DNA of 64,000 nucleotides, from contig NZ_LBMG01000016.1 in the NCBI RefSeq assembly GCF_001005315.1, forward strand, positions 59,706 to 123,705, in the 5' to 3' direction. This DNA comes from Kordia jejudonensis. GTDB lineage: Bacteria > Bacteroidota > Bacteroidia > Flavobacteriales > Flavobacteriaceae. Position 1 is the first letter of the stretch. Each line of letters opens with the position of its first letter. This document shows positions 1-64,000 of the stretch, one piece after another. The position numbers and the translations under genes are program-made. The notes under the pieces were generated by a model that had not been told where the DNA came from, did not search any database, and saw nothing but the letters and a program-made list of their open reading frames with translations.

Positions 1-1713
1 CTTCAAGTTGACGGAAAACCGTTTGCTGTAAAAGGTGTTACGTTTGGATATGATGATGACATCCCAAATTATGATCGTTATTTTAAAGATTTAAAAGCAA
101 TTGGCGTCAATACCATTCGGACTTGGGCAACAGGAAGCAACATGCCACAACTTTTGGAAGCTGCTCAAAAATACGACATCAAAATCATGGTTGGCATTTG
201 GATGCGACACGGACGTCCAGGCATGGAAGATGACGATCGTTTTGATTATCTCTCCGATACCGAAGGCATGGAAGTCATGTATAAAAATGCCATAAATGTA
301 GTCAATACGTACAAAAATCATCCTGCGGTATTAACTTGGGGAATTGGTAATGAAGTTTACCTCAACATGGCAACGGACGCTGAAAAAGAAGTCTATTCCA
401 AACTTTTGGAGCGTATTTGTAGTAACATTAAGAAAATTGATAAAAACCATCCGATTACTTCTATCGAAGCATGGACGTTTGGACTCGATTGGTGGCAGAA
501 ACATGTGCCATCACTTGATATTTATGGTTTAAACTGTTATGGCGCTGGCGCAAATTTTCTAGCTGATGAACTCAACAAACGAAATATTAACAAACCATAC
601 GTCATCACAGAATTCAATGTTACTGGCGAATGGGACATCGAACAACAACAAAACGGCGTAAAAGTTGAACCTTCTGATGAAGAAAAATATACTACCATTG
701 CCAACGGTTATCCTGATTGGATCAAAAGTAAACCAAATTGCTTAGGCGTATATGTATTTCATTATGCTGATGGTAACGATTATGGAAGTCCTTGGTTATT
801 TACACATCACAGAGGTTTTTATCGTCCAACTTATTGGGCAATTCGGAAAGCATATACAGGACAAGAACCAATAAACGAAGTCCCAAAAATACATACGTTT
901 CAAATTTCAGATAATGTATTGCAAAGTGACACTTGGATTTCTGTGACGCTCAACGTATCCGATGCAGAAAAGGAAAATTTGGATATTCAATTTTATTACA
1001 ATCAACGTTTAGGAAGCAGAAAACGTAAAAATCAAGTAACCCAATTAAAACATAGAGGTTCACTTGCTGATGGTTTTGAAATTCAAATTCCCAAAGAACA
1101 TGGCGCTGTAAAAGTATATGTAAATGTCCAAGATACATTCAATAATGTCGGAATTGCTTCTACAGGAATTACTACGTATGACGAACAAGCAAAAAATAGA
1201 AAATACTTGGTGCCAACGATGAACGCGCCTTTTTATGTATACAAAGACGGAGAAGATTTACCGTATCTTCCAACAGGTTACATGGGAAACTACAAAGCCA
1301 TGACGGTTGATACACAACACAGCCAAAACGTAAAAGCTGGCACACACGCTATCAAAATAAAATATAAAGAACGAAGTGGTTGGTATGGTGTTGCTTTTGT
1401 AGATCCAAAAAACGATTGGGGCAATACTTTAGGTGGTTATGCCATTGAAAATGCAAAAACATTTTCCTTTTGGGCGAAAGCAGATCGAAACGGTATCAAA
1501 GCTAAAATTGGTTTCGGACTCATTGATACTGACAAACCATTTCCTGATACTGCGATACAATCGGAAGAACTAAAACTCACTGATGAATGGAAAAAATACA
1601 CCTTCAAACTAAAACGTGCAGACTTGAGTTGTATTCGTTCAGGATTGGTGCTTTTTTCGCAAAGCTATGGTTTTCCACAAACTATTTATATTGATGAGGT
1701 TGTTTTTGAATAA
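1..1713 (+). CDS. Glycoside hydrolase (clan A TIM barrel) with C-terminal CBM-like domain, 5'-truncated
   Basis: The frame is open from the first base, so the N-terminus lies outside the window. The visible 570 codons start in a beta-strand plus TIM-barrel fold like GH2/GH5 catalytic domains. The acid/base glutamate is in a GIGNE motif (codon 118) and the likely nucleophile glutamate is in VITEFNVTG (codon 204). After the barrel come an Ig-like segment (about codons 290-390) and a C-terminal galactose-binding-like beta-sandwich ending IYIDEVVFE, typical of carbohydrate-binding modules. It probably acts outside the cytoplasm on a beta-linked glycan, but the substrate cannot be read from the sequence. 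The family assignment (GH2 TIM barrel versus GH5-like) is uncertain. The catalytic Glu pair is the firmest evidence. Confidence 0.8.
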   Translation, partial: LQVDGKPFAVKGVTFGYDDDIPNYDRYFKDLKAIGVNTIRTWATGSNMPQLLEAAQKYDIKIMVGIWMRHGRPGMEDDDRFDYLSDTEGMEVMYKNAINVVNTYKNHPAVLTWGIGNEVYLNMATDAEKEVYSKLLERICSNIKKIDKNHPITSIEAWTFGLDWWQKHVPSLDIYGLNCYGAGANFLADELNKRNINKPYVITEFNVTGEWDIEQQQNGVKVEPSDEEKYTTIANGYPDWIKSKPNCLGVYVFHYADGNDYGSPWLFTHHRGFYRPTYWAIRKAYTGQEPINEVPKIHTFQISDNVLQSDTWISVTLNVSDAEKENLDIQFYYNQRLGSRKRKNQVTQLKHRGSLADGFEIQIPKEHGAVKVYVNVQDTFNNVGIASTGITTYDEQAKNRKYLVPTMNAPFYVYKDGEDLPYLPTGYMGNYKAMTVDTQHSQNVKAGTHAIKIKYKERSGWYGVAFVDPKNDWGNTLGGYAIENAKTFSFWAKADRNGIKAKIGFGLIDTDKPFPDTAIQSEELKLTDEWKKYTFKLKRADLSCIRSGLVLFSQSYGFPQTIYIDEVVFE

Positions 1714-1871
1714 TATAAAGACAATGCATCTAAAAGAAAGTTTTCGTTGGTCGTTGATTACTAATGAAGGAATTTAAACTTTTTTGATCCGTAATCAATC
1801 TTAAAAATTTGTATTTTGAATTAAAAAGTAATGCATCTAAAAAGTATGTATTTTAAAAGATAGAATTGGAA

Positions 1872-2738
1872 ATGGATTTTGAAATTAAAAATGGTTTAGG
1901 AAAGATAAAAATTGGCGTTAATGGAGATAGTTTTACCTTTATTCGTCCATTGACATTTTGTTGGTACGACAACCAAGGATCTATTGGTAAATTTCTTTGT
2001 TCATTGCCCTATTCAAAAGAATACAGAAACGAAATCCATACGGTGATAACTTCAAACTTGAATACAGACTTTTCACAAAATATTGAGGGACTACATGAAT
2101 TACTTCTTCCACTCTTCAAGTTATTCCCTAATGGAGAATATGTGCTATCATTTCATAATTCTGAAGATAAAGATCTGTTTAAATATAAGTCTTCATATGA
2201 TAATTTCACAAAAACGCATCTAAGTGATTGGGAATTGCATTTTGGAAATTTGACAGTTGCTAAGGACGAAAAGAAACGTATCAAAGAACATCAAGATTTT
2301 TTAACAAAGAATGCCATTACAAAAGAATTCTATCCGTCAAATATTTTGGATTATTCAACTTATAATTTTTATTCAGGATCTGACACTTTCTTTTTGGCAA
2401 CTCAACCGAAAGAAGAAATTGACATCGAAAGAGTAAAATATTTTGAAAACGAAATTTCTAACGGAGCTAGACCTTTTGTAATTACTTATAATTGTTTTTA
2501 TCCTGACATCAGATTAAATGACGACGGCTCAAAAACAGACCATTCAATACATTCAGATTATTTTGTTTTGGATGGACATCATAAATTATTAGCATATAAA
2601 AATTTAAAAATATATCCGCCAATAGCGAGTTTAATATTTTTGCCAAAAAACAAATCAGAAATTTTATTTGATCTTGATGATTTGAAAAATTACGTATATA
2701 GCTGGCAATTAAATCATATTAAAAAGTATTGTGAATAA
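1872..2738 (+). CDS. Uncharacterised protein with ParB/Srx-like motif
   Basis: 288 residues, no signal peptide or membrane segment. The ATG at 1872 is preferred over an in-frame TTG two codons upstream. The C-terminal third carries VLDGHHKLLAYK (about residues 231-242). This resembles the DGHHR/DGHRR signature of ParB/sulfiredoxin-like nucleotide-binding domains, which in known relatives bind CTP or ATP. No DNA-binding HTH is visible, so a chromosome-partition role is unlikely. The rest is unrecognised. Codon use is AT-rich like its neighbours. It stands alone, with about 150 bp upstream that contain a 13-bp direct repeat (AATGCATCTAAAA at 1723 and 1830). The function is unknown and the ParB-like reading rests on one motif. 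Confidence 0.65.
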   Translation: MDFEIKNGLGKIKIGVNGDSFTFIRPLTFCWYDNQGSIGKFLCSLPYSKEYRNEIHTVITSNLNTDFSQNIEGLHELLLPLFKLFPNGEYVLSFHNSEDKDLFKYKSSYDNFTKTHLSDWELHFGNLTVAKDEKKRIKEHQDFLTKNAITKEFYPSNILDYSTYNFYSGSDTFFLATQPKEEIDIERVKYFENEISNGARPFVITYNCFYPDIRLNDDGSKTDHSIHSDYFVLDGHHKLLAYKNLKIYPPIASLIFLPKNKSEILFDLDDLKNYVYSWQLNHIKKYCE

Positions 2739-2794
2739 TAAAATCACATACAACAGCTTACATACTATCACGAATTAAAAAACATCAAAAAACC

Positions 2795-3253
2795 ATGAAA
2801 AAAATATTCCTCCTAGCTATAGCGATTATCAGTTTAGCATCTTGTAATCAAGATAAAATTCAAGACTTAAACCGTCAGATTGCTGCACTAGAAGCATCAA
2901 ATAAAAAATTGACAGATTCATTAAAAAATATACAAAGTGAAAACCTTATGCGAATGACAGCCGTCGGATTTCCGAGTGAGTATACCTCAAAACTGAATGA
3001 ACCACACCAAATAAACTATGCCTTTTGCTATAGCATTGATATAGACTTCCCTGAATATAATGTCTATCGCGTAACAAATGCCGATAAAGATGAAAAAGAA
3101 CTCATTTTAGCAAAGCAATACAAATCGGGTTTTCGTTATGATTTTATTCCGAAAACATTGGATGATGATACCATTGAACTTTTAATTGAATTTGAAGACA
3201 TCAACGGATATCCTTTAAAAATGCAAAGTATCACGCATACTGTCGTTGAATAA
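2795..3253 (+). CDS. Putative lipoprotein with short coiled coil
   Basis: 152 residues. The signal peptide starts MKKIFLLAIAIISLASC and has a lipobox (LASC, Cys17), so it is predicted to be a lipoprotein. Residues about 20-50 form a heptad-like coiled coil (IQDLNRQIAALEASNKKL) that would lift the C-terminal domain off the membrane. The remaining ~100 residues are acidic and unrecognised. It lies 56 bp after the preceding gene and 45 bp before a TPR gene on the same strand, and all three may be co-transcribed. The lipoprotein call is firm; the function is unknown. Confidence 0.7.
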   Translation: MKKIFLLAIAIISLASCNQDKIQDLNRQIAALEASNKKLTDSLKNIQSENLMRMTAVGFPSEYTSKLNEPHQINYAFCYSIDIDFPEYNVYRVTNADKDEKELILAKQYKSGFRYDFIPKTLDDDTIELLIEFEDINGYPLKMQSITHTVVE

Positions 3254-3298
3254 TACTATAGTTTTGTTTAGCAAGAACGAATATAAATTTAATCTATT

Positions 3299-3862
3299 TT
3301 GAATCTACGAAAGTATATTTTTGAACAATACAACAAATTCACTTTAGCTGAGTGCAAAGAAGAAAAGGATCAATTGCGTTCTGAAATAAAAGAAATACTC
3401 GCTGAACATTCGAATTTAGACTCTAATTGCTATCAAATTCTCGGACTTATTGAGTACGAATCTGACGATTGGAAAAAAAATATTCAATGTTCGATAAAGA
3501 ATTTTAAAAAAGCGATCGAATTAGATGAAACTAATGTTTTAGCTCAATTATACTTAGCACATTGTTATCACGACTTACATCAATTGGAATTAGCGCTGGA
3601 AAATTATACGAAAGTTGACAAACAAAAACTAAAGAAATTTCAAGTCTGGAGATACACAAAACTGATTGAACAAATTGGCTATTGTAAATATAAGCTTGGA
3701 AATAAAAATATAGGAGAAAAACACTTTGAAGAAGTATTGGAATTGCACAAAAAACTTCCTGAAACTGAGAAAGCTTTTCCTTCAGAATTACTCGAATGCT
3801 TACCTGAAAATCATTGGATTGCAATCGAAATGAAAAAGATAACACCTTATATAGAATCGTAA
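3299..3862 (+). CDS. Small TPR-like cytoplasmic protein, TTG start
   Basis: 187 residues with no signal peptide. The frame opens at TTG 3299 and no early in-frame ATG is available, so a TTG start is the best reading. Two to three tetratricopeptide-like helical pairs are visible: NCYQILGLIEYES..., FKKAIELDETNVLAQLYLAHCYHDL (residues about 62-86) and a third around residues 120-145. TPR proteins are protein-protein interaction scaffolds, and the partner here is unknown. The N-terminal 40 residues are charged and helical (EECKEEKDQ-like). Its location after an uncharacterised lipoprotein gives no further clue. Confidence 0.6.
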   Translation: MNLRKYIFEQYNKFTLAECKEEKDQLRSEIKEILAEHSNLDSNCYQILGLIEYESDDWKKNIQCSIKNFKKAIELDETNVLAQLYLAHCYHDLHQLELALENYTKVDKQKLKKFQVWRYTKLIEQIGYCKYKLGNKNIGEKHFEEVLELHKKLPETEKAFPSELLECLPENHWIAIEMKKITPYIES

Positions 3863-3949
3863 TCTTTACAAACTTTCAAAGCTCAACAACACAGTAACTT
3901 CCACATCACACGAAATTTCCCTACCTTTCTCCAACGTATGCGTAACACC

Positions 3950-5287
3950 ATGAAAAGACTTTTGTTGTTTTTATATCTTATTTCCACTATAGCTCTTCAA
4001 GCACAGGATTTGAATGCCATTTTTGAAAACTGCCTGATTTCAGATACGGAAAGTAATATTGCACGCGCAAATCCAATCTATGTAACGGAAATTGACGAAG
4101 CAAACAATCGCATCAAAACCAATTACACACACTTGGAAAAGCTACTTGTAAAAGCTACAGGGAATCAATCGTGGTTTATCACTCAAAGTGAAGAAGCAGC
4201 TACGATTGTAGAAATCAAAAATGTCGATCTCAAAAGTGGTTGGATTACGCTTGGCGAAACCTACGCTGGTGTTTTTAATATGGACGAAGGCGAAACACTG
4301 GAATTTTTTAATCCATTTATCAATTACGAAATCATTCATAACAAACCTTTATTCAAAGAATATCCAACGTACATACAAGACGCACAAACCAACTATATCC
4401 AATCGGGCGGAATCATTAAAAGAAGTAATAATGATTATGTGTTGCTAACGCCTGTCGTATTTGGCGCACATGCAACAAGAGCAATCTATTACGCTACAAG
4501 TTCCGATTTGGAAAATTGGACATTTCACGATAAAAAAATATTGGATACGTCTCAAATTTCATTCGCTAAAAAAGAAGGAAATGTATTCAGTACAGGAAAT
4601 CCTTTACAATTAAAAAATGGAAATTACTTGGTTTTACTTGGCGTAGAACAACCAAACGGAAACTACACGTCAGCGTATATGATTCTTGACAAAGAACTTA
4701 AGATGGTACAAGCGCCAAAAGAAATTCAAATTCCAGCATGGCATGGAGAAAAGCAAAACAGTTTTCCGTTGGCAATTACAAAACATAAAGGCGTATTTAG
4801 AGTGTTGTTTCACAGAAGAAGCAACCGTTTTATTGCATCGGAAGTTCATGAAATTACAACTAAAGACATTCTCAAAGCATTTGACAAAAATCAAGGAATT
4901 ATTTCATCAAACTGCATTCAAAAAGCAAAAAATGAAACTGGCTATGTAAGAGGAAAAGCGGATGATGCGAGTTACCTAACATTCAAATCAAAATTATATA
5001 TCTTACTAGGAAGTGAAGAATTACCATCGGAATATCTAACATCGTTCAATCGTGAATATGGTTTGTTAACACTTGAAAATGATACATGGACACACGACAA
5101 ACGCAGTCCGTTACTTGTAAATCCAATGACCATTCATCACAAATATCCTGAATACGAATGGACAGCCGATCATTTGGGCGGATTCATTTCTCCGATAATT
5201 CACAACAACTATTTATACCTGTTTTTAACCTTCGGAACAGACAATCCAGATTATTTATTAGGCGGATTAAAAATTAAAACTGACTAA
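3950..5287 (+). CDS. Secreted beta-propeller-like protein, possible glycosidase-related
   Basis: About 445 residues from the ATG at 3950 (MKRLLLFLYLISTIALQAQ signal peptide). An upstream in-frame ATG at 3938 would add four residues before the signal and is less likely. The body has repeated blades of the five-bladed beta-propeller type seen in GH43/GH32/GH130-like proteins: SSDLENWTF (a frequent glycosidase blade signature), YTSAYMILDKEL and HLGGFISPIIHNNYLYLFLTFG. I could not identify a complete catalytic triad, so activity is uncertain. It is followed 18 bp later by a cyclase-family gene and is probably co-transcribed with it. A glycoside hydrolase lies 2 kb upstream, so a carbohydrate-related role is reasonable but inferred. 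Confidence 0.6.
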   Translation: MKRLLLFLYLISTIALQAQDLNAIFENCLISDTESNIARANPIYVTEIDEANNRIKTNYTHLEKLLVKATGNQSWFITQSEEAATIVEIKNVDLKSGWITLGETYAGVFNMDEGETLEFFNPFINYEIIHNKPLFKEYPTYIQDAQTNYIQSGGIIKRSNNDYVLLTPVVFGAHATRAIYYATSSDLENWTFHDKKILDTSQISFAKKEGNVFSTGNPLQLKNGNYLVLLGVEQPNGNYTSAYMILDKELKMVQAPKEIQIPAWHGEKQNSFPLAITKHKGVFRVLFHRRSNRFIASEVHEITTKDILKAFDKNQGIISSNCIQKAKNETGYVRGKADDASYLTFKSKLYILLGSEELPSEYLTSFNREYGLLTLENDTWTHDKRSPLLVNPMTIHHKYPEYEWTADHLGGFISPIIHNNYLYLFLTFGTDNPDYLLGGLKIKTD

Positions 5288-5305
5288 CCAAAAACCTACC
5301 ATATC

Positions 5306-6067
5306 ATGAAAATCATCGACTTATCAAAACCAATTCAATACAACAAAAACGATCCTTGGTTTATGAAAGTAAAAATAAAGCACAAATCACATCGGAAAGC
5401 CAAATGGTTGATTCGCGTATTGGGCTTGCCTTTCAGACTATTTCCTAAAGGATTTACAGGTTGGGCAGATGATACCATTCAGAAAATGGGCGTACATTCA
5501 ACCACACATATTGATGCGCCTTGGCACTATTCGCCAACGGTAAACGGCGAAAAAGCAAAAACAATTGATGAAGTTCCACTCGATTGGTGTTATGGAGAAG
5601 GCATTGTGATTGACATGAAACACAAAGCAGATTTTGATGCTATTACGGTAAAAGATATGGAAGATTTCTTAGCAGAAAATAATTTGACAATAAAACCTAA
5701 AATGATCGTTTTAATCAAAACGGGAAGAGACAAATACAACGGCACCAAAGATTTTCATAAAGTAGGAACTGGCATGAGCGCGGAAGCAACTGAATGGCTT
5801 ATTGACAAAGGCATCAAAGTCATGGGAATTGACGCTTGGGGCTGGGATTTGCCATTACCATACATGCTAAAAAAAGCAAAAGAAACTGGAAATTCAGAAC
5901 TATTTTGGGAAGCACATTTGGTTGGACAACGCAAAGAATATTGCCATATGGAACAATTGGTAAACTTAGACGCACTTCCCTACTCAGGATTCAAAGTTGC
6001 CGTCTTTCCATTAAAAATTGTGGGAGCTTCTGCCGCACCTGCGAGAGTTGTAGCAATGTTAGAATAA
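5306..6067 (+). CDS. Cyclase family protein (kynurenine formamidase-like metal hydrolase)
   Basis: 253 residues. Members of this family (PF04199) are metal-dependent hydrolases that act on N-formylkynurenine or related amides or cyclic substrates. The metal-binding signature is present as GVHSTTHIDAPWHY (about residues 62-75). This is a variant of the usual HxGTHxDxPxH, with T in place of the conserved G before TH. A second conserved patch is VMGIDAWGWDLP, and the C-terminal ...AAPARVVA is typical. No signal peptide. It starts 18 bp after the propeller-like gene. No other tryptophan-catabolism genes are nearby, so the actual substrate is unknown. Confidence 0.75.
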   Translation: MKIIDLSKPIQYNKNDPWFMKVKIKHKSHRKAKWLIRVLGLPFRLFPKGFTGWADDTIQKMGVHSTTHIDAPWHYSPTVNGEKAKTIDEVPLDWCYGEGIVIDMKHKADFDAITVKDMEDFLAENNLTIKPKMIVLIKTGRDKYNGTKDFHKVGTGMSAEATEWLIDKGIKVMGIDAWGWDLPLPYMLKKAKETGNSELFWEAHLVGQRKEYCHMEQLVNLDALPYSGFKVAVFPLKIVGASAAPARVVAMLE

Positions 6068-6085
6068 CATAGAATCTCAGAAATA

Positions 6086-7039
6086 TTACATGCTCAAAAT
6101 GGTTTCCTTTTCCTTCTTAAAAGGTTTCAACTCTTTTTCAGCCAACGCTTTCTCAATCCATTGTAAAGCTTCCTGTTTGTTGCCTTTATGTTTGAATATT
6201 TGCGCCAAACGATAATATGCCCACGATTTTGGAACGCCGTCTTTAGCCGTATAATTTTCTATGTATATGTACAAACACTTCTCGCCTTTTTCGAGTTCCA
6301 AATTGTATTCAGCAGCAACTTTCCCAATTTGATAATGCAACGCATTTCGTTGATGCTTTTCGTGTGCTTTTTCAATATTGGCAATCGCTTTTTCAGGTTG
6401 TTTTTGCTTTTCGTATAAATCCGTCAGCTTTTTATAGCACGTTAACGAACCACCAATTTCAATAGCTTTCTTATAAAACTTTTCTGCGAGTTCAGGCTCA
6501 TCATCATATTCATAAATATAGCCTTTTGCCAAATAGCCGTCTACTTTTGAAAGATTTTCCAATTCGTTGGCATATTTCATCGAAGTTCGTTTGCTTCCGC
6601 CAATAATTCCTGGCAACTGCATGTACAATTCTACCATAGCCCAACGAACATCAATATGTTTTGGATCGAGTTCTGCTGCTTTTTTAAATGATCGTTTTAC
6701 ATCTCCTATCAAACCAAGCGCTCTCAACTTATTCACATTCAACGCTTTCATGCCCATGGCACCGCCATACTTATAATGATAATCAGCATTAGAATCGTCT
6801 AACTTTACCAACTTTTCATAACTTTCAATCGCGTCATCCCACTTTTCTTGATAACCGTACGCATCGCCCAAAAATTCTATAAACTCAGGATCATTCGGTG
6901 TCTTTTCAAGTTGTGACGTTATAATGGTAATGGCTTCAATGTATTGCTTCTTAGCAAATAAATCGGTGACTTTTTCTGAAGGTGTCTGACTCCATAAGAA
7001 CATTGGAACAGATAGAATAATTAGAAAATAATACTTCAT
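6086..7039 (-). CDS. Secreted TPR-repeat protein
   Basis: 317 residues with a signal peptide (MKYYFLIILSVPMFLWSQ). It contains about six to seven tetratricopeptide repeats, for example NDPEFIEFLGDAYGYQEKWDDAIESYEK, ADYHYKYGGAMGMKAL..., and PKSWAYYRLAQIFKHKGNKQEALQWIEKAL near the C-terminus. It is predicted periplasmic and probably a scaffold or a bookkeeping protein for an envelope complex. It is convergent with the upstream cyclase gene (18-bp gap) and divergent from the giant alpha-2-macroglobulin. The TPR call is clear. The partner is unknown. Confidence 0.75.
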   Translation of the reverse strand: MKYYFLIILSVPMFLWSQTPSEKVTDLFAKKQYIEAITIITSQLEKTPNDPEFIEFLGDAYGYQEKWDDAIESYEKLVKLDDSNADYHYKYGGAMGMKALNVNKLRALGLIGDVKRSFKKAAELDPKHIDVRWAMVELYMQLPGIIGGSKRTSMKYANELENLSKVDGYLAKGYIYEYDDEPELAEKFYKKAIEIGGSLTCYKKLTDLYEKQKQPEKAIANIEKAHEKHQRNALHYQIGKVAAEYNLELEKGEKCLYIYIENYTAKDGVPKSWAYYRLAQIFKHKGNKQEALQWIEKALAEKELKPFKKEKETILSM

Positions 7040-7355
7040 TCGTTTTTTTATTTCTTTTACTACTAGCAGTTTTAATGAACTCGTTTAAACTTTTCGGATT
7101 TAGGCGAAAAGTTTAAACGAGTTCAATACCAAAGATAGTGTTTCCTTTGTTTTTTCGCGAATTCATTTTGGAATACTCTTTGTTATTTACAAAATAATAA
7201 TTCATTGGTAGAACGTATTATTTATAAAATTCTTACTTTACATACGTAAAAGAATATCGCTTGGTTTTTATAGTTAGATTACTGTAAAAACAAGTTCTAC
7301 ATAGGAACCTCGTTATTAAAATTAAAAAGATTCCTGTCAGCGCAGGTAATTCATT
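7040..7355. other. Divergent promoter region with a long perfect inverted repeat
   Basis: 316 bp between the TPR gene (minus) and the alpha-2-macroglobulin gene (plus). It must contain both promoters. The outstanding feature is the 19-bp perfect inverted repeat at 7078-7125, listed separately. The rest is AT-rich with no open frame of interest. Confidence 0.7.
7078..7125. repeat. Perfect 19-bp inverted repeat, operator or cruciform candidate
   Basis: Left arm GAACTCGTTTAAACTTTTC (7078-7096), 10-bp loop, right arm GAAAAGTTTAAACGAGTTC (7107-7125), with no mismatches. It lies 39-86 bp upstream of the start codon of the minus-strand TPR gene. There is no T-run on either side, and its position upstream of two divergent genes argues against an intrinsic terminator. 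The inner half-sites AAACTTTTC/GAAAAGTTT resemble those of the operator at 33702-33727. Confidence 0.8.
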
Positions 7356-10300
7356 ATGAAAAACATCCTTACACTATTTATGATTGTTTTATTTAGTCAA
7401 TTTTCAAATGCCCAACAAAACTACCTCAGCTTGTGGAAAGAGGTAGAAACATTTGACAAAAAAGGCTTAACCAAGTCTGCTTTTGAAAAAGTTTCTGAAA
7501 TTGCGGCACTTGCCAAACGCGACAAAAACAATCCGCAAATCATAAAAGCATTTCTTAAAAAAGCAAGCTATCAGTTAATTTTAGAAGAAGATGCACAATT
7601 AACGATCGTAAATGATTTAAAAGCCGAAATTGCGACACAATCATTTCCAACAAAAAATATATTACAAAGTATTTTAGGAACCATTTATTGGCAATATTTT
7701 CAAGGCAGTCGCTACCTATTTTATAATAGAACAAAGACCAATGAAAAAGTGGATGCGAATGATTTTAGAACGTGGGATTTAGAAACACTTTTTAGTGAAA
7801 TTCATCTGCATTTTGATGCTTCACTGGAAAATGCAACACAATTACAACAACTTGATATATCGGCGTTTGACGCAATTCTTTACAAAGAAAAAGGTTCTGA
7901 AAAGTACAGACCTACAGTATATGATTTTTTAGCGCACAATGCCTTAAAATTTTATAAATCGGATGAAAATAACATCACAAAACCTGCTTTTGCATTTACG
8001 ATAGACAATCCTGAATATTTATGCGATGCAACACTTTTTACAAAACTAAATCTGACCACAAAAGATTCACTTTCGTTAGAAGCAAAAGCACTGAAAATTT
8101 ATCAAGATTTAATTCGATTTCACTTACAAGATAAAACCCCTGAAGCACTTATTGACGTTAACATTGAACGTTTATATTTTGTACAACAAAAAGCTACATT
8201 TAGTGACAAAAATGAAAAGTTAATTGAAGCTTTTCAAAATGAAAAAACGAACTATCCAACACATCCACATTCGGGAATGTATGATGCCGAAACCGCCGTT
8301 TTATATCAGCGCCAAGCTTCGAAATACAATGCCATTACAAATCCTGAATATCAATGGAGTTATAAAAAAGCAATTCAATTGTGTGACGGTGTTATTGCAA
8401 AATTTCCGAAAAGTATTGCCGCAAAAAAATGTGAAATCATAAAACACGGAATCAAAAAACCGGAGTTAAACATACAAACCGAGAATTACCTTCCAATTGC
8501 TACGGTTTCAAAAGTATTGGTTTCTTATAAAAATGTGGATCGTTTATATTTTTCAAGCATTCCAATAACGCAAGCTGAATATGAAAGTTTCCAAAAAATA
8601 TATAGAAAAGAAGAGCGTTATGCTTTTTTGAAACAACTCAGAGCATACGAAACATGGAACGTAAAACTTCCTACCGAAAATGATTATCATTTACACACAA
8701 CTGAAGTTTCATTGCCAGCGCTTAAAAATGGATATCATGTGATTACGGCTTCTAAAACGGCTGATTTTTCAAAGGATTTTTATGCTTTCGGAATTGTACA
8801 AGTTACCAATATGGCGTTGATTCACAAAAACTCGCCTACAAATTCTATCTTTCAAGTAACCAATAGAAATACGGGAACTCCAATTGCCAATCAAGAAGTA
8901 GAGTTCAACTATACAACGCGTAGTTCTAAAAGACTATTATCGAAAAAGCTCACTACAGACAACACAGGAAGCGTTATTTTTAACAATGAAGCTAGCTTAC
9001 GCAATGTACGCATCCATATAAAAAACGACACAGAAACGGCTCATTTTGGCAGCTATTACATTTATAAAAGTTACGGCGTTAGCAACAATGATCCGAAAGT
9101 AAATTTATTTTTCTTTACAGATAGAAGCATTTACAGACCTGCACAAACATTACATTTCAAAGGTATTTTGGTAAAAACGGAAGATGGAAAATCAACTGTA
9201 TTGGCTAATGAAAAAATCTTTGTAATTCTGTACGATACGAACCGTCAGAAAGTTTCAGAACAAACCTTTGTCACCAATGAATACGGTTCTATAAAAGGCG
9301 AATTTATCTTGCCAAACTCAGGACTTACAGGAACCTATATGTTAGAAGCTGATGTAGACGAATTTCCGACCGCAAATGGAAGAACGAACTTTTCTGTAGA
9401 AGAATACAAACGTCCAAAATTTGAAGCTGAATTTCTTCCTGTTAAAAATAGTTATTCCGTAAATGATGACGTAATTGCGAAAGGAAATGCTAAAGCGTTC
9501 GCTGGAAGCAACATTACCGATGCCAAAGTAACATATACTGTAAAACGTACGCCACGGTATCCTGCATGGGCATTTTGGAGACGTCCATACATTCAAACAA
9601 GTTCGCAACAAATTACGTCGGGAGAAACTACGACAGATGCTTCTGGAAACTTTGAAATTACGTTTAAAGCAATTCCTGACACTACTGTAGATAAAACACT
9701 GCTGCCAATATTTGACTATGAAGTTTCGGCAGACATTACAGATCTTAATGGCGAAACCAGAAGTACTACAACCACGATTCATGTTGGATACCACACATTG
9801 ACCGCAAAAGTGGATATGAACAGGCTGATAAATGCAAATAACCGAGCACATACACTGACAGTTGTTACTAAAAATTTAAACGGCGAAGAAGTCAATGCTA
9901 CAGGAACAATTACCATTCATAAACTACAAGCGCCTGATCGTGTGTTGCGCAAGCGTCCTTGGAACGTTCCAGATTATGCAATGCTTTCTGAAAGTGAATT
10001 TAAAAAGCAATTTCCGCATGATGCCTACACACGTGAAGAAGAAGATTTCAAACAATGGAAAAAAGGAAAAAAAGTATTTGACGAATCATTTGATACCGAA
10101 AAAAGTTCAAAACTTGAACTCGGAAACATCAAACGTTGGAAATCTGGAAAATATGTTATTGAACTCAACACAAAAGATGCCAATGGTATGGAAATTAAAG
10201 ACATTGTGTATGCGGATGTTTTTAATGAAAAAGACGATGTTACTGCCGATCAAAAACTCTTAGAGGTTTCTATTGATAAAGTTTTATATCAACCAAACGA

Positions 10301-13300
10301 AACAGTTATACTAACCTTAGTTGCTGCTTTAAAAGATATGACGGTCACTGTTGATGTTGAAAAAGATCATAAAATTATCAACACATATGTTATTTCGATG
10401 AAAAACGGCAAGAAGGAAGTGAAAATTCCTGTGTCAAAAGCTGATGAAGGTGGTTTTAAAATACATTGTACAACGACTATTTTTAACAGTATTGTGTCAA
10501 AACCTGTGAATGTTTCTGTAATATATCCGCCATCCGAATTGCAAATTGAAACAACGACTTTTAGAGACAAACTAAAACCTGGACAAGAAGAAACGTGGAG
10601 TTTCCATATCAAAGGTGCAAAAGGAGAAAAAGTTACGTCTGAATTATTGACAAGTATGTATGATGCTTCTTTGGACGAATTTAGATCGCATAAATGGCAG
10701 TTTTCGCCATTAGATCAACCTATATATTACAGTTCTATATCTATAAAAGCTTCGCAAAGTTTCGGAACAACAGGTTTTACTCGCTACACTAATTATTCTG
10801 CCAAATACTACGATACACAATCGTACGACAGACTCAATTGGTTTGGCTTCCGAATGCAAAATGCAAGAAATCAATATCTGCGAAAAAATGTACTACGATC
10901 AAGTCAACGAATATCATCGACAATGCAAGGTATTTCAGGTGGAGTTGAAGTTGTAAATGATGCCGAAATGGTAGAAGAAGTTGCATTTATGACAGCTAAT
11001 GAAAGTACTCCAATTAATACTAAAGAAAAAGATAATGCTTCTTTTAGAGATGGAGATGCTGAATCAAGTAAAATGTATGAGCTATTTGAAGAAGAAACAA
11101 CGATTGTTCCGCGCAAAAATTTGCAAGAAACGGCGTTTTTCTTTCCACAATTACAAACAGACAAAGATGGAAATGTTTCGTTTAGCTTTACAACTCCTGA
11201 AGCCTTAACGAAGTGGAAATTGCAACTGTTAGCACATACAAAAGAGTTACATTCGGCAACGAAATCACTAACAACAGTGACGCAAAAAGAATTAATGGTA
11301 TTGCCAAATGTACCGCGTTTTTTACGTGAAGGCGATAAAATTGTCATTAGTAGCAAAATTTCAAATCTTTCTGAAAATAACTTAACAGGAGAAGCGTCAT
11401 TGCAATTGGTTGATCCTATTACTGGAAACGACATCAATCCTGCATTATTTCCACGATTAGGAACTCCAACACAAGCATTTTCAGTAGATGCCAACGGAAA
11501 CACACAAGTATCTTGGACTTTATACATTCCAAAAACCATTCAGGCAGTTCAGTATACAATTACTGCAAAAGCGGGCAACTTTTCCGATGGAGAACAAGGT
11601 GCGTTGCCTGTATTATCAAACAGAATGCTAGTGACGGAAACCTTGCCAATGTGGATTCGTTCCAACGAAACAAAAACATTTACATTAGACAAACTTTCAA
11701 ACACAAGTTCGGCAACATTACAACATCATAAACTAAGTTTGGAAGTAACTTCTAATCCTGCTTGGTATGCGGTACAAGCATTGCCGTATTTAATGGAATA
11801 TCCATACGAATGTGCCGAACAAACATTCTCACGATATTACGCAAATGCATTGGCGAGTCACATTGCAAATAGCAATCCGAGAATTCAAGAAGTATTCAAT
11901 CAGTGGAAAACTTCGGATGCATTGTTGAGTAATTTAGAGAAGAATCAGGAATTAAAATCTTTACTAATTCAAGAAACGCCTTGGGTTCGCGATGCACAAT
12001 CAGAAACGGAACAGAAGAAACGAATTGCGTTATTATTCGATCTTAACCGAATGAAAAATGAACAATCAAGTACGCTTCAAAAGTTAGCACAAATGCAATA
12101 CGATTCAGGCGGTTTTCCTTGGTTTAAAGGTGGACGCAGTAACCGATTCATCACACAACATATTATTGCAGGTTATGGACATTTAGACAAACTCGGCGTA
12201 GAAATTTACACAACTAATGAAGCTTCAATGCTTATTGAAAAAGCAATTGGTTATTTGGATGCAGAATTTGTACAAGAATACAAAGACCTTCGAAAATATG
12301 ACAAAGATGTAGATTTATCAAAAGATCATTTGTCGTATTCTCAATTGCATTATTTGTACACGCGAAGCTTCTTTCCTCAGTTTGAAAGATCGAAAGAAGT
12401 ATTGGAAATTACAGATTATTACAGAGGACAAATCAAGAAATATTGGTTGAATAGAAGTTTATATTCAAAAGGATTAATGGCGTTAGTTTCGCACAGATAT
12501 AACAATCCAAATACGGCAACTGCAATTGTACGTTCGTTGGCGGAAAATAGCATTACAAGTGACGAATTGGGCATGTATTGGAAAGCAAATACGGCTTCTT
12601 GGTATTGGTATCAGGCGCCAATTGAAACGCAAGCGTTGATGATTGAAGTATTTTCAGAAATTTCTAATGACATCACTACGGTAGATAATCTAAAGATTTG
12701 GCTGTTGAAGAACAAACAAACCAATCGTTGGTCAACCACCAAAGCAACTTCGGATGCAGTCTATGCGTTATTATTGCAAGGAAGCGATTGGCTTTCGGTA
12801 ACGGACATGGTAGATGTGACGGTTGGAAATCAAAAAATTTCGCCAACTAGCTTAGAAAATGTAAAAGTAGAAGCTGGCACAGGATATTTTAAAACCTCAT
12901 GGAATGGAAACGAAATCACGCCTGAAATGGCAAAAGTAACCATGACCAAGAAAGGTAAAGGAATCGCTTGGGGCGGATTGTACTGGCAATATTTTGAAGA
13001 TTTAGATAAAATTACCACAGCTGAAACTTCATTAAAATTAAGCAAAAAACTATTCAAACGCACATATGATGATACAGGCGAAGTGTTGACAGCAATTGAC
13101 GAAAACAGCAAATTAGCCTTGGGCGATTTAATTCGAGTTCGCATAGAATTACGCAATGACAGAGTCATGGAATTTGTACATATGAAAGACATGCGTGCGG
13201 CTGGTTTGGAACCAATTAATGTATTATCGCAATACAAGTGGCAAGATGGTTTGGGTTATTACGAAAGTACCAAAGATGCTAGTACGAATTTCTTTTTCGA

Positions 13301-13448
13301 TTACTTACCAAAAGGTGTTTTTGTGTTTGAATATGATTTGCGTGTAAACAATAAAGGAGAATTTTCAAACGGAATTACAACCATTCAAAGTATGTACGCG
13401 CCTGAGTTTAGCAGTCATAGTGAAGGTGTTCGTGTGAACGTGGACTAG
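7356..13448 (+). CDS. Giant bacterial alpha-2-macroglobulin family protein
   Basis: 2030 residues, predicted exported (signal MKNILTLFMIVLFSQFSNAQ). Bacterial alpha-2-macroglobulins are protease traps that protect the envelope. The N-terminal ~450 residues are helical and lineage-specific. Macroglobulin domains follow, with the typical TDRSIYRPAQTLHFKG motif near residue 584. The A2M bait/MG7-8 region has FFPQLQTDKDGNVSF (about 1260) and VLPNVPRFLREGDK (about 1312). The thioester motif CAEQ starts at Cys1486 and is followed by the alpha/alpha-toroid TED domain (GGFPWFKGG...) and a C-terminal receptor-like domain. The signal peptide ends in NAQQ with no lipobox cysteine, unlike E. coli YfhM. 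No pbpC neighbour is present. It stands alone between a divergent TPR gene and a repeat array. Confidence 0.93.
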   Translation: MKNILTLFMIVLFSQFSNAQQNYLSLWKEVETFDKKGLTKSAFEKVSEIAALAKRDKNNPQIIKAFLKKASYQLILEEDAQLTIVNDLKAEIATQSFPTKNILQSILGTIYWQYFQGSRYLFYNRTKTNEKVDANDFRTWDLETLFSEIHLHFDASLENATQLQQLDISAFDAILYKEKGSEKYRPTVYDFLAHNALKFYKSDENNITKPAFAFTIDNPEYLCDATLFTKLNLTTKDSLSLEAKALKIYQDLIRFHLQDKTPEALIDVNIERLYFVQQKATFSDKNEKLIEAFQNEKTNYPTHPHSGMYDAETAVLYQRQASKYNAITNPEYQWSYKKAIQLCDGVIAKFPKSIAAKKCEIIKHGIKKPELNIQTENYLPIATVSKVLVSYKNVDRLYFSSIPITQAEYESFQKIYRKEERYAFLKQLRAYETWNVKLPTENDYHLHTTEVSLPALKNGYHVITASKTADFSKDFYAFGIVQVTNMALIHKNSPTNSIFQVTNRNTGTPIANQEVEFNYTTRSSKRLLSKKLTTDNTGSVIFNNEASLRNVRIHIKNDTETAHFGSYYIYKSYGVSNNDPKVNLFFFTDRSIYRPAQTLHFKGILVKTEDGKSTVLANEKIFVILYDTNRQKVSEQTFVTNEYGSIKGEFILPNSGLTGTYMLEADVDEFPTANGRTNFSVEEYKRPKFEAEFLPVKNSYSVNDDVIAKGNAKAFAGSNITDAKVTYTVKRTPRYPAWAFWRRPYIQTSSQQITSGETTTDASGNFEITFKAIPDTTVDKTLLPIFDYEVSADITDLNGETRSTTTTIHVGYHTLTAKVDMNRLINANNRAHTLTVVTKNLNGEEVNATGTITIHKLQAPDRVLRKRPWNVPDYAMLSESEFKKQFPHDAYTREEEDFKQWKKGKKVFDESFDTEKSSKLELGNIKRWKSGKYVIELNTKDANGMEIKDIVYADVFNEKDDVTADQKLLEVSIDKVLYQPNETVILTLVAALKDMTVTVDVEKDHKIINTYVISMKNGKKEVKIPVSKADEGGFKIHCTTTIFNSIVSKPVNVSVIYPPSELQIETTTFRDKLKPGQEETWSFHIKGAKGEKVTSELLTSMYDASLDEFRSHKWQFSPLDQPIYYSSISIKASQSFGTTGFTRYTNYSAKYYDTQSYDRLNWFGFRMQNARNQYLRKNVLRSSQRISSTMQGISGGVEVVNDAEMVEEVAFMTANESTPINTKEKDNASFRDGDAESSKMYELFEEETTIVPRKNLQETAFFFPQLQTDKDGNVSFSFTTPEALTKWKLQLLAHTKELHSATKSLTTVTQKELMVLPNVPRFLREGDKIVISSKISNLSENNLTGEASLQLVDPITGNDINPALFPRLGTPTQAFSVDANGNTQVSWTLYIPKTIQAVQYTITAKAGNFSDGEQGALPVLSNRMLVTETLPMWIRSNETKTFTLDKLSNTSSATLQHHKLSLEVTSNPAWYAVQALPYLMEYPYECAEQTFSRYYANALASHIANSNPRIQEVFNQWKTSDALLSNLEKNQELKSLLIQETPWVRDAQSETEQKKRIALLFDLNRMKNEQSSTLQKLAQMQYDSGGFPWFKGGRSNRFITQHIIAGYGHLDKLGVEIYTTNEASMLIEKAIGYLDAEFVQEYKDLRKYDKDVDLSKDHLSYSQLHYLYTRSFFPQFERSKEVLEITDYYRGQIKKYWLNRSLYSKGLMALVSHRYNNPNTATAIVRSLAENSITSDELGMYWKANTASWYWYQAPIETQALMIEVFSEISNDITTVDNLKIWLLKNKQTNRWSTTKATSDAVYALLLQGSDWLSVTDMVDVTVGNQKISPTSLENVKVEAGTGYFKTSWNGNEITPEMAKVTMTKKGKGIAWGGLYWQYFEDLDKITTAETSLKLSKKLFKRTYDDTGEVLTAIDENSKLALGDLIRVRIELRNDRVMEFVHMKDMRAAGLEPINVLSQYKWQDGLGYYESTKDASTNFFFDYLPKGVFVFEYDLRVNNKGEFSNGITTIQSMYAPEFSSHSEGVRVNVD

Positions 13449-13460
13449 ATTGGTGTTTTG

Positions 13461-14143
13461 TTATTTGTTGATTTGTTAATTTGTTAATTCGTTAATTTGA
13501 AAATACAACCATTACGTCAAACCGAGTGAATTTGTACAACAAATTTGTATCGAGAGCTGCTTTGTATCTCGACTGCGCTCGATATGACAATTGTTGTTAG
13601 TCAACTTAGTACTGGAATCTGAGACTGGAAACTGTTAAGTCGTTGATTTGTTGATTTGTTGATTTGAAAATAGAACCATTGCGTTAGTTTAAATGAATTT
13701 GTGCAATCAATTTGCATCGTGAGCTGCTTTATATCTCGACTGCGCTCGATGTGACAATTGTTGTTAGTCAACTTAGTACTGGAAACTGTTTATTCGTTAA
13801 TTTGTTAATTTGTTAATTTGAAAATACAACCATTGCGTTAGTTTAAATGAATTTGTACAACAAATTTGTATCGAGAGCTGTTTTGTATCTCGACTGCGCT
13901 CGATATGATAATTGTTGTTAGTCAACTTAGTACTGGAAACTGAGACTGGAAACTGTTAAGTTGTTGATTCGTTTATTCGTTTATTCGTTAATTCGTTAAT
14001 TTGAAAATACAACCATTACGTCAGATCAAGTGAATTTGTGCAATCAATTTGTATCGAGAGCTGCTTTATATCTCGACTGCGCTCGATATGACAATTGTTG
14101 TTAGTCAACTTAGTACTGAAAACTGAGACTGGAAACTGTTGAT
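13461..14143 (+). repeat. Long-period repeat array 1 (four units)
   Basis: Four units in direct orientation; the TTGAAAATA landmark is at 13497, 13664, 13818 and 14001 (periods 167, 154, 183). Each unit has a 40-60 bp run of degenerate 8-9-mers (TTCGTTAAT, TTGTTGATT, TTTATTCG). A ~120-bp core follows: TTGAAAATACAACCATTACG, AGTGAATTTGTRCAAC, ATCGAGAGCTGC, the hairpin-forming TATCTCGACTGCGCTCGATA, TGACAATTGTTGTTAGTCAA and ACTGAGACTGGAAACTG. No unit carries a gene. It starts 12 bp after the alpha-2-macroglobulin stop codon. It accounts for most of the 894-bp gap to the next gene; the last ~200 bp (14144-14342) hold only AT-rich presumptive promoter sequence. Confidence 0.9.
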
Positions 14144-14342
14144 TGATTCCGTATCAAAACTCCTCCAATTCCCTTTGCTTATTTAGATACTTTCCAAAGT
14201 CAAGTAAAAGTACTTGCATTTGCGTATAATACACTTGTATTTCACTTTGAGCGAAAATACGCTTCCCTATTGTTTATAAAAGTGACAATTTTACCCTATC
14301 AAACAAACCTTATTAATTAATCATTTTTTAAAAGCAATTAGT

Positions 14343-14597
14343 ATGAGTACATCAACTTTAATTTTAGACGCACAATCAAACGGTAGTGCACAAGTAACAC
14401 CAAGTAGATTTCCAGCACAAATCACACTTTCATTTGAACCGCAAGGAGAAGCAGAAGTTTTTTATGGTCTTGACGGACAAAGACCTTCGATTCCATTACA
14501 TCCTGGAGTTTCAAAAGTTGTTGTGAATGTCAACTCTTTACAGTTAGACTACAGAACCGTAAGTGAAAAAACGAAACTTCAATGGGAAATGGATTAA
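14343..14597 (+). CDS. Small hypothetical protein
   Basis: 84 residues (starts MSTSTLILDAQSNGSAQ), with no signal peptide, transmembrane segment or cysteine. The composition suggests a small beta-sandwich (ITLSFEPQGEAEVFYGLDG, SKVVVNVNSLQLDYRTV). I recognise no family. It is preceded by ~190 bp of non-repeat sequence after repeat array 1 and followed by a terminator-like hairpin, so it is probably a monocistronic transcription unit. The coding call rests on a clean start, protein-like composition and the flanking terminator. Confidence 0.6.
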   Translation: MSTSTLILDAQSNGSAQVTPSRFPAQITLSFEPQGEAEVFYGLDGQRPSIPLHPGVSKVVVNVNSLQLDYRTVSEKTKLQWEMD

Positions 14598-14629
14598 TCT
14601 GTAGACATTTCATCCATAGAATTATACAA

Positions 14630-14668
14630 GGCATTCTTTTTATATTAGGAATGTCTTTGTGTTTTTAA
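14630..14668 (+). terminator. Intrinsic terminator after the 84-aa gene
   Basis: Stem GGCATTC (14630-14636) with GAATGTC (14649-14655), one G-T pair, then a T-rich tail to 14668. It lies 33 bp after the stop codon of the small gene at 14343. Confidence 0.5.
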
Positions 14669-14675
14669 CTTCCAT

Positions 14676-15236
14676 CTATTCTTTTTTATGTTTAAATGTT
14701 ACTTTTGAAGATGTATCACTATTAAATTGTACATGTGTGATTTCGGTAAGCTTCTCTCCTATTGCTTCCAAAGAAGTATTTACTGTAAATGTATATTTCA
14801 TTTCAAATTTACATTCACATGAACAGTGATTACCAAACGGATGATATAGAATATTTAGAGTAGTTTCATCCACAATTTCTGCTTCACATAAAAATTCAGA
14901 ACAGCAGTTTTCTACAACAGTAAATTCAATCAAAAATCGATCTTCTGCATTGGTTATTTTTGTAATTTTCTTATCATCATCAGGATTTTCAATTCCTCCT
15001 CCAGAATTTTCACAAGAGCTTACTGCTGCCGAAGTCAATACATAACCATCCACATTTTGTAAATAACGAAGTTTTACACTTTCAGTAAATAGTTGATTTC
15101 CTTTCGGAGATATTACTATTGATTGTATTTCTTGTTGTACTTCCTTTTTTACTGTTTCTTTTTGAGTATTATTTTTTTCACAACTTATTAGAAGAAGTAT
15201 TAATAAAATCATTTGTGCAAGTATGAATCTTTTCAT
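14676..15236 (-). CDS. Putative lipoprotein, cysteine-rich
   Basis: 186 residues. The signal MKRFILAQMILLILLLISC ends in a lipobox (LLISC), so a lipoprotein is predicted. Residues after the lipidated cysteine are charged (KNNTQKETVKKEVQQE), typical of an exported tether. The domain contains several cysteines (SSCENSGG, ENCCSEFLCEAE, NHCSCECKFE), suggesting disulfides or metal binding after export. I recognise no family. It is convergent with the 84-aa gene and has its own short upstream region shared with a gene remnant on the other strand. Confidence 0.65.
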   Translation of the reverse strand: MKRFILAQMILLILLLISCEKNNTQKETVKKEVQQEIQSIVISPKGNQLFTESVKLRYLQNVDGYVLTSAAVSSCENSGGGIENPDDDKKITKITNAEDRFLIEFTVVENCCSEFLCEAEIVDETTLNILYHPFGNHCSCECKFEMKYTFTVNTSLEAIGEKLTEITHVQFNSDTSSKVTFKHKKE

Positions 15237-15254
15237 GATTTGTAAATATAAAGT

Positions 15255-15422
15255 AAAGATTCAGACATTATTTTAGGATTGATTCCTATTCTCTCGCACT
15301 TGGAACATCCCAAACTTTCTGAATTACTAACGGAGTTTCCCGATTGTGTAAATTTTGATGACAACCGAAAAATAGATATCTATTTTCTTAATGTTTCTAA
15401 AGAAGAAAAACATCATTCATAA
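15255..15422 (+). pseudogene. Possible gene remnant (C-terminal fragment)
   Basis: A 56-codon open stretch with protein-like composition (IPILSHLEHPKLSELLTEFP, KIDIYFLNVSKEEKHH) ending in TAA at 15420-15422. There is no ATG; the only candidate starts are ATT and TTG codons (TTG at 15279). An in-frame stop lies just upstream of 15255. It overlaps the 3' end of the convergent gene at 15413 by 10 bp. It looks like the tail of a decayed gene or a very short gene with a TTG start. I could not identify the parent family. Confidence 0.3.
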
Positions 15423-16552
15423 TATTCAATTTCAAAAATAGTTTCTTTATGAAGTATTTTTTCGCCACCAAGGTAATAGTATGACTTGATGCTTTTCGGA
15501 TTTACTTTTTCGTCATATAAATACTCATATTCAACATCTAGTGAAACTAAATTTCCTTTTTGATAAAATACCAAAGTGCCTTCGACCAAATGCATGCGAT
15601 CTTGTGCATCATACGTTACGGTGTAGTTTTCTTTGTCTTCTCCTTTTGTACGTTGATACGCTGTAATTTTATTTGTTTTTGAGTATTCAAACGTTCCTTT
15701 TTGGATACTATCGCTTGTTACCACTACCGGAAACGTTTCATATGGCTGATTCGCGATTGGTATGTCAATTTCGTAATAATCAAACAAATACCGTTTATAT
15801 ATAGTTTCAAAATGCATCAATAAGTTATCTTCCGAATATGTGTATGTCTTTTTGTAAACGTCAATCACTTCCCCAAATTTGTCATAGACTATTTTTTGAG
15901 TTGGTACATCATTTTTATATCTGACTAATTCCAAAAATTTATCTTCAAATCCAGACCTAAAATATTCAACTGATTCATCTTCATCATTATATTCTTCTGC
16001 AATGAAGCTTTCAAATTGATGTATTTCGAGCAATCGATCTTTCTCGTCGTACACATACGAAATGCTATCACTATTATTATAATACGCAATCAAACGATCA
16101 TTTTCATACACATATTTATCATCGCCAATCAAATCTGGTTCGTATTCAAACCCTTCTGGCACTACTTCTCTTTTGACCGTTTTTATAGTTTGATTTCCGT
16201 TGGTTTCAATACTAGCTTTTGGTTCTTTCAAATGAAAGGTTACGTCTTTTGAATCTTCAATTCCGTATGAATATGTACGTGCTTCTGTACGTTCCAATTG
16301 TCCTTTCGTATTGACAAAGAGCATTGTTTTTTGTGTAAAAATGACATCAACTCCGCTTTCATATTCCTTGTAAGTGCGAATCACTTTTTTCACATTTCCA
16401 TTATATTTTGATGGATCCGAAATTTTTTCGTTGTCTAAATATTGGTAAAATGTGCTTTCAGGCGAAACTATTACAGGTTTTTTAAATTCTTGTGCGTGTA
16501 CATTCGCGAAAGCGAAATAAAAACTGAGGAAATAAAAAATGTTTCTTTTCAT
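15413..16552 (-). CDS. Secreted hypothetical protein with YD-like repeats
   Basis: 379 residues with a signal peptide (MKRNIFYFLSFYFAFANVHAQ). The body carries several short repeats of the form YD-x-x-DRL-x-x-(I/V), for example SYVYDEKDRLLEIHQF (about residue 165), KIVYDKFGEVIDVY and TVTYDAQDRMHLVEG. These resemble degenerate YD/RHS-type beta-strand repeats, often seen in extracellular Bacteroidetes proteins. No toxin or protease domain is visible. Its start codon abuts repeat array 2, so its promoter must lie in or next to the first repeat unit. The function is unknown. Confidence 0.65.
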   Translation of the reverse strand: MKRNIFYFLSFYFAFANVHAQEFKKPVIVSPESTFYQYLDNEKISDPSKYNGNVKKVIRTYKEYESGVDVIFTQKTMLFVNTKGQLERTEARTYSYGIEDSKDVTFHLKEPKASIETNGNQTIKTVKREVVPEGFEYEPDLIGDDKYVYENDRLIAYYNNSDSISYVYDEKDRLLEIHQFESFIAEEYNDEDESVEYFRSGFEDKFLELVRYKNDVPTQKIVYDKFGEVIDVYKKTYTYSEDNLLMHFETIYKRYLFDYYEIDIPIANQPYETFPVVVTSDSIQKGTFEYSKTNKITAYQRTKGEDKENYTVTYDAQDRMHLVEGTLVFYQKGNLVSLDVEYEYLYDEKVNPKSIKSYYYLGGEKILHKETIFEIEYYE

Positions 16553-16584
16553 AAAAATGGTATTCCTGACTAAGATATAATTTT

Positions 16585-17510
16585 TTGTTGATTTGTGAAT
16601 TTTGAATTTGATGATTCGTTTATTTGTTTATTTGTTTATTCGAAAATACATACATACATTAAACCGAGTGAATTTGTAAAATATTTGTATCGAAAGTTGC
16701 TTTGTATCTCGACTGCGCTCGATATGACAATTGTTGTTAGTAAACTCATTATTGAAAACTGAAACTGAAAACTGTTGATTTGTTTATTCGTTAATTCGTT
16801 TATTCGTTTATTCGTTTATTCGAAAATAAAACCATACGTCAAACCGAGTGAATTTGTGCACCAATTTTGTATCAAGAGCTGCTTTTATATCTCGACTGCG
16901 CTCGATATGACAATTGTTATTTGTAAACTTTTTTCTGAAAACTGAGACTGAAAAGTGTTGACTCGTTAATTCGTTAATTCGTTAATTCGTCAATTTGAAA
17001 ATACAACCATACGTCAAACCGAGTGAATTTGTGCACCAATTTTGTATCAAGAACTGCTTTTATATCTCGACTGCGCTCGATATGACAATTGTTACATGTA
17101 AACTTTTTTCTGAAAACTGAGACTGAAAAGTGTTGACTCGTTAATTCGTTAATTCGTTAATTCGTCAATTTGAAAATAAAACCATACGTCAAACCGAGTG
17201 AATTTGTGCACCAATTTTGTATCAAGAGCTGCTTTTATATCTCGACTGCGCTCGATATGACAATTGTTACATGTAAACTTTTTTCTGAAAACTGAGACTG
17301 AAAAGTGTTGACTCGTTAATTCGTTAATTCGTTAATTCGTCAATTTGAAAATACAACCATACGTCAAACCGAGTGAATTTGTGCACCAATTTTGTATCAA
17401 GAACTGCTTTTATATCTCGACTGCGCTCGATATGACAATTGTTGTTCGTAAACGTTTTACTGAAAACTGAGACTGGAAACTGTTTATTCGTTGATTCGTT
17501 AATTTGAAAA
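16585..17510 (+). repeat. Long-period repeat array 2 (five units, three almost identical at 175 bp)
   Basis: The same family and orientation as array 1. The landmark (TTG/TCG)AAAATA is at 16640, 16820, 16995, 17170 and 17345, with periods 180, 175, 175, 175. Units 3-5 differ at only a few positions. The core keeps CAAACCGAGTGAATTTGTGC, the hairpin TATCTCGACTGCGCTCGATA, TGACAATTGTT and GAAAACTGAGACTGAAAA. Each core is preceded by a run of TTCGTTAAT/TCGTTTATT. The array fills the 973-bp gap between two minus-strand genes. A partial sixth flank at 17484-17510 runs up to the stop codon of the peptidase gene. Confidence 0.92.
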
Positions 17511-17525
17511 TTTGAAAGCAAGGTA

Positions 17526-18218
17526 TTATACCAACTCCGATTCCAAACGCTCTTCAATCACTTGATCGCCTTTTTTGTAAACATAATACGAATGATTTTC
17601 TTCGTCTATCGACATGGCTTTGACAGGTGTTCCGTTTTCAAACACAATACCTGATAAGTCATCGCACGCATATCCATCTGTCAAAATTCCGTTAGCAATG
17701 TTACTATGAAATAATGGACGACGTGAAGCTTCCGAATGGTAATGTGGACAATGACTGAACGGCAAGAAATTGAAACCTTCCACAAATGTGAGTTCTTTAG
17801 GTCGCGAATCTGTAAAACCTCCATTGAACCAACACAGCGAACCTGCGCTTCCGCCAGCCAATACAATTCCTTTTTTATACGCTTTCATCAATGCTTTGTC
17901 AATTTCGTGCGCTTTGAGTAAAGTCATCATGTTTAATGTATTTCCACCACCGACAATAATGGCATCCATTTCTAGCAAATAATCTTCAAAAGCCCAATCT
18001 TGTGAACTTGAACTAATCCAAACTTTTAAAATGTGTGGTTCTACTTCTAAATCATGACATAACTCATACCAATAATTGATGTACCAAAGTGCATCGCCTG
18101 TTGCGGTTGGTAAAAAGCAAATTCGTGGTTTTGATTTTCCTGTGAGTTTGGCTGTGTATTTTACAAATTCTCGATTGACTTGTCCGCCGTAAACAAATAA
18201 TGTTGGTGTTGCATTCAT
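17526..18218 (-). CDS. Peptidase E-like (S51 family) serine peptidase
   Basis: 230 residues, cytoplasmic. S51 peptidases (dipeptidase E, cyanophycinase relatives) hydrolyse Asp-X dipeptides or related bonds. The nucleophile serine sits in LAGGSAGSLCW (about residue 120). The preceding VGGGNTLNMM (about residues 90-100) and the His-containing FSHCPHYHSEASRR (about 155-170) match the family pattern. The length fits dipeptidase E. The stop codon directly abuts repeat array 2. The family assignment is firm; the true substrate (Asp-X dipeptide or other) is not tested. Confidence 0.85.
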   Translation of the reverse strand: MNATPTLFVYGGQVNREFVKYTAKLTGKSKPRICFLPTATGDALWYINYWYELCHDLEVEPHILKVWISSSSQDWAFEDYLLEMDAIIVGGGNTLNMMTLLKAHEIDKALMKAYKKGIVLAGGSAGSLCWFNGGFTDSRPKELTFVEGFNFLPFSHCPHYHSEASRRPLFHSNIANGILTDGYACDDLSGIVFENGTPVKAMSIDEENHSYYVYKKGDQVIEERLESELV

Positions 18219-18274
18219 GGTTTTATGTTGGATTGTTGGATTAAAGTTAAAAATATCTTTTTATAAATGTATGG

Positions 18275-19171
18275 CTAGTTTTTGTTTCTTCGATAGGATT
18301 CTATCTCTCGCCAACGTTCTGGATTGAATGTTTTCCTGTAGACTTCATAAAAATCATTACTTGCATAATTTTCATTGATATAGTATCCAAAGAGTTCTAC
18401 AAAGGTAAATCGATATGGTGCGTTTTCGGCTAACATGTCTTTTCCTTTCGCATCAAAAATCATCATAGAAGTATATCTATATTGGTGTTCTCCTTCAAAA
18501 CCTCTTGCGATTATTGTAAACTTCTCATCTACATTTTTTAGTAGTTTCACATTATTCCAAATTAAGCTTGGACCGTTAGCATCTGTACTTTGAAGAATTG
18601 CTTTATGCCATTTTCCAAAACGATCATACATGATTTTTTGAATATAGTAGGAACTCTGAACACACTTGTATTTTACTTCATTAAACCTTAGCGTATCCTT
18701 GTTGACAATTGAAATAAAATCATCGTATATGTATTCCGAAAAACTATTTTCAGGTGTATTATGACATTTTGATTTGTTTTGTAAACTTTCGTATTGTTTT
18801 AAAATTTCTGCTTTTGTCCAAGTTTTCCCTGGCAAAAACAATTGATGACTGTAAAGAAAATAAATCAATTCCTTTTCGTCATTGACAACTATATTGCTGA
18901 AATTCAATTTTTTTTTGATTTTAAAAAAATAGAATTTCGTTTTGTAATCGTATTTTTTTTCACGACGATTCTTTTTCCCTTGAATGGTAACTTTTAGTAA
19001 TTCCTCGTTCGTTTTTACATCGTAAAGAAATAAGAGCTTATTGCTCTGTTTTTGTATTTTTAGATAAGGCTTGTCATCAACATATGCAATATCATTTTTT
19101 ATTTGAATAGGTTGAGCAGTTGTGAGATACAGACAAAAGATAATTAAGAATATGGTAAGATACTTTTTCAA
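18275..19171 (-). CDS. Secreted hypothetical protein, tandem paralog A
   Basis: 298 residues. The signal peptide starts MKKYLTIFLIIFCLYLTTAQ. It is clearly homologous along its whole length to the neighbouring gene at 19283: both share DDKPYLKI/DGKPYLKI, YDVKTNE(E/K)L, the RFGKWHKAI/RFGMWDKGI segment and a similar C-terminal NPERW/KYDW tail. It is beta-rich with no known domain. A tandem duplication is the simplest origin. It is predicted periplasmic, function unknown. Confidence 0.7.
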   Translation of the reverse strand: MKKYLTIFLIIFCLYLTTAQPIQIKNDIAYVDDKPYLKIQKQSNKLLFLYDVKTNEELLKVTIQGKKNRREKKYDYKTKFYFFKIKKKLNFSNIVVNDEKELIYFLYSHQLFLPGKTWTKAEILKQYESLQNKSKCHNTPENSFSEYIYDDFISIVNKDTLRFNEVKYKCVQSSYYIQKIMYDRFGKWHKAILQSTDANGPSLIWNNVKLLKNVDEKFTIIARGFEGEHQYRYTSMMIFDAKGKDMLAENAPYRFTFVELFGYYINENYASNDFYEVYRKTFNPERWREIESYRRNKN

Positions 19172-19282
19172 TAGTAATTGCTTTTAATTTTTGACAATAA
19201 GATACGTATTATTCTTTAGAGATAGCCGTTTAAATTTCTTAATGACTTGCCAATTTTAAGTAAATCACATGAATTATTTATT

Positions 19283-20170
19283 TTATTGTCGCTTATATTC
19301 TTGTACCACATTCCAATCATATTTGTCTAATTTCTTCCAATATATATCGTAGAACGCACGATCACGCGTGTTTTCTCTTATAAAAAGTCCGAAGAGTCCA
19401 ACCAAACGATATCGAAGTACGGAGTTTGGTGCTAACATATCGTTTCCATTTTCATCAAAAATCATCACAGAAGCATAGATCGTTTGCCTACTTTCTACAC
19501 CTCTAGTGATCACCGTAAATTTTTTGTCAATATCTGGTAAGAGCTTTACATTTTGCCAAACTAAATTTGGATGACGTGAGTATTTATGAGTAACTATTCC
19601 TTTGTCCCACATTCCGAAACGATCAAACATGACCTTCTTTGTGTAAGCTGCACTGTGTACACATCTATATTTTACTTCATTGATAAAAAGCGTATCCTTG
19701 TTTACTACTGACGGAAAATTGTCAATGAGTATTTGAGAATAATCATTTCTTAAAATCTTTTCACAAGATGCTTTTGTAGATAAACGCTTATAATCATCAA
19801 TAACCTTTTTCGTAGTAATTGCAGTATCAGATACTAAAACTTGATGTTCATATAAAAATTCAATAACGCCGTATTCAGACTCAAAAACTTTCTCATTAAA
19901 CGTCAGTTCTTTTTTAATAGTAAAGAAGTAAAATCGTGTCATGTAATACATAAACTGATTAATTTCATTGTATTTTTTTTGCGTTGTGACTTTGATCAGT
20001 TTTTCATTGGTTTTTACATCATATACCAAAAATTTATACTTGCTCTTTCTTTCTATTTTTAAATACGGTTTACCATCAATAAAAGCAATATCATCTTTGA
20101 ATTCAATGTTTTGTGCAGTATTGAAATATACACTAAATACAATAATAAATAGGGTAAGATATTTTTTCAA
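19283..20170 (-). CDS. Secreted hypothetical protein, tandem paralog B
   Basis: 295 residues. The signal peptide starts MKKYLTLFIIVFSVYFNTAQ. It is the upstream member of a duplicated pair with the gene at 18275. Conserved blocks include VVNKDTL.FNEVKY.CV (about residue 165), FDRFG.W, and K.LPDIDKKFTVITRGVE (about 220), followed by SVMIFDENGNDMLAPN. Conserved cysteines (RCVHS, SCEK) may form a disulfide after export. No known domain recognised. Separated by 111 bp from its paralog, so the two are possibly co-transcribed. Confidence 0.7.
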   Translation of the reverse strand: MKKYLTLFIIVFSVYFNTAQNIEFKDDIAFIDGKPYLKIERKSKYKFLVYDVKTNEKLIKVTTQKKYNEINQFMYYMTRFYFFTIKKELTFNEKVFESEYGVIEFLYEHQVLVSDTAITTKKVIDDYKRLSTKASCEKILRNDYSQILIDNFPSVVNKDTLFINEVKYRCVHSAAYTKKVMFDRFGMWDKGIVTHKYSRHPNLVWQNVKLLPDIDKKFTVITRGVESRQTIYASVMIFDENGNDMLAPNSVLRYRLVGLFGLFIRENTRDRAFYDIYWKKLDKYDWNVVQEYKRQ

Positions 20171-20218
20171 GCGTCTTGATTTAAGTTTATATTGGAAAGA
20201 TACGATAGTTCACATAAA

Positions 20219-20620
20219 TTAATTCTGATGTCTCACATTTTCCTTATGAAACAAATTCTTCCTAAACTCAGTTGGTTTTTTCTCGTTTAGTAATTCTAGC
20301 TTTCCTTTCGCTTTTATGAGTTCTTGAAAATGTTCTTCACGTTGTTCGTATTGCGCTTTATTTGTGTACGTTGTAATCAACATGAGATGAAAAGGCGCTT
20401 CTTCAGAATACGTTGTTTCCATGATTTCAAAAGACGCAATGTAGTTTTCCTTTAGTGCCATTTGACGCAATATTTTCCAGTTGTGCTGATAGTAATACAT
20501 TGCTTCTGCGTTGTTTCCATTTACAATTTGAACGAAATCTATAGTGGAAATTCGCTCATCTTTTTGTGCAAATGAAAGTTGAGTAAATGCGATTAAAAGA
20601 AGGAATAGTATCTTTTTCAT
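20219..20620 (-). CDS. Small secreted hypothetical protein
   Basis: 133 residues with a signal peptide (MKKILFLLLIAFTQLSFAQ). The mature part is predicted alpha/beta (FVQIVNGNNAEAMYYYQHNWKIL, FHLMLITTYTNKAQYEQREEHF). Its size and strand pattern suggest a dimeric alpha-beta barrel-like fold, but this is a weak inference. It lies 48 bp upstream (on the minus strand) of the duplicated secreted pair and could head their operon. Confidence 0.6.
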   Translation of the reverse strand: MKKILFLLLIAFTQLSFAQKDERISTIDFVQIVNGNNAEAMYYYQHNWKILRQMALKENYIASFEIMETTYSEEAPFHLMLITTYTNKAQYEQREEHFQELIKAKGKLELLNEKKPTEFRKNLFHKENVRHQN

Positions 20621-20686
20621 GTTGATTGATTGTATAGAGTTAATCTATATTTATTAAGTATGATAAAGGTGTAAAGTGCGTCATTC

Positions 20687-20756
20687 TGAACTTGATTCAG
20701 TAACACATGACATAATAAACTTAGTCGATATAATGAGACCCTGAATCAAGTTCAGG
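20687..20756. repeat. Dispersed-type inverted repeat
   Basis: CTGAACTTGATTCAG (20687-20701) and its exact complement CTGAATCAAGTTCAG (20742-20756) flank a 40-bp spacer. Related elements starting GTCATTCTGAACTTGATTCAG are, to my recollection, dispersed through many Bacteroidetes genomes. It lies between the 133-aa gene and obg, outside any frame. Confidence 0.6.
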
Positions 20757-20816
20757 GTAACGAATTATTAATATGACAAAAACGGATAAATAAATCTATT
20801 TCTGAAAAAAAGATAC

Positions 20817-20842
20817 AAAAAAAGCGACTCTAAAGCCGCTTC
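20817..20842 (-). terminator. Intrinsic terminator of obg
   Basis: Read on the minus strand: AGCGGC, loop, GTCGCT (one G-T pair), followed by a run of at least seven T. It begins four bases after the obg stop codon. Confidence 0.7.
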
Positions 20843-20845
20843 TTA

Positions 20846-21844
20846 TTATTTGTTTAACATTTCCCATAGTTTATCTTTGAGTTCCATAATGCCGAGTTGA
20901 GCAACGGAAGAGATAAACATGTATGGAACGTTTAAATCTTTATCAAGTTCTACGCGCATTTCTGCCATGAGTTCTTCATCTAACATGTCTGATTTTGAAA
21001 TCGCGATGAACCGTTCTTTATCCAACATTTCTGGATTGTACTTTTTTAATTCATTGAGTAAAATATCGTATTCTTTGGAAATATCAGCACTGTCCGCAGG
21101 AATTAAAAATAGTAAGGTTGAGTTTCGCTCAATATGTCTCAAAAAGTAATGTCCCAAACCTTTTCCTTCGGAAGCACCTTCAATGATTCCAGGAATGTCT
21201 GCCATGACAAACGATTTGTAATCTCTGTATTCTACGATTCCTAAATTGGGTTTTAGCGTTGTAAATTCGTAATCGCCAATTTTAGGTTTTGCAGATGTAA
21301 TTACAGATAATAAAGTTGATTTTCCTGCATTTGGAAATCCTACCAAACCAACATCTGCTAATACTTTTAACTCTAATAGAATGTCTTTTTCTTCGCCAGG
21401 AATTCCAGGTTGTGCATATCTTGGTGTCTGATTTACAGACGATTTGAAATGCCAGTTTCCACGTCCGCCTTTTCCACCTTGCGCAATGATGCGTTCTTCA
21501 CCGTGTTCGGTAATTTCAAAAATTACGTTATTTGTTTCTGTATCACGTACTACTGTTCCTAATGGAACATCCAAATACACATCAGCTCCATCAGCTCCTG
21601 TACTTCGGTTTGAACTTCCATGACTTCCATGTTCTGCTTTGTGATGTCGTTTTAGTTTAAAGTGGTACAGTGTCCAAAGGTTTTGATTTCCCCTAAGAAT
21701 AATATGTCCGCCACGTCCGCCGTCGCCACCATCGGGTCCACCTTTGGCGTTGTATTTTTCACGTAATAAATGCATAGAACCTTTTCCTCCGTTTCCAGAA
21801 GTAATGTGCATTTTTACATAGTCTACAAAATTTCCATCTGTCAT
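20846..21844 (-). CDS. obg: GTPase Obg/CgtA, short form
   Basis: 332 residues. Obg is an essential ribosome-assembly and stringent-response GTPase. The glycine-rich Obg fold (residues 1-160: [26 protein letters not shown]) is followed by the G domain: P-loop GFPNAGKST (about 167-175), switch II DIPGI, and SKSD in place of the NKxD base-specificity motif (about residue 287). The C-terminal OCT domain of longer homologues is absent, which is usual in Bacteroidetes. It follows the hpt-adk gene on the same strand with a 42-bp gap, so it may be co-transcribed. A terminator sits immediately downstream. Confidence 0.96.
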
Positions 21845-21886
21845 TGTATCTTCTTTTTATATTGTGAGACGCGGTTTCCTTTTTTA

Positions 21887-22993
21887 TTATAATTGGTCTA
21901 TTACATCGCTTAATCGAACTGTAATTTCTTCAATAGTTCCGATTCCATTTACGCTGTAAAATTTATTTTGTGCTTTGTAGTAATCAATTAATGGCGCCGT
22001 TTTTTGATTGTATTCTTCAAAACGGTTTCTAATTTTACTTTCATCCTGATCGTCCACACGTCCACTTTCTTTTCCACGTTCTAGTAAACGTTGAATTAAG
22101 ATTTCGTCATCAGCTTCTAAGGCAATCGTTGCAGAAATTGTCATGTCTTTCGACGTTAAGAAATTGTCTAAAGCTTCCGATTGCGCTGTAGTTCTTGGGA
22201 AACCATCAAAAATAAAACCTTGTGCTTCTGGATTTTTCTCTACTTCTGCTTGTAACATATTAATGGTAACTTCATCAGGCACTAAATCGCCTTGATCCAT
22301 ATATGACTTCGCCAAAAGCCCTAATTCTGTTCCATTTTTGATGTTGTATCTAAATACGTCTCCTGTAGAAATGTGTACCAAATTGTACTTTTCTTTTAAG
22401 AAGTTTGCTTGTGTTCCTTTTCCAGCGCCAGGCTTTCCGAATAAAATTAAATTAATCATGTTGTGTGTATGTAATTGATAAACTTCGGGTAAGTTTCTTC
22501 CCAATTCATCATAGTCTAGTCCGTAACCGACGATGAACTTGTTCGAAATTTCTATTCCGATATAATCGATGTTGTATTGTTTTGTGTACGCTTCAGGCTT
22601 AAAGAATAAGGTTCCTATTTTGAACTGTTTTACTTTTTTTGCCTTAAATATGTTGTGTAATTCTTCTAAAGTATTCCCCGTATCAATGATGTCTTCTAGA
22701 ACCACAACGGTTCTTCCTTCAATATTTTGAGATAAACCAATGAGTTCTTTAATCTCGCCTGTAGAAGTTGTTCCGTGATACGATGAAAGTTTCATAAAGC
22801 TCATTTCACATGGAAATGGATATGCTTTCATAAAATCTGAGAAAAACATAAACACACCATTCAAAATTCCAATGAAAATTGGTTCCTCATCTTTAAGGTC
22901 ATTTGCCACTTCTGACGCCATTCTAGCGACAGCTTCCTGAATTTCAGCTTCAGTTATGAATTTTTTGAAATATTTATCGTGTAGTTTAATCAC
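21887..22993 (-). CDS. Hypoxanthine phosphoribosyltransferase - adenylate kinase fusion
   Basis: 368 residues in one uninterrupted frame. Residues 1-178 are a type I hypoxanthine(-guanine) phosphoribosyltransferase with the PRPP loop VVVLEDIIDTGNTLEEL (about 96-112) and the conserved KLSSYHGT segment. Residues 179-368 are a complete adenylate kinase that begins with its own Met (MINLILFGKPGAGKGTQ), keeps the P-loop GxPGAGKGT, FDGFPRT, and RLLERGKESGRVDD, and has the short, zinc-free LID. The halves catalyse hypoxanthine or guanine + PRPP to IMP or GMP, and AMP + ATP to 2 ADP. Both are purine-salvage or nucleotide-balance steps, and divergent purK-purE lies 175 bp away. Confidence 0.95.
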   Translation of the reverse strand: MIKLHDKYFKKFITEAEIQEAVARMASEVANDLKDEEPIFIGILNGVFMFFSDFMKAYPFPCEMSFMKLSSYHGTTSTGEIKELIGLSQNIEGRTVVVLEDIIDTGNTLEELHNIFKAKKVKQFKIGTLFFKPEAYTKQYNIDYIGIEISNKFIVGYGLDYDELGRNLPEVYQLHTHNMINLILFGKPGAGKGTQANFLKEKYNLVHISTGDVFRYNIKNGTELGLLAKSYMDQGDLVPDEVTINMLQAEVEKNPEAQGFIFDGFPRTTAQSEALDNFLTSKDMTISATIALEADDEILIQRLLERGKESGRVDDQDESKIRNRFEEYNQKTAPLIDYYKAQNKFYSVNGIGTIEEITVRLSDVIDQL

Positions 22994-23143
22994 GTTTTCT
23001 AGGCGCTTTTTTTTAAGATAAAACTATTTTTATCCGTTGAAATATCATGATTTATGATACTTTTTATCATTTTGAAAGGTGCAAAGATACAAATTGATTT
23101 ATGAATAACGTTTAACGAGTTTACTTTTACCATTTTAGATTTG

Positions 23144-23151
23144 TACTTTTG
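23144..23151 (+). promoter_or_regulatory. Predicted -7 element of the purK promoter
   Basis: TACTTTTG matches the Bacteroidetes -7 consensus TAnnTTTG, 17 bp before the purK ATG. The 5' leader would be about 10-12 nt. No clear -33 TTTG at the usual spacing. Confidence 0.5.
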
Positions 23152-23168
23152 TTTAAAATCTGAAATAC

Positions 23169-24323
23169 ATGAATTATTTTTCCTCCAATTTTAAGCTAGG
23201 AATCCTCGGTGGCGGGCAATTAGGCAAAATGCTACTGTATACAACTCGAAAGTTTGATATTTATACCAAAGTGCTTGATCCAAGTGCGGAAGCGCCTTGT
23301 AAAATAGCGTGCAATGATTTTCATCAAGGTGATTTGATGGATTTTGACACGGTGTATAATTTTGGTAAAAACGTAGATGTACTTACGTTTGAAATAGAAC
23401 ACGTTAATACCGATGCTTTGCAAAAGCTTGAAGACGAAGGCGTACACGTGTATCCGTCTGCCAAAACCTTGCAAACGATTCAGAATAAAGGAATTCAAAA
23501 GATTTTTTATACACAACATAAAATTCCAACGGCGCCTTTTTCTATTTATATGTCGTTAGAAGAATTGATGCACGGAATTCAAAATGAAGTAGTTACGATT
23601 CCATTTGTGTGGAAAAGCACACAGTTTGGATATGATGGAAGCGGCGTAAAAGTAGTCCGATCGATGGAAGACTTGGAAAAGTTACCAAATGTAGAATGCA
23701 TCTGTGAAACCTTGGTTGATTTTAAGAATGAACTCGCGGTGATTGTTTCCCGAAGTGTTTCTGGCGAAGTAAAAACGTATCCTGTGGTAGAAATGGAATT
23801 TCATCCAGAAGCAAATCAGGTTGAATATGTTATTTGTCCAGCTAGAATTTCTGAGGACATTCAAGCGAAAGCGAAAAAAGTAGCCTTACACGTTTCTGAA
23901 GCGTTACAACATACAGGAATTTTGGCGGTAGAGTTGTTTCAAACACAAGATGATGAAATTTTAGTGAATGAAGTTGCACCAAGACCACATAATAGCGGAC
24001 ATTACAGTATTGAAGCAAGTTATACAGATCAGTTTGAACAACATATTCGTGCCATTTTAGATTTGCCATTAGGAAATACAGACAGTAAAGTAGCTGGAAT
24101 TATGGTAAATTTGGTCGGCGCAGAAGGACATACAGGCGATGTTGTATATGAAAATATTGAAAAAATCATGCAACTGGAAGGTGTAACGCCACATATTTAT
24201 GGAAAGAAACAAACACGTCCTTTTCGTAAAATGGGACATGTAACTATTGTAAATTCAGCTGTTGCAGAAGCTCGAAAAGTTGCCCAAGAAGTAAAACAAA
24301 CAATCAACGTAATTAGTAAGTAA
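23169..24323 (+). CDS. purK: N5-carboxyaminoimidazole ribonucleotide synthase PurK
   Basis: 384 residues. PurK uses ATP and bicarbonate to convert AIR to N5-CAIR in de novo purine synthesis. It has the N-terminal nucleotide-binding signature LGILGGGQLGKML (about 10-22) and an ATP-grasp fold with WKSTQFGYDGSGVKV, LVNEVAPRPHNSGHYSIEAS (about residues 260-280, the ATP-grasp/Mg region) and a C-terminal PurK domain. It is followed by purE after one base, a standard purEK pair here in K-E order. The assignment is firm. Confidence 0.97.
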   Translation: MNYFSSNFKLGILGGGQLGKMLLYTTRKFDIYTKVLDPSAEAPCKIACNDFHQGDLMDFDTVYNFGKNVDVLTFEIEHVNTDALQKLEDEGVHVYPSAKTLQTIQNKGIQKIFYTQHKIPTAPFSIYMSLEELMHGIQNEVVTIPFVWKSTQFGYDGSGVKVVRSMEDLEKLPNVECICETLVDFKNELAVIVSRSVSGEVKTYPVVEMEFHPEANQVEYVICPARISEDIQAKAKKVALHVSEALQHTGILAVELFQTQDDEILVNEVAPRPHNSGHYSIEASYTDQFEQHIRAILDLPLGNTDSKVAGIMVNLVGAEGHTGDVVYENIEKIMQLEGVTPHIYGKKQTRPFRKMGHVTIVNSAVAEARKVAQEVKQTINVISK

Positions 24324-24324
24324 T

Positions 24325-24810
24325 ATGGCAAAAGTGGGAATTATTATGGGAAGTACAAGTGATCTTCCTGTAATGCAAGAAGCAATTGATATTTTGAAAG
24401 GTTTTGATATTGAAATTGAAGTAGATATTGTTTCGGCACACCGAACTCCTGAAAAGTTATTTGATTATGGCAAAAATGCTCATACACGCGGTATTAGCGT
24501 TGTGATTGCTGGAGCAGGTGGCGCAGCGCATTTGCCTGGCATGGTGGCTTCATTGTCGCCCTTACCTGTGATTGGCGTTCCTGTAAAATCGAGAAATTCT
24601 ATTGATGGTTGGGATTCTGTATTGTCTATTTTACAAATGCCTGGCGGCGTTCCTGTGGCAACAGTTGCCTTGGATGGCGCTAAGAATGCTGGAATTTTAG
24701 CCGCGCAAATCATCGGAACTTCTGACAAATGTGTGTTGGATAAAATTTTGGTATACAAAGAAGGTTTGAAACAAAAAGTAATCGAAGGTGCAAAGAAAGT
24801 GTCTGAATAA
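24325..24810 (+). CDS. purE: N5-carboxyaminoimidazole ribonucleotide mutase PurE
   Basis: 161 residues. Class I PurE moves the carboxylate of N5-CAIR to give CAIR. The signature GSTSDLPVM (about 9-17), SAHRTPE (about 43-49) and GAGGAAHLPGMVAS (about 70-83) are present. The ATG follows the purK stop codon after a single base, indicating translational coupling. A strong bidirectional terminator lies 43 bp downstream, separating it from a convergent SDR gene. Confidence 0.97.
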   Translation: MAKVGIIMGSTSDLPVMQEAIDILKGFDIEIEVDIVSAHRTPEKLFDYGKNAHTRGISVVIAGAGGAAHLPGMVASLSPLPVIGVPVKSRNSIDGWDSVLSILQMPGGVPVATVALDGAKNAGILAAQIIGTSDKCVLDKILVYKEGLKQKVIEGAKKVSE

Positions 24811-24852
24811 AATAGTAGGTATTTAGCATTTGCATTCAAAATATACTAACAA

Positions 24853-24887
24853 AAAAACCGCCACAATTTGACTTGTTGGCGGTTTTT
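24853..24887. terminator. Bidirectional terminator between purE and the SDR gene
   Basis: Stem ACCGCCA (24857-24863) with TGGCGGT (24777-equivalent at 24877-24883), flanked by an A-run (24852-24857) and a T-run (24883-24887). It can terminate both converging transcripts. Confidence 0.8.
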
Positions 24888-24911
24888 ATATGTTCATATG
24901 TGTCGGTAAAA

Positions 24912-25577
24912 TTAAGCTATAATATCTTTATCTTTTACGGCAACTTTATTCAGTTCATCAGCGATTAAAGAAGATCCTTTTAAAAGTTCAAAAGTTCTAT
25001 TACGAGCTACATCATCATGTAAAGAGCGTACCAACGTTTGTGCAACGTCATCACGACTTATTTCTCCTGAACGATCTAATTGATCTCCAATTTTTATTTT
25101 TCCTATCCCAGCGTCATTTGTCAACGTTCCTGGACGAACAATTGCATAATCTAAGGTGCTAATTCGTAAATAATCGTCTGCATTTGCTTTGGCTTGCATG
25201 TATGCTTGCATGTCTCCAGCATTTTCCGGCTGATCTGCGCCCATAGAGCTCAACATTACAAACTTGTTTACACGTTCTTTCTTTCCTGCATCAATCAATC
25301 GTTTTGCGCCTTCCTGATCTACAGCGACTACTTTTTTACCGTTTGATCCTGCGGCAAATACTATTTTATCAATATTTTTCGTAACGTGAGAAAGATCGCT
25401 TTCCAAGTCGCCTATTACTGTATCAATGTTTTTATTTTCAAATTGTGCTCTTTGTTCTTCTTTACGCACCATTGCAACAGGATTGAAATATTGCGATTGT
25501 TTTAACAAGTTAACAACTTTATTTCCTGTAGCTCCAGTTGCTCCTGCAACTAAAATATTTTCTTTACTCTTTTCCAT
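24912..25577 (-). CDS. Atypical SDR, NAD(P)H-binding family (YwnB/NmrA-like)
   Basis: 221 residues. The N-terminal Rossmann motif GATGATGNKVV (about 12-22) is followed by VIGDLESD, VMLSSMGADQPENAG (about 105-120) and a C-terminal segment resembling DVAQTLVRSLHDD. This matches the atypical short-chain dehydrogenases (NAD(P)-binding, PF13460), which often bind NADPH as sensors or act on small carbonyls. There is no YxxxK catalytic pair in the classical place, so redox activity is uncertain. It lies upstream (minus strand) of nothing else and may be co-transcribed with the hibernation factor gene 46 bp away. Confidence 0.8.
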   Translation of the reverse strand: MEKSKENILVAGATGATGNKVVNLLKQSQYFNPVAMVRKEEQRAQFENKNIDTVIGDLESDLSHVTKNIDKIVFAAGSNGKKVVAVDQEGAKRLIDAGKKERVNKFVMLSSMGADQPENAGDMQAYMQAKANADDYLRISTLDYAIVRPGTLTNDAGIGKIKIGDQLDRSGEISRDDVAQTLVRSLHDDVARNRTFELLKGSSLIADELNKVAVKDKDIIA

Positions 25578-25623
25578 AGTTCAATTTCTTTTTTATTAGT
25601 TTTTTCTTTTTCTGATTGTTTTT

Positions 25624-25926
25624 TTAATGATTCATCATTTTTTCTTTTCGTTTGCGAAGTTGTCTTTCCAAGTCGTTTATTGATTCTGAAATGGAATCTC
25701 TAAAGTTATCGTGACTTGCTTCTGCAAATAATCGTGGTCCTGGTAAACTTAATCGAATATTACAAATCATTCCTGTTTGGTCAGAAGTTGTATTTTCAGT
25801 TTTGAAAAACACATCTGCTCTGATGACCATTTGGTATTTTTCGGCTAGTTTGTTTATTTTTTCTCGTGCAAATGCTTCTAATGATTCACTTGCGGTTACA
25901 TCGTGGTATTCAAAAATTATGTCCAT
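25624..25926 (-). CDS. hpf: Short ribosome hibernation-promoting factor (HPF/RaiA family)
   Basis: 100 residues. The short HPF type dimerises or inactivates 70S ribosomes in stationary phase. It starts MDIIFEYHDVTASESLEAFA and carries the conserved LAEKY, DVFFKTEN and RLFAEASHDNFRDSI...INDLERQLRK (about residues 65-92), the last being the basic ribosome-facing helix. It lacks the C-terminal dimerisation domain of long HPF. A TATCTTTG -7 element sits about 50 bp upstream. It is followed on the same strand by the SDR gene. Confidence 0.9.
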   Translation of the reverse strand: MDIIFEYHDVTASESLEAFAREKINKLAEKYQMVIRADVFFKTENTTSDQTGMICNIRLSLPGPRLFAEASHDNFRDSISESINDLERQLRKRKEKMMNH

Positions 25927-25975
25927 ATATTTTTTTTAAAGATTCGTTTATATTGCGGTTTTAACGGCAATTATT

Positions 25976-25983
25976 CAAAGATA
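25976..25983 (-). promoter_or_regulatory. Predicted -7 element of the hpf promoter
   Basis: On the minus strand TATCTTTG matches TAnnTTTG, about 50 bp before the hpf start codon, which gives a 5' leader of roughly 40-45 nt. Confidence 0.5.
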
Positions 25984-26094
25984 AAATTCACGATGAACAT
26001 GCCTTAGCTCATATGATTTTAACATGAACTCTTTTGAAATTAGTGTTGCTATTATGTTTCTTGAAGAAATGGATTCGGAAATATTATATACAGA

Positions 26095-26120
26095 AAAAGT
26101 CGCTCCGAAAAGCGACTTTT
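26095..26120 (-). terminator. Terminator-like hairpin between hpf and the T9SS gene
   Basis: AAAAGTCGCT (26095-26104) pairs perfectly with AGCGACTTTT (26111-26120), with a 6-base loop and T-runs on both strands. No annotated gene ends next to it; it could end a small minus-strand transcript. Confidence 0.6.
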
Positions 26121-26215
26121 ATATCATACAAACCATTTAAAATAAAACTAACCTACCATATTATTAATCATTTTTTACCCCAAAAACATTTTTGGACAAA
26201 TGAGTTTGTAATGAT
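26095..26215 (-). ncRNA. Candidate small transcript of about 120 nt
   Basis: On the minus strand a TACATTTG element (26227-26220) lies about 120 bp before the terminator-like hairpin at 26095-26120. Between them are a perfect small hairpin (CCAAAAA/TTTTTGG near 26180) and a seven-codon ORF (MINNMVG) but no longer frame. This could be a small RNA or a leader peptide unit. The -33 element is not obvious, so the call is tentative. Confidence 0.25.
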
Positions 26216-26350
26216 GATTCAAATGTATTGTATTGCACATAATTCTTCGTTTTGAAACTAGCTTAAATCTGTTTTCTCGATTAAATGCAATAACTATTCG
26301 ATAAAGTGTATTCTTATGTATGTCAACTTATTTTACGCACCTTACAAATA

Positions 26351-26387
26351 GTAAAAACCCTCTAAACTTTTGTTTAAAGGGTTTTAC
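26351..26387 (-). terminator. Hairpin, probable terminator of the 26611 gene
   Basis: GTAAAAACCCTCTAAAC (26351-26367) pairs with GTTTAAAGGGTTTTAC (26372-26387) with one bulge and one mismatch. On the minus strand the second arm ends in GGGTTTTTAC. It lies ~225 bp after the stop of the minus-strand T9SS protein gene. Confidence 0.45.
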
Positions 26388-26610
26388 ATCAACCAATCCA
26401 TTTTAATTACATACAGTTAATAGGGGCTATCAACATTGTATCATGCTTCAAGTAGGTTACATATATTGTATAATTATGAAAAAAACTATCTCTACTAAAT
26501 CAACAGGACAAAATTCTTGATTTCCTGACAATTAGAAGAATAGCGAATTCTGTTTCTGTAGTGAATCGATGAAATGCACAAATAATCGATAAAGTGTAAT
26601 TTGAAGCGTT

Positions 26611-27369
26611 TTATTTAACGATTTTCTTAATTATTGTTGCACCTGAAGAATTTGTACAACGCAAAACGTATACACCGTTCGCTAAGTTTGTAGTCTGTAT
26701 TGTATTTTGAAAGTTGCTCATAAATACACGTTTTCCCGATATATTATACAAGGCAACCGTTTTGATAAGACCTTGTTTGGTATGAATATGAAGCATATCA
26801 TGCGTAAAGTATGCCTGCAAATCATTTTTATCTTGTATACGATCTTCTACATTTAAAGCAGATCGTCTGTCAAATTTTAGAAAAAAACGATCATTTGTTT
26901 CTCCAACAACATCAGCAAATGTATACGGAGTTTGGCGTAAATCTGTAAATGTTCCTTGGTATGTGTCTTCCAAAATGATATCAAACGTTGGATCTAAAAA
27001 TTCGGCATCAATTGATATTGTGTAGGTTCCGTCAGAAGTAATTTCATATCCTAAAGGCACTTGTATGTCGGTATTTGTCAATTCGGGCAATGCCTGAATG
27101 GAAAGTCGTGTAGTATTCAGAAACGAGTAAAATTCAATCACCGAACCGTCATTGATAAAGTAACTGTCAAATCCATCATCAAAGTTAACTGTTCCTTCTG
27201 GAATGAATCCTAGAAGAATTGTCATAAAATTGCCATTACCAGCCAAACGTAAAGAAATTCGTCCGTCAGTTGTGCTATCTTCTGAGTTGTGTATATCTTC
27301 TTCATTTTGCCCAAAAGACATAAGAGAAAAACTCAGGCACATGAGTAGCACCAATAATTTTGTTTTCAT
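26611..27369 (-). CDS. Short T9SS cargo protein (copy of the C-terminal part of its neighbour)
   Basis: 252 residues. The signal peptide starts MKTKLLVLLMCLSFSLMSFGQ. Residues about 35-180 align closely with the C-terminal third of the upstream 812-residue gene: TDGRISLRLAGNGNF, LLGFIPEGT, LSIQALPELT, LDP.FDIILED.Y.G.FTDLRQT and NDRFF are shared. The end has the T9SS type A sorting pattern (VALYNISGKRVF..., LANGVYVLRCTN..., IIKKIVK), so it is exported and probably carried across the outer membrane by type IX secretion. It lacks the LamG region of its neighbour. Function unknown. Confidence 0.75.
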   Translation of the reverse strand: MKTKLLVLLMCLSFSLMSFGQNEEDIHNSEDSTTDGRISLRLAGNGNFMTILLGFIPEGTVNFDDGFDSYFINDGSVIEFYSFLNTTRLSIQALPELTNTDIQVPLGYEITSDGTYTISIDAEFLDPTFDIILEDTYQGTFTDLRQTPYTFADVVGETNDRFFLKFDRRSALNVEDRIQDKNDLQAYFTHDMLHIHTKQGLIKTVALYNISGKRVFMSNFQNTIQTTNLANGVYVLRCTNSSGATIIKKIVK

Positions 27370-27444
27370 TTGTATGGAGGATTAGATCGTCAATCTATTG
27401 CAATGATAAACAAAATATCAATTACTACACTATTATATTCACTG

Positions 27445-29883
27445 TTAAGGCTTTAAAATTTTCTTTACCACGGTGATTCCTTCCGTTGTAGTCAGTTTTG
27501 TGATGTAAATACCTTTTGCCAATTGTGGAATTGCTGTCGTTTCGACATAATCGCGCTGTATAATCTGTTTTCCAGCGATATCGTACAATTCAATAGTCTC
27601 AAAATCTGTACGATTCGTCACAATTTGTAATTCATCGCCTTTGAAGAATACTGTTGTTTGTTCATTAGCTTCAGCTATTTCATCGACACTTAAGGTAGTT
27701 CTTGATTGTATATGAATAAAGAAACGATCATTTTCTTCCGTAGGTGTAGTTGTAAACGAATAGCTAGTTTGGCGTAAATCTGTAAAAATGCCTTTGTATC
27801 TGTCTTCTAAAATGATATCAAAATTCGGATCTAAATATTCAGCGTCAATTTGAATAGTATAGGTTGCGCTTGCTAATACTTGATAACCTAAGGAAATTTC
27901 AAAATCTTCCGTTGTCAATTCTGGTAATGCCTGAATGGACATTTTATCCGTTCCGATGTATGAATAAAACTCCAAGCTTGAACCTTCGTTGATAAAAGGA
28001 CCATCATAACGTTCTTCGTAACCAGTCGTTCCTTGCGGAATGAATCCTAACAATTGTGTTGCGTAAACACCATTTCCAAATATGCGTAAAGACATTCTTC
28101 CATCAGTTTGACTGTTGCCTGTGTTTGTTGTTTCTGGTGTAAATGCTCCTGAACTATTCGGTCTAAAAAATTGTGTATTGTTTGCTACAACTCTATGCGA
28201 ATTTTTAAAAGTAACAGATCCACTAGTGCCACTTTTGGCTTGTACTGCAAATCCTTGAGCTGTTCCTATGTTTCCATCGGCAGCACCTAACGGATTTGAA
28301 CCTGTACTATTGTATTCTATATAATCAGAAGCTAAATTGTCTCCAATTGGCGCTTCTGTTTGTCTCCAATAATATACAGTTCCTTGAATTTCATCTGAAT
28401 TATCAGCTTGAAACGTTTCCCAGTCAATTGCTGATGGATATGGATTTCCAATGATATTATACCCAGATTCTCCAGAGTTTGGATCTACTGTGTAATACAC
28501 ATTTTCGACAATATCACCATTGTTTACCGTTCCTGTAAATGTTGCAGTTTCTACATCAAAGTGATTTGCTCTAAACGCGTAACCTCTTCCAACTTCCATG
28601 TCTGTATGACTGTTGCTCCAACTTGCATTTGTTGCAGAGGCATTCCAATAGTAATTGTATCCTCCAACATTTGGAAAAATCGTTGCAATTGTGCTACTCG
28701 CTTCATCAATTGGCGTTGACCAATACGAATAAAAATACCTGTTTGTATAGTTTGGCGAATCACGTTTTACAGTATAACTTCCTGTTCCCTTTACTGGAAT
28801 ATTTTCACGAGCTAGCAAAGCACCGTCATCTTCTATCGTAATTGTTCCGTTATTAGTTATATCGTATGCAACATCTAAAGTTCCACCTGCATTTACAGTA
28901 AGGGAAGCGGATGCGTTTACAGTAAGTTCTCCAACTTCAATATGTGATGTTAATACAGGATAATTTGTTGAGCTTTGAATCACAACTGATTCTAGCTTTG
29001 TGGCATCAGGCGCAGTTCCGCCAACCCAATTACTTCCCGTTGTCCAACTTGTTGTAGCAGCGGTTGCAGACCAAGTTATGACGGTTTTATTGCTTGCAGA
29101 ATCTGTTACTGTAGCATTACTATCGTCCAAATAAGAAATGGTATCACCATCTAAAGCGGCTACCAAATTATCTGTTCCAACAGTTGTAATTAGTATGTCT
29201 TTGTTAGTGTCTATTTCGGTTGCTGTACGAACATCATCCCAAACTCTAAATCCCCAAATATTTCCTGCGAAGTAATAGTTACTGTTCGATTGCGAATTAG
29301 TATTGAAACAATATTCAGAAGTTCCGCCAGATGTCCATGTACCACAGTTTGGATAGCGTATGTTGGAATCAGATCGTCCCAAATTGATATCTCCTGAGTG
29401 ACCTCTAACTTCGAAACCTGCTCTTGAATCTAATAAAGTTCCATCTAAATACCACTTTAAGTTCGTATTATCAGAAGCTGCTATAGGATCATTTACAGGA
29501 ACGCCTACATTATCAAACACCAATGCAACATGATACCAAGTGTCATCACTAATAGGTTCTCTAAAATATGTTCCATTCCAACGTGGCGAATAATCACCAG
29601 ATGATCTGTTGTAAGCTCCAACAACCACATAGTCATTTTCAACGTACAGTACAATTCCACGAGTACCACCACCTTCTTTGTAAATTATTTGTCTGTTGGT
29701 AGCATCATCAACTTTAAAATATCCTTCAATAGTTCTATTATTTACAACCGTTGTATTGATGTTGTCTGAATCATTTAATTCTATAAAATCATCTACGCCA
29801 TCTAGGTAATAACCTTCATTTGGCGGTTGTGCTATTAAGTGGTTTGTAATCAATAAAATTAATAATAGGAAAAACTTCTTCAT
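27445..29883 (-). CDS. LamG-domain T9SS cargo protein
   Basis: 812 residues. The signal peptide is MKKFFLLLILLITNHLIAQ. An N-terminal concanavalin/laminin-G-like domain (residues about 20-215: FIELNDSDNINTTVVNNRTIEGYFKV in part, TWYHVALVFDN, WYLDGTLLDS) is a common sugar- or protein-binding lectin fold. It is followed by a strand-rich region with a conserved WSTGSNWVGG-like start (about 290) and a middle domain with YWSTPIDEA and GYNIIGNPYPSAIDW. The end is a T9SS type A sorting domain (LYDIAGKQI, LAKGIYITKL, VVKKILKP). It is probably a surface or secreted adhesin or lectin. The neighbouring gene repeats its C-terminal module. Confidence 0.85.
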   Translation of the reverse strand: MKKFFLLLILLITNHLIAQPPNEGYYLDGVDDFIELNDSDNINTTVVNNRTIEGYFKVDDATNRQIIYKEGGGTRGIVLYVENDYVVVGAYNRSSGDYSPRWNGTYFREPISDDTWYHVALVFDNVGVPVNDPIAASDNTNLKWYLDGTLLDSRAGFEVRGHSGDINLGRSDSNIRYPNCGTWTSGGTSEYCFNTNSQSNSNYYFAGNIWGFRVWDDVRTATEIDTNKDILITTVGTDNLVAALDGDTISYLDDSNATVTDSASNKTVITWSATAATTSWTTGSNWVGGTAPDATKLESVVIQSSTNYPVLTSHIEVGELTVNASASLTVNAGGTLDVAYDITNNGTITIEDDGALLARENIPVKGTGSYTVKRDSPNYTNRYFYSYWSTPIDEASSTIATIFPNVGGYNYYWNASATNASWSNSHTDMEVGRGYAFRANHFDVETATFTGTVNNGDIVENVYYTVDPNSGESGYNIIGNPYPSAIDWETFQADNSDEIQGTVYYWRQTEAPIGDNLASDYIEYNSTGSNPLGAADGNIGTAQGFAVQAKSGTSGSVTFKNSHRVVANNTQFFRPNSSGAFTPETTNTGNSQTDGRMSLRIFGNGVYATQLLGFIPQGTTGYEERYDGPFINEGSSLEFYSYIGTDKMSIQALPELTTEDFEISLGYQVLASATYTIQIDAEYLDPNFDIILEDRYKGIFTDLRQTSYSFTTTPTEENDRFFIHIQSRTTLSVDEIAEANEQTTVFFKGDELQIVTNRTDFETIELYDIAGKQIIQRDYVETTAIPQLAKGIYITKLTTTEGITVVKKILKP

Positions 29884-30050
29884 AATTAGGGCAATTTTTA
29901 CAATATATACGCAAATTCTCTATCTTTGGTTTTGAAAATGATATACATCTGATATATACTATAGTAAACATATAATTTGTACTATAAGATACCATTTTCT
30001 TACAAAGATAAAAATTCTAATTCGATAAAGCGAACTTAAAGATCGATCAA

Positions 30051-32084
30051 ATGAACATTTTAACGAGAATATTTCCTACAAAACATACTACAGCACCATT
30101 TTCTAAAATTGACACAAGTCAATATATGCCTGCAATTGATACCGAAATTGCACGCTCTAAAGAAGAAATACATGCCATAACCAACAACGAAAGTATTCCT
30201 ACTTTTGAAAATACGATTGAAAAGTTAGAATATGTAGGACAACAATTAGACAGAATTACGAGTATTTTTTTCAATTTAAATTCTGCCGAAACAAACGAAA
30301 CAATTCAAAAATTAGCCCAAGAAGTTTCTCCTAAATTAACCGAGTTTTCTAATGATATTACCTTAAACGAAGCGCTTTTTAAACGTGTAAAATATGTGCA
30401 TGATCATAAAGAAGATTTAGATTTGACAATAGAGCAAAAAACTTTATTAGATAAAAAGTTTAAGAGTTTTTCTCGAAATGGCGCTAATTTAGCAGAAGAT
30501 AAGAAAGAACAACTTCGTGAAATTGATAAAAAACTCTCCAAATTAAGCTTGAGTTTTGGCGAAAATGTATTGGCTGAAACTAATAAGTTTCAATTGCATC
30601 TTACAGAAGAAAAAGACGTATCAGGAATTCCGAATGGCGCACTAGAAGCTGCAAAAGCAATCGCGAAAAGTGAAAATAAAGAAGGTTGGATTTTCACACT
30701 CGATTATCCAAGTTATATTCCTTTTATGAAGTATGCCGACAATAGAGAATTACGTCAACAAATGGCAACAGCTTTTGGTTCAAAATGCTTTAAAAATGAC
30801 GAATTGGACAATCAGGCAACGGTGTTAGAAATTGCAAAACTACGCCATCAACGTGCCAATTTATTAGGCTACGAAACACATGCACATTTTGTATTAGAAG
30901 AACGGATGGCGGAAACACCTGAAAAAGTAATTTCATTCTTAAATGAATTGCTAGAAAAGGCAAAACCTGCTGCTGAACGTGAGTTTAAACAATTGGCAAA
31001 CTTTGCTAAAAAGCTAGATGGAATTGAGCAATTGCAAAGCTGGGACAATTCGTATTATTCTGAAAAGTTAAAGCAAGAATTATTCAACTTAGATGATGAA
31101 AAACTAAAACCTTATTTCAAACTTGAAAACGTTATTGATGGTGCATTTACAGTGGCTAATAAACTATTCGATTTACGTTTTGAGCAAGTTTTTGACATTG
31201 ATACGTATCATGAAGATGTAAAAACGTATGAAGTATTTGATGGTAATGATAACTTCGTTTCTGTATTTTATGCAGATTTTCATCCGCGAAAAGGAAAGCG
31301 AAATGGCGCTTGGATGACTTCCTATAAATCTCAACAACGAAAAGACGGAAAAGTAGAACGTCCGCATGTATCAATTGTATGCAATTTTACAAAACCAACC
31401 GAATCAAAACCATCTTTATTGACGTTTAATGAAGTCACAACCTTATTTCACGAATTTGGTCATGCATTACACGGAATGTTAGCAAATACAACCTATCCAA
31501 GCTTAAGCGGAACTTCTGTTTTTTGGGATTTTGTTGAATTGCCAAGTCAAATATTAGAAAATTGGTGTTACGAAGCGGAAGCGTTAGCCATTTTTGCCAG
31601 ACATTACGAAACGGATGAAGTGATTCCGATGGAATATATTGAAAAAATAAAAGCATCTGCAACCTTTTTGGAAGGCATGTCAACATTGCGTCAATTGAGT
31701 TTCGGATTGCTCGATATGAGTTGGCACGGAATTGATCCGACAGCAATTACAGATGTAAAAGCACATGAAAGCGCCGCTTTTGAAAACACGAGATTGTTCC
31801 CAGAAAATCCAAAAACAGCAATGAGCACTGCCTTTTCACACATATTTCAAGGTGGTTATTCTTCTGGATATTACAGTTACAAATGGGCAGAAGTATTAGA
31901 TGCTGATGCGTTTGAATATTTTAAAGAAAACGGAATTTTCAGCAAAGAAATCGCTTCAAAATTTGCAACACATGTATTGTCTAAAGGTGGCACAGAACAT
32001 CCTATGACTTTATACAAACGCTTCCGTGGAGAAGCACCAAAACCTGATGCTTTGCTAAAACGTGCTGGTTTATTAGTGGATTAA
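30051..32084 (+). CDS. M3 family metallopeptidase (oligopeptidase A / Dcp type)
   Basis: 677 residues, no signal peptide, so cytoplasmic. M3 zinc peptidases cleave short peptides released by other proteases. The zinc motif TLFHEFGHALHG (His467, Glu468, His471) and the third ligand in FVELPSQILENW (about 502) are intact. TSVFWDFVELPSQ and the C-terminal HPMTLYKRFRGEAP block match peptidyl-dipeptidase Dcp and oligopeptidase A. Choosing between the two names needs a tree. It is followed 30 bp later by a lipoprotein gene. Confidence 0.92.
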   Translation: MNILTRIFPTKHTTAPFSKIDTSQYMPAIDTEIARSKEEIHAITNNESIPTFENTIEKLEYVGQQLDRITSIFFNLNSAETNETIQKLAQEVSPKLTEFSNDITLNEALFKRVKYVHDHKEDLDLTIEQKTLLDKKFKSFSRNGANLAEDKKEQLREIDKKLSKLSLSFGENVLAETNKFQLHLTEEKDVSGIPNGALEAAKAIAKSENKEGWIFTLDYPSYIPFMKYADNRELRQQMATAFGSKCFKNDELDNQATVLEIAKLRHQRANLLGYETHAHFVLEERMAETPEKVISFLNELLEKAKPAAEREFKQLANFAKKLDGIEQLQSWDNSYYSEKLKQELFNLDDEKLKPYFKLENVIDGAFTVANKLFDLRFEQVFDIDTYHEDVKTYEVFDGNDNFVSVFYADFHPRKGKRNGAWMTSYKSQQRKDGKVERPHVSIVCNFTKPTESKPSLLTFNEVTTLFHEFGHALHGMLANTTYPSLSGTSVFWDFVELPSQILENWCYEAEALAIFARHYETDEVIPMEYIEKIKASATFLEGMSTLRQLSFGLLDMSWHGIDPTAITDVKAHESAAFENTRLFPENPKTAMSTAFSHIFQGGYSSGYYSYKWAEVLDADAFEYFKENGIFSKEIASKFATHVLSKGGTEHPMTLYKRFRGEAPKPDALLKRAGLLVD

Positions 32085-32114
32085 ATCTTATAAAAACACT
32101 TAAAACATAGTTGT

Positions 32115-33680
32115 ATGCGCTACCTTTTTATTTTGCTTTTGCTATGTTTTGGGTGTAAAAATACTTCCGACTCAAAAAATACGAATCCTGTTGTTGAAGA
32201 TGAGAAAGTAGCTGCAAATTTCAGTTTTGTAGACGTTGTTGAAACATACACAATAAAAGAGCCGTTTCGTCTTTGGCAATACCGTAACAACGGAAAATTG
32301 CTCGCTAAAGAAGAATTTGAAGCGTTACAATTGCAACAAATTTTTGGCGATTACAACTCCTCATTGGCGTATCGATTGTTGGCAAGCTTGAATCCTTCTA
32401 ACAGCTATAATACGCTTGTCTTTGGAATGTCTGATAATGCTACTTTTGGTGCTACACATTTGGCAACCTTTGATTCAAATTACAACTTAATCAGTCACAT
32501 TCCTGTAGATCATCACGGTCAAAAAGGCGGTTCCGTTATGATATCTTATTTGGATGGAAATTCTTTGTTTGTAGAAAATACAAAACATGATACTGCTTAC
32601 GAATTTATCATTCGCGAAAGCGGAGCAATTGAAAAGAGCAACAAGCCTGTAACCTTTAAAAAGTATCGGTATTTAGGAAAATTTAAAGGTTATCTTCATG
32701 AAATGCCAAAACGAACTGTAAAAGCAAAAAATGGTTTGCTAGTGCGTGATGCAGAAGGAAAACAGATTGGAAAAGTGGAATATGGCAATCTTGTGTATAT
32801 TATTGATTACACAAAAGATTCACTTACAATTCAGGATGAAGGAAAATCAATAAAAGCACCAAAGGCCAGAATTATACTCGATCCAAAAAAAATAACACAA
32901 GGAAAAGATTTTTACATCGAACCGTCAAATATTGGCTATGTGTTTTCAGGTTTTTTGTTCAATAATAATTCAAATTACAAAGAAGATGAGTTTCCGTATG
33001 CTTACGAATTTATACGATTGGGAACTGCCGAATTGGAAGAAAACGCAACAATTGATCTTAGAGAACTATTTGAAATTACACGTGTACAGTTCAACACATA
33101 CAAATCCAAAATCGTAAAAAAACCAACCGTTATAACAACGGACACAACATCGTATAAAAAAGGAAAAGTACTCACATTACCATTTGATAATGGCAAAAAA
33201 CTCATCCTAAAAGATTCAACGTATAAATCTGAATACAATCCTACGCGCAGTTTCAATGTATCATTCCATGAAGATTTTCCCGATACATATATGGTAAGTG
33301 AAAACATGTTTTTTATGGATGATATCTATAGAATTTTAAGCAAAAAAACGGGAGACACTTTGCACACATTTCGTGGTTATCCATACATTTCGCCTACTAA
33401 AAAATATAGTGTTGCCATTTTTCATGAGTTTGAATGCATGCAACAAACGTATATGGTTATTAACAAGCAAATGAACGATGGAACATTTCAACATTATGCG
33501 TCTTTGCAACCAAATTCATGGTCGTATCCTTTCAAATTGGATAAAAATAATAATCTTGAAAATCATTTTTCTATTCATTGGATTTCGGATACAGAATTCA
33601 TTGTATATGCTAAAAATGCTGAGGAATGTTACCTAGAAAACGCTTTAGATTATTTCTATTTAAAGTACAAAATCAAGTAA
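32115..33680 (+). CDS. Putative lipoprotein, uncharacterised
   Basis: 521 residues. The short signal MRYLFILLLLCFGC ends in a lipobox (LCFGC, Cys14). The body is beta-rich with no domain that I can name. Two segments resemble beta-propeller or SH3-like strands (VRDAEGKQIGKVEYGNLVYIIDY near residue 210). It lies 30 bp after the M3 peptidase gene and may be in the same transcript. It is predicted to be membrane-anchored. Function unknown. Confidence 0.65.
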   Translation: MRYLFILLLLCFGCKNTSDSKNTNPVVEDEKVAANFSFVDVVETYTIKEPFRLWQYRNNGKLLAKEEFEALQLQQIFGDYNSSLAYRLLASLNPSNSYNTLVFGMSDNATFGATHLATFDSNYNLISHIPVDHHGQKGGSVMISYLDGNSLFVENTKHDTAYEFIIRESGAIEKSNKPVTFKKYRYLGKFKGYLHEMPKRTVKAKNGLLVRDAEGKQIGKVEYGNLVYIIDYTKDSLTIQDEGKSIKAPKARIILDPKKITQGKDFYIEPSNIGYVFSGFLFNNNSNYKEDEFPYAYEFIRLGTAELEENATIDLRELFEITRVQFNTYKSKIVKKPTVITTDTTSYKKGKVLTLPFDNGKKLILKDSTYKSEYNPTRSFNVSFHEDFPDTYMVSENMFFMDDIYRILSKKTGDTLHTFRGYPYISPTKKYSVAIFHEFECMQQTYMVINKQMNDGTFQHYASLQPNSWSYPFKLDKNNNLENHFSIHWISDTEFIVYAKNAEECYLENALDYFYLKYKIK

Positions 33681-33701
33681 AATTTTCTAAAAATTTAAAA
33701 T

Positions 33702-33735
33702 AAACTTTCAATAATTTTTGAAAGTTTAAAACTTT
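33702..33735. promoter_or_regulatory. Overlapping inverted repeats, candidate operator of the regulator gene
   Basis: A perfect inverted repeat, AAACTTTCA (33702-33710) and TGAAAGTTT (33719-33727), spacer ATAATTTT. A second repeat AAAGTTT/AAACTTT (33721-33735) overlaps it. Together they place three copies of the half-site AAACTTT between the expected -33 and -7 elements of the promoter at 33739-33746. Confidence 0.7.
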
Positions 33736-33738
33736 TCA

Positions 33739-33746
33739 TACATTTG
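33739..33746 (+). promoter_or_regulatory. Predicted -7 element of the GbsR-type regulator promoter
   Basis: TACATTTG matches TAnnTTTG. It ends 4 bp before the ATG at 33751, so the transcription start would be at or next to the A of the start codon (a leaderless or nearly leaderless mRNA). A TTTTTG at 33715-33720 is a possible -33 element, 18 bp away. Confidence 0.55.
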
Positions 33747-33750
33747 TACT

Positions 33751-34254
33751 ATGAATTACAAAGAAGCAAAAGATAAATTTATACAAACATGGGGATCGTT
33801 AGGAACCTTGTGGGGAATTAACAAAGCAATGGCACAAATACATGCGTTACTTTTTATCTCTCCTGAGCCATTATCTATGGAAGATGTGATGGAAGAATTG
33901 CACATTTCAAGAGGAAATACGAGCATGAACTTACGCCAATTAATTGATTGGGGAATTGTATACAAAACATCAAAGGTTGGCGAACGTAAAGAGTACTTCG
34001 CGTCAGAGAAAGACATCAACGAGCTGGCAAAACAAATAGCACGCGAACGCAGCAGAAGAGAAATTCAGCCAACACTAAAAGTGCTAAAAGAAGTGAGCAG
34101 TATTGAAGATGATGGCTCTGAAAAAACAAAAGAGTTCATAAGGCAAACAAAAGCACTTCATGACTTGGCATCAACGGCAGATTCAATCATGAATAGAGTT
34201 GTAAATCAAGAATCAAACTGGTTGACAAAAACCTTTATGAAACTCTTAAAATAA
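33751..34254 (+). CDS. GbsR/MarR family transcriptional regulator
   Basis: 167 residues. This is the GbsR subgroup of winged-helix MarR-like regulators (known for choline/glycine-betaine response in Bacillus). The N-terminal region FIQTWGSLGTLWGINKAMAQIHALL and the wHTH MEDVMEELHISRGNTSMNLRQLIDWGIVYKT (about residues 46-76) match. A basic DNA-binding wing and a C-terminal helical dimerisation region follow. It precedes a nine-gene block on the same strand and has matching inverted-repeat sites in its own promoter and in front of the next gene. The inference is that it represses or senses for that block. The ligand is unknown. Confidence 0.85.
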   Translation: MNYKEAKDKFIQTWGSLGTLWGINKAMAQIHALLFISPEPLSMEDVMEELHISRGNTSMNLRQLIDWGIVYKTSKVGERKEYFASEKDINELAKQIARERSRREIQPTLKVLKEVSSIEDDGSEKTKEFIRQTKALHDLASTADSIMNRVVNQESNWLTKTFMKLLK

Positions 34255-34258
34255 CCAT

Positions 34259-34283
34259 AAAAGGAATTCATTTTCCTTTTTTA
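34259..34283 (+). terminator. Intrinsic terminator after the regulator gene
   Basis: AAAAGGAA (34259-34266), 6-base loop, TTCCTTTT (34273-34280), followed by T residues. It follows the stop codon by 4 bp, so the regulator can be transcribed separately from the downstream block. Confidence 0.6.
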
Positions 34284-34295
34284 TTTCAATCTATG

Positions 34296-34313
34296 TTTCA
34301 GTAATTACTGAAA
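34296..34313. promoter_or_regulatory. Perfect palindrome, candidate operator of the downstream block
   Basis: TTTCAGTAATTACTGAAA is an 18-bp perfect palindrome, 20 bp before the ATG of the 111-aa gene. With its flank it matches the 33706-33727 site: TTTCA[A/G]TAATT[T/A][T/C]TGAAAGTTT in both. A TATGTTTC at 34293-34300, close to TAnnTTTG, overlaps it. Confidence 0.7.
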
Positions 34314-34333
34314 GTTTTAAAAACACAATAGTT

Positions 34334-34669
34334 ATGAAATTCATTTATTACACCAACAAAATCGTTTTAGTATTAACAATTATAGGATATTCAATGCTCT
34401 ATCCTGGACTTTTTATGCAAGTAATATTAGGAGGAATTCAAGTACTATTTTTCCTTGTATTACTCTTCAATTATGATAAGTTTTCTAAAAAAATAAAAGA
34501 TCATTTACTTATTTATGGAATAATAGCAAGTTGTTATCTTCTAGTGCTATTCTCCAACCCAGAAACTTCAAATGATGTCATTACCATGATCTGCATGACA
34601 GTAATTCCTATGATTATTGCTAGCTATTTTACGTATATCGTTTACGAACTTAAAAAGAAAGTATTATGA
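34334..34669 (+). CDS. Small integral membrane protein
   Basis: 111 residues with four predicted membrane helices (IVLVLTIIGYSMLYPGLFM, VLFFLVLLFNYD, LLIYGIIASCYLLVLFS, IPMIIASYFTYIVYEL). There is no signal peptide or known motif. It is the first gene after the operator palindrome. Its stop overlaps the start of the methyltransferase gene by 4 bp (ATGA), so translation is coupled. Function unknown; it may anchor or serve the membrane step of the pathway. Confidence 0.7.
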   Translation: MKFIYYTNKIVLVLTIIGYSMLYPGLFMQVILGGIQVLFFLVLLFNYDKFSKKIKDHLLIYGIIASCYLLVLFSNPETSNDVITMICMTVIPMIIASYFTYIVYELKKKVL

Positions 34670-35556
34670 AAAATCCATGTCTTCTCTCCTATTTAAAAAA
34701 GGAATTCAACACATCGCCTTCAAACAAAGAACAAGTCATTGATTTTTATAATGAAGCAACTGAAGATTATCGTTTTTGGAGTCACGATCTAAACATGCAC
34801 TTTGGCTATTTTGTTCCGTTCAAAACCAATCTTCTAAAACGTGATAGCATGTTGAATGAAATGAATAAAGAAGTATTTCAACGTTTGAACATCACGGACA
34901 AAAAGAAACATATTGTAGATGTAGGTTGCGGAATGGGCGCTTCTATTCGCTATGGAATTTCAAATCATCCAAATCTTGCGGTAACAGGTTTAACGATTTC
35001 TCCATTTCAGGTTGAAAAAGGAAACGAATTACTAAATACCCATCGAGGAACGATCTTAAATAGAGATTATCGTAATACATTTTTAAAACCAAATTCTTTT
35101 GATGGAGCCATGGCAATTGAAAGTTTGTGCCATACAGGTTGTAGCAAAGATGCGTTGGAGGAAACGTATAGAATCCTCAAGCCAAATTCAACGTTTGTAA
35201 TTGCTGATGCCTTTACGAAGAAAGATTTCAAGGAAATGAATCCGCTAGCAAAATATACCTACAAAGGTTTATGCGAATCTTGGAGTTTGGAAAACTTAGG
35301 TAATGTACATCGTGTGAAGGAAGATTTAGAACGTATAGGTTTTAAAGATGTAAAAGTGCAAAACATTTGGTACCGAGTGGCGCCTTCTGTATTACACGTT
35401 CCTTTTACGATCAGTGCTTTCATCTTGAAGAAACTCTTTAAAAAAGAACCGCTAAAACCTGAAAGTATTAAAAATTTAAAAGGCTCATTCTTTGCTTTGT
35501 TATCAAGTTTAAGCCTCACAAACTTTGGCTATTATATCATCACTGCTAAAAAGTAA
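34666..35556 (+). CDS. SAM-dependent methyltransferase (UbiE / tocopherol MT-like)
   Basis: 296 residues. Class I methyltransferase with motif I VDVGCGMGASIRYG (from about residue 84), followed by VTGLTISPFQVEKGNELL. This ISPxQ motif is typical of the gamma-tocopherol, sterol and cyclopropane-fatty-acid group, which act on lipophilic substrates. Motif post I/II ...NSFDGAMAIESLCHTG is also present. The upstream gene overlaps it by 4 bp. Together with the SRPBCC, TIGR01777 and DUF2071 neighbours it points to modification of a small hydrophobic molecule; the substrate is inferred only at this general level. Confidence 0.85.
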   Translation: MKNPCLLSYLKKEFNTSPSNKEQVIDFYNEATEDYRFWSHDLNMHFGYFVPFKTNLLKRDSMLNEMNKEVFQRLNITDKKKHIVDVGCGMGASIRYGISNHPNLAVTGLTISPFQVEKGNELLNTHRGTILNRDYRNTFLKPNSFDGAMAIESLCHTGCSKDALEETYRILKPNSTFVIADAFTKKDFKEMNPLAKYTYKGLCESWSLENLGNVHRVKEDLERIGFKDVKVQNIWYRVAPSVLHVPFTISAFILKKLFKKEPLKPESIKNLKGSFFALLSSLSLTNFGYYIITAKK

Positions 35557-35560
35557 TCGT

Positions 35561-35914
35561 ATGAATTTCAACATCATTAGTTACTTACTATACATTCCAA
35601 TTATATTTTTTATCACGGTAAAAGTAGGTTGGATACTTTACAAGAATGGAGAAGTATTTCTGTATACTATATTAAGTAATGAAACTGAAATTGTAGAAAG
35701 TCTCAATAAAATATTATTAATCGGTTATTACCTCATTAACTTGGGTGCAGCCACCATAACTATTGCGTTTTGGGAAACCGTAACCACAAGTTTTGAAATG
35801 ATTAATGCGCTTTCAAACGTATTAGGAACCACAATTTTAATACTTGCGCTCATGCATTACAATAATATTTTTTGGATCAAATTTTTAAATCGAAAAAAAC
35901 AAACAATAAACTAA
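35561..35914 (+). CDS. Small membrane protein, paralog 1
   Basis: 117 residues from the ATG at 35561, which follows the methyltransferase stop codon by 4 bp; a longer frame starting at TTG 35525 would overlap that gene. Three membrane helices are predicted (LLYIPIIFFITVKVGWIL, LLIGYYLINLGAATITIAFW, NVLGTTILILALMHY). The layout (IPI....KV..IL.K.G..F....L....E......NK.L.IGYYLINLG) is shared with the next gene, so the two are paralogs. No known function. Confidence 0.7.
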   Translation: MNFNIISYLLYIPIIFFITVKVGWILYKNGEVFLYTILSNETEIVESLNKILLIGYYLINLGAATITIAFWETVTTSFEMINALSNVLGTTILILALMHYNNIFWIKFLNRKKQTIN

Positions 35915-35925
35915 CACACATTATT

Positions 35926-36333
35926 ATGGAATCATCAAAGGTTGTCATCGCATATTTTATCTATCTTCCAATCGTTATTGGACTTACAGTATTTGTCTCT
36001 AAAAAATTATTTGAAAGTGGAAAAAGCTTCATGATTGATATTTTTAAAGGACAAGAAAACATTGCAATTGCTACAAATAAATTATTTGAAGTTGGCTTTT
36101 ATTTAATCAATATTGGCTGTGCATTAATCATCATGAAAGTCTACGGATACAATTCAAATTATCCAATTAGCAACCAAAGTCTCATTGAAGTAATGGGAAT
36201 AAAAATAGGCGGATTTTCTGTGTATTTGGGTATAATGTTATTTTTAAACCTTTTCTTTTTCCTTAGAGGACGAAAAGTAGCTAGAAGCTCTCAAAAACCT
36301 GTAACTACAGAAGAATTTACAAAGTTCAATTAA
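35926..36333 (+). CDS. Small membrane protein, paralog 2
   Basis: 135 residues from the ATG at 35926; a longer frame from 35872 would overlap the preceding gene. Three membrane helices (VVIAYFIYLPIVIGLTVFV, LFEVGFYLINIGCALIIM, GGFSVYLGIMLFLNLFFFL) and a basic tail (RGRKVARSSQK). It shares the helix order and the NK.L.(I/V)G(Y/F)YLIN(L/I)G motif with the preceding gene. The pair probably forms one membrane complex or duplicated scaffold. Unknown function. Confidence 0.7.
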   Translation: MESSKVVIAYFIYLPIVIGLTVFVSKKLFESGKSFMIDIFKGQENIAIATNKLFEVGFYLINIGCALIIMKVYGYNSNYPISNQSLIEVMGIKIGGFSVYLGIMLFLNLFFFLRGRKVARSSQKPVTTEEFTKFN

Positions 36334-36346
36334 TAAAAAGATTACC

Positions 36347-37306
36347 ATGAACACAATTCTAAAGAAAAATAAATACCTGACTTTTGTTCTTGCATACATT
36401 GTCACAGCGTTACTTTCAACACTATTTGTATACATTGGAGTAAACATTTTTAACGATTATGGCTGGACAGTTTTTGCGCTAATTCCATTCTTTTCAGGTG
36501 TTACAACGACACTAATTCTCAGTATCAACGGACATGTCACTTTTGCAAGTGCCTTTAAAAATGCATTACTCGTACTTTTAGTTTGCTCGTTGTCCCTATT
36601 ATTTTTTGCGATTGAAGGTATCATTTGCATCGTCATGGCAATGCCAATCGCAATTCCGTTTGTCATCCTTGGCGCATTTGTAGGTTACAAAATTCAGCGT
36701 AGAAAAGCTTCAGGAATCAAAATGATAGTATTATACATTGTGATAGTTCCATCGTTGTTGGCTTTTGAAAATCATACAAATACTGAACCAACTGTATTTC
36801 CAATTCAGTCAAGTATTGTCATCAATGCGCCAATTGAAGAAGTTTGGAAACAAGTAATTGAATTTCCTCAGATGGAACCACCAACAGAGTTTCTATTCAA
36901 AACAGGAATTGCCTATCCAATCAATGCAAATATCGAAGGAAAAGGCGTTGGTGCAATTCGGTATTGCAACTTTTCTACGGGAAGCTTTGTAGAACCAATT
37001 ACTGCTTGGAATGAACCAAATTTACTAGCTTTTTCAGTAAAAGAACAACCAATTCCAATGCAAGAAATAAGCATGTACGATATCAATCCTGCACATTTGC
37101 ATGAATATTTTGTATCTAAAAAAGGACAATTTAAACTCACAAAATTAGCAGGCGGAAAAACATTGGTCGAAGGCACAACGTGGTATTACAATAAAATTCA
37201 ACCAGAAATGTACTGGAAAATATGGAGCAAATACATCATTCACAAAATTCATCATCGTGTGTTGAACCATATCAAAGTAACATGTGAAACAACTCAAAAA
37301 TCTTAA
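36347..37306 (+). CDS. Membrane protein with C-terminal SRPBCC (START-like) domain
   Basis: 319 residues. The first ~150 residues have four membrane helices (LTFVLAYIVTALLSTLFVYIG, WTVFALIPFFSGVTTTLILS, ALLVLLVCSLSLLFFAI, IAIPFVILGAFVGYKI). A SRPBCC domain follows from about residue 160 (SSIVINAPIEEVWKQVIEFPQM, start of the typical helix-grip fold). SRPBCC proteins hold hydrophobic ligands in a deep cavity. The fusion to membrane helices places this ligand-binding domain at the inner membrane. It starts 13 bp after the paralog gene, so it is in the same operon. Confidence 0.8.
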   Translation: MNTILKKNKYLTFVLAYIVTALLSTLFVYIGVNIFNDYGWTVFALIPFFSGVTTTLILSINGHVTFASAFKNALLVLLVCSLSLLFFAIEGIICIVMAMPIAIPFVILGAFVGYKIQRRKASGIKMIVLYIVIVPSLLAFENHTNTEPTVFPIQSSIVINAPIEEVWKQVIEFPQMEPPTEFLFKTGIAYPINANIEGKGVGAIRYCNFSTGSFVEPITAWNEPNLLAFSVKEQPIPMQEISMYDINPAHLHEYFVSKKGQFKLTKLAGGKTLVEGTTWYYNKIQPEMYWKIWSKYIIHKIHHRVLNHIKVTCETTQKS

Positions 37307-37337
37307 ATAAAGATTCCCACTTTCTTGGGAAATACAT

Positions 37338-38258
37338 ATGAAAAAAATAGTCATCGCAGGCGGAAGCGGATTTCTTGGACGCGCATTAATTGATTTTTAT
37401 CTTCCAAAAGGTTATGAAATCGTGGTGCTTTCGCGAAAAGCCAAAGAAACAGGAAACGACATGCTGCGTTATGTAGCATGGAATGCAAAAACATTGGACA
37501 TTTGGTTAACGGAACTCGAAGGAATTGAAGCATTAATAAATCTCACAGGAAAATCTGTAGATTGTAGATACAACCCAAAAAACAAAGCTGAAATTTTAAA
37601 CTCCAGAGTACAATCTACGGAAGTGTTAGGAGAAGCAATTAAAGCTTGTGCTGTGCCACCAAAATTTTGGATCAACTCGTCAACGGCAACCATATATGAG
37701 CATTCGCTAGAAAAAGAAATGACGGAAAGCACAGGAATTATAGGAAACGATTTCTCGATGAATGTTGCCAAATCGTGGGAAGAAGCGTTTCACAATACGA
37801 AAACACCAAGAACGCAAAAAATTGCCTTGCGAACATCTATTGTATTAGGAAAAAATGGTGGTGCTTTTCTTCCGCTAAAAAATCTAACAAAAGCTGGACT
37901 TGGCGGTACGCAAGGAAACGGAAACCAAAAAGTAAGCTGGATTCATGAACACGATTTCTGTCGCGCAATTCACTTTTTAATCACAAAAAACAAAGCAGGA
38001 ATCTTTAATGTTACCGCACCAAATCCGTTGCCAAACAAAACATTTATGCAAACCTTGCGACGCATTTTAAAAATTCCGTTTGGATTGCCACAGCCAAAAT
38101 GGTTGCTAAAACTTGGTGCGAGAATCATAAAAACGGAAGCTGAACTGATTTTAAAAAGCCGATTCGTGATTCCTGAAAAATTGCTCACTGCTGGTTTTCA
38201 ATTTAACTATCCAACAGCAGAAATGGCGATTCAAGAAATTATACAACGAAAAAATTAA
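37338..38258 (+). CDS. TIGR01777-family SDR (YfcH-like nucleotide-sugar epimerase-like)
   Basis: 306 residues. Extended SDR fold with a GGSGFLGRAL N-terminal Rossmann motif (about 7-16), the family-specific YVAWNAKT, LINLTGKSVDCRY (about 68-80), NSRVQST, and WINSSTATIYEH. A C-terminal DUF1731 tail (KLLTAGFQFNYPTAEMAIQEI) completes the TIGR01777 signature. Members lack a defined substrate. It follows the membrane-SRPBCC gene by 31 bp and precedes the DUF2071 gene by 11 bp, an arrangement that suggests a common function. The assignment to the family is firm. Confidence 0.9.
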   Translation: MKKIVIAGGSGFLGRALIDFYLPKGYEIVVLSRKAKETGNDMLRYVAWNAKTLDIWLTELEGIEALINLTGKSVDCRYNPKNKAEILNSRVQSTEVLGEAIKACAVPPKFWINSSTATIYEHSLEKEMTESTGIIGNDFSMNVAKSWEEAFHNTKTPRTQKIALRTSIVLGKNGGAFLPLKNLTKAGLGGTQGNGNQKVSWIHEHDFCRAIHFLITKNKAGIFNVTAPNPLPNKTFMQTLRRILKIPFGLPQPKWLLKLGARIIKTEAELILKSRFVIPEKLLTAGFQFNYPTAEMAIQEIIQRKN

Positions 38259-38269
38259 ACAAAAATACT

Positions 38270-38980
38270 ATGAGTTTTTTAACAGCCGAATGGCGAAAAT
38301 TAGTCTTTATAAATTATACGGTACAACCTGAATTGTTACAAGAATACGTTCCAAAAGGGACAACTTTAGATAGTTTCAACGGTAAATGTTTTGTCAGTGT
38401 CATTGGTTTCTTGTTTAAAAACACAAAAGTCTTGGGTTGTAAAATGCCAGGATTGCACACTTTTGAGGAAGTCAACTTACGATTTTACGTAAAAAGAGAA
38501 GAAAATGGTGTTGTAAAAAGAGGTGTTGTATTTGTGCAAGAAATTGTACCAAAACGGTTATTAAGCTTTGTTGCCAACACAGTTTACAACGAACATTACG
38601 TCACACGACCAATGTCTCATAGTTGGAATATAACTCCAGCAACGATAGACATTTCATATTCATGGATTCATCAACATAAAGAACAATCGATTGCTATTAA
38701 AGCTACGAACAATCCGAAATCTTTTCCTGAAAATTCAGAAATCGAATTCATCTCAGAGCATTATTTTGGTTATACCAAATACAACAAAAACAAAACCTTT
38801 GAGTATGAAGTGACACATCCAAAATGGTTGTATTACAAGGTAAATGAATATGCAATAAATGTTGATTTTGAATTAAATTACGGGAAGAAATTTGCACATC
38901 TTACCACACAAACGCCAGATTCTGTTTTCGTCATGGAAGGTTCAGCAATTACTGTGGAACCGAAAAAAACACTATCCTAA
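38270..38980 (+). CDS. DUF2071 (YqjF-like) protein
   Basis: 236 residues. Sequence landmarks of DUF2071 are present: WRKLVFINYTVQPELLQEYVPKGT (about 7-30), SVIGFLFKNTKVLG, and RFYVKR...RGVVFVQEIVPK. The family is predicted to adopt a beta-barrel lipocalin-like fold; its biochemical function is not established. It is fourth-from-last in the putative operon, and DUF2071 genes often sit next to SRPBCC/TIGR01777 genes in other Bacteroidetes as I recall. No signal peptide. Confidence 0.85.
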   Translation: MSFLTAEWRKLVFINYTVQPELLQEYVPKGTTLDSFNGKCFVSVIGFLFKNTKVLGCKMPGLHTFEEVNLRFYVKREENGVVKRGVVFVQEIVPKRLLSFVANTVYNEHYVTRPMSHSWNITPATIDISYSWIHQHKEQSIAIKATNNPKSFPENSEIEFISEHYFGYTKYNKNKTFEYEVTHPKWLYYKVNEYAINVDFELNYGKKFAHLTTQTPDSVFVMEGSAITVEPKKTLS

Positions 38981-39043
38981 AAAACATAAACACCTGATTC
39001 TACATAAATTATTATTTTTAACTAAACATAGAAAGCTTACATC

Positions 39044-39658
39044 ATGAAATCTATACAACTAATACTACTCACTTTTTTTGCTGGAGTTTTGTACACCAAT
39101 GCGCAAACCATGGTATTTGACCAAGAATATTACTTTATCGCAAAAGGTGAAGTCAAACAACTCAAACAAATACAAGATTCTGTATACATTTCTGACTGTA
39201 ATGATTTTCAAAAATGTAATGAAATACCGAGATTCAGTTATAAAGTTTTAAACGATTCAGTGATTGATAAAAATACCAAAACATACATTTTAAAAGGAAA
39301 AAGATACAATCATAAAAATCGTAAAGCTGAAGAAAAGAAAGTAATTATTACTAAAATAAAAAACAATAGAATAAAACTTCAAGAGGTGTATGGAAAAGCT
39401 GGTAAAAGAAAACTAGAAACGTCCATATTATATGCTACATCAGAATTAGTACCATTAAAACCAATTTCTGAAATTACACAAGAAGAAACTGAAGATATTT
39501 TTGAACAAATGGTTGCATACATGAACTATTTAAAGACTACAGAAATCAAGCGGGAAAAATATATGAGTTGGGAAAAAATTAATGATTTGGTTATTGCAAA
39601 AGGATATTCTCCAATTGGTGCAGACGAAGAATTGGGTAAAAAATCGGAGAAATTTTAA
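39044..39658 (+). CDS. Secreted hypothetical protein
   Basis: 204 residues. The signal peptide starts MKSIQLILLTFFAGVLYTNAQ. The mature part is highly charged (KGKRYNHKNRKAEEKK, KERIKLQEVYGKAGKRK) with a predicted beta-sheet start and a helical C-terminal half. No domain recognised. It overlaps the next gene boundary exactly (stop 39658, ATG 39659), so the two are translated together. It is predicted periplasmic. Confidence 0.65.
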   Translation: MKSIQLILLTFFAGVLYTNAQTMVFDQEYYFIAKGEVKQLKQIQDSVYISDCNDFQKCNEIPRFSYKVLNDSVIDKNTKTYILKGKRYNHKNRKAEEKKVIITKIKNNRIKLQEVYGKAGKRKLETSILYATSELVPLKPISEITQEETEDIFEQMVAYMNYLKTTEIKREKYMSWEKINDLVIAKGYSPIGADEELGKKSEKF

Positions 39659-40111
39659 ATGACAAAAATCCATTTAAAAACAACTATAAACGCTCCCATT
39701 CAATTGGTTTTTGATCTTTCCAGAGATATTTCTGAGCATGAAGCTTCCACCAACAATACACGTGAAAAAGCCATTGCAGGACACACTTCTGGAAAAATTG
39801 AATTGGGAGAAACAGTTACGTGGCGTGCCAAACATTTTGGATTGTATTTGCAACATACAAGTATCATTTCCGCCATGGAATCGCCAACGTATTTTGTAGA
39901 TGAAATGGTAAAAGGTGTGTTTAAAAGTTTCCATCATGAACACATATTCAAAGAAAACAAAAACGGCACCGAAATGATTGACAACTTAAGCTACGAAGTT
40001 CCGTATGGTATTTTTGGAAAGCTGTTTGACTATCTCATCTTAAAATCATATCTGACAAAATTTCTACGAGAACGAAATCAACATATAAAACAACGCGCTG
40101 AAGTTTTATAA
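39659..40111 (+). CDS. SRPBCC family protein
   Basis: 150 residues. SRPBCC/START-like fold: HLKTTINAPIQLVFDLSRDISEHE (about 4-28) is the typical strand-helix start, followed by GETVTWRAKHFGLYLQHTSII and a long C-terminal helix. The family binds lipids, polyketides or steroid-like molecules. Its ATG directly follows the stop of the secreted gene. It closes the nine-gene block. The pairing of this soluble SRPBCC protein with the membrane-SRPBCC protein of the same block is notable. Confidence 0.85.
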   Translation: MTKIHLKTTINAPIQLVFDLSRDISEHEASTNNTREKAIAGHTSGKIELGETVTWRAKHFGLYLQHTSIISAMESPTYFVDEMVKGVFKSFHHEHIFKENKNGTEMIDNLSYEVPYGIFGKLFDYLILKSYLTKFLRERNQHIKQRAEVL

Positions 40112-40532
40112 TGTACTAATATTTCAATGTGGTGATTTGATGATTTGAAAATGGTAAATGTAAAAGTTATCGAGAAACTTCAACTGAACAAAAAACAAAG
40201 AACAGAGAACAGAGAGAAAAGAACAGAGAACAAAGAACAGAGAGAAAAGAGAAAAGAACATCATTTGTCAATTCGTGACAAAAAAATAAATGCTAAATGT
40301 AAAAGTTATCTAGAAACTTCAACTAAACAAATCCACGAATAACAAAAAACAAACAACAAATTAGAAAAATATCGAGAAACATCAACTAAACAACTCCACA
40401 AACAACGAACAACGAACAACCAGCAACCAACAATCAACCAGCAACAAACTGCTTAATTCCTGATAGCCAAAAGAATGATTTTTTATTCTAACAATTATCA
40501 TTTACATTTGATGAAAATAATTTAGACCATCA
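40112..40532. repeat. Degenerate repeat region with AACAGAGA-type low-complexity tract
   Basis: Non-coding. It starts with a TGATTTGATGATTTGAAAAT segment that resembles the flank of the repeat units of arrays 1 and 2. Three copies of an AAAGTTATCGAGAAACTTCA-like block lie at about 40156-40191, 40295-40330 and 40366-40393 (last one partial). A purine-rich AACAGAGA repeat fills 40198-40260, and an (AAC)-rich tract 40394-40460. The last 70 bp before the sigma gene are AT-rich promoter sequence. A 65-codon ORF at 40145 is only a translation of the low-complexity tract. Confidence 0.6.
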
Positions 40533-41087
40533 ATGCCAAATCATCAACTTGATCCTAATAAATGGATTACGCTTTATGCGGATTACCTTTTCAACTATAC
40601 CATTGTTAGGGTAAAAGATAGAGAAACTGCGCAAGACTTAGTCCAAGAAACATTTTTTGCTGGATTAAAATCAATGGCTAATTTCAAAGGAGAAGCTTCT
40701 GAACGAACGTGGCTAATTTCTATTTTGAAACGAAAAATCATTGATCATTACCGTAAAATAAATTCTAAAAAAGGACAAGCTGAAGTACGTATCAATTACA
40801 ATTCTGATGCAGAATCAGAAGGCGATTGGCTAGAAGAGCGCGTTGCTGACGGTTACGACAAAAATGCCGAAGATCAAATTCAGAATGAAGAACTCGGACT
40901 TGCCATTGAAGATTGTTTGGACAAACTTCCTGAAAAACAAGCTAAAATCTTTAAAATGAAAACCATCCTCGGTTACGAAACGGAAACGATTTGTAATGAA
41001 CTAAATATAACTGCGTCTAACCTTTGGGTTATTATTCACAGAGCACGTACAGCGCTTTCTGGATGCCTCGAACAGAATTGGTATTAA
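40533..41087 (+). CDS. ECF-type RNA polymerase sigma factor
   Basis: 184 residues. Sigma-70 region 2 is clear (VRVKDRETAQDLVQETFFAGLKSMANFKGEASERTWLISILKRKI, about residues 25-70), and region 4 is at the C-terminus (LPEKQAKIFKMKTILGYETETICNELNITASNLWVIIHRARTALSGCL, about residues 134-181). A charged linker lies between. ECF sigma factors direct polymerase to stress- or envelope-related promoters. A small gene 11 bp downstream is the likely anti-sigma factor or partner. Confidence 0.9.
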   Translation: MPNHQLDPNKWITLYADYLFNYTIVRVKDRETAQDLVQETFFAGLKSMANFKGEASERTWLISILKRKIIDHYRKINSKKGQAEVRINYNSDAESEGDWLEERVADGYDKNAEDQIQNEELGLAIEDCLDKLPEKQAKIFKMKTILGYETETICNELNITASNLWVIIHRARTALSGCLEQNWY

Positions 41088-41098
41088 TAATAAATTAC

Positions 41099-41356
41099 AT
41101 GAGTACAAAATATAAATTTTTTATATCCTGCGAAGAAGCAAAACATATTTGTGACAAATCACAATATGGAGAAGCTAGCTTCTGGGAAAAAGTAAAACTA
41201 AACGTTAGACTATCTTGGTGTCGCATTACAAGAGGATATTCAAGCAACAATAATAAATTGACAAAATTGGTGCAAAAATCGAAGATAGACGTGATCGAAG
41301 AAGATAAAAAAGCAGAAATGCAACGCAAACTTCAAGAAGAAATGAGCAAATATTAG
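41099..41356 (+). CDS. Small anti-sigma-like protein with degenerate zinc-finger pattern
   Basis: 85 residues from the ATG at 41099, 11 bp after the sigma factor stop. A longer frame from 41024 would overlap the sigma gene. The layout (FISCEEAKHICDKSQYGEASFWEKVKLNVRLSWCRITRGYS) resembles the ZAS zinc-finger anti-sigma pattern in which an N-terminal cysteine helix precedes a HxxxCxxC. Here only one cysteine (LSWC) is present where two are expected, and a metal site is therefore doubtful. No transmembrane helix. It is probably a cytoplasmic partner of the sigma factor. Confidence 0.6.
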   Translation: MSTKYKFFISCEEAKHICDKSQYGEASFWEKVKLNVRLSWCRITRGYSSNNNKLTKLVQKSKIDVIEEDKKAEMQRKLQEEMSKY

Positions 41357-41357
41357 T

Positions 41358-42173
41358 CTACGAAAAAAGTAGTACTAAAAACCATACAATCGGAATACTT
41401 TCTACCCAAAAAGATGTAAAGTATTTCGATTTTTTTATGCTTGCTTGCCACACTACAATTGCCAGCAATACACTCAAACCAATGGTACTATAAAATATTG
41501 CTAAAAATGTTTCTGTTTGCCAGAATTCAATCACTACAAAAAGTACAATCCAAATGTAGCCAAGCAACTTAGTTTTGGCAACTCCAATACGTTGTGGCAA
41601 GGTTTCCAATGCTGGCGCATCAAACTGCAAGTCACAAATCTCAAACGGAATCATTAAAATTAGAATCAACAACATACGTTGTATCATAAAAAATATTGTC
41701 GTCTGATTCAATTCAAAAATAGTTGCATTTACCAAAGGCAACACAACTGTTACGCCTGTCCAACACAGGGCAACAATTAAAATTTTAAATTGCGGTAAAG
41801 TTCTAAAATTTTTCTGATTGGGTAAATACGGAAGAATATACAACGATGACAACACACTCAATCCAATGGCCCAAAGTAATGTTTCCCATTGTAAATAATA
41901 TGCGTAAAACAACGCCAATCCGAAACACACAAAACTCAACAATTGAATCCATTTCATATACCGTGAAGCAACAAAAAAATAACGCTTTGCCGAACTGCCA
42001 TACTTGATAAAATTATATGTAACAATTGTACCATAAAATGTGAAATACAACACAGCTTCATCATATGGTAAGTGAAACAATAACAGTGTACTATACGTCA
42101 ATGCATACACGCTTAACGCAATGTGAATACTGCTATCTAAATAAAAATTGAAAAGTTTTTTCAAGACATTCAT
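41358..42173 (-). CDS. Polytopic membrane protein, UbiA-like
   Basis: 271 residues from the ATG at 42171-42173. A longer frame to 42299 would add a hydrophobic, low-complexity tail inside the promoter of gcvP and is not credible. About eight transmembrane helices are predicted, with the ordering (IALSVYALTYSTLLLFHLP, AVLYFTFYGTIVTYNFIKYG...) of UbiA-type prenyltransferases. But the two aspartate-rich motifs (NxxxDxxxD) are not clear (EICDLQFDAPALETLP is a partial match). It is therefore a UbiA-like protein of unknown activity. It is convergent with the sigma-factor pair, ends 2 bp from it, and is divergent from gcvP. Confidence 0.6.
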   Translation of the reverse strand: MNVLKKLFNFYLDSSIHIALSVYALTYSTLLLFHLPYDEAVLYFTFYGTIVTYNFIKYGSSAKRYFFVASRYMKWIQLLSFVCFGLALFYAYYLQWETLLWAIGLSVLSSLYILPYLPNQKNFRTLPQFKILIVALCWTGVTVVLPLVNATIFELNQTTIFFMIQRMLLILILMIPFEICDLQFDAPALETLPQRIGVAKTKLLGYIWIVLFVVIEFWQTETFLAIFYSTIGLSVLLAIVVWQASIKKSKYFTSFWVESIPIVWFLVLLFS

Positions 42174-42271
42174 CGCACAAAAATAAAGAAACTGTTCATA
42201 ACCGATAATTTTCGTTAAAAACTTTCCACATTCGTCACAAAATAAAAGTAAAAGAAGTAATTTTTTAATCG

Positions 42272-42279
42272 TACTTTTG
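42272..42279 (+). promoter_or_regulatory. Predicted -7 element of the gcvP promoter
   Basis: TACTTTTG matches TAnnTTTG, 44 bp before the gcvP ATG. No clear -33 element. The expected leader is about 38-40 nt. Confidence 0.5.
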
Positions 42280-42323
42280 CATATCAAAAAAAAACACAAC
42301 TACAAAAGAAAAATATTAAGTCG

Positions 42324-45170
42324 ATGAATACGGATTCTTTTTCACTTAGACATAATGGAACACGTGCCAAAGATGTTCCTTACATGTTAAAAACAATCGG
42401 GGTTACTTCTCTAGAACAACTTATTGACGAGACTATTCCTGACGAAATTCGATTGAATTCAGCGCTAGACCTTCCAGCAGGATTAAGCGAAAATGAATTC
42501 CTATCACACATGCAAAACCTTGCAGGACACAATAAAATATTTAAATCATATATCGGACTAGGATATCACGAACCTGTAACACCAGCCGTGATTCAACGTA
42601 ATATATTTGAAAATCCAGGTTGGTATACCGCATATACGCCATATCAGGCAGAAATTGCACAAGGAAGACTAGAAGCTTTATTAAATTTTCAAACAGTTGT
42701 TACAGACTTAACAGGAATGGAAATTGCAAACGCTTCCCTTTTAGATGAAAGTACAGCTGCCGCAGAAGCAATGGCAATGTTATTTGCTGTGCGATCAAGA
42801 ACACAGAAAAAAGCTGGCGTTTCAAAATTCTTTGTCTCAAACGAAGTATTGCCACAAACGATTTCATTGCTAAAAACAAGAGCCATTCCAATCGGAATTG
42901 AATTGGTTTTTGGAGATCATACTACATTTGACTTCTCAGATGAATTTTTTGGAGCATTACTACAATATCCAGGAAAACACGGGCAAATTTTCGATTACAG
43001 AGCATTTACAGAAAAAGCAAATGCAAACGAAATCAAAGTTGCTGTTGCCGCAGATATTTTAAGCTTAGTATTACTAGAATCTCCTGGAAGTTTTGGAGTT
43101 GATGTCGTTGTCGGAACAACACAGCGTTTCGGAATTCCATTAGGTTATGGTGGTCCTCACGCCGCATTTTTTGCTACAAAAGAAGCTTACAAACGATACT
43201 TGCCAGGTCGAATTATTGGAGTAACGAAAGATATGGACGACAATCGTGCATTGCGTATGGCGCTTCAAACACGTGAGCAACACATCAAACGAGACAAAGC
43301 AACTTCAAATATCTGTACTGCACAAGTATTATTGGCAGTTATGGCAGGAATGTACGCCGTATATCATGGTCCAAACGGATTAAAATACATCGCTAATAAA
43401 GTACATTCAAATGCTGTAAATCTTACAAATACTTTAGAAAAATTAGGTTTCGAACAAACAAACTCAGCGTATTTTGATACCATTGTTATCAAAGCTGATG
43501 CTGGAAAAGTAAAAGAAGTTGCCGAACAAAACGAAGTGAACTTCTTGTACATTGACGAAGATACAGTTGGAATTTCTATCAATGAAGCGACAACTGCAAA
43601 CGATCTAAATGACATTGCGTTCATCTTTGCAACAGTAGCCGAAAAAGAAACCATCGAAATAGAAAACACATACACATCAAAAATATTACCATCAGTTTCC
43701 AGAGAAACTTCTTTCATGGAAGAGCCTGTATTTAACAGTTACCACTCGGAAACAGAAATGATGCGTTACATCAAAAAATTAGAGCGTAAAGATTTATCCT
43801 TAAACCATTCTATGATTGCGTTAGGTTCATGTACAATGAAGTTAAACGCTGCCGCAGAAATGTTATCGTTAAGTTCAGCTCAGTGGAATAACATTCATCC
43901 ATTTGTGCCAGTTGAACAAGCAGAAGGATATCAAATCTTATTAAAAGAATTAGAGCATCAACTGAATGTTGTGACTGGTTTTGCAGGAACTTCATTGCAA
44001 CCAAACTCTGGAGCGCAAGGAGAATTCGCAGGATTAATGGTTATTCGTGCATATCATGAATCAAGAGGTGACACACACAGAAACATTTGTTTAATTCCAG
44101 CTTCTGCACACGGAACAAATCCAGCAAGTGCTGTCATGGCAGGAATGAAAGTAGTCGTTACCAAAACTTCGGAAGACGGAAACATTGATGTAGACGATTT
44201 ACGCGAAAAAGCATTGGTACACAAAGATAACTTAGCGGCATTAATGGTAACATATCCATCAACGCACGGTGTTTTTGAAGCTACCATCAAAGAAATTACA
44301 CAAATCATTCACGATAATGGTGGACAAGTATATATGGATGGTGCAAACATGAACGCGCAAGTTGGATTGACAAATCCTGCAACCATTGGCGCAGATGTTT
44401 GTCACCTAAACTTACACAAAACATTTGCCATTCCACATGGTGGCGGCGGACCTGGTGTTGGCCCAATTTGTGTTGCAGCACACTTAGTACCATTTTTACC
44501 AAGCAATCCGATCATAAAAACTGGTGGAGAAAAAGCAATTACAGCCATTTCTTCAGCACCTTGGGGAAGCTCTTTAGTTTGTTTAATTTCTTACGGATAC
44601 ATTGCAATGTTAGGTTCAAGAGGTTTAACAGAAGCTACAGAATATGCTATCTTAAATGCAAACTATATCAAAGCGCGCTTGGAAGACGAATACAATATTC
44701 TATACACCAACAAACGTGGAAGATGTGCGCATGAAATGATTATTGATTGCAGACCATTTAAACAACTTGGAATTGAAGTGACAGACATTGCAAAACGTTT
44801 AATGGATTACGGATTTCACGCACCAACGGTATCATTTCCAGTAGGTGGAACCATCATGATTGAACCAACAGAAAGTGAAAGCTTAGCAGAATTAGATACA
44901 TTCTGTGATGCAATGTTGGCGATCAGAAGTGAAATTTCAGAAGCAAAAGCAGACAACACAAACAATGTGTTAAAAAATGCACCACATACCTTAGAAATGT
45001 TAACGGCAGAAGAATGGAAACTTCCATACTCACGTCAAAAAGCAGCATTTCCATTACCATACGTTGCAGATAACAAATTCTGGCCATCCGTTAGAAGAGT
45101 TGATGACGCGTACGGAGATCGAAATTTAATCTGTACTTGTGCGCCAATTGAAGCGTACGCAGAAGCATAA
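42324..45170 (+). CDS. gcvP: Glycine dehydrogenase (decarboxylating), P protein
   Basis: 948 residues, a full-length fused P protein. With PLP it decarboxylates glycine and passes the aminomethyl group to the H protein in the glycine cleavage system. The N-terminal half ends around residue 450. The C-terminal half has the PLP lysine in HLNLHKTFAIPHGGGGPGVGP (Lys699), the conserved SCTMKLNAA and the GTNPASAVMAGM segment. No gcvH or gcvT is next to it, as in many Bacteroidetes where the genes are scattered. A strong terminator follows directly. Confidence 0.97.
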   Translation: MNTDSFSLRHNGTRAKDVPYMLKTIGVTSLEQLIDETIPDEIRLNSALDLPAGLSENEFLSHMQNLAGHNKIFKSYIGLGYHEPVTPAVIQRNIFENPGWYTAYTPYQAEIAQGRLEALLNFQTVVTDLTGMEIANASLLDESTAAAEAMAMLFAVRSRTQKKAGVSKFFVSNEVLPQTISLLKTRAIPIGIELVFGDHTTFDFSDEFFGALLQYPGKHGQIFDYRAFTEKANANEIKVAVAADILSLVLLESPGSFGVDVVVGTTQRFGIPLGYGGPHAAFFATKEAYKRYLPGRIIGVTKDMDDNRALRMALQTREQHIKRDKATSNICTAQVLLAVMAGMYAVYHGPNGLKYIANKVHSNAVNLTNTLEKLGFEQTNSAYFDTIVIKADAGKVKEVAEQNEVNFLYIDEDTVGISINEATTANDLNDIAFIFATVAEKETIEIENTYTSKILPSVSRETSFMEEPVFNSYHSETEMMRYIKKLERKDLSLNHSMIALGSCTMKLNAAAEMLSLSSAQWNNIHPFVPVEQAEGYQILLKELEHQLNVVTGFAGTSLQPNSGAQGEFAGLMVIRAYHESRGDTHRNICLIPASAHGTNPASAVMAGMKVVVTKTSEDGNIDVDDLREKALVHKDNLAALMVTYPSTHGVFEATIKEITQIIHDNGGQVYMDGANMNAQVGLTNPATIGADVCHLNLHKTFAIPHGGGGPGVGPICVAAHLVPFLPSNPIIKTGGEKAITAISSAPWGSSLVCLISYGYIAMLGSRGLTEATEYAILNANYIKARLEDEYNILYTNKRGRCAHEMIIDCRPFKQLGIEVTDIAKRLMDYGFHAPTVSFPVGGTIMIEPTESESLAELDTFCDAMLAIRSEISEAKADNTNNVLKNAPHTLEMLTAEEWKLPYSRQKAAFPLPYVADNKFWPSVRRVDDAYGDRNLICTCAPIEAYAEA

Positions 45171-45181
45171 AAAATATTCTG

Positions 45182-45214
45182 AAAAGGAGCGTTCTAAAAA
45201 ACGCTCCTTTTTTA
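45182..45214 (+). terminator. Intrinsic terminator of gcvP
   Basis: AAAAGGAGCGTT (45182-45193) pairs with AACGCTCCTTTT (45200-45211), followed by more T. It lies 12 bp after the gcvP stop codon. Confidence 0.85.
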
Positions 45215-45391
45215 TTTCTTCCTATTTTTCATTACACAATTGTCAGTTTTTAGGCTTTTATTTTAGAAATTATCTAAAACCTTAACATTTGAGTGCATTA
45301 TTCTCAAAAATTCCAATTTCGGCTTCCGATCTGAAATATTAACGCATATTAATTGTTAATTTAGTTCTTTAAAACCCAAAATTGTATTGAA

Positions 45392-46450
45392 ATGAACGTT
45401 AAAATTACGGGGACAGGATGCTATATTCCCTCTGAAGTTGAAACAAATGAAGATTTCCTCCAGCATAAATTCCTCAATGACGATGGGAGCCCTTTTAAAC
45501 AAAACACAGATATAATTATCAAAAAATTCAAGTCCATCACTGGAATTGATAAACGCAGATATGCAGAAAAACAACACACGTCTTCTGACTTGGGTTATCT
45601 TGCCGCTGAAAAAGCAATAGCTGATGCTAAAATTGATCCTGAACAACTTGATTATATTATTTTTGCTCAAAATTTTGGCGACGTTGCATACAACTCTGTT
45701 CAGAGTGACGCCGTACCAAGTTTGGCAAGTAGAGTGAAACATCTCTTACGTATCAAAAATCCAAAATGTGTAGCATATGATGTTGTATTTGGCTGTCCTG
45801 GTTGGGTTGAAGGCATGATACAAGGATATGCATTCATCAAAGCAGGAATTGCAAAAAAATGCCTCATTATCGGTTCGGAAACTTTGTCAAGAGTTATTGA
45901 CAAACACGATAGAGATTCTATGATTTACTCTGATGGCGCTGGCGCAACAGTTATTGAAACTACAGAAGAAGATAGCGGAATTATTGCACACGAAACGGCA
46001 ACACATTCCTATAATGAAGCACATTATTTATTCTTTGGAAAATCATACAATACTGAATTAAAAGAAGATACTCGATACATTAAAATGTATGGACGTAAAA
46101 TTTACGAATTTGCACTAACGCACGTGCCAACTGCCATGAAAGCTTGTTTGGACAAAAGTGGCGTTGCCATAAGTGACTTAAAAAAGATTTTTATTCATCA
46201 AGCAAACGAAAAGATGGATGAAGCTATTATCCAACGTTTTTACGAATTGTACGACCAAGAAATTCCAGCAGGAATTATGCCGATGACAATTCATGATTTA
46301 GGAAATAGTTCGGTGGCTACGATTCCAACATTGTTTGATATGGTAAGCAAAGGAAAAGTGGAAAATCAAGAAATTAAAAAAGGCGATATTGTGATGTTTG
46401 CCAGTGTTGGTGCCGGAATGAACATCAACGCCATTGTGTATAAATATTAG
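45392..46450 (+). CDS. 3-oxoacyl-ACP synthase III family protein (FabH-like)
   Basis: 352 residues. KAS III enzymes make the first C-C bond of fatty acid or polyketide chains from acyl-CoA and malonyl-ACP. Nucleophile in VVFGCPGWVEGM (Cys135), His in KIFIHQANEKMDEA (about 270) and Asn in HDLGNSSVATIPT (about 303) give the Cys-His-Asn triad. The CPGW context differs from the housekeeping FabH (AACAG), suggesting a specialised paralog used in a secondary or surface lipid pathway. It is followed by proC after 2 bp, so the two may be co-transcribed, without an obvious pathway link. Confidence 0.88.
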   Translation: MNVKITGTGCYIPSEVETNEDFLQHKFLNDDGSPFKQNTDIIIKKFKSITGIDKRRYAEKQHTSSDLGYLAAEKAIADAKIDPEQLDYIIFAQNFGDVAYNSVQSDAVPSLASRVKHLLRIKNPKCVAYDVVFGCPGWVEGMIQGYAFIKAGIAKKCLIIGSETLSRVIDKHDRDSMIYSDGAGATVIETTEEDSGIIAHETATHSYNEAHYLFFGKSYNTELKEDTRYIKMYGRKIYEFALTHVPTAMKACLDKSGVAISDLKKIFIHQANEKMDEAIIQRFYELYDQEIPAGIMPMTIHDLGNSSVATIPTLFDMVSKGKVENQEIKKGDIVMFASVGAGMNINAIVYKY

Positions 46451-46452
46451 AC

Positions 46453-47247
46453 ATGAATCTGGATACGATAGCCATTATTGGTGGTGGAAATTTAGGAAAA
46501 TCGATTGCGCAAGGACTGTTAAAAAACAACTATGCGCCTGAAAAAATCTACGTCACACGCACAAAAGTTGCGTTATTAGATGATTTGAAAGCCCAAAACG
46601 TACACACAACTTCCAATAATATAGAAGCAGTACAACAGGCGAATATTCTAATTTTCGCCTTAAAACCTTATCGTATCAAAAGTGTTCTCCAAGAACTTTC
46701 TTCTTACATTACACCAAATCATTTGATCATTTCTGTCATAAGCGATTTCTCGTTGAAACAACTTTCCGATTGTGTCGCTTCGAATGTTCAAGTAATTCGT
46801 GCCATGCCAAATACGGCAGCAGCAATCAGTGAATCTATGACGTGTTTGGCAAGTAAAAATGCAAGCGCAGAAAACATGGCAAAAACCAAATTTATTTTTG
46901 ATGCGTTGGGCGAAACTATTGAAATTGATGAAAGTCTTATGGATGCCGCAACAGTTTTAGGCGCATGTGGAATTGCTTATGCATTGCGATTTATAAGAGC
47001 GATGATTCAAGGTGGAATTGAAATTGGATTTGATGCCAAAACCGCTACCAAGATTGCTTCACAAACGGTCAAAGGTGCGAGCGAATTATTACTCCAAAAT
47101 GGCAATCATCCTGAAGAAGAAATTGACAAAGTAACGACGCCAAAAGGATGCACAATTGCGGGACTTAACGAAATGGAACATCAAGGATTTAGTTCTTCTT
47201 TAATTAAAGGAATTACAACTTCAATTGAAACAATTCAGAAAGATTGA
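46453..47247 (+). CDS. proC: Pyrroline-5-carboxylate reductase
   Basis: 264 residues. ProC reduces pyrroline-5-carboxylate to proline with NAD(P)H. N-terminal Rossmann motif IAIIGGGNLGKSIAQGLL (about 6-23), the conserved IRAMPNTAAAISESMT (about 116-131) and the C-terminal TVKGASELL...TTPKGCTIAGL (about 200-240) signature are present. It begins 2 bp after the KAS III stop. The assignment is firm. Confidence 0.95.
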   Translation: MNLDTIAIIGGGNLGKSIAQGLLKNNYAPEKIYVTRTKVALLDDLKAQNVHTTSNNIEAVQQANILIFALKPYRIKSVLQELSSYITPNHLIISVISDFSLKQLSDCVASNVQVIRAMPNTAAAISESMTCLASKNASAENMAKTKFIFDALGETIEIDESLMDAATVLGACGIAYALRFIRAMIQGGIEIGFDAKTATKIASQTVKGASELLLQNGNHPEEEIDKVTTPKGCTIAGLNEMEHQGFSSSLIKGITTSIETIQKD

Positions 47248-47413
47248 TCTTTTAGATTACTTACGCAATTACATCTCACAGATACACTTTACTATTTTTC
47301 AAATAGAATCTGCACGTCTTCAAAGCTTCGCGCAACAGTTCTACGGAGTTTATCGAATTAAAAAGAAATCCACGAAAAACAAAAACGAACTCGTAAAAAA
47401 TAGAAATGATTCC

Positions 47414-47421
47414 TATTTTTG
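47414..47421 (+). promoter_or_regulatory. Predicted -7 element of the mscL promoter
   Basis: TATTTTTG matches TAnnTTTG, 15 bp before the mscL ATG at 47437. The leader would be only about 10 nt. Confidence 0.5.
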
Positions 47422-47436
47422 CAAAAAAACAAGTAC

Positions 47437-47895
47437 ATGAAACTAAAGCTTTTCAATGAGTTTAAAGAATTTGCCGTAAAAGGTAATATGGTCGATATCG
47501 CTATCGGTGTTATCATCGGTTCGGCTTTTAATAAGGTAATTGATGTGTTGGTCAAAGAAGTCTTTTTACCACCTTTAACATTACTTACGGATGGAATTAA
47601 TTGGTCTGATAAAAAAATTATTCTAAGAGATGCAATTGATGATGGCACTACCAAATTACAAGAAGTTTCAGTAGCATATGGAAAACTTTTTGAAGTATTG
47701 GTCGATTTTGTAATTATAGGTTTTACGGTTTTTTTGGTCGTAAAGTTTATGAATTCTATGCGCAATAAAGCACAGGATCCCAAAAATAAAACTGTTGTCA
47801 CACCAAAAGATATTGAACTACTGAATCGTATGACAGAATTGTTGGAAAAACAAGTGGAAATTGCAGAACGAAATGCTTCAAACGAAGTAAAATAA
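47437..47895 (+). CDS. mscL: Large-conductance mechanosensitive channel MscL
   Basis: 152 residues from ATG 47437; a TTG six codons upstream is inside the -7 element and unlikely. MscL opens under membrane tension in hypo-osmotic shock. N-terminal KEFAVKGNMVDIAIGVIIGSAFNKVI (first helix, about 8-33) carries the conserved GNMVDLAVGVIIG-type signature. The second helix is FVIIGFTVFLVVKFMN. A C-terminal cytoplasmic helical bundle ends it. This length is normal for the family. The upstream spacer (~190 bp) has no gene. Confidence 0.95.
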   Translation: MKLKLFNEFKEFAVKGNMVDIAIGVIIGSAFNKVIDVLVKEVFLPPLTLLTDGINWSDKKIILRDAIDDGTTKLQEVSVAYGKLFEVLVDFVIIGFTVFLVVKFMNSMRNKAQDPKNKTVVTPKDIELLNRMTELLEKQVEIAERNASNEVK

Positions 47896-47919
47896 GTTTA
47901 GATTTTCTAACACTCGATA

Positions 47920-49416
47920 TTACTTCACTCCTAGTTTCTGAGCAATCCAATTGTTGAGCATTGGAATCATTCGGAGTTTATAAATTACAAATCCGTTGAC
48001 CAACATACAGGTTCCAACTTTCAAAATAATATCTAAAATCGTCGCATTGGTTGTTGGAAGATGGTGTAAAATAGCAACACTTCCCAAAAAGACAGGTAAA
48101 AGTATAAAATGCTTTTTGGTAAACGGTTGTATTTTATATTTTGAATAGATAAAAACAAGTTTCACACTATTGTACAACGTCATGGAAATCAAAGTAGCAT
48201 ACGCAGCGCCTTCAATTCCTAAGTTGAGATATTTGATAAAATAGATATTCAAAGAAATATTTAGCACGACTAAAATCGCAATCGCAACCATATTGAAACG
48301 ATAATATTTTGAATACAACAAAATGTGCGAATTGAATCCTGTACTCATGTCAATAACTACGTTGAAACTCAAAATTAAAATTACAGGAATCGTATCTACT
48401 AAGTTGTCACGCGTTGGTAAAATAGAAAACAAATCGTCAACTCCTAAAAAGATACAACTGAGCAAAAATCCGCCAAGCGCAAACAATAACATCGAAATTT
48501 CTTGATACTTTTTTCCTAACGAAGCAATATCATCTTTGGCAATATATTCACGAATTATTGGACTATAAATCGTGTACAAACCAATGGCAGGAATCGCCAA
48601 TGTTGCCGCCAAAACAACGCCAATACTATACGTTCCGTTTGCAGTCATTGCATCGTTTTCAATCAGGTTTGGAACCATAATTCCATCAATTTTAAACGCA
48701 AGTAATGAACCTAAAATACTGAGAAAAGCAAACACACTATACTTTATATATTCGCTCCGAAACGAACGATCAAACACTTTTTTATATGCAAAATCAAATT
48801 GAATATTCGCTACTTTTTTGACATATACCAAGGCAATAATCAAGAGTACAACGAAGCAAGCTGTGTAGATCAATTTGCCCGTTTCTACTGAAATCATTCC
48901 TGCCAAAAGCACTAAAAATATAGTTGGGAAAAATACTTTTATTGAAAAACGTTCCAATACTGTTGGAATGGCTATTTTTTTATAATTTGATACTTGCCGT
49001 TTGCTTACATCCATTATCGCGAACGCAAAACCTACTACAATAGAGTATTCGATGTAATCAAAAGCATGAAAATTTGGCAACAAACTCGATAGTGAATTCG
49101 CTAATAATAAAAAGACAACTGAAAATAAAATACTATTAATGACAACAATTAACAACGTACTTGAAAAAAATATATTTCGCTTTTCGGCTTCATCTTTAAA
49201 ACGCGGAAAATAATTGACTAATGATTGCGAAGTTCCAAATACAAAAAACGCCATCAAAATTTGTGCACCATCAAAAATGTAGCGTATAATTCCTAAAAAT
49301 TCTTTATTATTTGGATAGATGAAAAGTGTAGATACAATTCCAATAGCAGCACCAATATAATTGATAATGCTAAATTTGAGCGCTTGTGATGATACTTCTT
49401 TTTGTTGCTTTTCCAA
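47920..49416 (-). CDS. Polysaccharide flippase (Wzx/MATE-type oligosaccharide translocase)
   Basis: 498 residues and about 12-14 transmembrane helices, with the typical start FSIINYIGAAIGIVSTLFIYPN. The family (MOP superfamily) flips lipid-linked oligosaccharides across the inner membrane for O-antigen or capsule. No signal peptide or other domain. It is transcribed divergently from a methyltransferase-glycosyltransferase pair at 49586-50989, which fits a small surface-polysaccharide locus. Which polymer is made cannot be told from the window. Confidence 0.85.
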   Translation of the reverse strand: MEKQQKEVSSQALKFSIINYIGAAIGIVSTLFIYPNNKEFLGIIRYIFDGAQILMAFFVFGTSQSLVNYFPRFKDEAEKRNIFFSSTLLIVVINSILFSVVFLLLANSLSSLLPNFHAFDYIEYSIVVGFAFAIMDVSKRQVSNYKKIAIPTVLERFSIKVFFPTIFLVLLAGMISVETGKLIYTACFVVLLIIALVYVKKVANIQFDFAYKKVFDRSFRSEYIKYSVFAFLSILGSLLAFKIDGIMVPNLIENDAMTANGTYSIGVVLAATLAIPAIGLYTIYSPIIREYIAKDDIASLGKKYQEISMLLFALGGFLLSCIFLGVDDLFSILPTRDNLVDTIPVILILSFNVVIDMSTGFNSHILLYSKYYRFNMVAIAILVVLNISLNIYFIKYLNLGIEGAAYATLISMTLYNSVKLVFIYSKYKIQPFTKKHFILLPVFLGSVAILHHLPTTNATILDIILKVGTCMLVNGFVIYKLRMIPMLNNWIAQKLGVK

Positions 49417-49565
49417 TCGTAGAAAATATTATATCACAAATGTACACAAATGTATGGAACGTCTCTTGTTTTTAAAAAATGATCTCAAGGCAAAAAAATT
49501 CACCCTTACTTTAGATTTTACGTTCTAAAAATCCAATAATCCGATTATCTAACAACTCTTTTACA

Positions 49566-49573
49566 TATATTTG
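49566..49573 (+). promoter_or_regulatory. Predicted -7 element before the 49586 methyltransferase gene
   Basis: TATATTTG matches TAnnTTTG, 12 bp before the ATG at 49586. The mRNA leader would be only about 6-8 nt. Confidence 0.45.
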
Positions 49574-49585
49574 TAGTACCAAGAC

Positions 49586-50119
49586 ATGAACATGTACAAT
49601 AAATTTTATCCACATAAACGCTATCGCAATACGCTTGAATTTTTGAAAGAAACCATTCCTGATGGTGCAAAAATTTTAGATTTAGGCGTGCCAAATCCTT
49701 TTTCAGAAATTATGCAAAAGGAAGGATACGTTGTAGAAAATACCAAAGGAGAAGATTTAGACGAAGATTTTTCATCCGTACAAGAAAGTGACGCAGATGT
49801 GGTAACTGCTTTTGAAATATTTGAACATTTAGTAGCACCATTCAATATTTTAAAAGAAATCAAAGCAAAGAAAATTGTAGTTACCGTTCCGCTACGTTTG
49901 TGGTTTGCTACGGCGTATAGAAGCAAAACAGATCCGTGGGACAGACATTACCATGAGTTTGAAGACTGGCAATTTGATTGGTTGCTTGAAAAAGCTGGTT
50001 GGGATATTATAAAGACCAAAAAGTGGACAAATCCTTCGCGTCCACCCATTGCGCCACGTCCTATTTTGCGCCACTTAATTCCTCGCTATTACGCTGTGTA
50101 CGCGGAACGCAAAGCATAG
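49586..50119 (+). CDS. Class I methyltransferase-like protein (short)
   Basis: 177 residues. Methyltransferase domain with a shortened motif I (ILDLGVPNPFSEIMQKEGY, about 28-46: an LDLG core but the usual GxGxG replaced), then EDLDEDFSSV, DVVTAFEIFEHLVAPFNILKEI (about 70-92, the typical motif II) and VPLRLWF. The C-terminal part is HYHEFEDWQFDWLLEKAGW, also seen in methyltransferases that act on surface sugars. It is followed by a GT2 glycosyltransferase after 3 bp, so it is coupled. The altered motif I may affect SAM binding. Confidence 0.75.
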   Translation: MNMYNKFYPHKRYRNTLEFLKETIPDGAKILDLGVPNPFSEIMQKEGYVVENTKGEDLDEDFSSVQESDADVVTAFEIFEHLVAPFNILKEIKAKKIVVTVPLRLWFATAYRSKTDPWDRHYHEFEDWQFDWLLEKAGWDIIKTKKWTNPSRPPIAPRPILRHLIPRYYAVYAERKA

Positions 50120-50122
50120 TTT

Positions 50123-50989
50123 ATGAAAATTTACATTGTCATTCCTGCACATAATGAAGCCGCGCATATTGAAGCGACATTGACTTCCATTGTGGCACAA
50201 ACCAAACTTCCCGAAAAAGTAGTGGTTGTCAATGATAATTCGTCCGACGATACCGAATTGATTATTGACGCTTTCGCGAAAAAACACGTTTTCATTTCAA
50301 AAGTGAATACCAATGCTACAAACGAACATTTACCCGGAAGCAAAGTCGTAAATGCATTTTACAAAGGATTTGAAACCTTAGACGGTACTTTTGATGTTAT
50401 TGTAAAACTTGATGCAGACCTTATTTTACCAAACAACTATTTTGAAACCATTGCCAATCATTTTAAAAATGATGAAACTATTGGAATTGCTGGCGGACTT
50501 GCATTTATTGAAAAAGATGGCAAATGGATCTATGAAACTATTGCCGACAAAAACCATGTTCGTGGACCTTTTAAAGCCTATCGAAAAGCTTGTTTTGATC
50601 AAATTGGTGGTTTGCAAAAAGAACTTGGTTGGGACACAGCAGATGTATTATTAGCTCGTTTTTATGGTTGGAAAGTACATGTTGATCAATCATTGCACGT
50701 AAAACATTTGAAGCCAACTGGAAACGCTTACCAACAAAAAGTACATCAAAAACATGGCGCCGTTTTTTACAAATTGGGCTACGGATATTGGATTTCGCTG
50801 ATTTCTGCGTTCAAAATAGCACTGAAAAAGAAAAGTTTCAGCGTATTTTCAAGTTATATGAATGGTTTTTTGAAAGCCAAGAAAGAGAAAACTCCCAAAA
50901 TGGTAACTCCTGAGCAAGCACGATTTATCCGAAAGTACCGTCGCACTCAAATGCTTCACAAACTAAAAAAGTTCTTCTTATTTAGATAG
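50123..50989 (+). CDS. Glycosyltransferase family 2
   Basis: 288 residues. GT-A fold with the N-terminal IVIPAHNEAAHIEATLTSIVAQT (about 4-26) and VVVNDNSSDDTE. The DxD-type metal motif is VKLDADLILP (about 94-103). The conserved GPFKAYRKACFDQIGGLQ segment (about 152-169) and ELGWDTADVLLARFYGWKV are typical. It transfers a sugar to a lipid or polysaccharide acceptor. It starts 3 bp after the methyltransferase gene. The acceptor and sugar are unknown. No transmembrane segment apart from a weak hydrophobic helix near residue 220. Confidence 0.9.
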   Translation: MKIYIVIPAHNEAAHIEATLTSIVAQTKLPEKVVVVNDNSSDDTELIIDAFAKKHVFISKVNTNATNEHLPGSKVVNAFYKGFETLDGTFDVIVKLDADLILPNNYFETIANHFKNDETIGIAGGLAFIEKDGKWIYETIADKNHVRGPFKAYRKACFDQIGGLQKELGWDTADVLLARFYGWKVHVDQSLHVKHLKPTGNAYQQKVHQKHGAVFYKLGYGYWISLISAFKIALKKKSFSVFSSYMNGFLKAKKEKTPKMVTPEQARFIRKYRRTQMLHKLKKFFLFR

Positions 50990-51107
50990 TAGGAAAATTA
51001 GGGATTAATTATCGCTTTTTTTACAAAAAATTATCATCTTTCATAAAATAACCGTATTTTGTTGTCATTGTTATCCTTCAAAAACCCCTAAGCAAAAAAT
51101 AATATTC

Positions 51108-51857
51108 ATGATTACCGCAGTTATTGTTGAAGATGAAAAATCTTCCATGGAATACCTTTTGTCTTTACTTGCAAAAAGCTATTCTAATATTCAAGTCATG
51201 GCAACAGCTTCCAATGTTGACGATGCAGTGACGATTATTAAAAAAAATGCTCCTGATATTGTTTTTTTAGATATTGAATTGCAAGACGGAACCAGTTTTG
51301 AAGTCCTTGACAATTTGGGACAGCACATGCCTTTTGAAATCATATTTACCACAGGTTTTTTAGATTATAAAGAACGTGCAATGGATTATTTTGCCTTTTA
51401 TTACCTCAACAAACCTGTTCAGGAAGTAGAACTTAAAAAGGTATTAGACATGTATTTCATGAAGCGTACTTCGTTTGATGTAAAGAAATATGTGGCGTTT
51501 AAAAATCAAATTCAAGCCAAGAATCAAATTATAAGTGTCATCATTAAAGATGAATATATTCCTATAGAGTTGAAAGATATTATTTTTTGTGAAGCTTCTG
51601 GAAGTTATACATTTATTCACACAATTAATGGCGATAAATTACTAACTACCAAGAATTTAAAACGCATTGAAGACCTTATTGAAAATGAAGCTTTTTATAG
51701 AGTTCACAGATCAAAATTGGTCAATATGGAATATATTTCCAGCATTTCTAAAGGTGGAATTATTCGCATGTGTAACAATGTTGAAATTACAACTTCAGTA
51801 CGAAGCAAAAAGAAAGTGATTGATACATTTCAGTTGTACTTACAAACCAAACCTTAG
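51108..51857 (+). CDS. LytTR-family response regulator
   Basis: 249 residues. N-terminal receiver domain (TAVIVEDEKSSMEYLLSLLA, about 2-21; phospho-acceptor Asp in IVFLDIELQDG, about residue 56) and a C-terminal LytTR DNA-binding domain (IELKDIIFCEASGSYTFIHTINGDKLLTTKNLKRIEDLI, about 153-191, then FYRVHRSKLVNMEYI). It would bind direct repeats upstream of target genes after phosphorylation. No sensor kinase is in the neighbourhood, so it is an orphan regulator. Its stop codon overlaps the next gene (convergent) by 4 bp. Confidence 0.92.
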   Translation: MITAVIVEDEKSSMEYLLSLLAKSYSNIQVMATASNVDDAVTIIKKNAPDIVFLDIELQDGTSFEVLDNLGQHMPFEIIFTTGFLDYKERAMDYFAFYYLNKPVQEVELKKVLDMYFMKRTSFDVKKYVAFKNQIQAKNQIISVIIKDEYIPIELKDIIFCEASGSYTFIHTINGDKLLTTKNLKRIEDLIENEAFYRVHRSKLVNMEYISSISKGGIIRMCNNVEITTSVRSKKKVIDTFQLYLQTKP

Positions 51858-53539
51858 TCTTTTAATACTTCTTCAATAGGATTTCCTGTAGCTCCATTTG
51901 GAAACGCAATGTCTAAAAGTACCGAAATTGTTGGTGCAATATCTGTAATTACAGTACGTCTTACGGTGGTACCTTGTTGAATTCCATTTCCATAGAATAG
52001 TAACGGAACGTGCGTATCATAGTTGAATCCTGAACCGTGCGTAGAACCTGTTCTTCCGTATGAAATTGTGGATGGCTTTAACACAAAACAAACATCTCCA
52101 GAACGTTTTTGGTTGAATCCTTTTTGTATAGACGCTGCAATTCCTGTAGAAAATTCTCCCGATTGCAACGTTGTTCTGGTATATACTTTTGCAATTTGAT
52201 CGTATGCTAACAATTCACGTTGCAATACATTTTCTATAGCTGTTGCTGAAACTGGCAAGCGTTGTACTTCTTCATGATTTAAGAAAATTTGTCCATTTGA
52301 AATATTTTCAATTAAGTTTTCACTTCCATAACGTGTCTTTAAAAATGCTTCTAAATGTTTTTTAAGTGACGAATTGCTAAAATAGCCAGCTGGAATTTTT
52401 ATACTTTTCAAATACGATGGCACATGTACTGCCGCATGATCAGCCGTTAAAAATATAGTATAATTCCCTTTTCCAACTTCTGCGTCAAGCGTAGCTAATA
52501 AACGTTCGATATCTTTGTCTAATCGTATGTAGGTATCTTGAATTTCTTTAGAATTTACCCCAAATTTATGCCCAACATAATCCGTACTTGAATAACTCAA
52601 CGCTAATATATCAGGTGTAGCATCTTTTCCAAGTTGTTCGCCTTTGATGGCTGCAATGGCAAAATCTGTTGTCAGACTATTTCCGTATGCTGTTGATTTT
52701 AAAATATCGAAGCCACCATTTTTTTCTTTCAACGCAGCTAAATCATATGGAAAATTCGCGTTGGTTTTTCCTTTAAATGTACCTTCAAATTTATTTGTAT
52801 CAGCGCCACTTTCCGTGTACGTATTGATATCGTACAAGGTATTCCAAGTTGTTATATATTTTTCTGCGGCATCACTGGCATTAAAATCTTGTACCCAAGC
52901 TGGCAAAGTATTTTGATAATATGTACTTGTAATCCAGTTTCCTTTGTCTTTTCCATAAAACCAATATGCACCATTTGCGGCATGTCCTGCTGGCAAAATA
53001 GCGCCTCTATCTTTTATAGCAATTCCGATCACTTTTCCGCGCTGCTGTGTTGCCAAACGCAATTGATCTGAAATGGTGGTCGTTTCCATTCGATGTGGCG
53101 ACATTTTCCCTTCATATTTATCTGCTACACCAACTGAAACATAGGCATCATCAAAAGCGCAATATGCAAATTCCTTTTCCGCTTTGTTATACCAATCATT
53201 GGCAATAATTCCGTGATTTTGCGGCGTAGTTCCTGTGTATACAGAAGCATGTCCTGGACCTGTATATGTTGGAATGTAATTGTAGTGATTGTTTTTACAA
53301 TTAAATCCTTCACGAAGCATTCGTTTAAATCCTCCTTCACTATATTTATTTTCAAACTGAGTTAAATAATCATACCGCATTTGATCTACAATAATTCCGA
53401 CAACTAGCTTTGGTGTTGCTGTTGTTGTGCTTTGTACTGTTGCAGTCTTGCTATTCGGAGTAGCTTTTACTTTCTGTTTCACAGAGATACATTGAATACA
53501 GAAAATGGAGAGGATACTTAAAACGATAATTCTTTTCAT
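51854..53539 (-). CDS. PafA-like alkaline phosphatase / type I phosphodiesterase lipoprotein
   Basis: 561 residues. Export signal MKRIIVLSILSIFCIQC with a lipobox-like CIQC end. The catalytic Thr lies in NYIPTYTGPGHASVYTGTTP (about residue 92), the nucleophile region of PafA-type alkaline phosphatases. Other zinc-ligand motifs are VVGIIVDQMRYDYL (about 47-60), SYSSTDYVGHKFG (about 312) and FLTADHAAVHVPSYL (about 360). The C-terminal STHGSGFNYDTHVPLLFYG segment supplies further metal ligands. It cleaves phosphate monoesters in the periplasm. It is convergent with the LytTR gene with a 4-bp overlap. Confidence 0.88.
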   Translation of the reverse strand: MKRIIVLSILSIFCIQCISVKQKVKATPNSKTATVQSTTTATPKLVVGIIVDQMRYDYLTQFENKYSEGGFKRMLREGFNCKNNHYNYIPTYTGPGHASVYTGTTPQNHGIIANDWYNKAEKEFAYCAFDDAYVSVGVADKYEGKMSPHRMETTTISDQLRLATQQRGKVIGIAIKDRGAILPAGHAANGAYWFYGKDKGNWITSTYYQNTLPAWVQDFNASDAAEKYITTWNTLYDINTYTESGADTNKFEGTFKGKTNANFPYDLAALKEKNGGFDILKSTAYGNSLTTDFAIAAIKGEQLGKDATPDILALSYSSTDYVGHKFGVNSKEIQDTYIRLDKDIERLLATLDAEVGKGNYTIFLTADHAAVHVPSYLKSIKIPAGYFSNSSLKKHLEAFLKTRYGSENLIENISNGQIFLNHEEVQRLPVSATAIENVLQRELLAYDQIAKVYTRTTLQSGEFSTGIAASIQKGFNQKRSGDVCFVLKPSTISYGRTGSTHGSGFNYDTHVPLLFYGNGIQQGTTVRRTVITDIAPTISVLLDIAFPNGATGNPIEEVLKD

Positions 53540-53668
53540 GATGAGACGTGCTATTGGTCTTACTTTTATGGCTGCTCAAAAATAGTTGTTTTCTTCCAAT
53601 TAGTTTTACCTTAATATTAAATAGCTGATTTATTTTATTAGCTTGTTCGAATAATGTATTTTTAACCC

Positions 53669-54406
53669 ATGATTTACCTAGAAAATATAGGACGCTATTT
53701 TTTGATGTTGAAAAGCGTATTTAGCAGGATGACAAAATGGTCAATGCTAAGAAATCTTATCTTTAAAGAGATTGATGATTTAATCATTGGTTCCATGGGA
53801 ATTGTATGTTTTATTTCCTTCTTTGTTGGTGGTGTTGTTGCAATTCAGACTGCCTTAAACATCAATAATCCGCTGATTCCAAAATACTTGGTTGGTTTTG
53901 CTACGCGACAATCGGTTATCTTGGAATTTGCACCTACATTTATTTCTATCATTATGGCAGGAAAAGTAGGTTCATTTATTACTTCTAGTATAGGAACGAT
54001 GCGTGTTACAGAGCAAATTGACGCATTGGAAGTTATGGGTGTTAATTCGCTCAACTATTTGGTATTTCCAAAAATTATAGCGTTATCATTATATCCATTT
54101 GTTATTACAATTTCTATGTTTTTAGGAATTTTGGGGGGTTGGGCAGCTTCAATTTATGGTGGTTTTTCAAGTAGTGCAGATTTTATTCAAGGATTACAGA
54201 TAGAGTTTATTCCGTTTCATGTAACCTATGCATTTTTAAAAACATTTATTTTTGCCTTTATTTTGGCAACAATTCCATCATTTTATGGGTTTTATATGAA
54301 AGGTGGCGCTTTGGAAGTTGGAAAAGCAAGTACGACGTCATTCGTTTGGACGAGTGTTGTTATTATTTTATTAAATTATATCATCACACAATTATTACTG
54401 ACATAA
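53669..54406 (+). CDS. mlaE: MlaE-family lipid ABC transporter permease
   Basis: 245 residues with five to six transmembrane helices. MlaE is the inner-membrane permease of the MCE/Mla phospholipid-transport system. The conserved features are VGGVVAIQTALNINNPLIPKYLVG (about 49-72), EFAPTFISIIMAGKVGSFITSSIGTMRVTEQIDALEVMGVNSLNYLV (about 89-130, the core motif) and a C-terminal helix pair. The stop codon is directly followed by the ATG of the ATPase gene. The MCE partner protein is not in the window. Confidence 0.93.
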   Translation: MIYLENIGRYFLMLKSVFSRMTKWSMLRNLIFKEIDDLIIGSMGIVCFISFFVGGVVAIQTALNINNPLIPKYLVGFATRQSVILEFAPTFISIIMAGKVGSFITSSIGTMRVTEQIDALEVMGVNSLNYLVFPKIIALSLYPFVITISMFLGILGGWAASIYGGFSSSADFIQGLQIEFIPFHVTYAFLKTFIFAFILATIPSFYGFYMKGGALEVGKASTTSFVWTSVVIILLNYIITQLLLT

Positions 54407-55177
54407 ATGATTGAAGTAAATAACATAAAAAAATCGTTTGATGGCGTTGAAGTTTTAAAAGGAATTACAACAACATTTGAGAAAGGAAAAACCAATTTGA
54501 TTATTGGGCAAAGTGGTTCGGGTAAAACTGTTTTTTTAAAAACATTACTTGGTTTATTTAAGCCTGATGATGGCACAATTTTGTTTGATGGAAAAGATTA
54601 TAGAACTTTTACAGAAGAGCAAAAGAGAGACTTACGAACGGAAATTGGGATGGTTTTTCAAGGAAGTGCTTTGTTTGATTCTATGACCGTAGAAGAAAAT
54701 GTAATGTTTCCGATGCGAATGTTTTCTAAAAAATCTAAAAGTGAAATGCAAGATCGTGCAGATTTTGTATTAAAACGTGTTAAATTGTTTGATGCACATC
54801 ATAAATATCCCGCAGAAACTTCTGGAGGAATGCAAAAACGTGTTGCAATTGCGCGTGCTATTGTAATGAAACCAAAGTATTTGTTTTGCGATGAGCCTAA
54901 TTCTGGATTGGATCCGAAAACGGCTATTGTTATTGATAATTTGATTCAAGAAATTACAGAAGAATACGATATTACTACAGTAATTAATACGCATGATATG
55001 AATTCTGTCATGGAAATTGGTAAAAAAATTATCTTCTTAAAAAACGGTCACAAAGCTTGGGAAGGCACAAACAAGCAAATCTTTAAAACGGATAACAAAT
55101 CTGTAACTGACTTTGTATATTCTTCCGACTTGTTTAAAAAAGTACGCGAAGTGTATTTAAAAGAATTGGAAGATTAG
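54407..55177 (+). CDS. mlaF: MlaF-family lipid ABC transporter ATPase
   Basis: 256 residues. Walker A GQSGSGKTVF (about 35-44), ABC signature TSGGMQKRVAIARAIV (about 142-157), Walker B YLFCDEPNSGLDPKT (about 163-177) and the H-loop NTHDMNS (about 199-205) are all present. The usual LSGGQ is TSGGM, as in MlaF ATPases. It energises MlaE-dependent lipid movement. It begins immediately after the mlaE stop codon. Confidence 0.94.
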   Translation: MIEVNNIKKSFDGVEVLKGITTTFEKGKTNLIIGQSGSGKTVFLKTLLGLFKPDDGTILFDGKDYRTFTEEQKRDLRTEIGMVFQGSALFDSMTVEENVMFPMRMFSKKSKSEMQDRADFVLKRVKLFDAHHKYPAETSGGMQKRVAIARAIVMKPKYLFCDEPNSGLDPKTAIVIDNLIQEITEEYDITTVINTHDMNSVMEIGKKIIFLKNGHKAWEGTNKQIFKTDNKSVTDFVYSSDLFKKVREVYLKELED

Positions 55178-55189
55178 ACTTTATTACAG

Positions 55190-56254
55190 TTATTCTTTTG
55201 TAAAAATAAATTGCTTTTTCTTAGAAAGTTCTGATGCCATATTGTTCAGATCATTAAGATCAATTTCAGTTAAAACCGTTGGAGAAATATCTGTTTCAGA
55301 AAGATTCATTTCAAGTAACAATGAATGTGATTCTAGCTCTACTACTTTCGCTAATTTTGTCATATCTTTTAAGAATATATAATTTCCATCTTCATAATAT
55401 TTCCAAGCACTTTTTTGTTTAAAAAACGGATTTAATATATGTATTGAATCTTTTTTAATGATGATTTTCTCAATTCTATTTTTAGACAATGGATTGAATG
55501 CACCATCTTTATCAAGATCTTGAACATTTTCTATATTGACCAGCTTCCAAGTTCCTAAAAGTGCTGCGGGCTTTTTTTGCTTTTTTGTTACTTTTTCTAA
55601 AACATACTTTTTTTCCGCTAATAAATAGTCGGTAAGGTAAATAGTATTTCCATCAACAGCATCAATTAATAACACCGTATTGTCAAAATGAGATTCTAAT
55701 AGTAAAAAAGAATGGTTACCTATCTGCATTATTTGCCAAATCTGCTCATACACATCTGTTTCATCAACAAAGTATAAATATGATTGGGAATCGTTTGCGA
55801 AATCTTCGTACAACTTCTTGCCATTCGCTTCCGATTTGTAAAGATTTCCTGTTGGATTCCAGTTTATTTTTTTGTGCTGTTTGGGTAGTTTTTTATAGGT
55901 AACTTTTACATTTCCATAATCAATCGTTAGACTATCTTTATTCAAGTTGATATTCAAAGTAGTTTTCTCGTTGTCATCAAAAATTATTTGATCCTCTTTC
56001 AGTGTGAAATTAGCGGTACGATCCATTCCTTCAGACTGAATTAATCTGTTTTCAAATTTTTTAAGTCGATATGAATTTCCTTTGATTTCAAGAATATGAC
56101 CAAATTGTGGACGTTCTTTTTTTGAAGGATTCTCACTATTTGAAAACTGTTCGTAACTAGCAATCCAAACACCTTCTAACGCTGTATTTGAATTGTGCGT
56201 AGTAATGACTGTTATAAATAAAAAAGTAAGTAGTAAATTTTTCAACATCACCAT
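55190..56254 (-). CDS. Secreted hypothetical protein
   Basis: 354 residues. The signal peptide is MVMLKNLLLTFLFITVITTHN (or MLKN..., 56248). Two related beta-rich halves can be seen: GVWIASYEQFSNS and LGTWKLVNIENVQD look like the start of lipocalin-like repeats (G-x-W start), each followed by a similar strand pattern. This suggests an internal duplication of a small beta-barrel. No catalytic motif. It is convergent with mlaF with a 12-bp gap; its relation to lipid transport is only a guess. Confidence 0.6.
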   Translation of the reverse strand: MVMLKNLLLTFLFITVITTHNSNTALEGVWIASYEQFSNSENPSKKERPQFGHILEIKGNSYRLKKFENRLIQSEGMDRTANFTLKEDQIIFDDNEKTTLNINLNKDSLTIDYGNVKVTYKKLPKQHKKINWNPTGNLYKSEANGKKLYEDFANDSQSYLYFVDETDVYEQIWQIMQIGNHSFLLLESHFDNTVLLIDAVDGNTIYLTDYLLAEKKYVLEKVTKKQKKPAALLGTWKLVNIENVQDLDKDGAFNPLSKNRIEKIIIKKDSIHILNPFFKQKSAWKYYEDGNYIFLKDMTKLAKVVELESHSLLLEMNLSETDISPTVLTEIDLNDLNNMASELSKKKQFIFTKE

Positions 56255-56321
56255 CAGTTTTTAAGGTTATTATATGTATAAGTAATTCATCGTCACGAAT
56301 TGTTACCCTTTTCGTAATAAA

Positions 56322-56347
56322 AAAAAGTGAACCGAAGTTCACTTTTT
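56322..56347 (-). terminator. Intrinsic terminator of the DUF389 gene
   Basis: AAAAAGTGAAC (56322-56332) pairs perfectly with GTTCACTTTTT (56337-56347) around a CGAA loop (TTCG on the minus strand). On the minus strand the A-run before it becomes a T-run. It lies 33 bp past the stop of the gene at 56380. Confidence 0.8.
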
Positions 56348-56379
56348 ATGTATGCTGTCTATATTTTTTTTGAAATTTT

Positions 56380-57867
56380 TTATTTAATACGTTCTACAAT
56401 TAACGTATCCAACGATAATTCTTTTCGCAACCAAGTTTCCAATTCTTTTTCGCGAAGTGTTTGTACACTATCATTCAATACAGGATTCCATTTTACGGCT
56501 GCAACTGGAATAGTGTCTACTTTGATAAAGTCTTTAGAACTTAACATTTTAGCAAATCCAAACTGACGTAAATCGGCATATTTGATTTTCGCATCTTTGG
56601 ATACTTTACTAAAAGCTATATAGTTTTCATTTTCTAATGATGCTTTTGATTCTAGTTGTGAATTCAAATCGGATACTTCTTGTTGCAATTCGGCTATTTG
56701 CTTTTGCAAACCTTCTACAATTTGATCTTTTTCATCCAAATCGGCATACGCACGTTCTAGCGCATCAGAGATTTTATCAAAACTTCTGTTTTTATTTCCG
56801 TTGATTTTTAATTCAAAATCTTTGATGTTGGAAAATTTTTGCAAATCACTTTTGTATTGTTGTGCTAAATCATCTGATATTTCTCCGTTGAAATATAGAT
56901 TGATTGTTCTGTTCTCCATGTCTAAATCTTTGTCGCGTTTTTGCAACCAAACTTGTGTATTTTCTTGAATTGGCTTTACAAATAGATTGTAATCTCTTCG
57001 GATATTATTTTCCTGCAATACATTCCAAAACGTCCAAGCTGCTGGAATCATCACGGCTAATGCCACAACAGAAGCCAGCTGTGATATACGTTTACGTTTG
57101 GCAGAATTGGCGTATTTCAACATCGGGAAACGCAATATTTTTAATACCAAGAAAGTTGCTAAGGCAATAAAAATAGTGTTGATCGTAAATAAATACATAG
57201 CGCCACCAGCATATCCTAATCCAATTGTTCCGCCTTTTGCGAGTCCGTAACCAACTGTACATAATGGTGGCATTAACGCCGTTGCAATTGCTACACCAAA
57301 TATTACAGAAGCAATTGTTCCTTTTTTAGTTCGGGCAATAATGAGCGCCAAACCACCAAAAAAAGCAATTAATACATCGCGAATATCAGGTTGAGTTCGT
57401 GCAATTAATTCGGAAGAATCTGTTTGCAACGGAAAAAATTTAAAGAATAAGAATGCTGTTAACACACTCAAAAATACCATGACACCAAAGTTGATCAACG
57501 ATTTGCGTAAGGTATAAATGTCATTGATGGCAATAGACATTCCCATTCCCAAAATTGGTCCCATTAGTGGAGAAATAAGCATGGCTCCAATGACAACCGC
57601 TGGAGAGTTTGCATTCAATCCGACAGATGCTATAAATATGGAACATACTAAAATCCAAGCAGTAGCACCTTTGAACGGAATGTCTTTTTTAACATCTTCA
57701 ATGGTTTGATCTTTGTCTACATCATCACGGATATCCAATAACTTATATAGAAAGTTTTTAAATCCTTTCCACAAACCTTGTACATCTTCACTGTTTTCAG
57801 TTGTTTCCGATTTCTCCTTTGGCTCTTCTTCAGAGAAATTAAATTTATTTTCTTCTTCTGTACTCAT
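56380..57867 (-). CDS. DUF389 (TIGR00341) membrane protein
   Basis: 495 residues. DUF389 core of about six transmembrane helices (ATAWILVCSIFIASVGLNANSPAVVIGAMLISPLMGPILGMGMSI, then VMVFLSVLTAFLFFKFF, DVLIAFFGGLALIIAR, VIFGVAIATALMPPLCTVGYG). A cytoplasmic/periplasmic C-terminal helical part follows with a long coiled coil (about 350-430: EGLQKQIAELQQEVSDLNSQLESK). The PAVVIGAMLISPLMGPI motif is the family hallmark. The family has no established function. It is transcribed from near the mannose-1-phosphate guanylyltransferase (5-bp gap), so the two form one unit. Confidence 0.88.
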   Translation of the reverse strand: MSTEEENKFNFSEEEPKEKSETTENSEDVQGLWKGFKNFLYKLLDIRDDVDKDQTIEDVKKDIPFKGATAWILVCSIFIASVGLNANSPAVVIGAMLISPLMGPILGMGMSIAINDIYTLRKSLINFGVMVFLSVLTAFLFFKFFPLQTDSSELIARTQPDIRDVLIAFFGGLALIIARTKKGTIASVIFGVAIATALMPPLCTVGYGLAKGGTIGLGYAGGAMYLFTINTIFIALATFLVLKILRFPMLKYANSAKRKRISQLASVVALAVMIPAAWTFWNVLQENNIRRDYNLFVKPIQENTQVWLQKRDKDLDMENRTINLYFNGEISDDLAQQYKSDLQKFSNIKDFELKINGNKNRSFDKISDALERAYADLDEKDQIVEGLQKQIAELQQEVSDLNSQLESKASLENENYIAFSKVSKDAKIKYADLRQFGFAKMLSSKDFIKVDTIPVAAVKWNPVLNDSVQTLREKELETWLRKELSLDTLIVERIK

Positions 57868-57872
57868 ATATT

Positions 57873-58949
57873 TTATCCGTAATGTTCACCAAATTTATTT
57901 TTTACTTTTTGCAATACTTTTTTTATGTCTTGCTCTTTTGTTTTTGGGTAAATAAGCAATACATCTTCTTTATCTACGACAATATAATCATTTAATCCAT
58001 CAATAACCACGACTTTTTTTCCTGCGGTTCTAATCATATTTCCGCTAGCATCTTGTAAAACTGTTTGCGCATTTACTACAGCATTTCCGTTTTCTTTCTT
58101 GTCAAGCTTGTCATATAAACTTCCCCACGTTCCCAAATCATTCCAATCAAAAGTTGCAGGCAATACATACACTTGCGATGCATGTTCCATAATGGCATAA
58201 TCAATCGAGATGTTTTCGGCTCGACCGTAATTGTCACGAATGAAATCGTCTTCAAAGTCTGTATTGTAGACGGTTGCACCTTCATCAAATAGTTCGTACA
58301 GTTTGGGTTGAAAGTTTTGAAAAGCTGTTGTTATGGTATTGACACTCCAAATAAATATACCTGCATTCCACAAATAATTTCCACTTTCTAGAAACTGTTT
58401 TGCCGTTTCATAGTTTGGTTTTTCTGTGAATTGATGTACTTTTTTGATGGCGTTTTCACTTTTTTCAAAGTTGATGTATCCATATCCTGTATTGGCAAAT
58501 GTAGGTTGAATTCCCAAGGTCATCAATACGTTTTCTTTTTCACATTTGTCAAACGAAGCTTGTAAATTGTTGATAAAAGCATTTTCATCTTCAATCCAGT
58601 GATCGCTTGGCGCAACAACCATGACAGCATTTGGATTCAACTTTTGAATTTTTAACGAAGCATATAAAATACATGGTGCCGTATTTCGCATGGCAGGTTC
58701 TAATAGAACTTGTTGTTGCGTTGCATCGGGCAATTGTTCTAACACCAAATCGTTGTATTTTTCATTGGTTAAGATGTAAATATTTTCTTTTGGAATCAGT
58801 TTGCTTAGCCTGCTAAATGTTTTTTGAATCAGCGTTTCGCCAGTTCCTAACATGTCGTGAAATTGTTTTGGAAAACTGGATGTACTTACAGGCCAAAAAC
58901 GCGATCCAACACCGCCAGCCATGAGAATTGCGTAATAATTCTTGTTCAT
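57873..58949 (-). CDS. manC: Mannose-1-phosphate guanylyltransferase
   Basis: 358 residues. It makes GDP-mannose from mannose-1-phosphate and GTP for surface glycans. Signature at the N-terminus AILMAGGVGSRFWPVSTSSFPKQF (about 7-30). Conserved VVAPSDHWIEDENAF, NTGYGYINFE and FTEKPNYETAKQFLESGNYLWNAGIF are all present. The length matches the single-domain type without the isomerase C-terminal domain. It is co-transcribed with the DUF389 gene. A surface-polysaccharide link with the earlier flippase/GT locus is plausible. Confidence 0.95.
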   Translation of the reverse strand: MNKNYYAILMAGGVGSRFWPVSTSSFPKQFHDMLGTGETLIQKTFSRLSKLIPKENIYILTNEKYNDLVLEQLPDATQQQVLLEPAMRNTAPCILYASLKIQKLNPNAVMVVAPSDHWIEDENAFINNLQASFDKCEKENVLMTLGIQPTFANTGYGYINFEKSENAIKKVHQFTEKPNYETAKQFLESGNYLWNAGIFIWSVNTITTAFQNFQPKLYELFDEGATVYNTDFEDDFIRDNYGRAENISIDYAIMEHASQVYVLPATFDWNDLGTWGSLYDKLDKKENGNAVVNAQTVLQDASGNMIRTAGKKVVVIDGLNDYIVVDKEDVLLIYPKTKEQDIKKVLQKVKNKFGEHYG

Positions 58950-59081
58950 TGTTATGTGTATTCTATTGGTAAGTTTTACCGTTACGTAAGCAATATAATA
59001 CAGATTGCTGAAATAATTAACAAAACTGTAGATTATTAACGGCTTGGTACCGATGAATAGGTTGGATTTGTAGTTTTGAAG

Positions 59082-59681
59082 CTAGCTCCGTAACAATTCT
59101 ACTTCCGCATTTGGATTGAATAAGTAAATACGTCCGGTGGAAATTTCTTGACATTCATAGCGTTTTATACGTTTGTTTCCGCGTTTGAAGATTTTACCGT
59201 TGTGCAAACGAAATGTACTTCCGTGTGGAATTTCGAACACATAGTTTTTATCATTTTCAGGATCGTATTGTTTGAGCGCTAACGCAAATTTTGCATCTGT
59301 ATCACTACTCGCTTTCGGATTTTTGAAATGATTGGCAACAATTGGTAATATTCTGGTAGGAAATATTTGCGGATTAATGAATGGTAACATGAGTCGCTGA
59401 AAAGTGCGTTTCCACTCAATTCCATGTGGTTTTATGCGTCGCCCAAACTCTTCATAAGCCACTAAATGTGCTATTTCATGAATTAAGGTTACGAAGAAGC
59501 GGTATTTGTTTTCGCCTGCATTTACGGTAATGATATGGCGTCCATCGGGCATTCTTCGGTAATCTCCGTGTCGCGTAACACGCTGATTTACAATTTTTAA
59601 GTGTACTTGATACTGCTTAATTAGTTCAAAAGTTGGATCAACGGCACGTTCAGGAATGTATTTGGCTAAAATATCTTTCAC
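59082..59681 (-). CDS. SprT-like zinc metalloprotease-domain protein
   Basis: 199 residues. It carries a HEIAHLVAYEEFGRR zinc-binding motif (HExxH, about residues 85-99) in a SprT-like domain, with HGIEWKRTFQRLM supplying the third ligand. SprT-family proteins are putative zinc peptidases related to the DNA-protein crosslink protease SPRTN. The C-terminal zinc-ribbon of the longest homologues is reduced here to CQEISTGRIY (a single cysteine), so it is the short form. No signal peptide. It is monocistronic as far as can be seen. Confidence 0.82.
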   Translation of the reverse strand: MKDILAKYIPERAVDPTFELIKQYQVHLKIVNQRVTRHGDYRRMPDGRHIITVNAGENKYRFFVTLIHEIAHLVAYEEFGRRIKPHGIEWKRTFQRLMLPFINPQIFPTRILPIVANHFKNPKASSDTDAKFALALKQYDPENDKNYVFEIPHGSTFRLHNGKIFKRGNKRIKRYECQEISTGRIYLFNPNAEVELLRS

Positions 59682-59793
59682 GTTTCAAAAGTAACAATTT
59701 GTTTTGAAAGGAGATAATATTCACAAATAGGACAACCGACAATTCACGGAATGTAAGTTATCGGTTGCCGTTGATTTATAAAATAAGGGTTGA

Positions 59794-60423
59794 TTAATAC
59801 TGTATATCGCTAATTTTAATAATTGTTACGTTAGATTCTTTCAATTCTTTGATAACTTCATCATCCGTACTTGGGTCTACAGCTTTCGTGGCATCTATCA
59901 CAAAGTATGAATTATATCCAAGTTCTTGCCCGTCCATTGCTGTCCATTTTACACAAAAATCACGAGCAAGTCCAACTACATATATATTTTCGATACCATT
60001 CGCTTTTAATATCGTATCCATTTCTGTTTTTTCAAGATGATTGTTGTCAAAAAAAGCTGAATAACTATCTACATTAGGATTTTGTCCTTTTAGTACAATT
60101 TCATCAATACAGCTTTGATCCATTTCTGCATGAATTTCGGCTCCTGAGCTATTTTGAATACAGTGATCTGGCCATAATATTTGTTTTGTTCCATCTTCTA
60201 AAATAATCTCATCATACGGTTTACATCCTTCATGATTTGAGGCAAAAGAAATATGGTTTTCTGGATGCCAATCTTTAGAAGCTACAACCAAATTCCAATT
60301 GAGTTTCATAAGATCATTTATAGGTTGAATAAGATCATTCGCTTCTTTAACTTCAAGAGAACCATCCAACATGAAATCATATTGCATATCAATAACTAGT
60401 AGTGCACTTTTTTCATAATTCAT
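59794..60423 (-). CDS. pncA: Nicotinamidase (isochorismatase fold)
   Basis: 209 residues. It hydrolyses nicotinamide to nicotinate in the NAD salvage cycle. Catalytic Asp in LLVIDMQYDFM (about residue 11), metal site DWHPENHISFASNH (about 52-65), Lys in VLKGQNPN (about 113) and nucleophile Cys in VVGLARDFCVKWTAMDG (about 159) are all present. The length fits the family. It shares no operon partner. The DUF4349 gene lies ~100 bp upstream. Confidence 0.92.
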   Translation of the reverse strand: MNYEKSALLVIDMQYDFMLDGSLEVKEANDLIQPINDLMKLNWNLVVASKDWHPENHISFASNHEGCKPYDEIILEDGTKQILWPDHCIQNSSGAEIHAEMDQSCIDEIVLKGQNPNVDSYSAFFDNNHLEKTEMDTILKANGIENIYVVGLARDFCVKWTAMDGQELGYNSYFVIDATKAVDPSTDDEVIKELKESNVTIIKISDIQY

Positions 60424-60521
60424 AAATTGAGGTTTTAAGTTTTAAAAAATTATATATTTCACTTACTGATAAATCTATAAAAATCTTACTTACCATCAAA
60501 ACATAACTTACAAATAACAAA

Positions 60522-61442
60522 TTACTTTCTACTTTTTCTCCATCTTCTAAAAAGTACCATTCCAATAATTGCCAGTAATAGTATTGGCCAAATGTATATG
60601 AGTGCAATCGCAATTCCTTGAATGAATTCCCAACCTGCTGACAAACCTTCTTTTGCTTTTGCACCAAATCCTTTTTTATAGGCAACTGGTTCTTTTTTGT
60701 AGGTAATAGTCTCGTAAATTTCTACCTGAATGGTACTGAAAGCAACGCGACTACTCATGTATTTTATTTTTCCTTGCACAGCTTCTATTTCTTCCTGAAG
60801 AATACGCAATTGATTTTCCGTGTTCAAGATGTCTTTTACCGTTTTTGCATTTTTACGCAATACCGTTTCTAAACGTTCTTTGACTTCTAGTTTGGTTTTC
60901 AAACGACTTTGCGCGTCCATGTATTTTTCCGTAACATCTGTTGTAGAAATGTTTACATAATCGGTTTCTTCTGCAAATTTTTGAATTCCATCAAGCATGA
61001 CATCAAAGTTTTCTTTTGGAATTTTTATGGTAAATCTGTTTTGCTTTTCCTGATAGTTTTTATCGTATCGCAACTCAGAAATGTATCCTCCATTGACATA
61101 CATCGCTTGTTTGATATCACGCAGCGCCTTATCAATATTTTTTACTTTGTAGCGTGTACTTGCCGTTTTAATGATTTTTAGATTGGCTGGAATATTAGAA
61201 ACGAGCATTTGATCCGTTTGCGAAGACGTTAAACCTTTTGTGTCAACTTTAAAATCGCCATCTACATCGTCCGCATTTGCTGAACTTTCATTTACGCCAT
61301 CATAATCATTTCTGAGATCAACATTTTCTATTGATAATTCTTCTTTTAATGCTGCATCATTTTGATGACAAGATATTGTGAAGAAAAATAGAAATAGGAA
61401 AAAGTATGATTTTACGATTTGTTTTACTGTGATTGCATTCAT
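60522..61442 (-). CDS. DUF4349 lipoprotein with coiled coil and C-terminal membrane helix
   Basis: 306 residues. The signal MNAITVKQIVKSYFFLFLFFFTISC ends in a lipobox-like TISC. The DUF4349 domain covers about 90-270: KIIKTASTRYKVKNIDKALRDI, GGYISELRYDKN, FTIKIPKENFDVMLDGI, and a coiled coil ENQLRILQEEIEAVQGKIKYM. A C-terminal helix (IALIYIWPILLLAIIGMVLF) with a basic tail anchors it. The family is of unknown function, found next to anti-sigma genes in some bacteria. The opposite gene at 61577 is divergent. Confidence 0.85.
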   Translation of the reverse strand: MNAITVKQIVKSYFFLFLFFFTISCHQNDAALKEELSIENVDLRNDYDGVNESSANADDVDGDFKVDTKGLTSSQTDQMLVSNIPANLKIIKTASTRYKVKNIDKALRDIKQAMYVNGGYISELRYDKNYQEKQNRFTIKIPKENFDVMLDGIQKFAEETDYVNISTTDVTEKYMDAQSRLKTKLEVKERLETVLRKNAKTVKDILNTENQLRILQEEIEAVQGKIKYMSSRVAFSTIQVEIYETITYKKEPVAYKKGFGAKAKEGLSAGWEFIQGIAIALIYIWPILLLAIIGMVLFRRWRKSRK

Positions 61443-61576
61443 AATTTTATATTTTTAAGGATTACGAATACAAACCTATCGGAGTTTCGCCAAGAAGCTT
61501 TGTAAATGACTTGTAACAGCTTTGTAAATTAGTTTACAAATTACAAAACATTGATTATCTGATTTTTACACTTTAA

Positions 61577-62494
61577 TTGAACACAGAGAAGACATATTAT
61601 TTTTCAGTACTGAAACAAGAAATTGCGACTACTTTTTTGGGTTCGCATGCCGCTTCAAGTAATATTCGCGAGTGGAAAGGTGCTACAATTACAGATTTTC
61701 AAGAAGATTTGCGTACTAAAACTAAAGGAAGTATTAGTGAAAAATGGTTTTACACGTATATTAAAAATGATGCCGAAAAGTTGCCACGTGTAGACATGCT
61801 CAATTTGTTGAGTGTGTATGTTGGTTATGATAATTGGACTGATTTTGTACAAAAACACGCTGAAACTGAAACTGAAATCGAAATTGAAGCGAAAAAAACT
61901 AGAAAACCTTCTCGAAAGTTTGTTTGGCTGATCATATTTTTACCAATTATTATTCTTGTTTTTTATAGCTTATATCCAAAAGAAAACACCTTTTCATTTT
62001 GTTTTACAGATGCCGATCAGCGAGAAGCGATTACGAATATTTCCTTAGATATTGAGATTATTAGAACCAATGAATCGTCGTTATATTTTAAAACCGACAG
62101 TTTGGGTTGTTTCTCTTATACAACTCCCGAAAAAGAATTAAAATTCGTTGTGAAATCGCCCTATCATAAGACAGATACGATTGTGCGACATATCAATTCG
62201 AGCACACATAAAACGGTTCAAGTACAAACTGATGACTACGCATTAATGTTGTTGTATTATGCCAATGGAAACAAAGATGATTGGAAAAAACGACGCGATC
62301 AATTGAATGCGTTAATTTCGAACGATGTACAGATTTATCGTCTTTTTAAAGATAATATTGGTATTGAAATTTACACCAAAAAGGAATTTATCAACTTATT
62401 AACGATTCCGACTAGTAGTTTGAAAAAGCTGCAAATTCTTGATAAAGTATATGAGAATGATCAAATTGTGAAACTTAAATTTATGATTCAATGA
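61577..62494 (+). CDS. Membrane protein with N-terminal cytoplasmic domain, TTG start
   Basis: 305 residues, starting at TTG 61577. No in-frame ATG precedes it and the first ATG inside is residue 74. The N-terminal ~105 residues are cytoplasmic and helical (MLNLLSVYVGYDNWTDFVQKHA). One membrane helix follows (KFVWLIIFLPIIILVFYSLYP, about 114-134), then a periplasmic domain with Ig-like strands (VVKSPYHKTDTIVRHI...). This resembles the sensor or anti-sigma architecture of Bacteroidetes, but no known domain is certain. It overlaps the next gene by 4 bp (ATGA), so they are translated together. Confidence 0.65.
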   Translation: MNTEKTYYFSVLKQEIATTFLGSHAASSNIREWKGATITDFQEDLRTKTKGSISEKWFYTYIKNDAEKLPRVDMLNLLSVYVGYDNWTDFVQKHAETETEIEIEAKKTRKPSRKFVWLIIFLPIIILVFYSLYPKENTFSFCFTDADQREAITNISLDIEIIRTNESSLYFKTDSLGCFSYTTPEKELKFVVKSPYHKTDTIVRHINSSTHKTVQVQTDDYALMLLYYANGNKDDWKKRRDQLNALISNDVQIYRLFKDNIGIEIYTKKEFINLLTIPTSSLKKLQILDKVYENDQIVKLKFMIQ

Positions 62495-63039
62495 TGAGAA
62501 ATATTTTGTACATAGTAAGTTTCCTGTTGTGTTTTTCATGTGCGAATAATACAAAGTCTGAGAATGCAATTATGAAAGAAGAAGCAGTAGAAACTGAAAG
62601 TTTTAAAGCAGATGAAAGTAATGTATCTGATGATGCTGACGAAAAAACAGACACTAAAATACCAGAATTTGATTTTTCGTTGAAATTTCTAACTACTGAG
62701 ATTTCAGCAAAGTTGCAAGCAAATTACGAAGCTAAAATTTTAGCTGTTAAACATCCTGAGTTTGCAAAAGCAATTGCAGAACAATTGGCCGATTCAAAGA
62801 AGTTTCAATTCATGCTTTCGGATTCTATCCAAACAATTGAAATTAAAGATATTGATATTTCTAGTAAATTCTCCAAACGAAATGACAGTATTACAACGTT
62901 AGCAGTCGTTTATACATCAGTAATCAATTCGAAATACATGCAAAAAGATAGCGCATTGGTTGTAATGAAAAATACGATGGTTATTATTGACAATCAGGTA
63001 AAAAGAAATACAACGTTTACGTTTGAGCGTTTAGATTGA
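62491..63039 (+). CDS. Putative lipoprotein
   Basis: 182 residues. The signal MMRNILYIVSFLLCFSC ends in a lipobox (LCFSC). The first 50 residues after it are acidic and unstructured (EEAVETESFKADESNVSDDADEK). The C-terminal domain (FSLKFLTTEISAKLQANYE... to the end) is alpha/beta and unrecognised. It overlaps the upstream membrane gene by 4 bp, so the two are coupled and probably function together in the envelope. Confidence 0.65.
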   Translation: MMRNILYIVSFLLCFSCANNTKSENAIMKEEAVETESFKADESNVSDDADEKTDTKIPEFDFSLKFLTTEISAKLQANYEAKILAVKHPEFAKAIAEQLADSKKFQFMLSDSIQTIEIKDIDISSKFSKRNDSITTLAVVYTSVINSKYMQKDSALVVMKNTMVIIDNQVKRNTTFTFERLD

Positions 63040-63213
63040 TAAAATGTTGAATTGTTGAGTGTATCACAATTTAATTTATACGGAAACAATTTTTGATCGT
63101 TGTGAGCGTTCTTCAAATAACTAAAAATTACGCATTTACATCTAAAATGTATATTATTTTTTTTCTAGTGCTAATTTTTTCCATAATTTAACAAAAAATA
63201 AAAAGTATCACTT

Positions 63214-63945
63214 ATGAAAAAAGTATTGCTGTTCTTAATGCTTTGTGTTGCATTTCCCTCCTTTGCGCAAACTGAGTTATCGGATGATGACGCCGAATCG
63301 AAATTATTGGTCGACAATGACCGATTGATCGTCTTAGATTTTTATGCCACTTGGTGCGGACCATGTAAACGTATGGATCCAATTATGAAACAATTGGACA
63401 AAAAGTATAAGGATCGTGTAGATTTTTATAAAATTGATGTTGATAAAAGTCAAGTAGATGATGCTTTGGGAATTTCGGCAATGCCAACTTATTTGTTCAT
63501 TTACAACAGTTCTAACTTAGAGCAGATTGAAGGTGCCATGAGTAAAACTAAAATGGAAAACTTAATAAAGAAATACATGGGCGGCGATGATAGCACGACC
63601 GTTTCTACGAACGCTTCTGATGATTTTGATGTAAATGATTTTAGTCAAACTAATATTGATAAAATTTGGAATGATTCTTCTAAATTAAATTCATTGGCAT
63701 GGAACGCTTATAAAAACCATAATGATGTCAAAATATTATTAAAAGCGATCAAAGCTGTAGAACGTTCTATTGAGTTGGAAGCAACCTATTATAATGTGGA
63801 TACACATGCTGCATTGTTGTACAAAACAGGAAATTATGCCAAAGCGTTAAAAACGGCTAAAAAAGCAATTGATATTGCAAAAGATGAAGGATTAAGTTAC
63901 GGATCTACTACAGAATTGATTGAGAAGATTATTGAGGAAATGTAG
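63214..63945 (+). CDS. Periplasmic thioredoxin-like protein with C-terminal TPR-like helices
   Basis: 243 residues. The signal peptide starts MKKVLLFLMLCVAFPSFAQ. A thioredoxin domain follows with VLDFYATWCGPCKRMDPIMKQL (active-site CGPC at Cys48 and Cys51), then cis-Pro in GISAMPTYLFIY. It would act as a periplasmic thiol-disulfide oxidoreductase. The C-terminal ~90 residues (about 150-243) are helical with a TPR-like pattern (AALLYKTGNYAKALKTAKKAIDIAKD). No partner gene is visible in the window. Confidence 0.88.
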   Translation: MKKVLLFLMLCVAFPSFAQTELSDDDAESKLLVDNDRLIVLDFYATWCGPCKRMDPIMKQLDKKYKDRVDFYKIDVDKSQVDDALGISAMPTYLFIYNSSNLEQIEGAMSKTKMENLIKKYMGGDDSTTVSTNASDDFDVNDFSQTNIDKIWNDSSKLNSLAWNAYKNHNDVKILLKAIKAVERSIELEATYYNVDTHAALLYKTGNYAKALKTAKKAIDIAKDEGLSYGSTTELIEKIIEEM

Positions 63946-64000
63946 GTTGCTTTAGAAAAGATGTTAGAACGCTCCTATGTTTGTAAAAGTATAAATTTTA

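Follow-up and report, generated by a model that had tools for sequence, protein, structure and literature searches.

GbsR and OpcR of Bacillus subtilis are choline/osmolyte repressors and belong to the same family as the regulator considered here (PMC7396694, PMC6207618). In the accessible parts of these reports, their operators are AT-rich inverted repeats, and GbsR acts as a roadblock downstream of the start site, whereas OpcR covers the -35 region. CydE of Alishewanella and CioR of Chromobacterium, as described in the available excerpts, are GbsR-type proteins that each repress the cytochrome bd operon to which they belong (PMC11837568, PMC6207618). In 2018, a survey of this regulator family described, in its accessible sections, "no consistent picture" of Bacteroidetes GbsR neighborhoods and could assign no process to the family members from that phylum (PMC6207618).

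The locus described here lies in a 64,000-nucleotide stretch of Kordia jejudonensis DNA (the window). Its operators are AT-rich inverted repeats like those of B. subtilis, and their two positions match those of the GbsR roadblock and of OpcR at the -35 region. In contrast to the B. subtilis systems as excerpted, both positions occur in one locus, operator sequence and spacer differ, and neither osmolyte genes nor an aromatic cage are present. With CydE and CioR, as far as the same sources describe them, the locus shares a leading regulator gene, cargo behind it, and a predicted autorepression of the whole; their cargo is fixed (cytochrome bd), whereas here it is variable and has its own operator.

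We propose, with a probability of roughly 0.6, that the locus is a regulator-anchored island, in which gbsR occupies one site with twin palindromes and GbsR would repress both itself and a variable membrane-remodeling cargo. Judged from sequence comparison, the conserved unit is the regulator, two operators, and a pool of exchangeable cargo; this reading draws on the operator pair, its near-perfect conservation and coincidence with gbsR, the strict tie of several cargo families to gbsR, empty sites in genomes without gbsR, and cargo exchange. If it is true, Bacteroidetes GbsR regulators gain a job, the control of a dedicated exchangeable membrane module. It supplies a ready operator and the prediction of a leaderless, autorepressed regulator mRNA, and it would tie families without a function (M1/M2, c3a, B, DUF2071, and the gbsR-linked TIGR01777 proteins) to one switch, so that their roles become testable through a single gene deletion.

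Gene layout and cargo families

The ORF list bears out the original prediction of one regulator followed by nine genes on the same strand, as well as the close contacts it described: the 34666 start overlaps the preceding stop by 4 nt, the 35561 start lies 4 nt past a stop, and the 39659 start abuts one. From the first cargo gene to the ninth, successive genes are spaced by -4, 4, 11, 13, 31, 11, 63, and 0 nt.

30051..32084, + strand: left landmark of the gbsR site
33706..33723: operator A, TTTCA-N8-TGAAA palindrome (wide form AAACTTTCAATAATTTTTGAAAGTTT, 33702-33727)
33739..33746, + strand: predicted -7 element of a Bacteroidota promoter, TACATTTG, 4 nt ahead of the gbsR ATG
33751..34254, + strand: gbsR, GbsR-type MarR regulator, 167 aa
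34259..34280, + strand: terminator-like hairpin (RNA fold) followed by a T-rich tail, between gbsR and operator B
34296..34313: operator B, palindrome TTTCAGTAATTACTGAAA, 20 nt ahead of the first cargo start
34334..34669, + strand: cargo B, small membrane protein of a fast-evolving family, 111 aa
34666..35556, + strand: cargo MT, SAM-dependent methyltransferase, 296 aa
35561..35914, + strand: cargo M1, small membrane protein, M2 paralogue, 117 aa
35926..36333, + strand: cargo M2, small membrane protein, 135 aa
36347..37306, + strand: cargo MSRP, membrane part and SRPBCC-like part in one protein, 319 aa
37338..38258, + strand: cargo SDR, TIGR01777-family oxidoreductase of the gbsR-linked subfamily, 306 aa
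38270..38980, + strand: cargo DUF2071 protein (Pfam), 236 aa
39044..39658, + strand: cargo SEC, predicted secreted protein, 204 aa
39659..40111, + strand: cargo SRP, free SRPBCC-like protein, 150 aa
40533..41087, + strand: right landmark of the gbsR site, ECF sigma factor

The M1 and M2 starts are ATG codons within the ORFs listed at 35525 and 35872, respectively. The left landmark is presumably an M3-type peptidase; beyond the sigma gene lie what we take to be a UbiA-like gene (41358-42299, - strand) and, farther on, presumably GcvP (42324-45170). Another gene of the window, 32115-33680, is located in the peptidase-sigma interval.

The family names given originally stood for TIGR01777, DUF2071, and the MarR winged helix, all above cut-off, and fell below the Pfam cut-off for both SRPBCC proteins. 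The SDR reaches 269 bits against the TIGR01777 model (cut-off, 207) and the DUF2071 protein 182.4 bits (Pfam cut-off, 27); the free SRP and MSRP score 27.2 and 19.2 bits against a Pfam cut-off of 27.4, and cargo B matches Pfam PRA1 at 16.4 bits, below the cut-off of 30.1. The label "UbiE/tocopherol-type" proved too specific for MT, which scores 30.0 bits against the UbiE/MenG model (cut-off, 216). Its nearest solved relatives are RebM/AtmM, TleD, MitM, phosphoethanolamine methyltransferases, and mycolic-acid synthases; the fold is similar to that of Pfam CMAS, which it matches at 25.1 bits against a cut-off of 27. M1 and M2 are paralogous as claimed (26% identity). M1 matched no Pfam family, the predicted model of M2 suggests three long helices at low confidence (pLDDT, 69; pTM, 0.46), and among the 120 listed of 1918 M1/M2 homologues, the only names are "hypothetical," "membrane," and "integral membrane protein." MSRP counts in 6 of 113 loci, five with MSRP and one with MSRPb. 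No relative of SEC was found in the 157 other loci (BLAST at 0.01); a likeness to ORFs of L081 and L083 seen by eye was dropped, since the same search found none.

As originally described, the block is co-directional and consists of membrane genes and others that are probably of lipophile type, and we agree that no described pathway has a matching gene set. The cargo, which in some species includes desaturases, would modify or shield lipids of the membrane or compounds soluble in it, and species would reach the same end with differing cargo. In Proteobacteria, light- and singlet-oxygen-induced operons (LitR, ChrR) join a TIGR01777 SDR, SRPBCC proteins, and lipid-modifying methyltransferases under regulators other than GbsR. 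The SDR is also related to ThyD of Anabaena, scoring 179.9 bits against the ThyD equivalog model, below its cut-off of 400. ThyD is itself TIGR01777-related and acts at a membrane and in high-light acclimation, and the accessible part of the report mentions no GbsR setting (PMC12288457). An anti-phage defense system was rejected, with PADLOC returning only weak regulator and methyltransferase-domain matches, as was a tRNA-anchored mobile island, with no tRNA within 20000-50000; no Rfam RNA element was found in 32000-42500.

Operators and proposed mode of control

The palindromes at 33706 and 34296 were absent from the original prediction. Among 113 nonredundant gbsR loci, nearly all from Flavobacteriaceae, operator B is found in all and operator A in 111, and the chance rate of the motif is 9 in 5650 shuffled 230-bp windows; the motif had been defined from the window together with L032-L069 before being tried on the 80 named loci. 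The exact extended motif occurs at two places only in the 5.36-Mb genome of the strain, namely, operators A and B. An exact site is present in 23 of 99 relatives (15 known gbsR carriers and 8 same-genus genomes not individually checked), and the reversed-motif control gave 0. Operator B precedes ten different named first-gene families. Outside the family, operator A was found in 15, operator B in 6, and the SDR in 8 of 19 loci, and 13 of the 39 loci in the phylum set, which excludes L175 because no gbsR ORF was picked there, are without operator B. The claim that the block is GbsR controlled is supported at the sequence level by these conserved palindromes, and GbsR would be the protein binding both. 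An RNA hairpin formed by the operator B repeat was rejected, its 51-nt fold being no better than shuffles (z, -0.75).

GbsR would repress itself and its cargo from the two operators. The right-half TTG of operator A lies 18 to 20 nt ahead of the -7 box; of the 111 loci with operator A, 108 have an exact TAnnTTTG behind it, and in 96 of these 108 the element stands 4 nt before an ATG. For Bacteroidota promoters, the accessible part of the source places the start site 4 to 5 nt from the -7 element (PMC6847099). The gbsR mRNA is predicted to be leaderless, and operator A would overlap the -33 region of its promoter, so that GbsR bound there would block initiation of this mRNA.

At operator B, GbsR may block cargo expression either by stopping polymerase from the gbsR promoter, for which B. 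subtilis GbsR provides the roadblock precedent in the excerpted report (PMC7396694), or by covering a weak cargo promoter. Between operator B and the cargo, an exact TAnnTTTG is found in 0 of 113 loci; TAnn stands immediately ahead of the operator B TTTC in 35 of 113 loci, versus 8% of all TTTCA there, and AAAATTT occurs in 44 of 49 short spacers, fixed 12 to 13 nt from operator B. The last two features favor an own cargo promoter over the roadblock, and this option is more likely in the Kordia/Aquimarina type, in which a terminator-like hairpin precedes operator B. The hairpin (z, -2.87 in an RNA fold of 34250-34336) was not listed by a simple terminator scan; by a crude pattern, a similar element is present in 41 of 45 loci with a long gap between gbsR and operator B. 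Some signal would release GbsR, letting the cargo remodel the membrane.

Cargo linkage and competing explanations

The gbsR module was found in 39 of the 199 genomes surveyed from the family, and further families of the class carry it as well. M1/M2 (28 matches in 14 of the 199 genomes) and MT (13 matches in 13) always lie within 4 kb of gbsR; 22 of 23 matches to the gbsR-type SDR adjoin gbsR, and the remaining one is on a separate contig in a genome whose gbsR contig ends. All 18 gbsR-less genomes examined have the flanking genes without gbsR, cargo, or palindrome.

It is unlikely that the site is a hot spot piling up unrelated genes beside a GbsR that regulates itself alone. Other inserts between the M3 peptidase and sigma genes in 5 of the 18 gbsR-less genomes, together with the additional gene of the window in that interval, would fit such a hot spot; however, in every one of the 113 loci operator B lies ahead of whichever cargo gene comes first, no M1/M2 or MT was found away from gbsR in the 199 genomes, and at other chromosomal sites (L066-L069) gbsR keeps its operators and, in several cases, the same cargo. 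Even less probable is a choline/glycine betaine regulon for osmostress such as B. subtilis GbsR controls, although the protein is a GbsR family member with a MarR winged helix (MarR_2, 33.1 bits; Pfam cut-off, 27), and its nearest solved chain, MJ223 (1ku9; E, 1.5e-21 with profile A1), the structural template of the family, matches it full-length (profile positions 3 to 152 of 167). The match to the CudC equivalog model is weak, about 53 bits (52.6 to 53.1) against a cut-off of 218, and no gbsAB, Opu, or other osmolyte genes, nor any cyd genes, were found among the labeled cargo or the unlabeled cargo read. The 44 residues past the GbsR wing contain no aromatics in 102 of 109 proteins, one in 6, and two in 1, as counted by a pattern that left 4 of 113 proteins unmatched; B. 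subtilis GbsR, in the accessible part of the report, has six Phe in an aromatic cluster near the linker (PMC6207618). A role as choline sensor was rejected because the choline-cage aromatics are missing, and the inducer would not be choline. The original prediction leaned toward a fixed nine-gene biosynthetic or ligand-handling pathway. Tight spacing on one strand agrees with this, as do the M1-M2 pair, both members of which are present in 41 of the 42 loci that have at least one of them, and the four-gene DoxX-DUF2071b-MT2-c3b module, complete in 13 of 13 loci. But the 113 loci hold 70 cargo arrangements, cargo may be a single gene (SDR in L061; DUF2071 in L126, L132, and L133), and the exact set of the window has no second instance among the loci compared; we therefore hold one pathway with this exact set to be improbable, the claim being wrong or unproven. 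The expected conservation in relatives fails for the set and stands for the operator pair, which is constant, and for M1/M2 and MT, which in the 199 genomes were found only beside gbsR.

Within the island reading, cargo differences may arise by exchange or by loss. That genomes never exchanged cargo and only lost different parts of one large ancestral operon is possible but not our favored explanation. Distances of MT, M1, M2, and SRP track GcvP about as closely as those of the flanking sigma gene (tracking is lower for SDR, c3a, and B), so that much of the variation may be due to differential loss, with no need for interspecies exchange, and the distances give no sign of wholesale cargo transfer, which was rejected. 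The order B, c3a, M1M2, MT, SDR, SRP is often kept, and one locus (L039, the same as L153) has a decayed SDR and a fragmented methyltransferase, as in loss in progress. Against loss alone, a tree of 102 requires at least 32 changes for M1/M2 and at least 26 for c3a, and permuted gene orders occur; SRP has only 5 changes, so not all cargo is freely exchanged. Among the 113 loci, 4 have both c3a and M1/M2, 32 and 38 have one without the other, and 39 have neither. Opposite and same states number 11.2 and 1.6 over 20 independent pairs (median p, 0.013) and 11.8 and 1.4 over 27 pairs in the other direction (median p, 0.006), although some sign tests gave only p 0.146. Across the species tree, one of these two kinds of membrane cargo tends to stand in for the other. 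Six loci (L040, L125, L145, L160, L177, and L199) have a second full operator ahead of the second gene, as if the first gene had brought its own operator, which also speaks against loss alone. We tentatively suggest, at well below even odds, that operator plus leader form the exchange unit, with operator-membrane gene units entering the front of the repressor slot and replacing one another. Membrane-remodeling genes would then be swappable under an unchanged sensor and switch, and the six loci, whose first gene lies between two complete operators, would have been caught mid-exchange.

Gene block, regulator and operators

The regulator and the nine same-strand genes behind it (the cargo) lie in the window where the original prediction had placed them, and the open reading frames bear out the tight gene contacts within the block. 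The control region comprises:

33706-33723, predicted operator A, before gbsR
33751-34254 (+), gbsR, GbsR-type MarR regulator gene
34296-34313, predicted operator B, between gbsR and the cargo

Pfam and NCBIfam models back the TIGR01777, DUF2071 and MarR winged-helix assignments; by the same models, the methyltransferase (MT), which had been likened to UbiE, is not UbiE, and the two proteins assigned to SRPBCC are retained here as SRPBCC-like, their Pfam scores being under the cut-off. The closest named GbsR is from Kordia sp. (91% identity). The regulator matches MJ223 over its whole length. It scores below the CudC cut-off, and the aromatic cluster of choline-sensing GbsR was not found in it; cage-less GbsR proteins are described as responding to other inducers (PMC6207618). 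The open-licence PMC literature gave two papers on GbsR neighbourhoods in Bacteroidetes, one of them this 2018 survey, which reports "no consistent picture" for that group (PMC6207618), and searches of that literature for GbsR in Flavobacterium, a GbsR operon in flavobacteria, or two of TIGR01777, DUF2071 and SRPBCC together found no paper.

The palindrome TTTCA-N8-TGAAA occurs 45 nt 5' of gbsR, with a second copy between this gene and the one that follows, and it is also found in the first set of relatives, the 80 named loci and the wider phylum set. Among 113 loci, nearly all from Flavobacteriaceae (38 from family genomes, 80 named contigs and the window, with six duplicates removed), operator B is present in all and operator A in 111, the misses being L063, which begins at a contig end, and L118; by chance, 9 of 5650 shuffled 230-bp windows match. 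In its extended form, TTTCANTANTTNNTGAAAGTTT, it is found exactly twice in the window's own genome, both times at the gbsR locus; with up to two mismatches it gives ten rows in that genome versus two for the reversed control. The extended form is exact in 23 of 99 relatives (reversed control, 0); gbsR carriage is established for 15 of the 23, and the other eight are same-genus genomes. A second complete operator precedes the second gene in 6/152 loci (L040, L125, L145, L160, L177, and L199), at 16 to 18 nt from the start of that gene in four loci and at 2 nt in the other two, and in all six the AAAAATTT element upstream of the operator is duplicated too.

Linkage to gbsR and the chromosomal site

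At E 1e-20, 39 of the 199 family genomes searched have gbsR, in single copy each. Across the same 199 genomes, the paired small membrane proteins M1/M2 (28 matches in 14 genomes) and MT (13 genomes) are always beside gbsR, as are 22 of the 23 gbsR-type TIGR01777 oxidoreductases (SDR); the exception, G138, has its SDR on a different contig, and its gbsR contig stops about 280 bases past gbsR. A more distant TIGR01777 paralogue lies elsewhere in many genomes, including the window's own (G000:C136:24327-25232), and many family genomes without gbsR have it too.

In 63 of the 67 loci with enough flank, an M3 peptidase gene lies upstream and a sigma, UbiA-like or GcvP gene downstream; the exceptions are L125, L131, L134, and L160. 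In four family genomes (L066 to L069) gbsR is away from the usual site. Eighteen genomes without gbsR, picked by best sigma-gene match, all have the M3, sigma and UbiA-like genes, and GcvP was seen in 17. The M3 end lies at most 151 bases from the sigma gene in 13 of them, other genes intervening in 5, and the 9 to 12 kb read from each contains no gbsR, cargo gene or palindrome. The M3-side interval next to gbsR is variable too; in the window (32115-33680) it holds a gene for a 521-aa protein with no Pfam match and no relative among the first 38 loci.

Of 19 loci read from outside the family, 15 have operator A, 6 operator B and 8 SDR. L202 and L203, from another family of the same order, combine gbsR and both operators with either M2 or SDR; more distant GbsR loci (e.g., L179 and L180) have neither operators nor cargo. 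In L170 and L200, which have operator A, the gene behind gbsR is a 650-aa transketolase-like one (DXS-like, by eye), and the usual cargo kinds are absent. L178, from a distant family of the phylum, has a palindrome 5' of gbsR and a single M1/M2-like gene behind, and is perhaps the smallest version of the system.

Predicted control of gbsR and cargo

An exact TAnnTTTG box lies 3' of operator A in 108 of 111 loci, with a TTG within the operator 18 to 20 nt 5' of it in 90 of the 111, and the ATG follows at 4 nt in 96 of the 108. Since the probable promoters reported for Flavobacterium johnsoniae place the start site 4 to 5 nt past the box (PMC6847099), a leaderless gbsR mRNA is predicted; in that species leaders exceed 10 nt in 87% of such transcripts (PMC6847099). 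The median distance from the end of operator B to the ATG is 18 nt, and no TAnnTTTG box falls between them (0/113), an arrangement that fits a role of the predicted operator as a roadblock, the mode described for B. subtilis GbsR (PMC7396694). However, TAnn stands directly 5' of the operator B TTTC in 35/113 loci (background, 437/5527), AnTTT occurs at 12 to 13 nt in 44 of 49 short gbsR-operator B spacers, and 41 of 45 long spacers match a crude pattern for a terminator-like hairpin, all of which speak against a roadblock; a roadblock and a promoter of the cargo's own are both candidate modes. The window's own spacer has such a hairpin by RNA folding; a simple terminator scan did not list it.

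Cargo turnover and putative function

The 113 loci carry 70 cargo arrangements, and ten different labelled families occupy the first position behind operator B. SDR is found in 72, MT and the small membrane protein B in 59 each, the SRPBCC-like SRP in 43, M2 in 42, M1 in 41 and the membrane protein c3a in 36, M1 and M2 occurring together in 41 of 42 loci. Rarer are a family that we take to be DCC-type (14), DUF2071 (13) and a DoxX-DUF2071b-MT2-c3b module (13); in L043 and L121 the contig ends before any cargo. Counted on the GcvP tree (102 loci), the minimum changes are 32 for M1/M2, 29 for B, 26 for c3a, 25 for SDR, 21 for MT and 5 for SRP. Between c3a and M1/M2, 20 independent pairs gave 11.2 opposite versus 1.6 same (median p 0.013, 0.001 to 0.146), and 27 pairs in the other direction gave 11.8 versus 1.4 (median p 0.006, 0.0005 to 0.146). 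Distances of M2, MT, SRP and M1 track GcvP (rho 0.71, 0.69, 0.62 and 0.57; reference genes gbsR 0.59, sigma 0.57), and those of SDR (0.47), c3a (0.22) and B (0.17) do so less; cargo loss and cargo exchange are therefore both compatible with the data. In L039 (= L153), the SDR behind gbsR is decayed, with 2 TGA and 8 TAA inside, and the methyltransferase reads as fragments; the cargo of this locus is disappearing through decay.

Small membrane proteins recur with methyltransferase, SDR, DUF2071 and SRPBCC kinds, and desaturases join them in some species (at most 4/113 loci, from counts of 3 and 1). This recurrence suggests membrane lipids or membrane-soluble compounds as putative cargo targets. 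RebM/AtmM is the closest match of the methyltransferase structure model (pLDDT 82); phosphoethanolamine, mycolic-acid and farnesyl-diphosphate methyltransferases rank lower. The cargo SDR, which scores under the ThyD equivalog cut-off, is related to the SDR ThyD of Anabaena, a thylakoid membrane protein described as having a role in high-light acclimation (PMC12288457).
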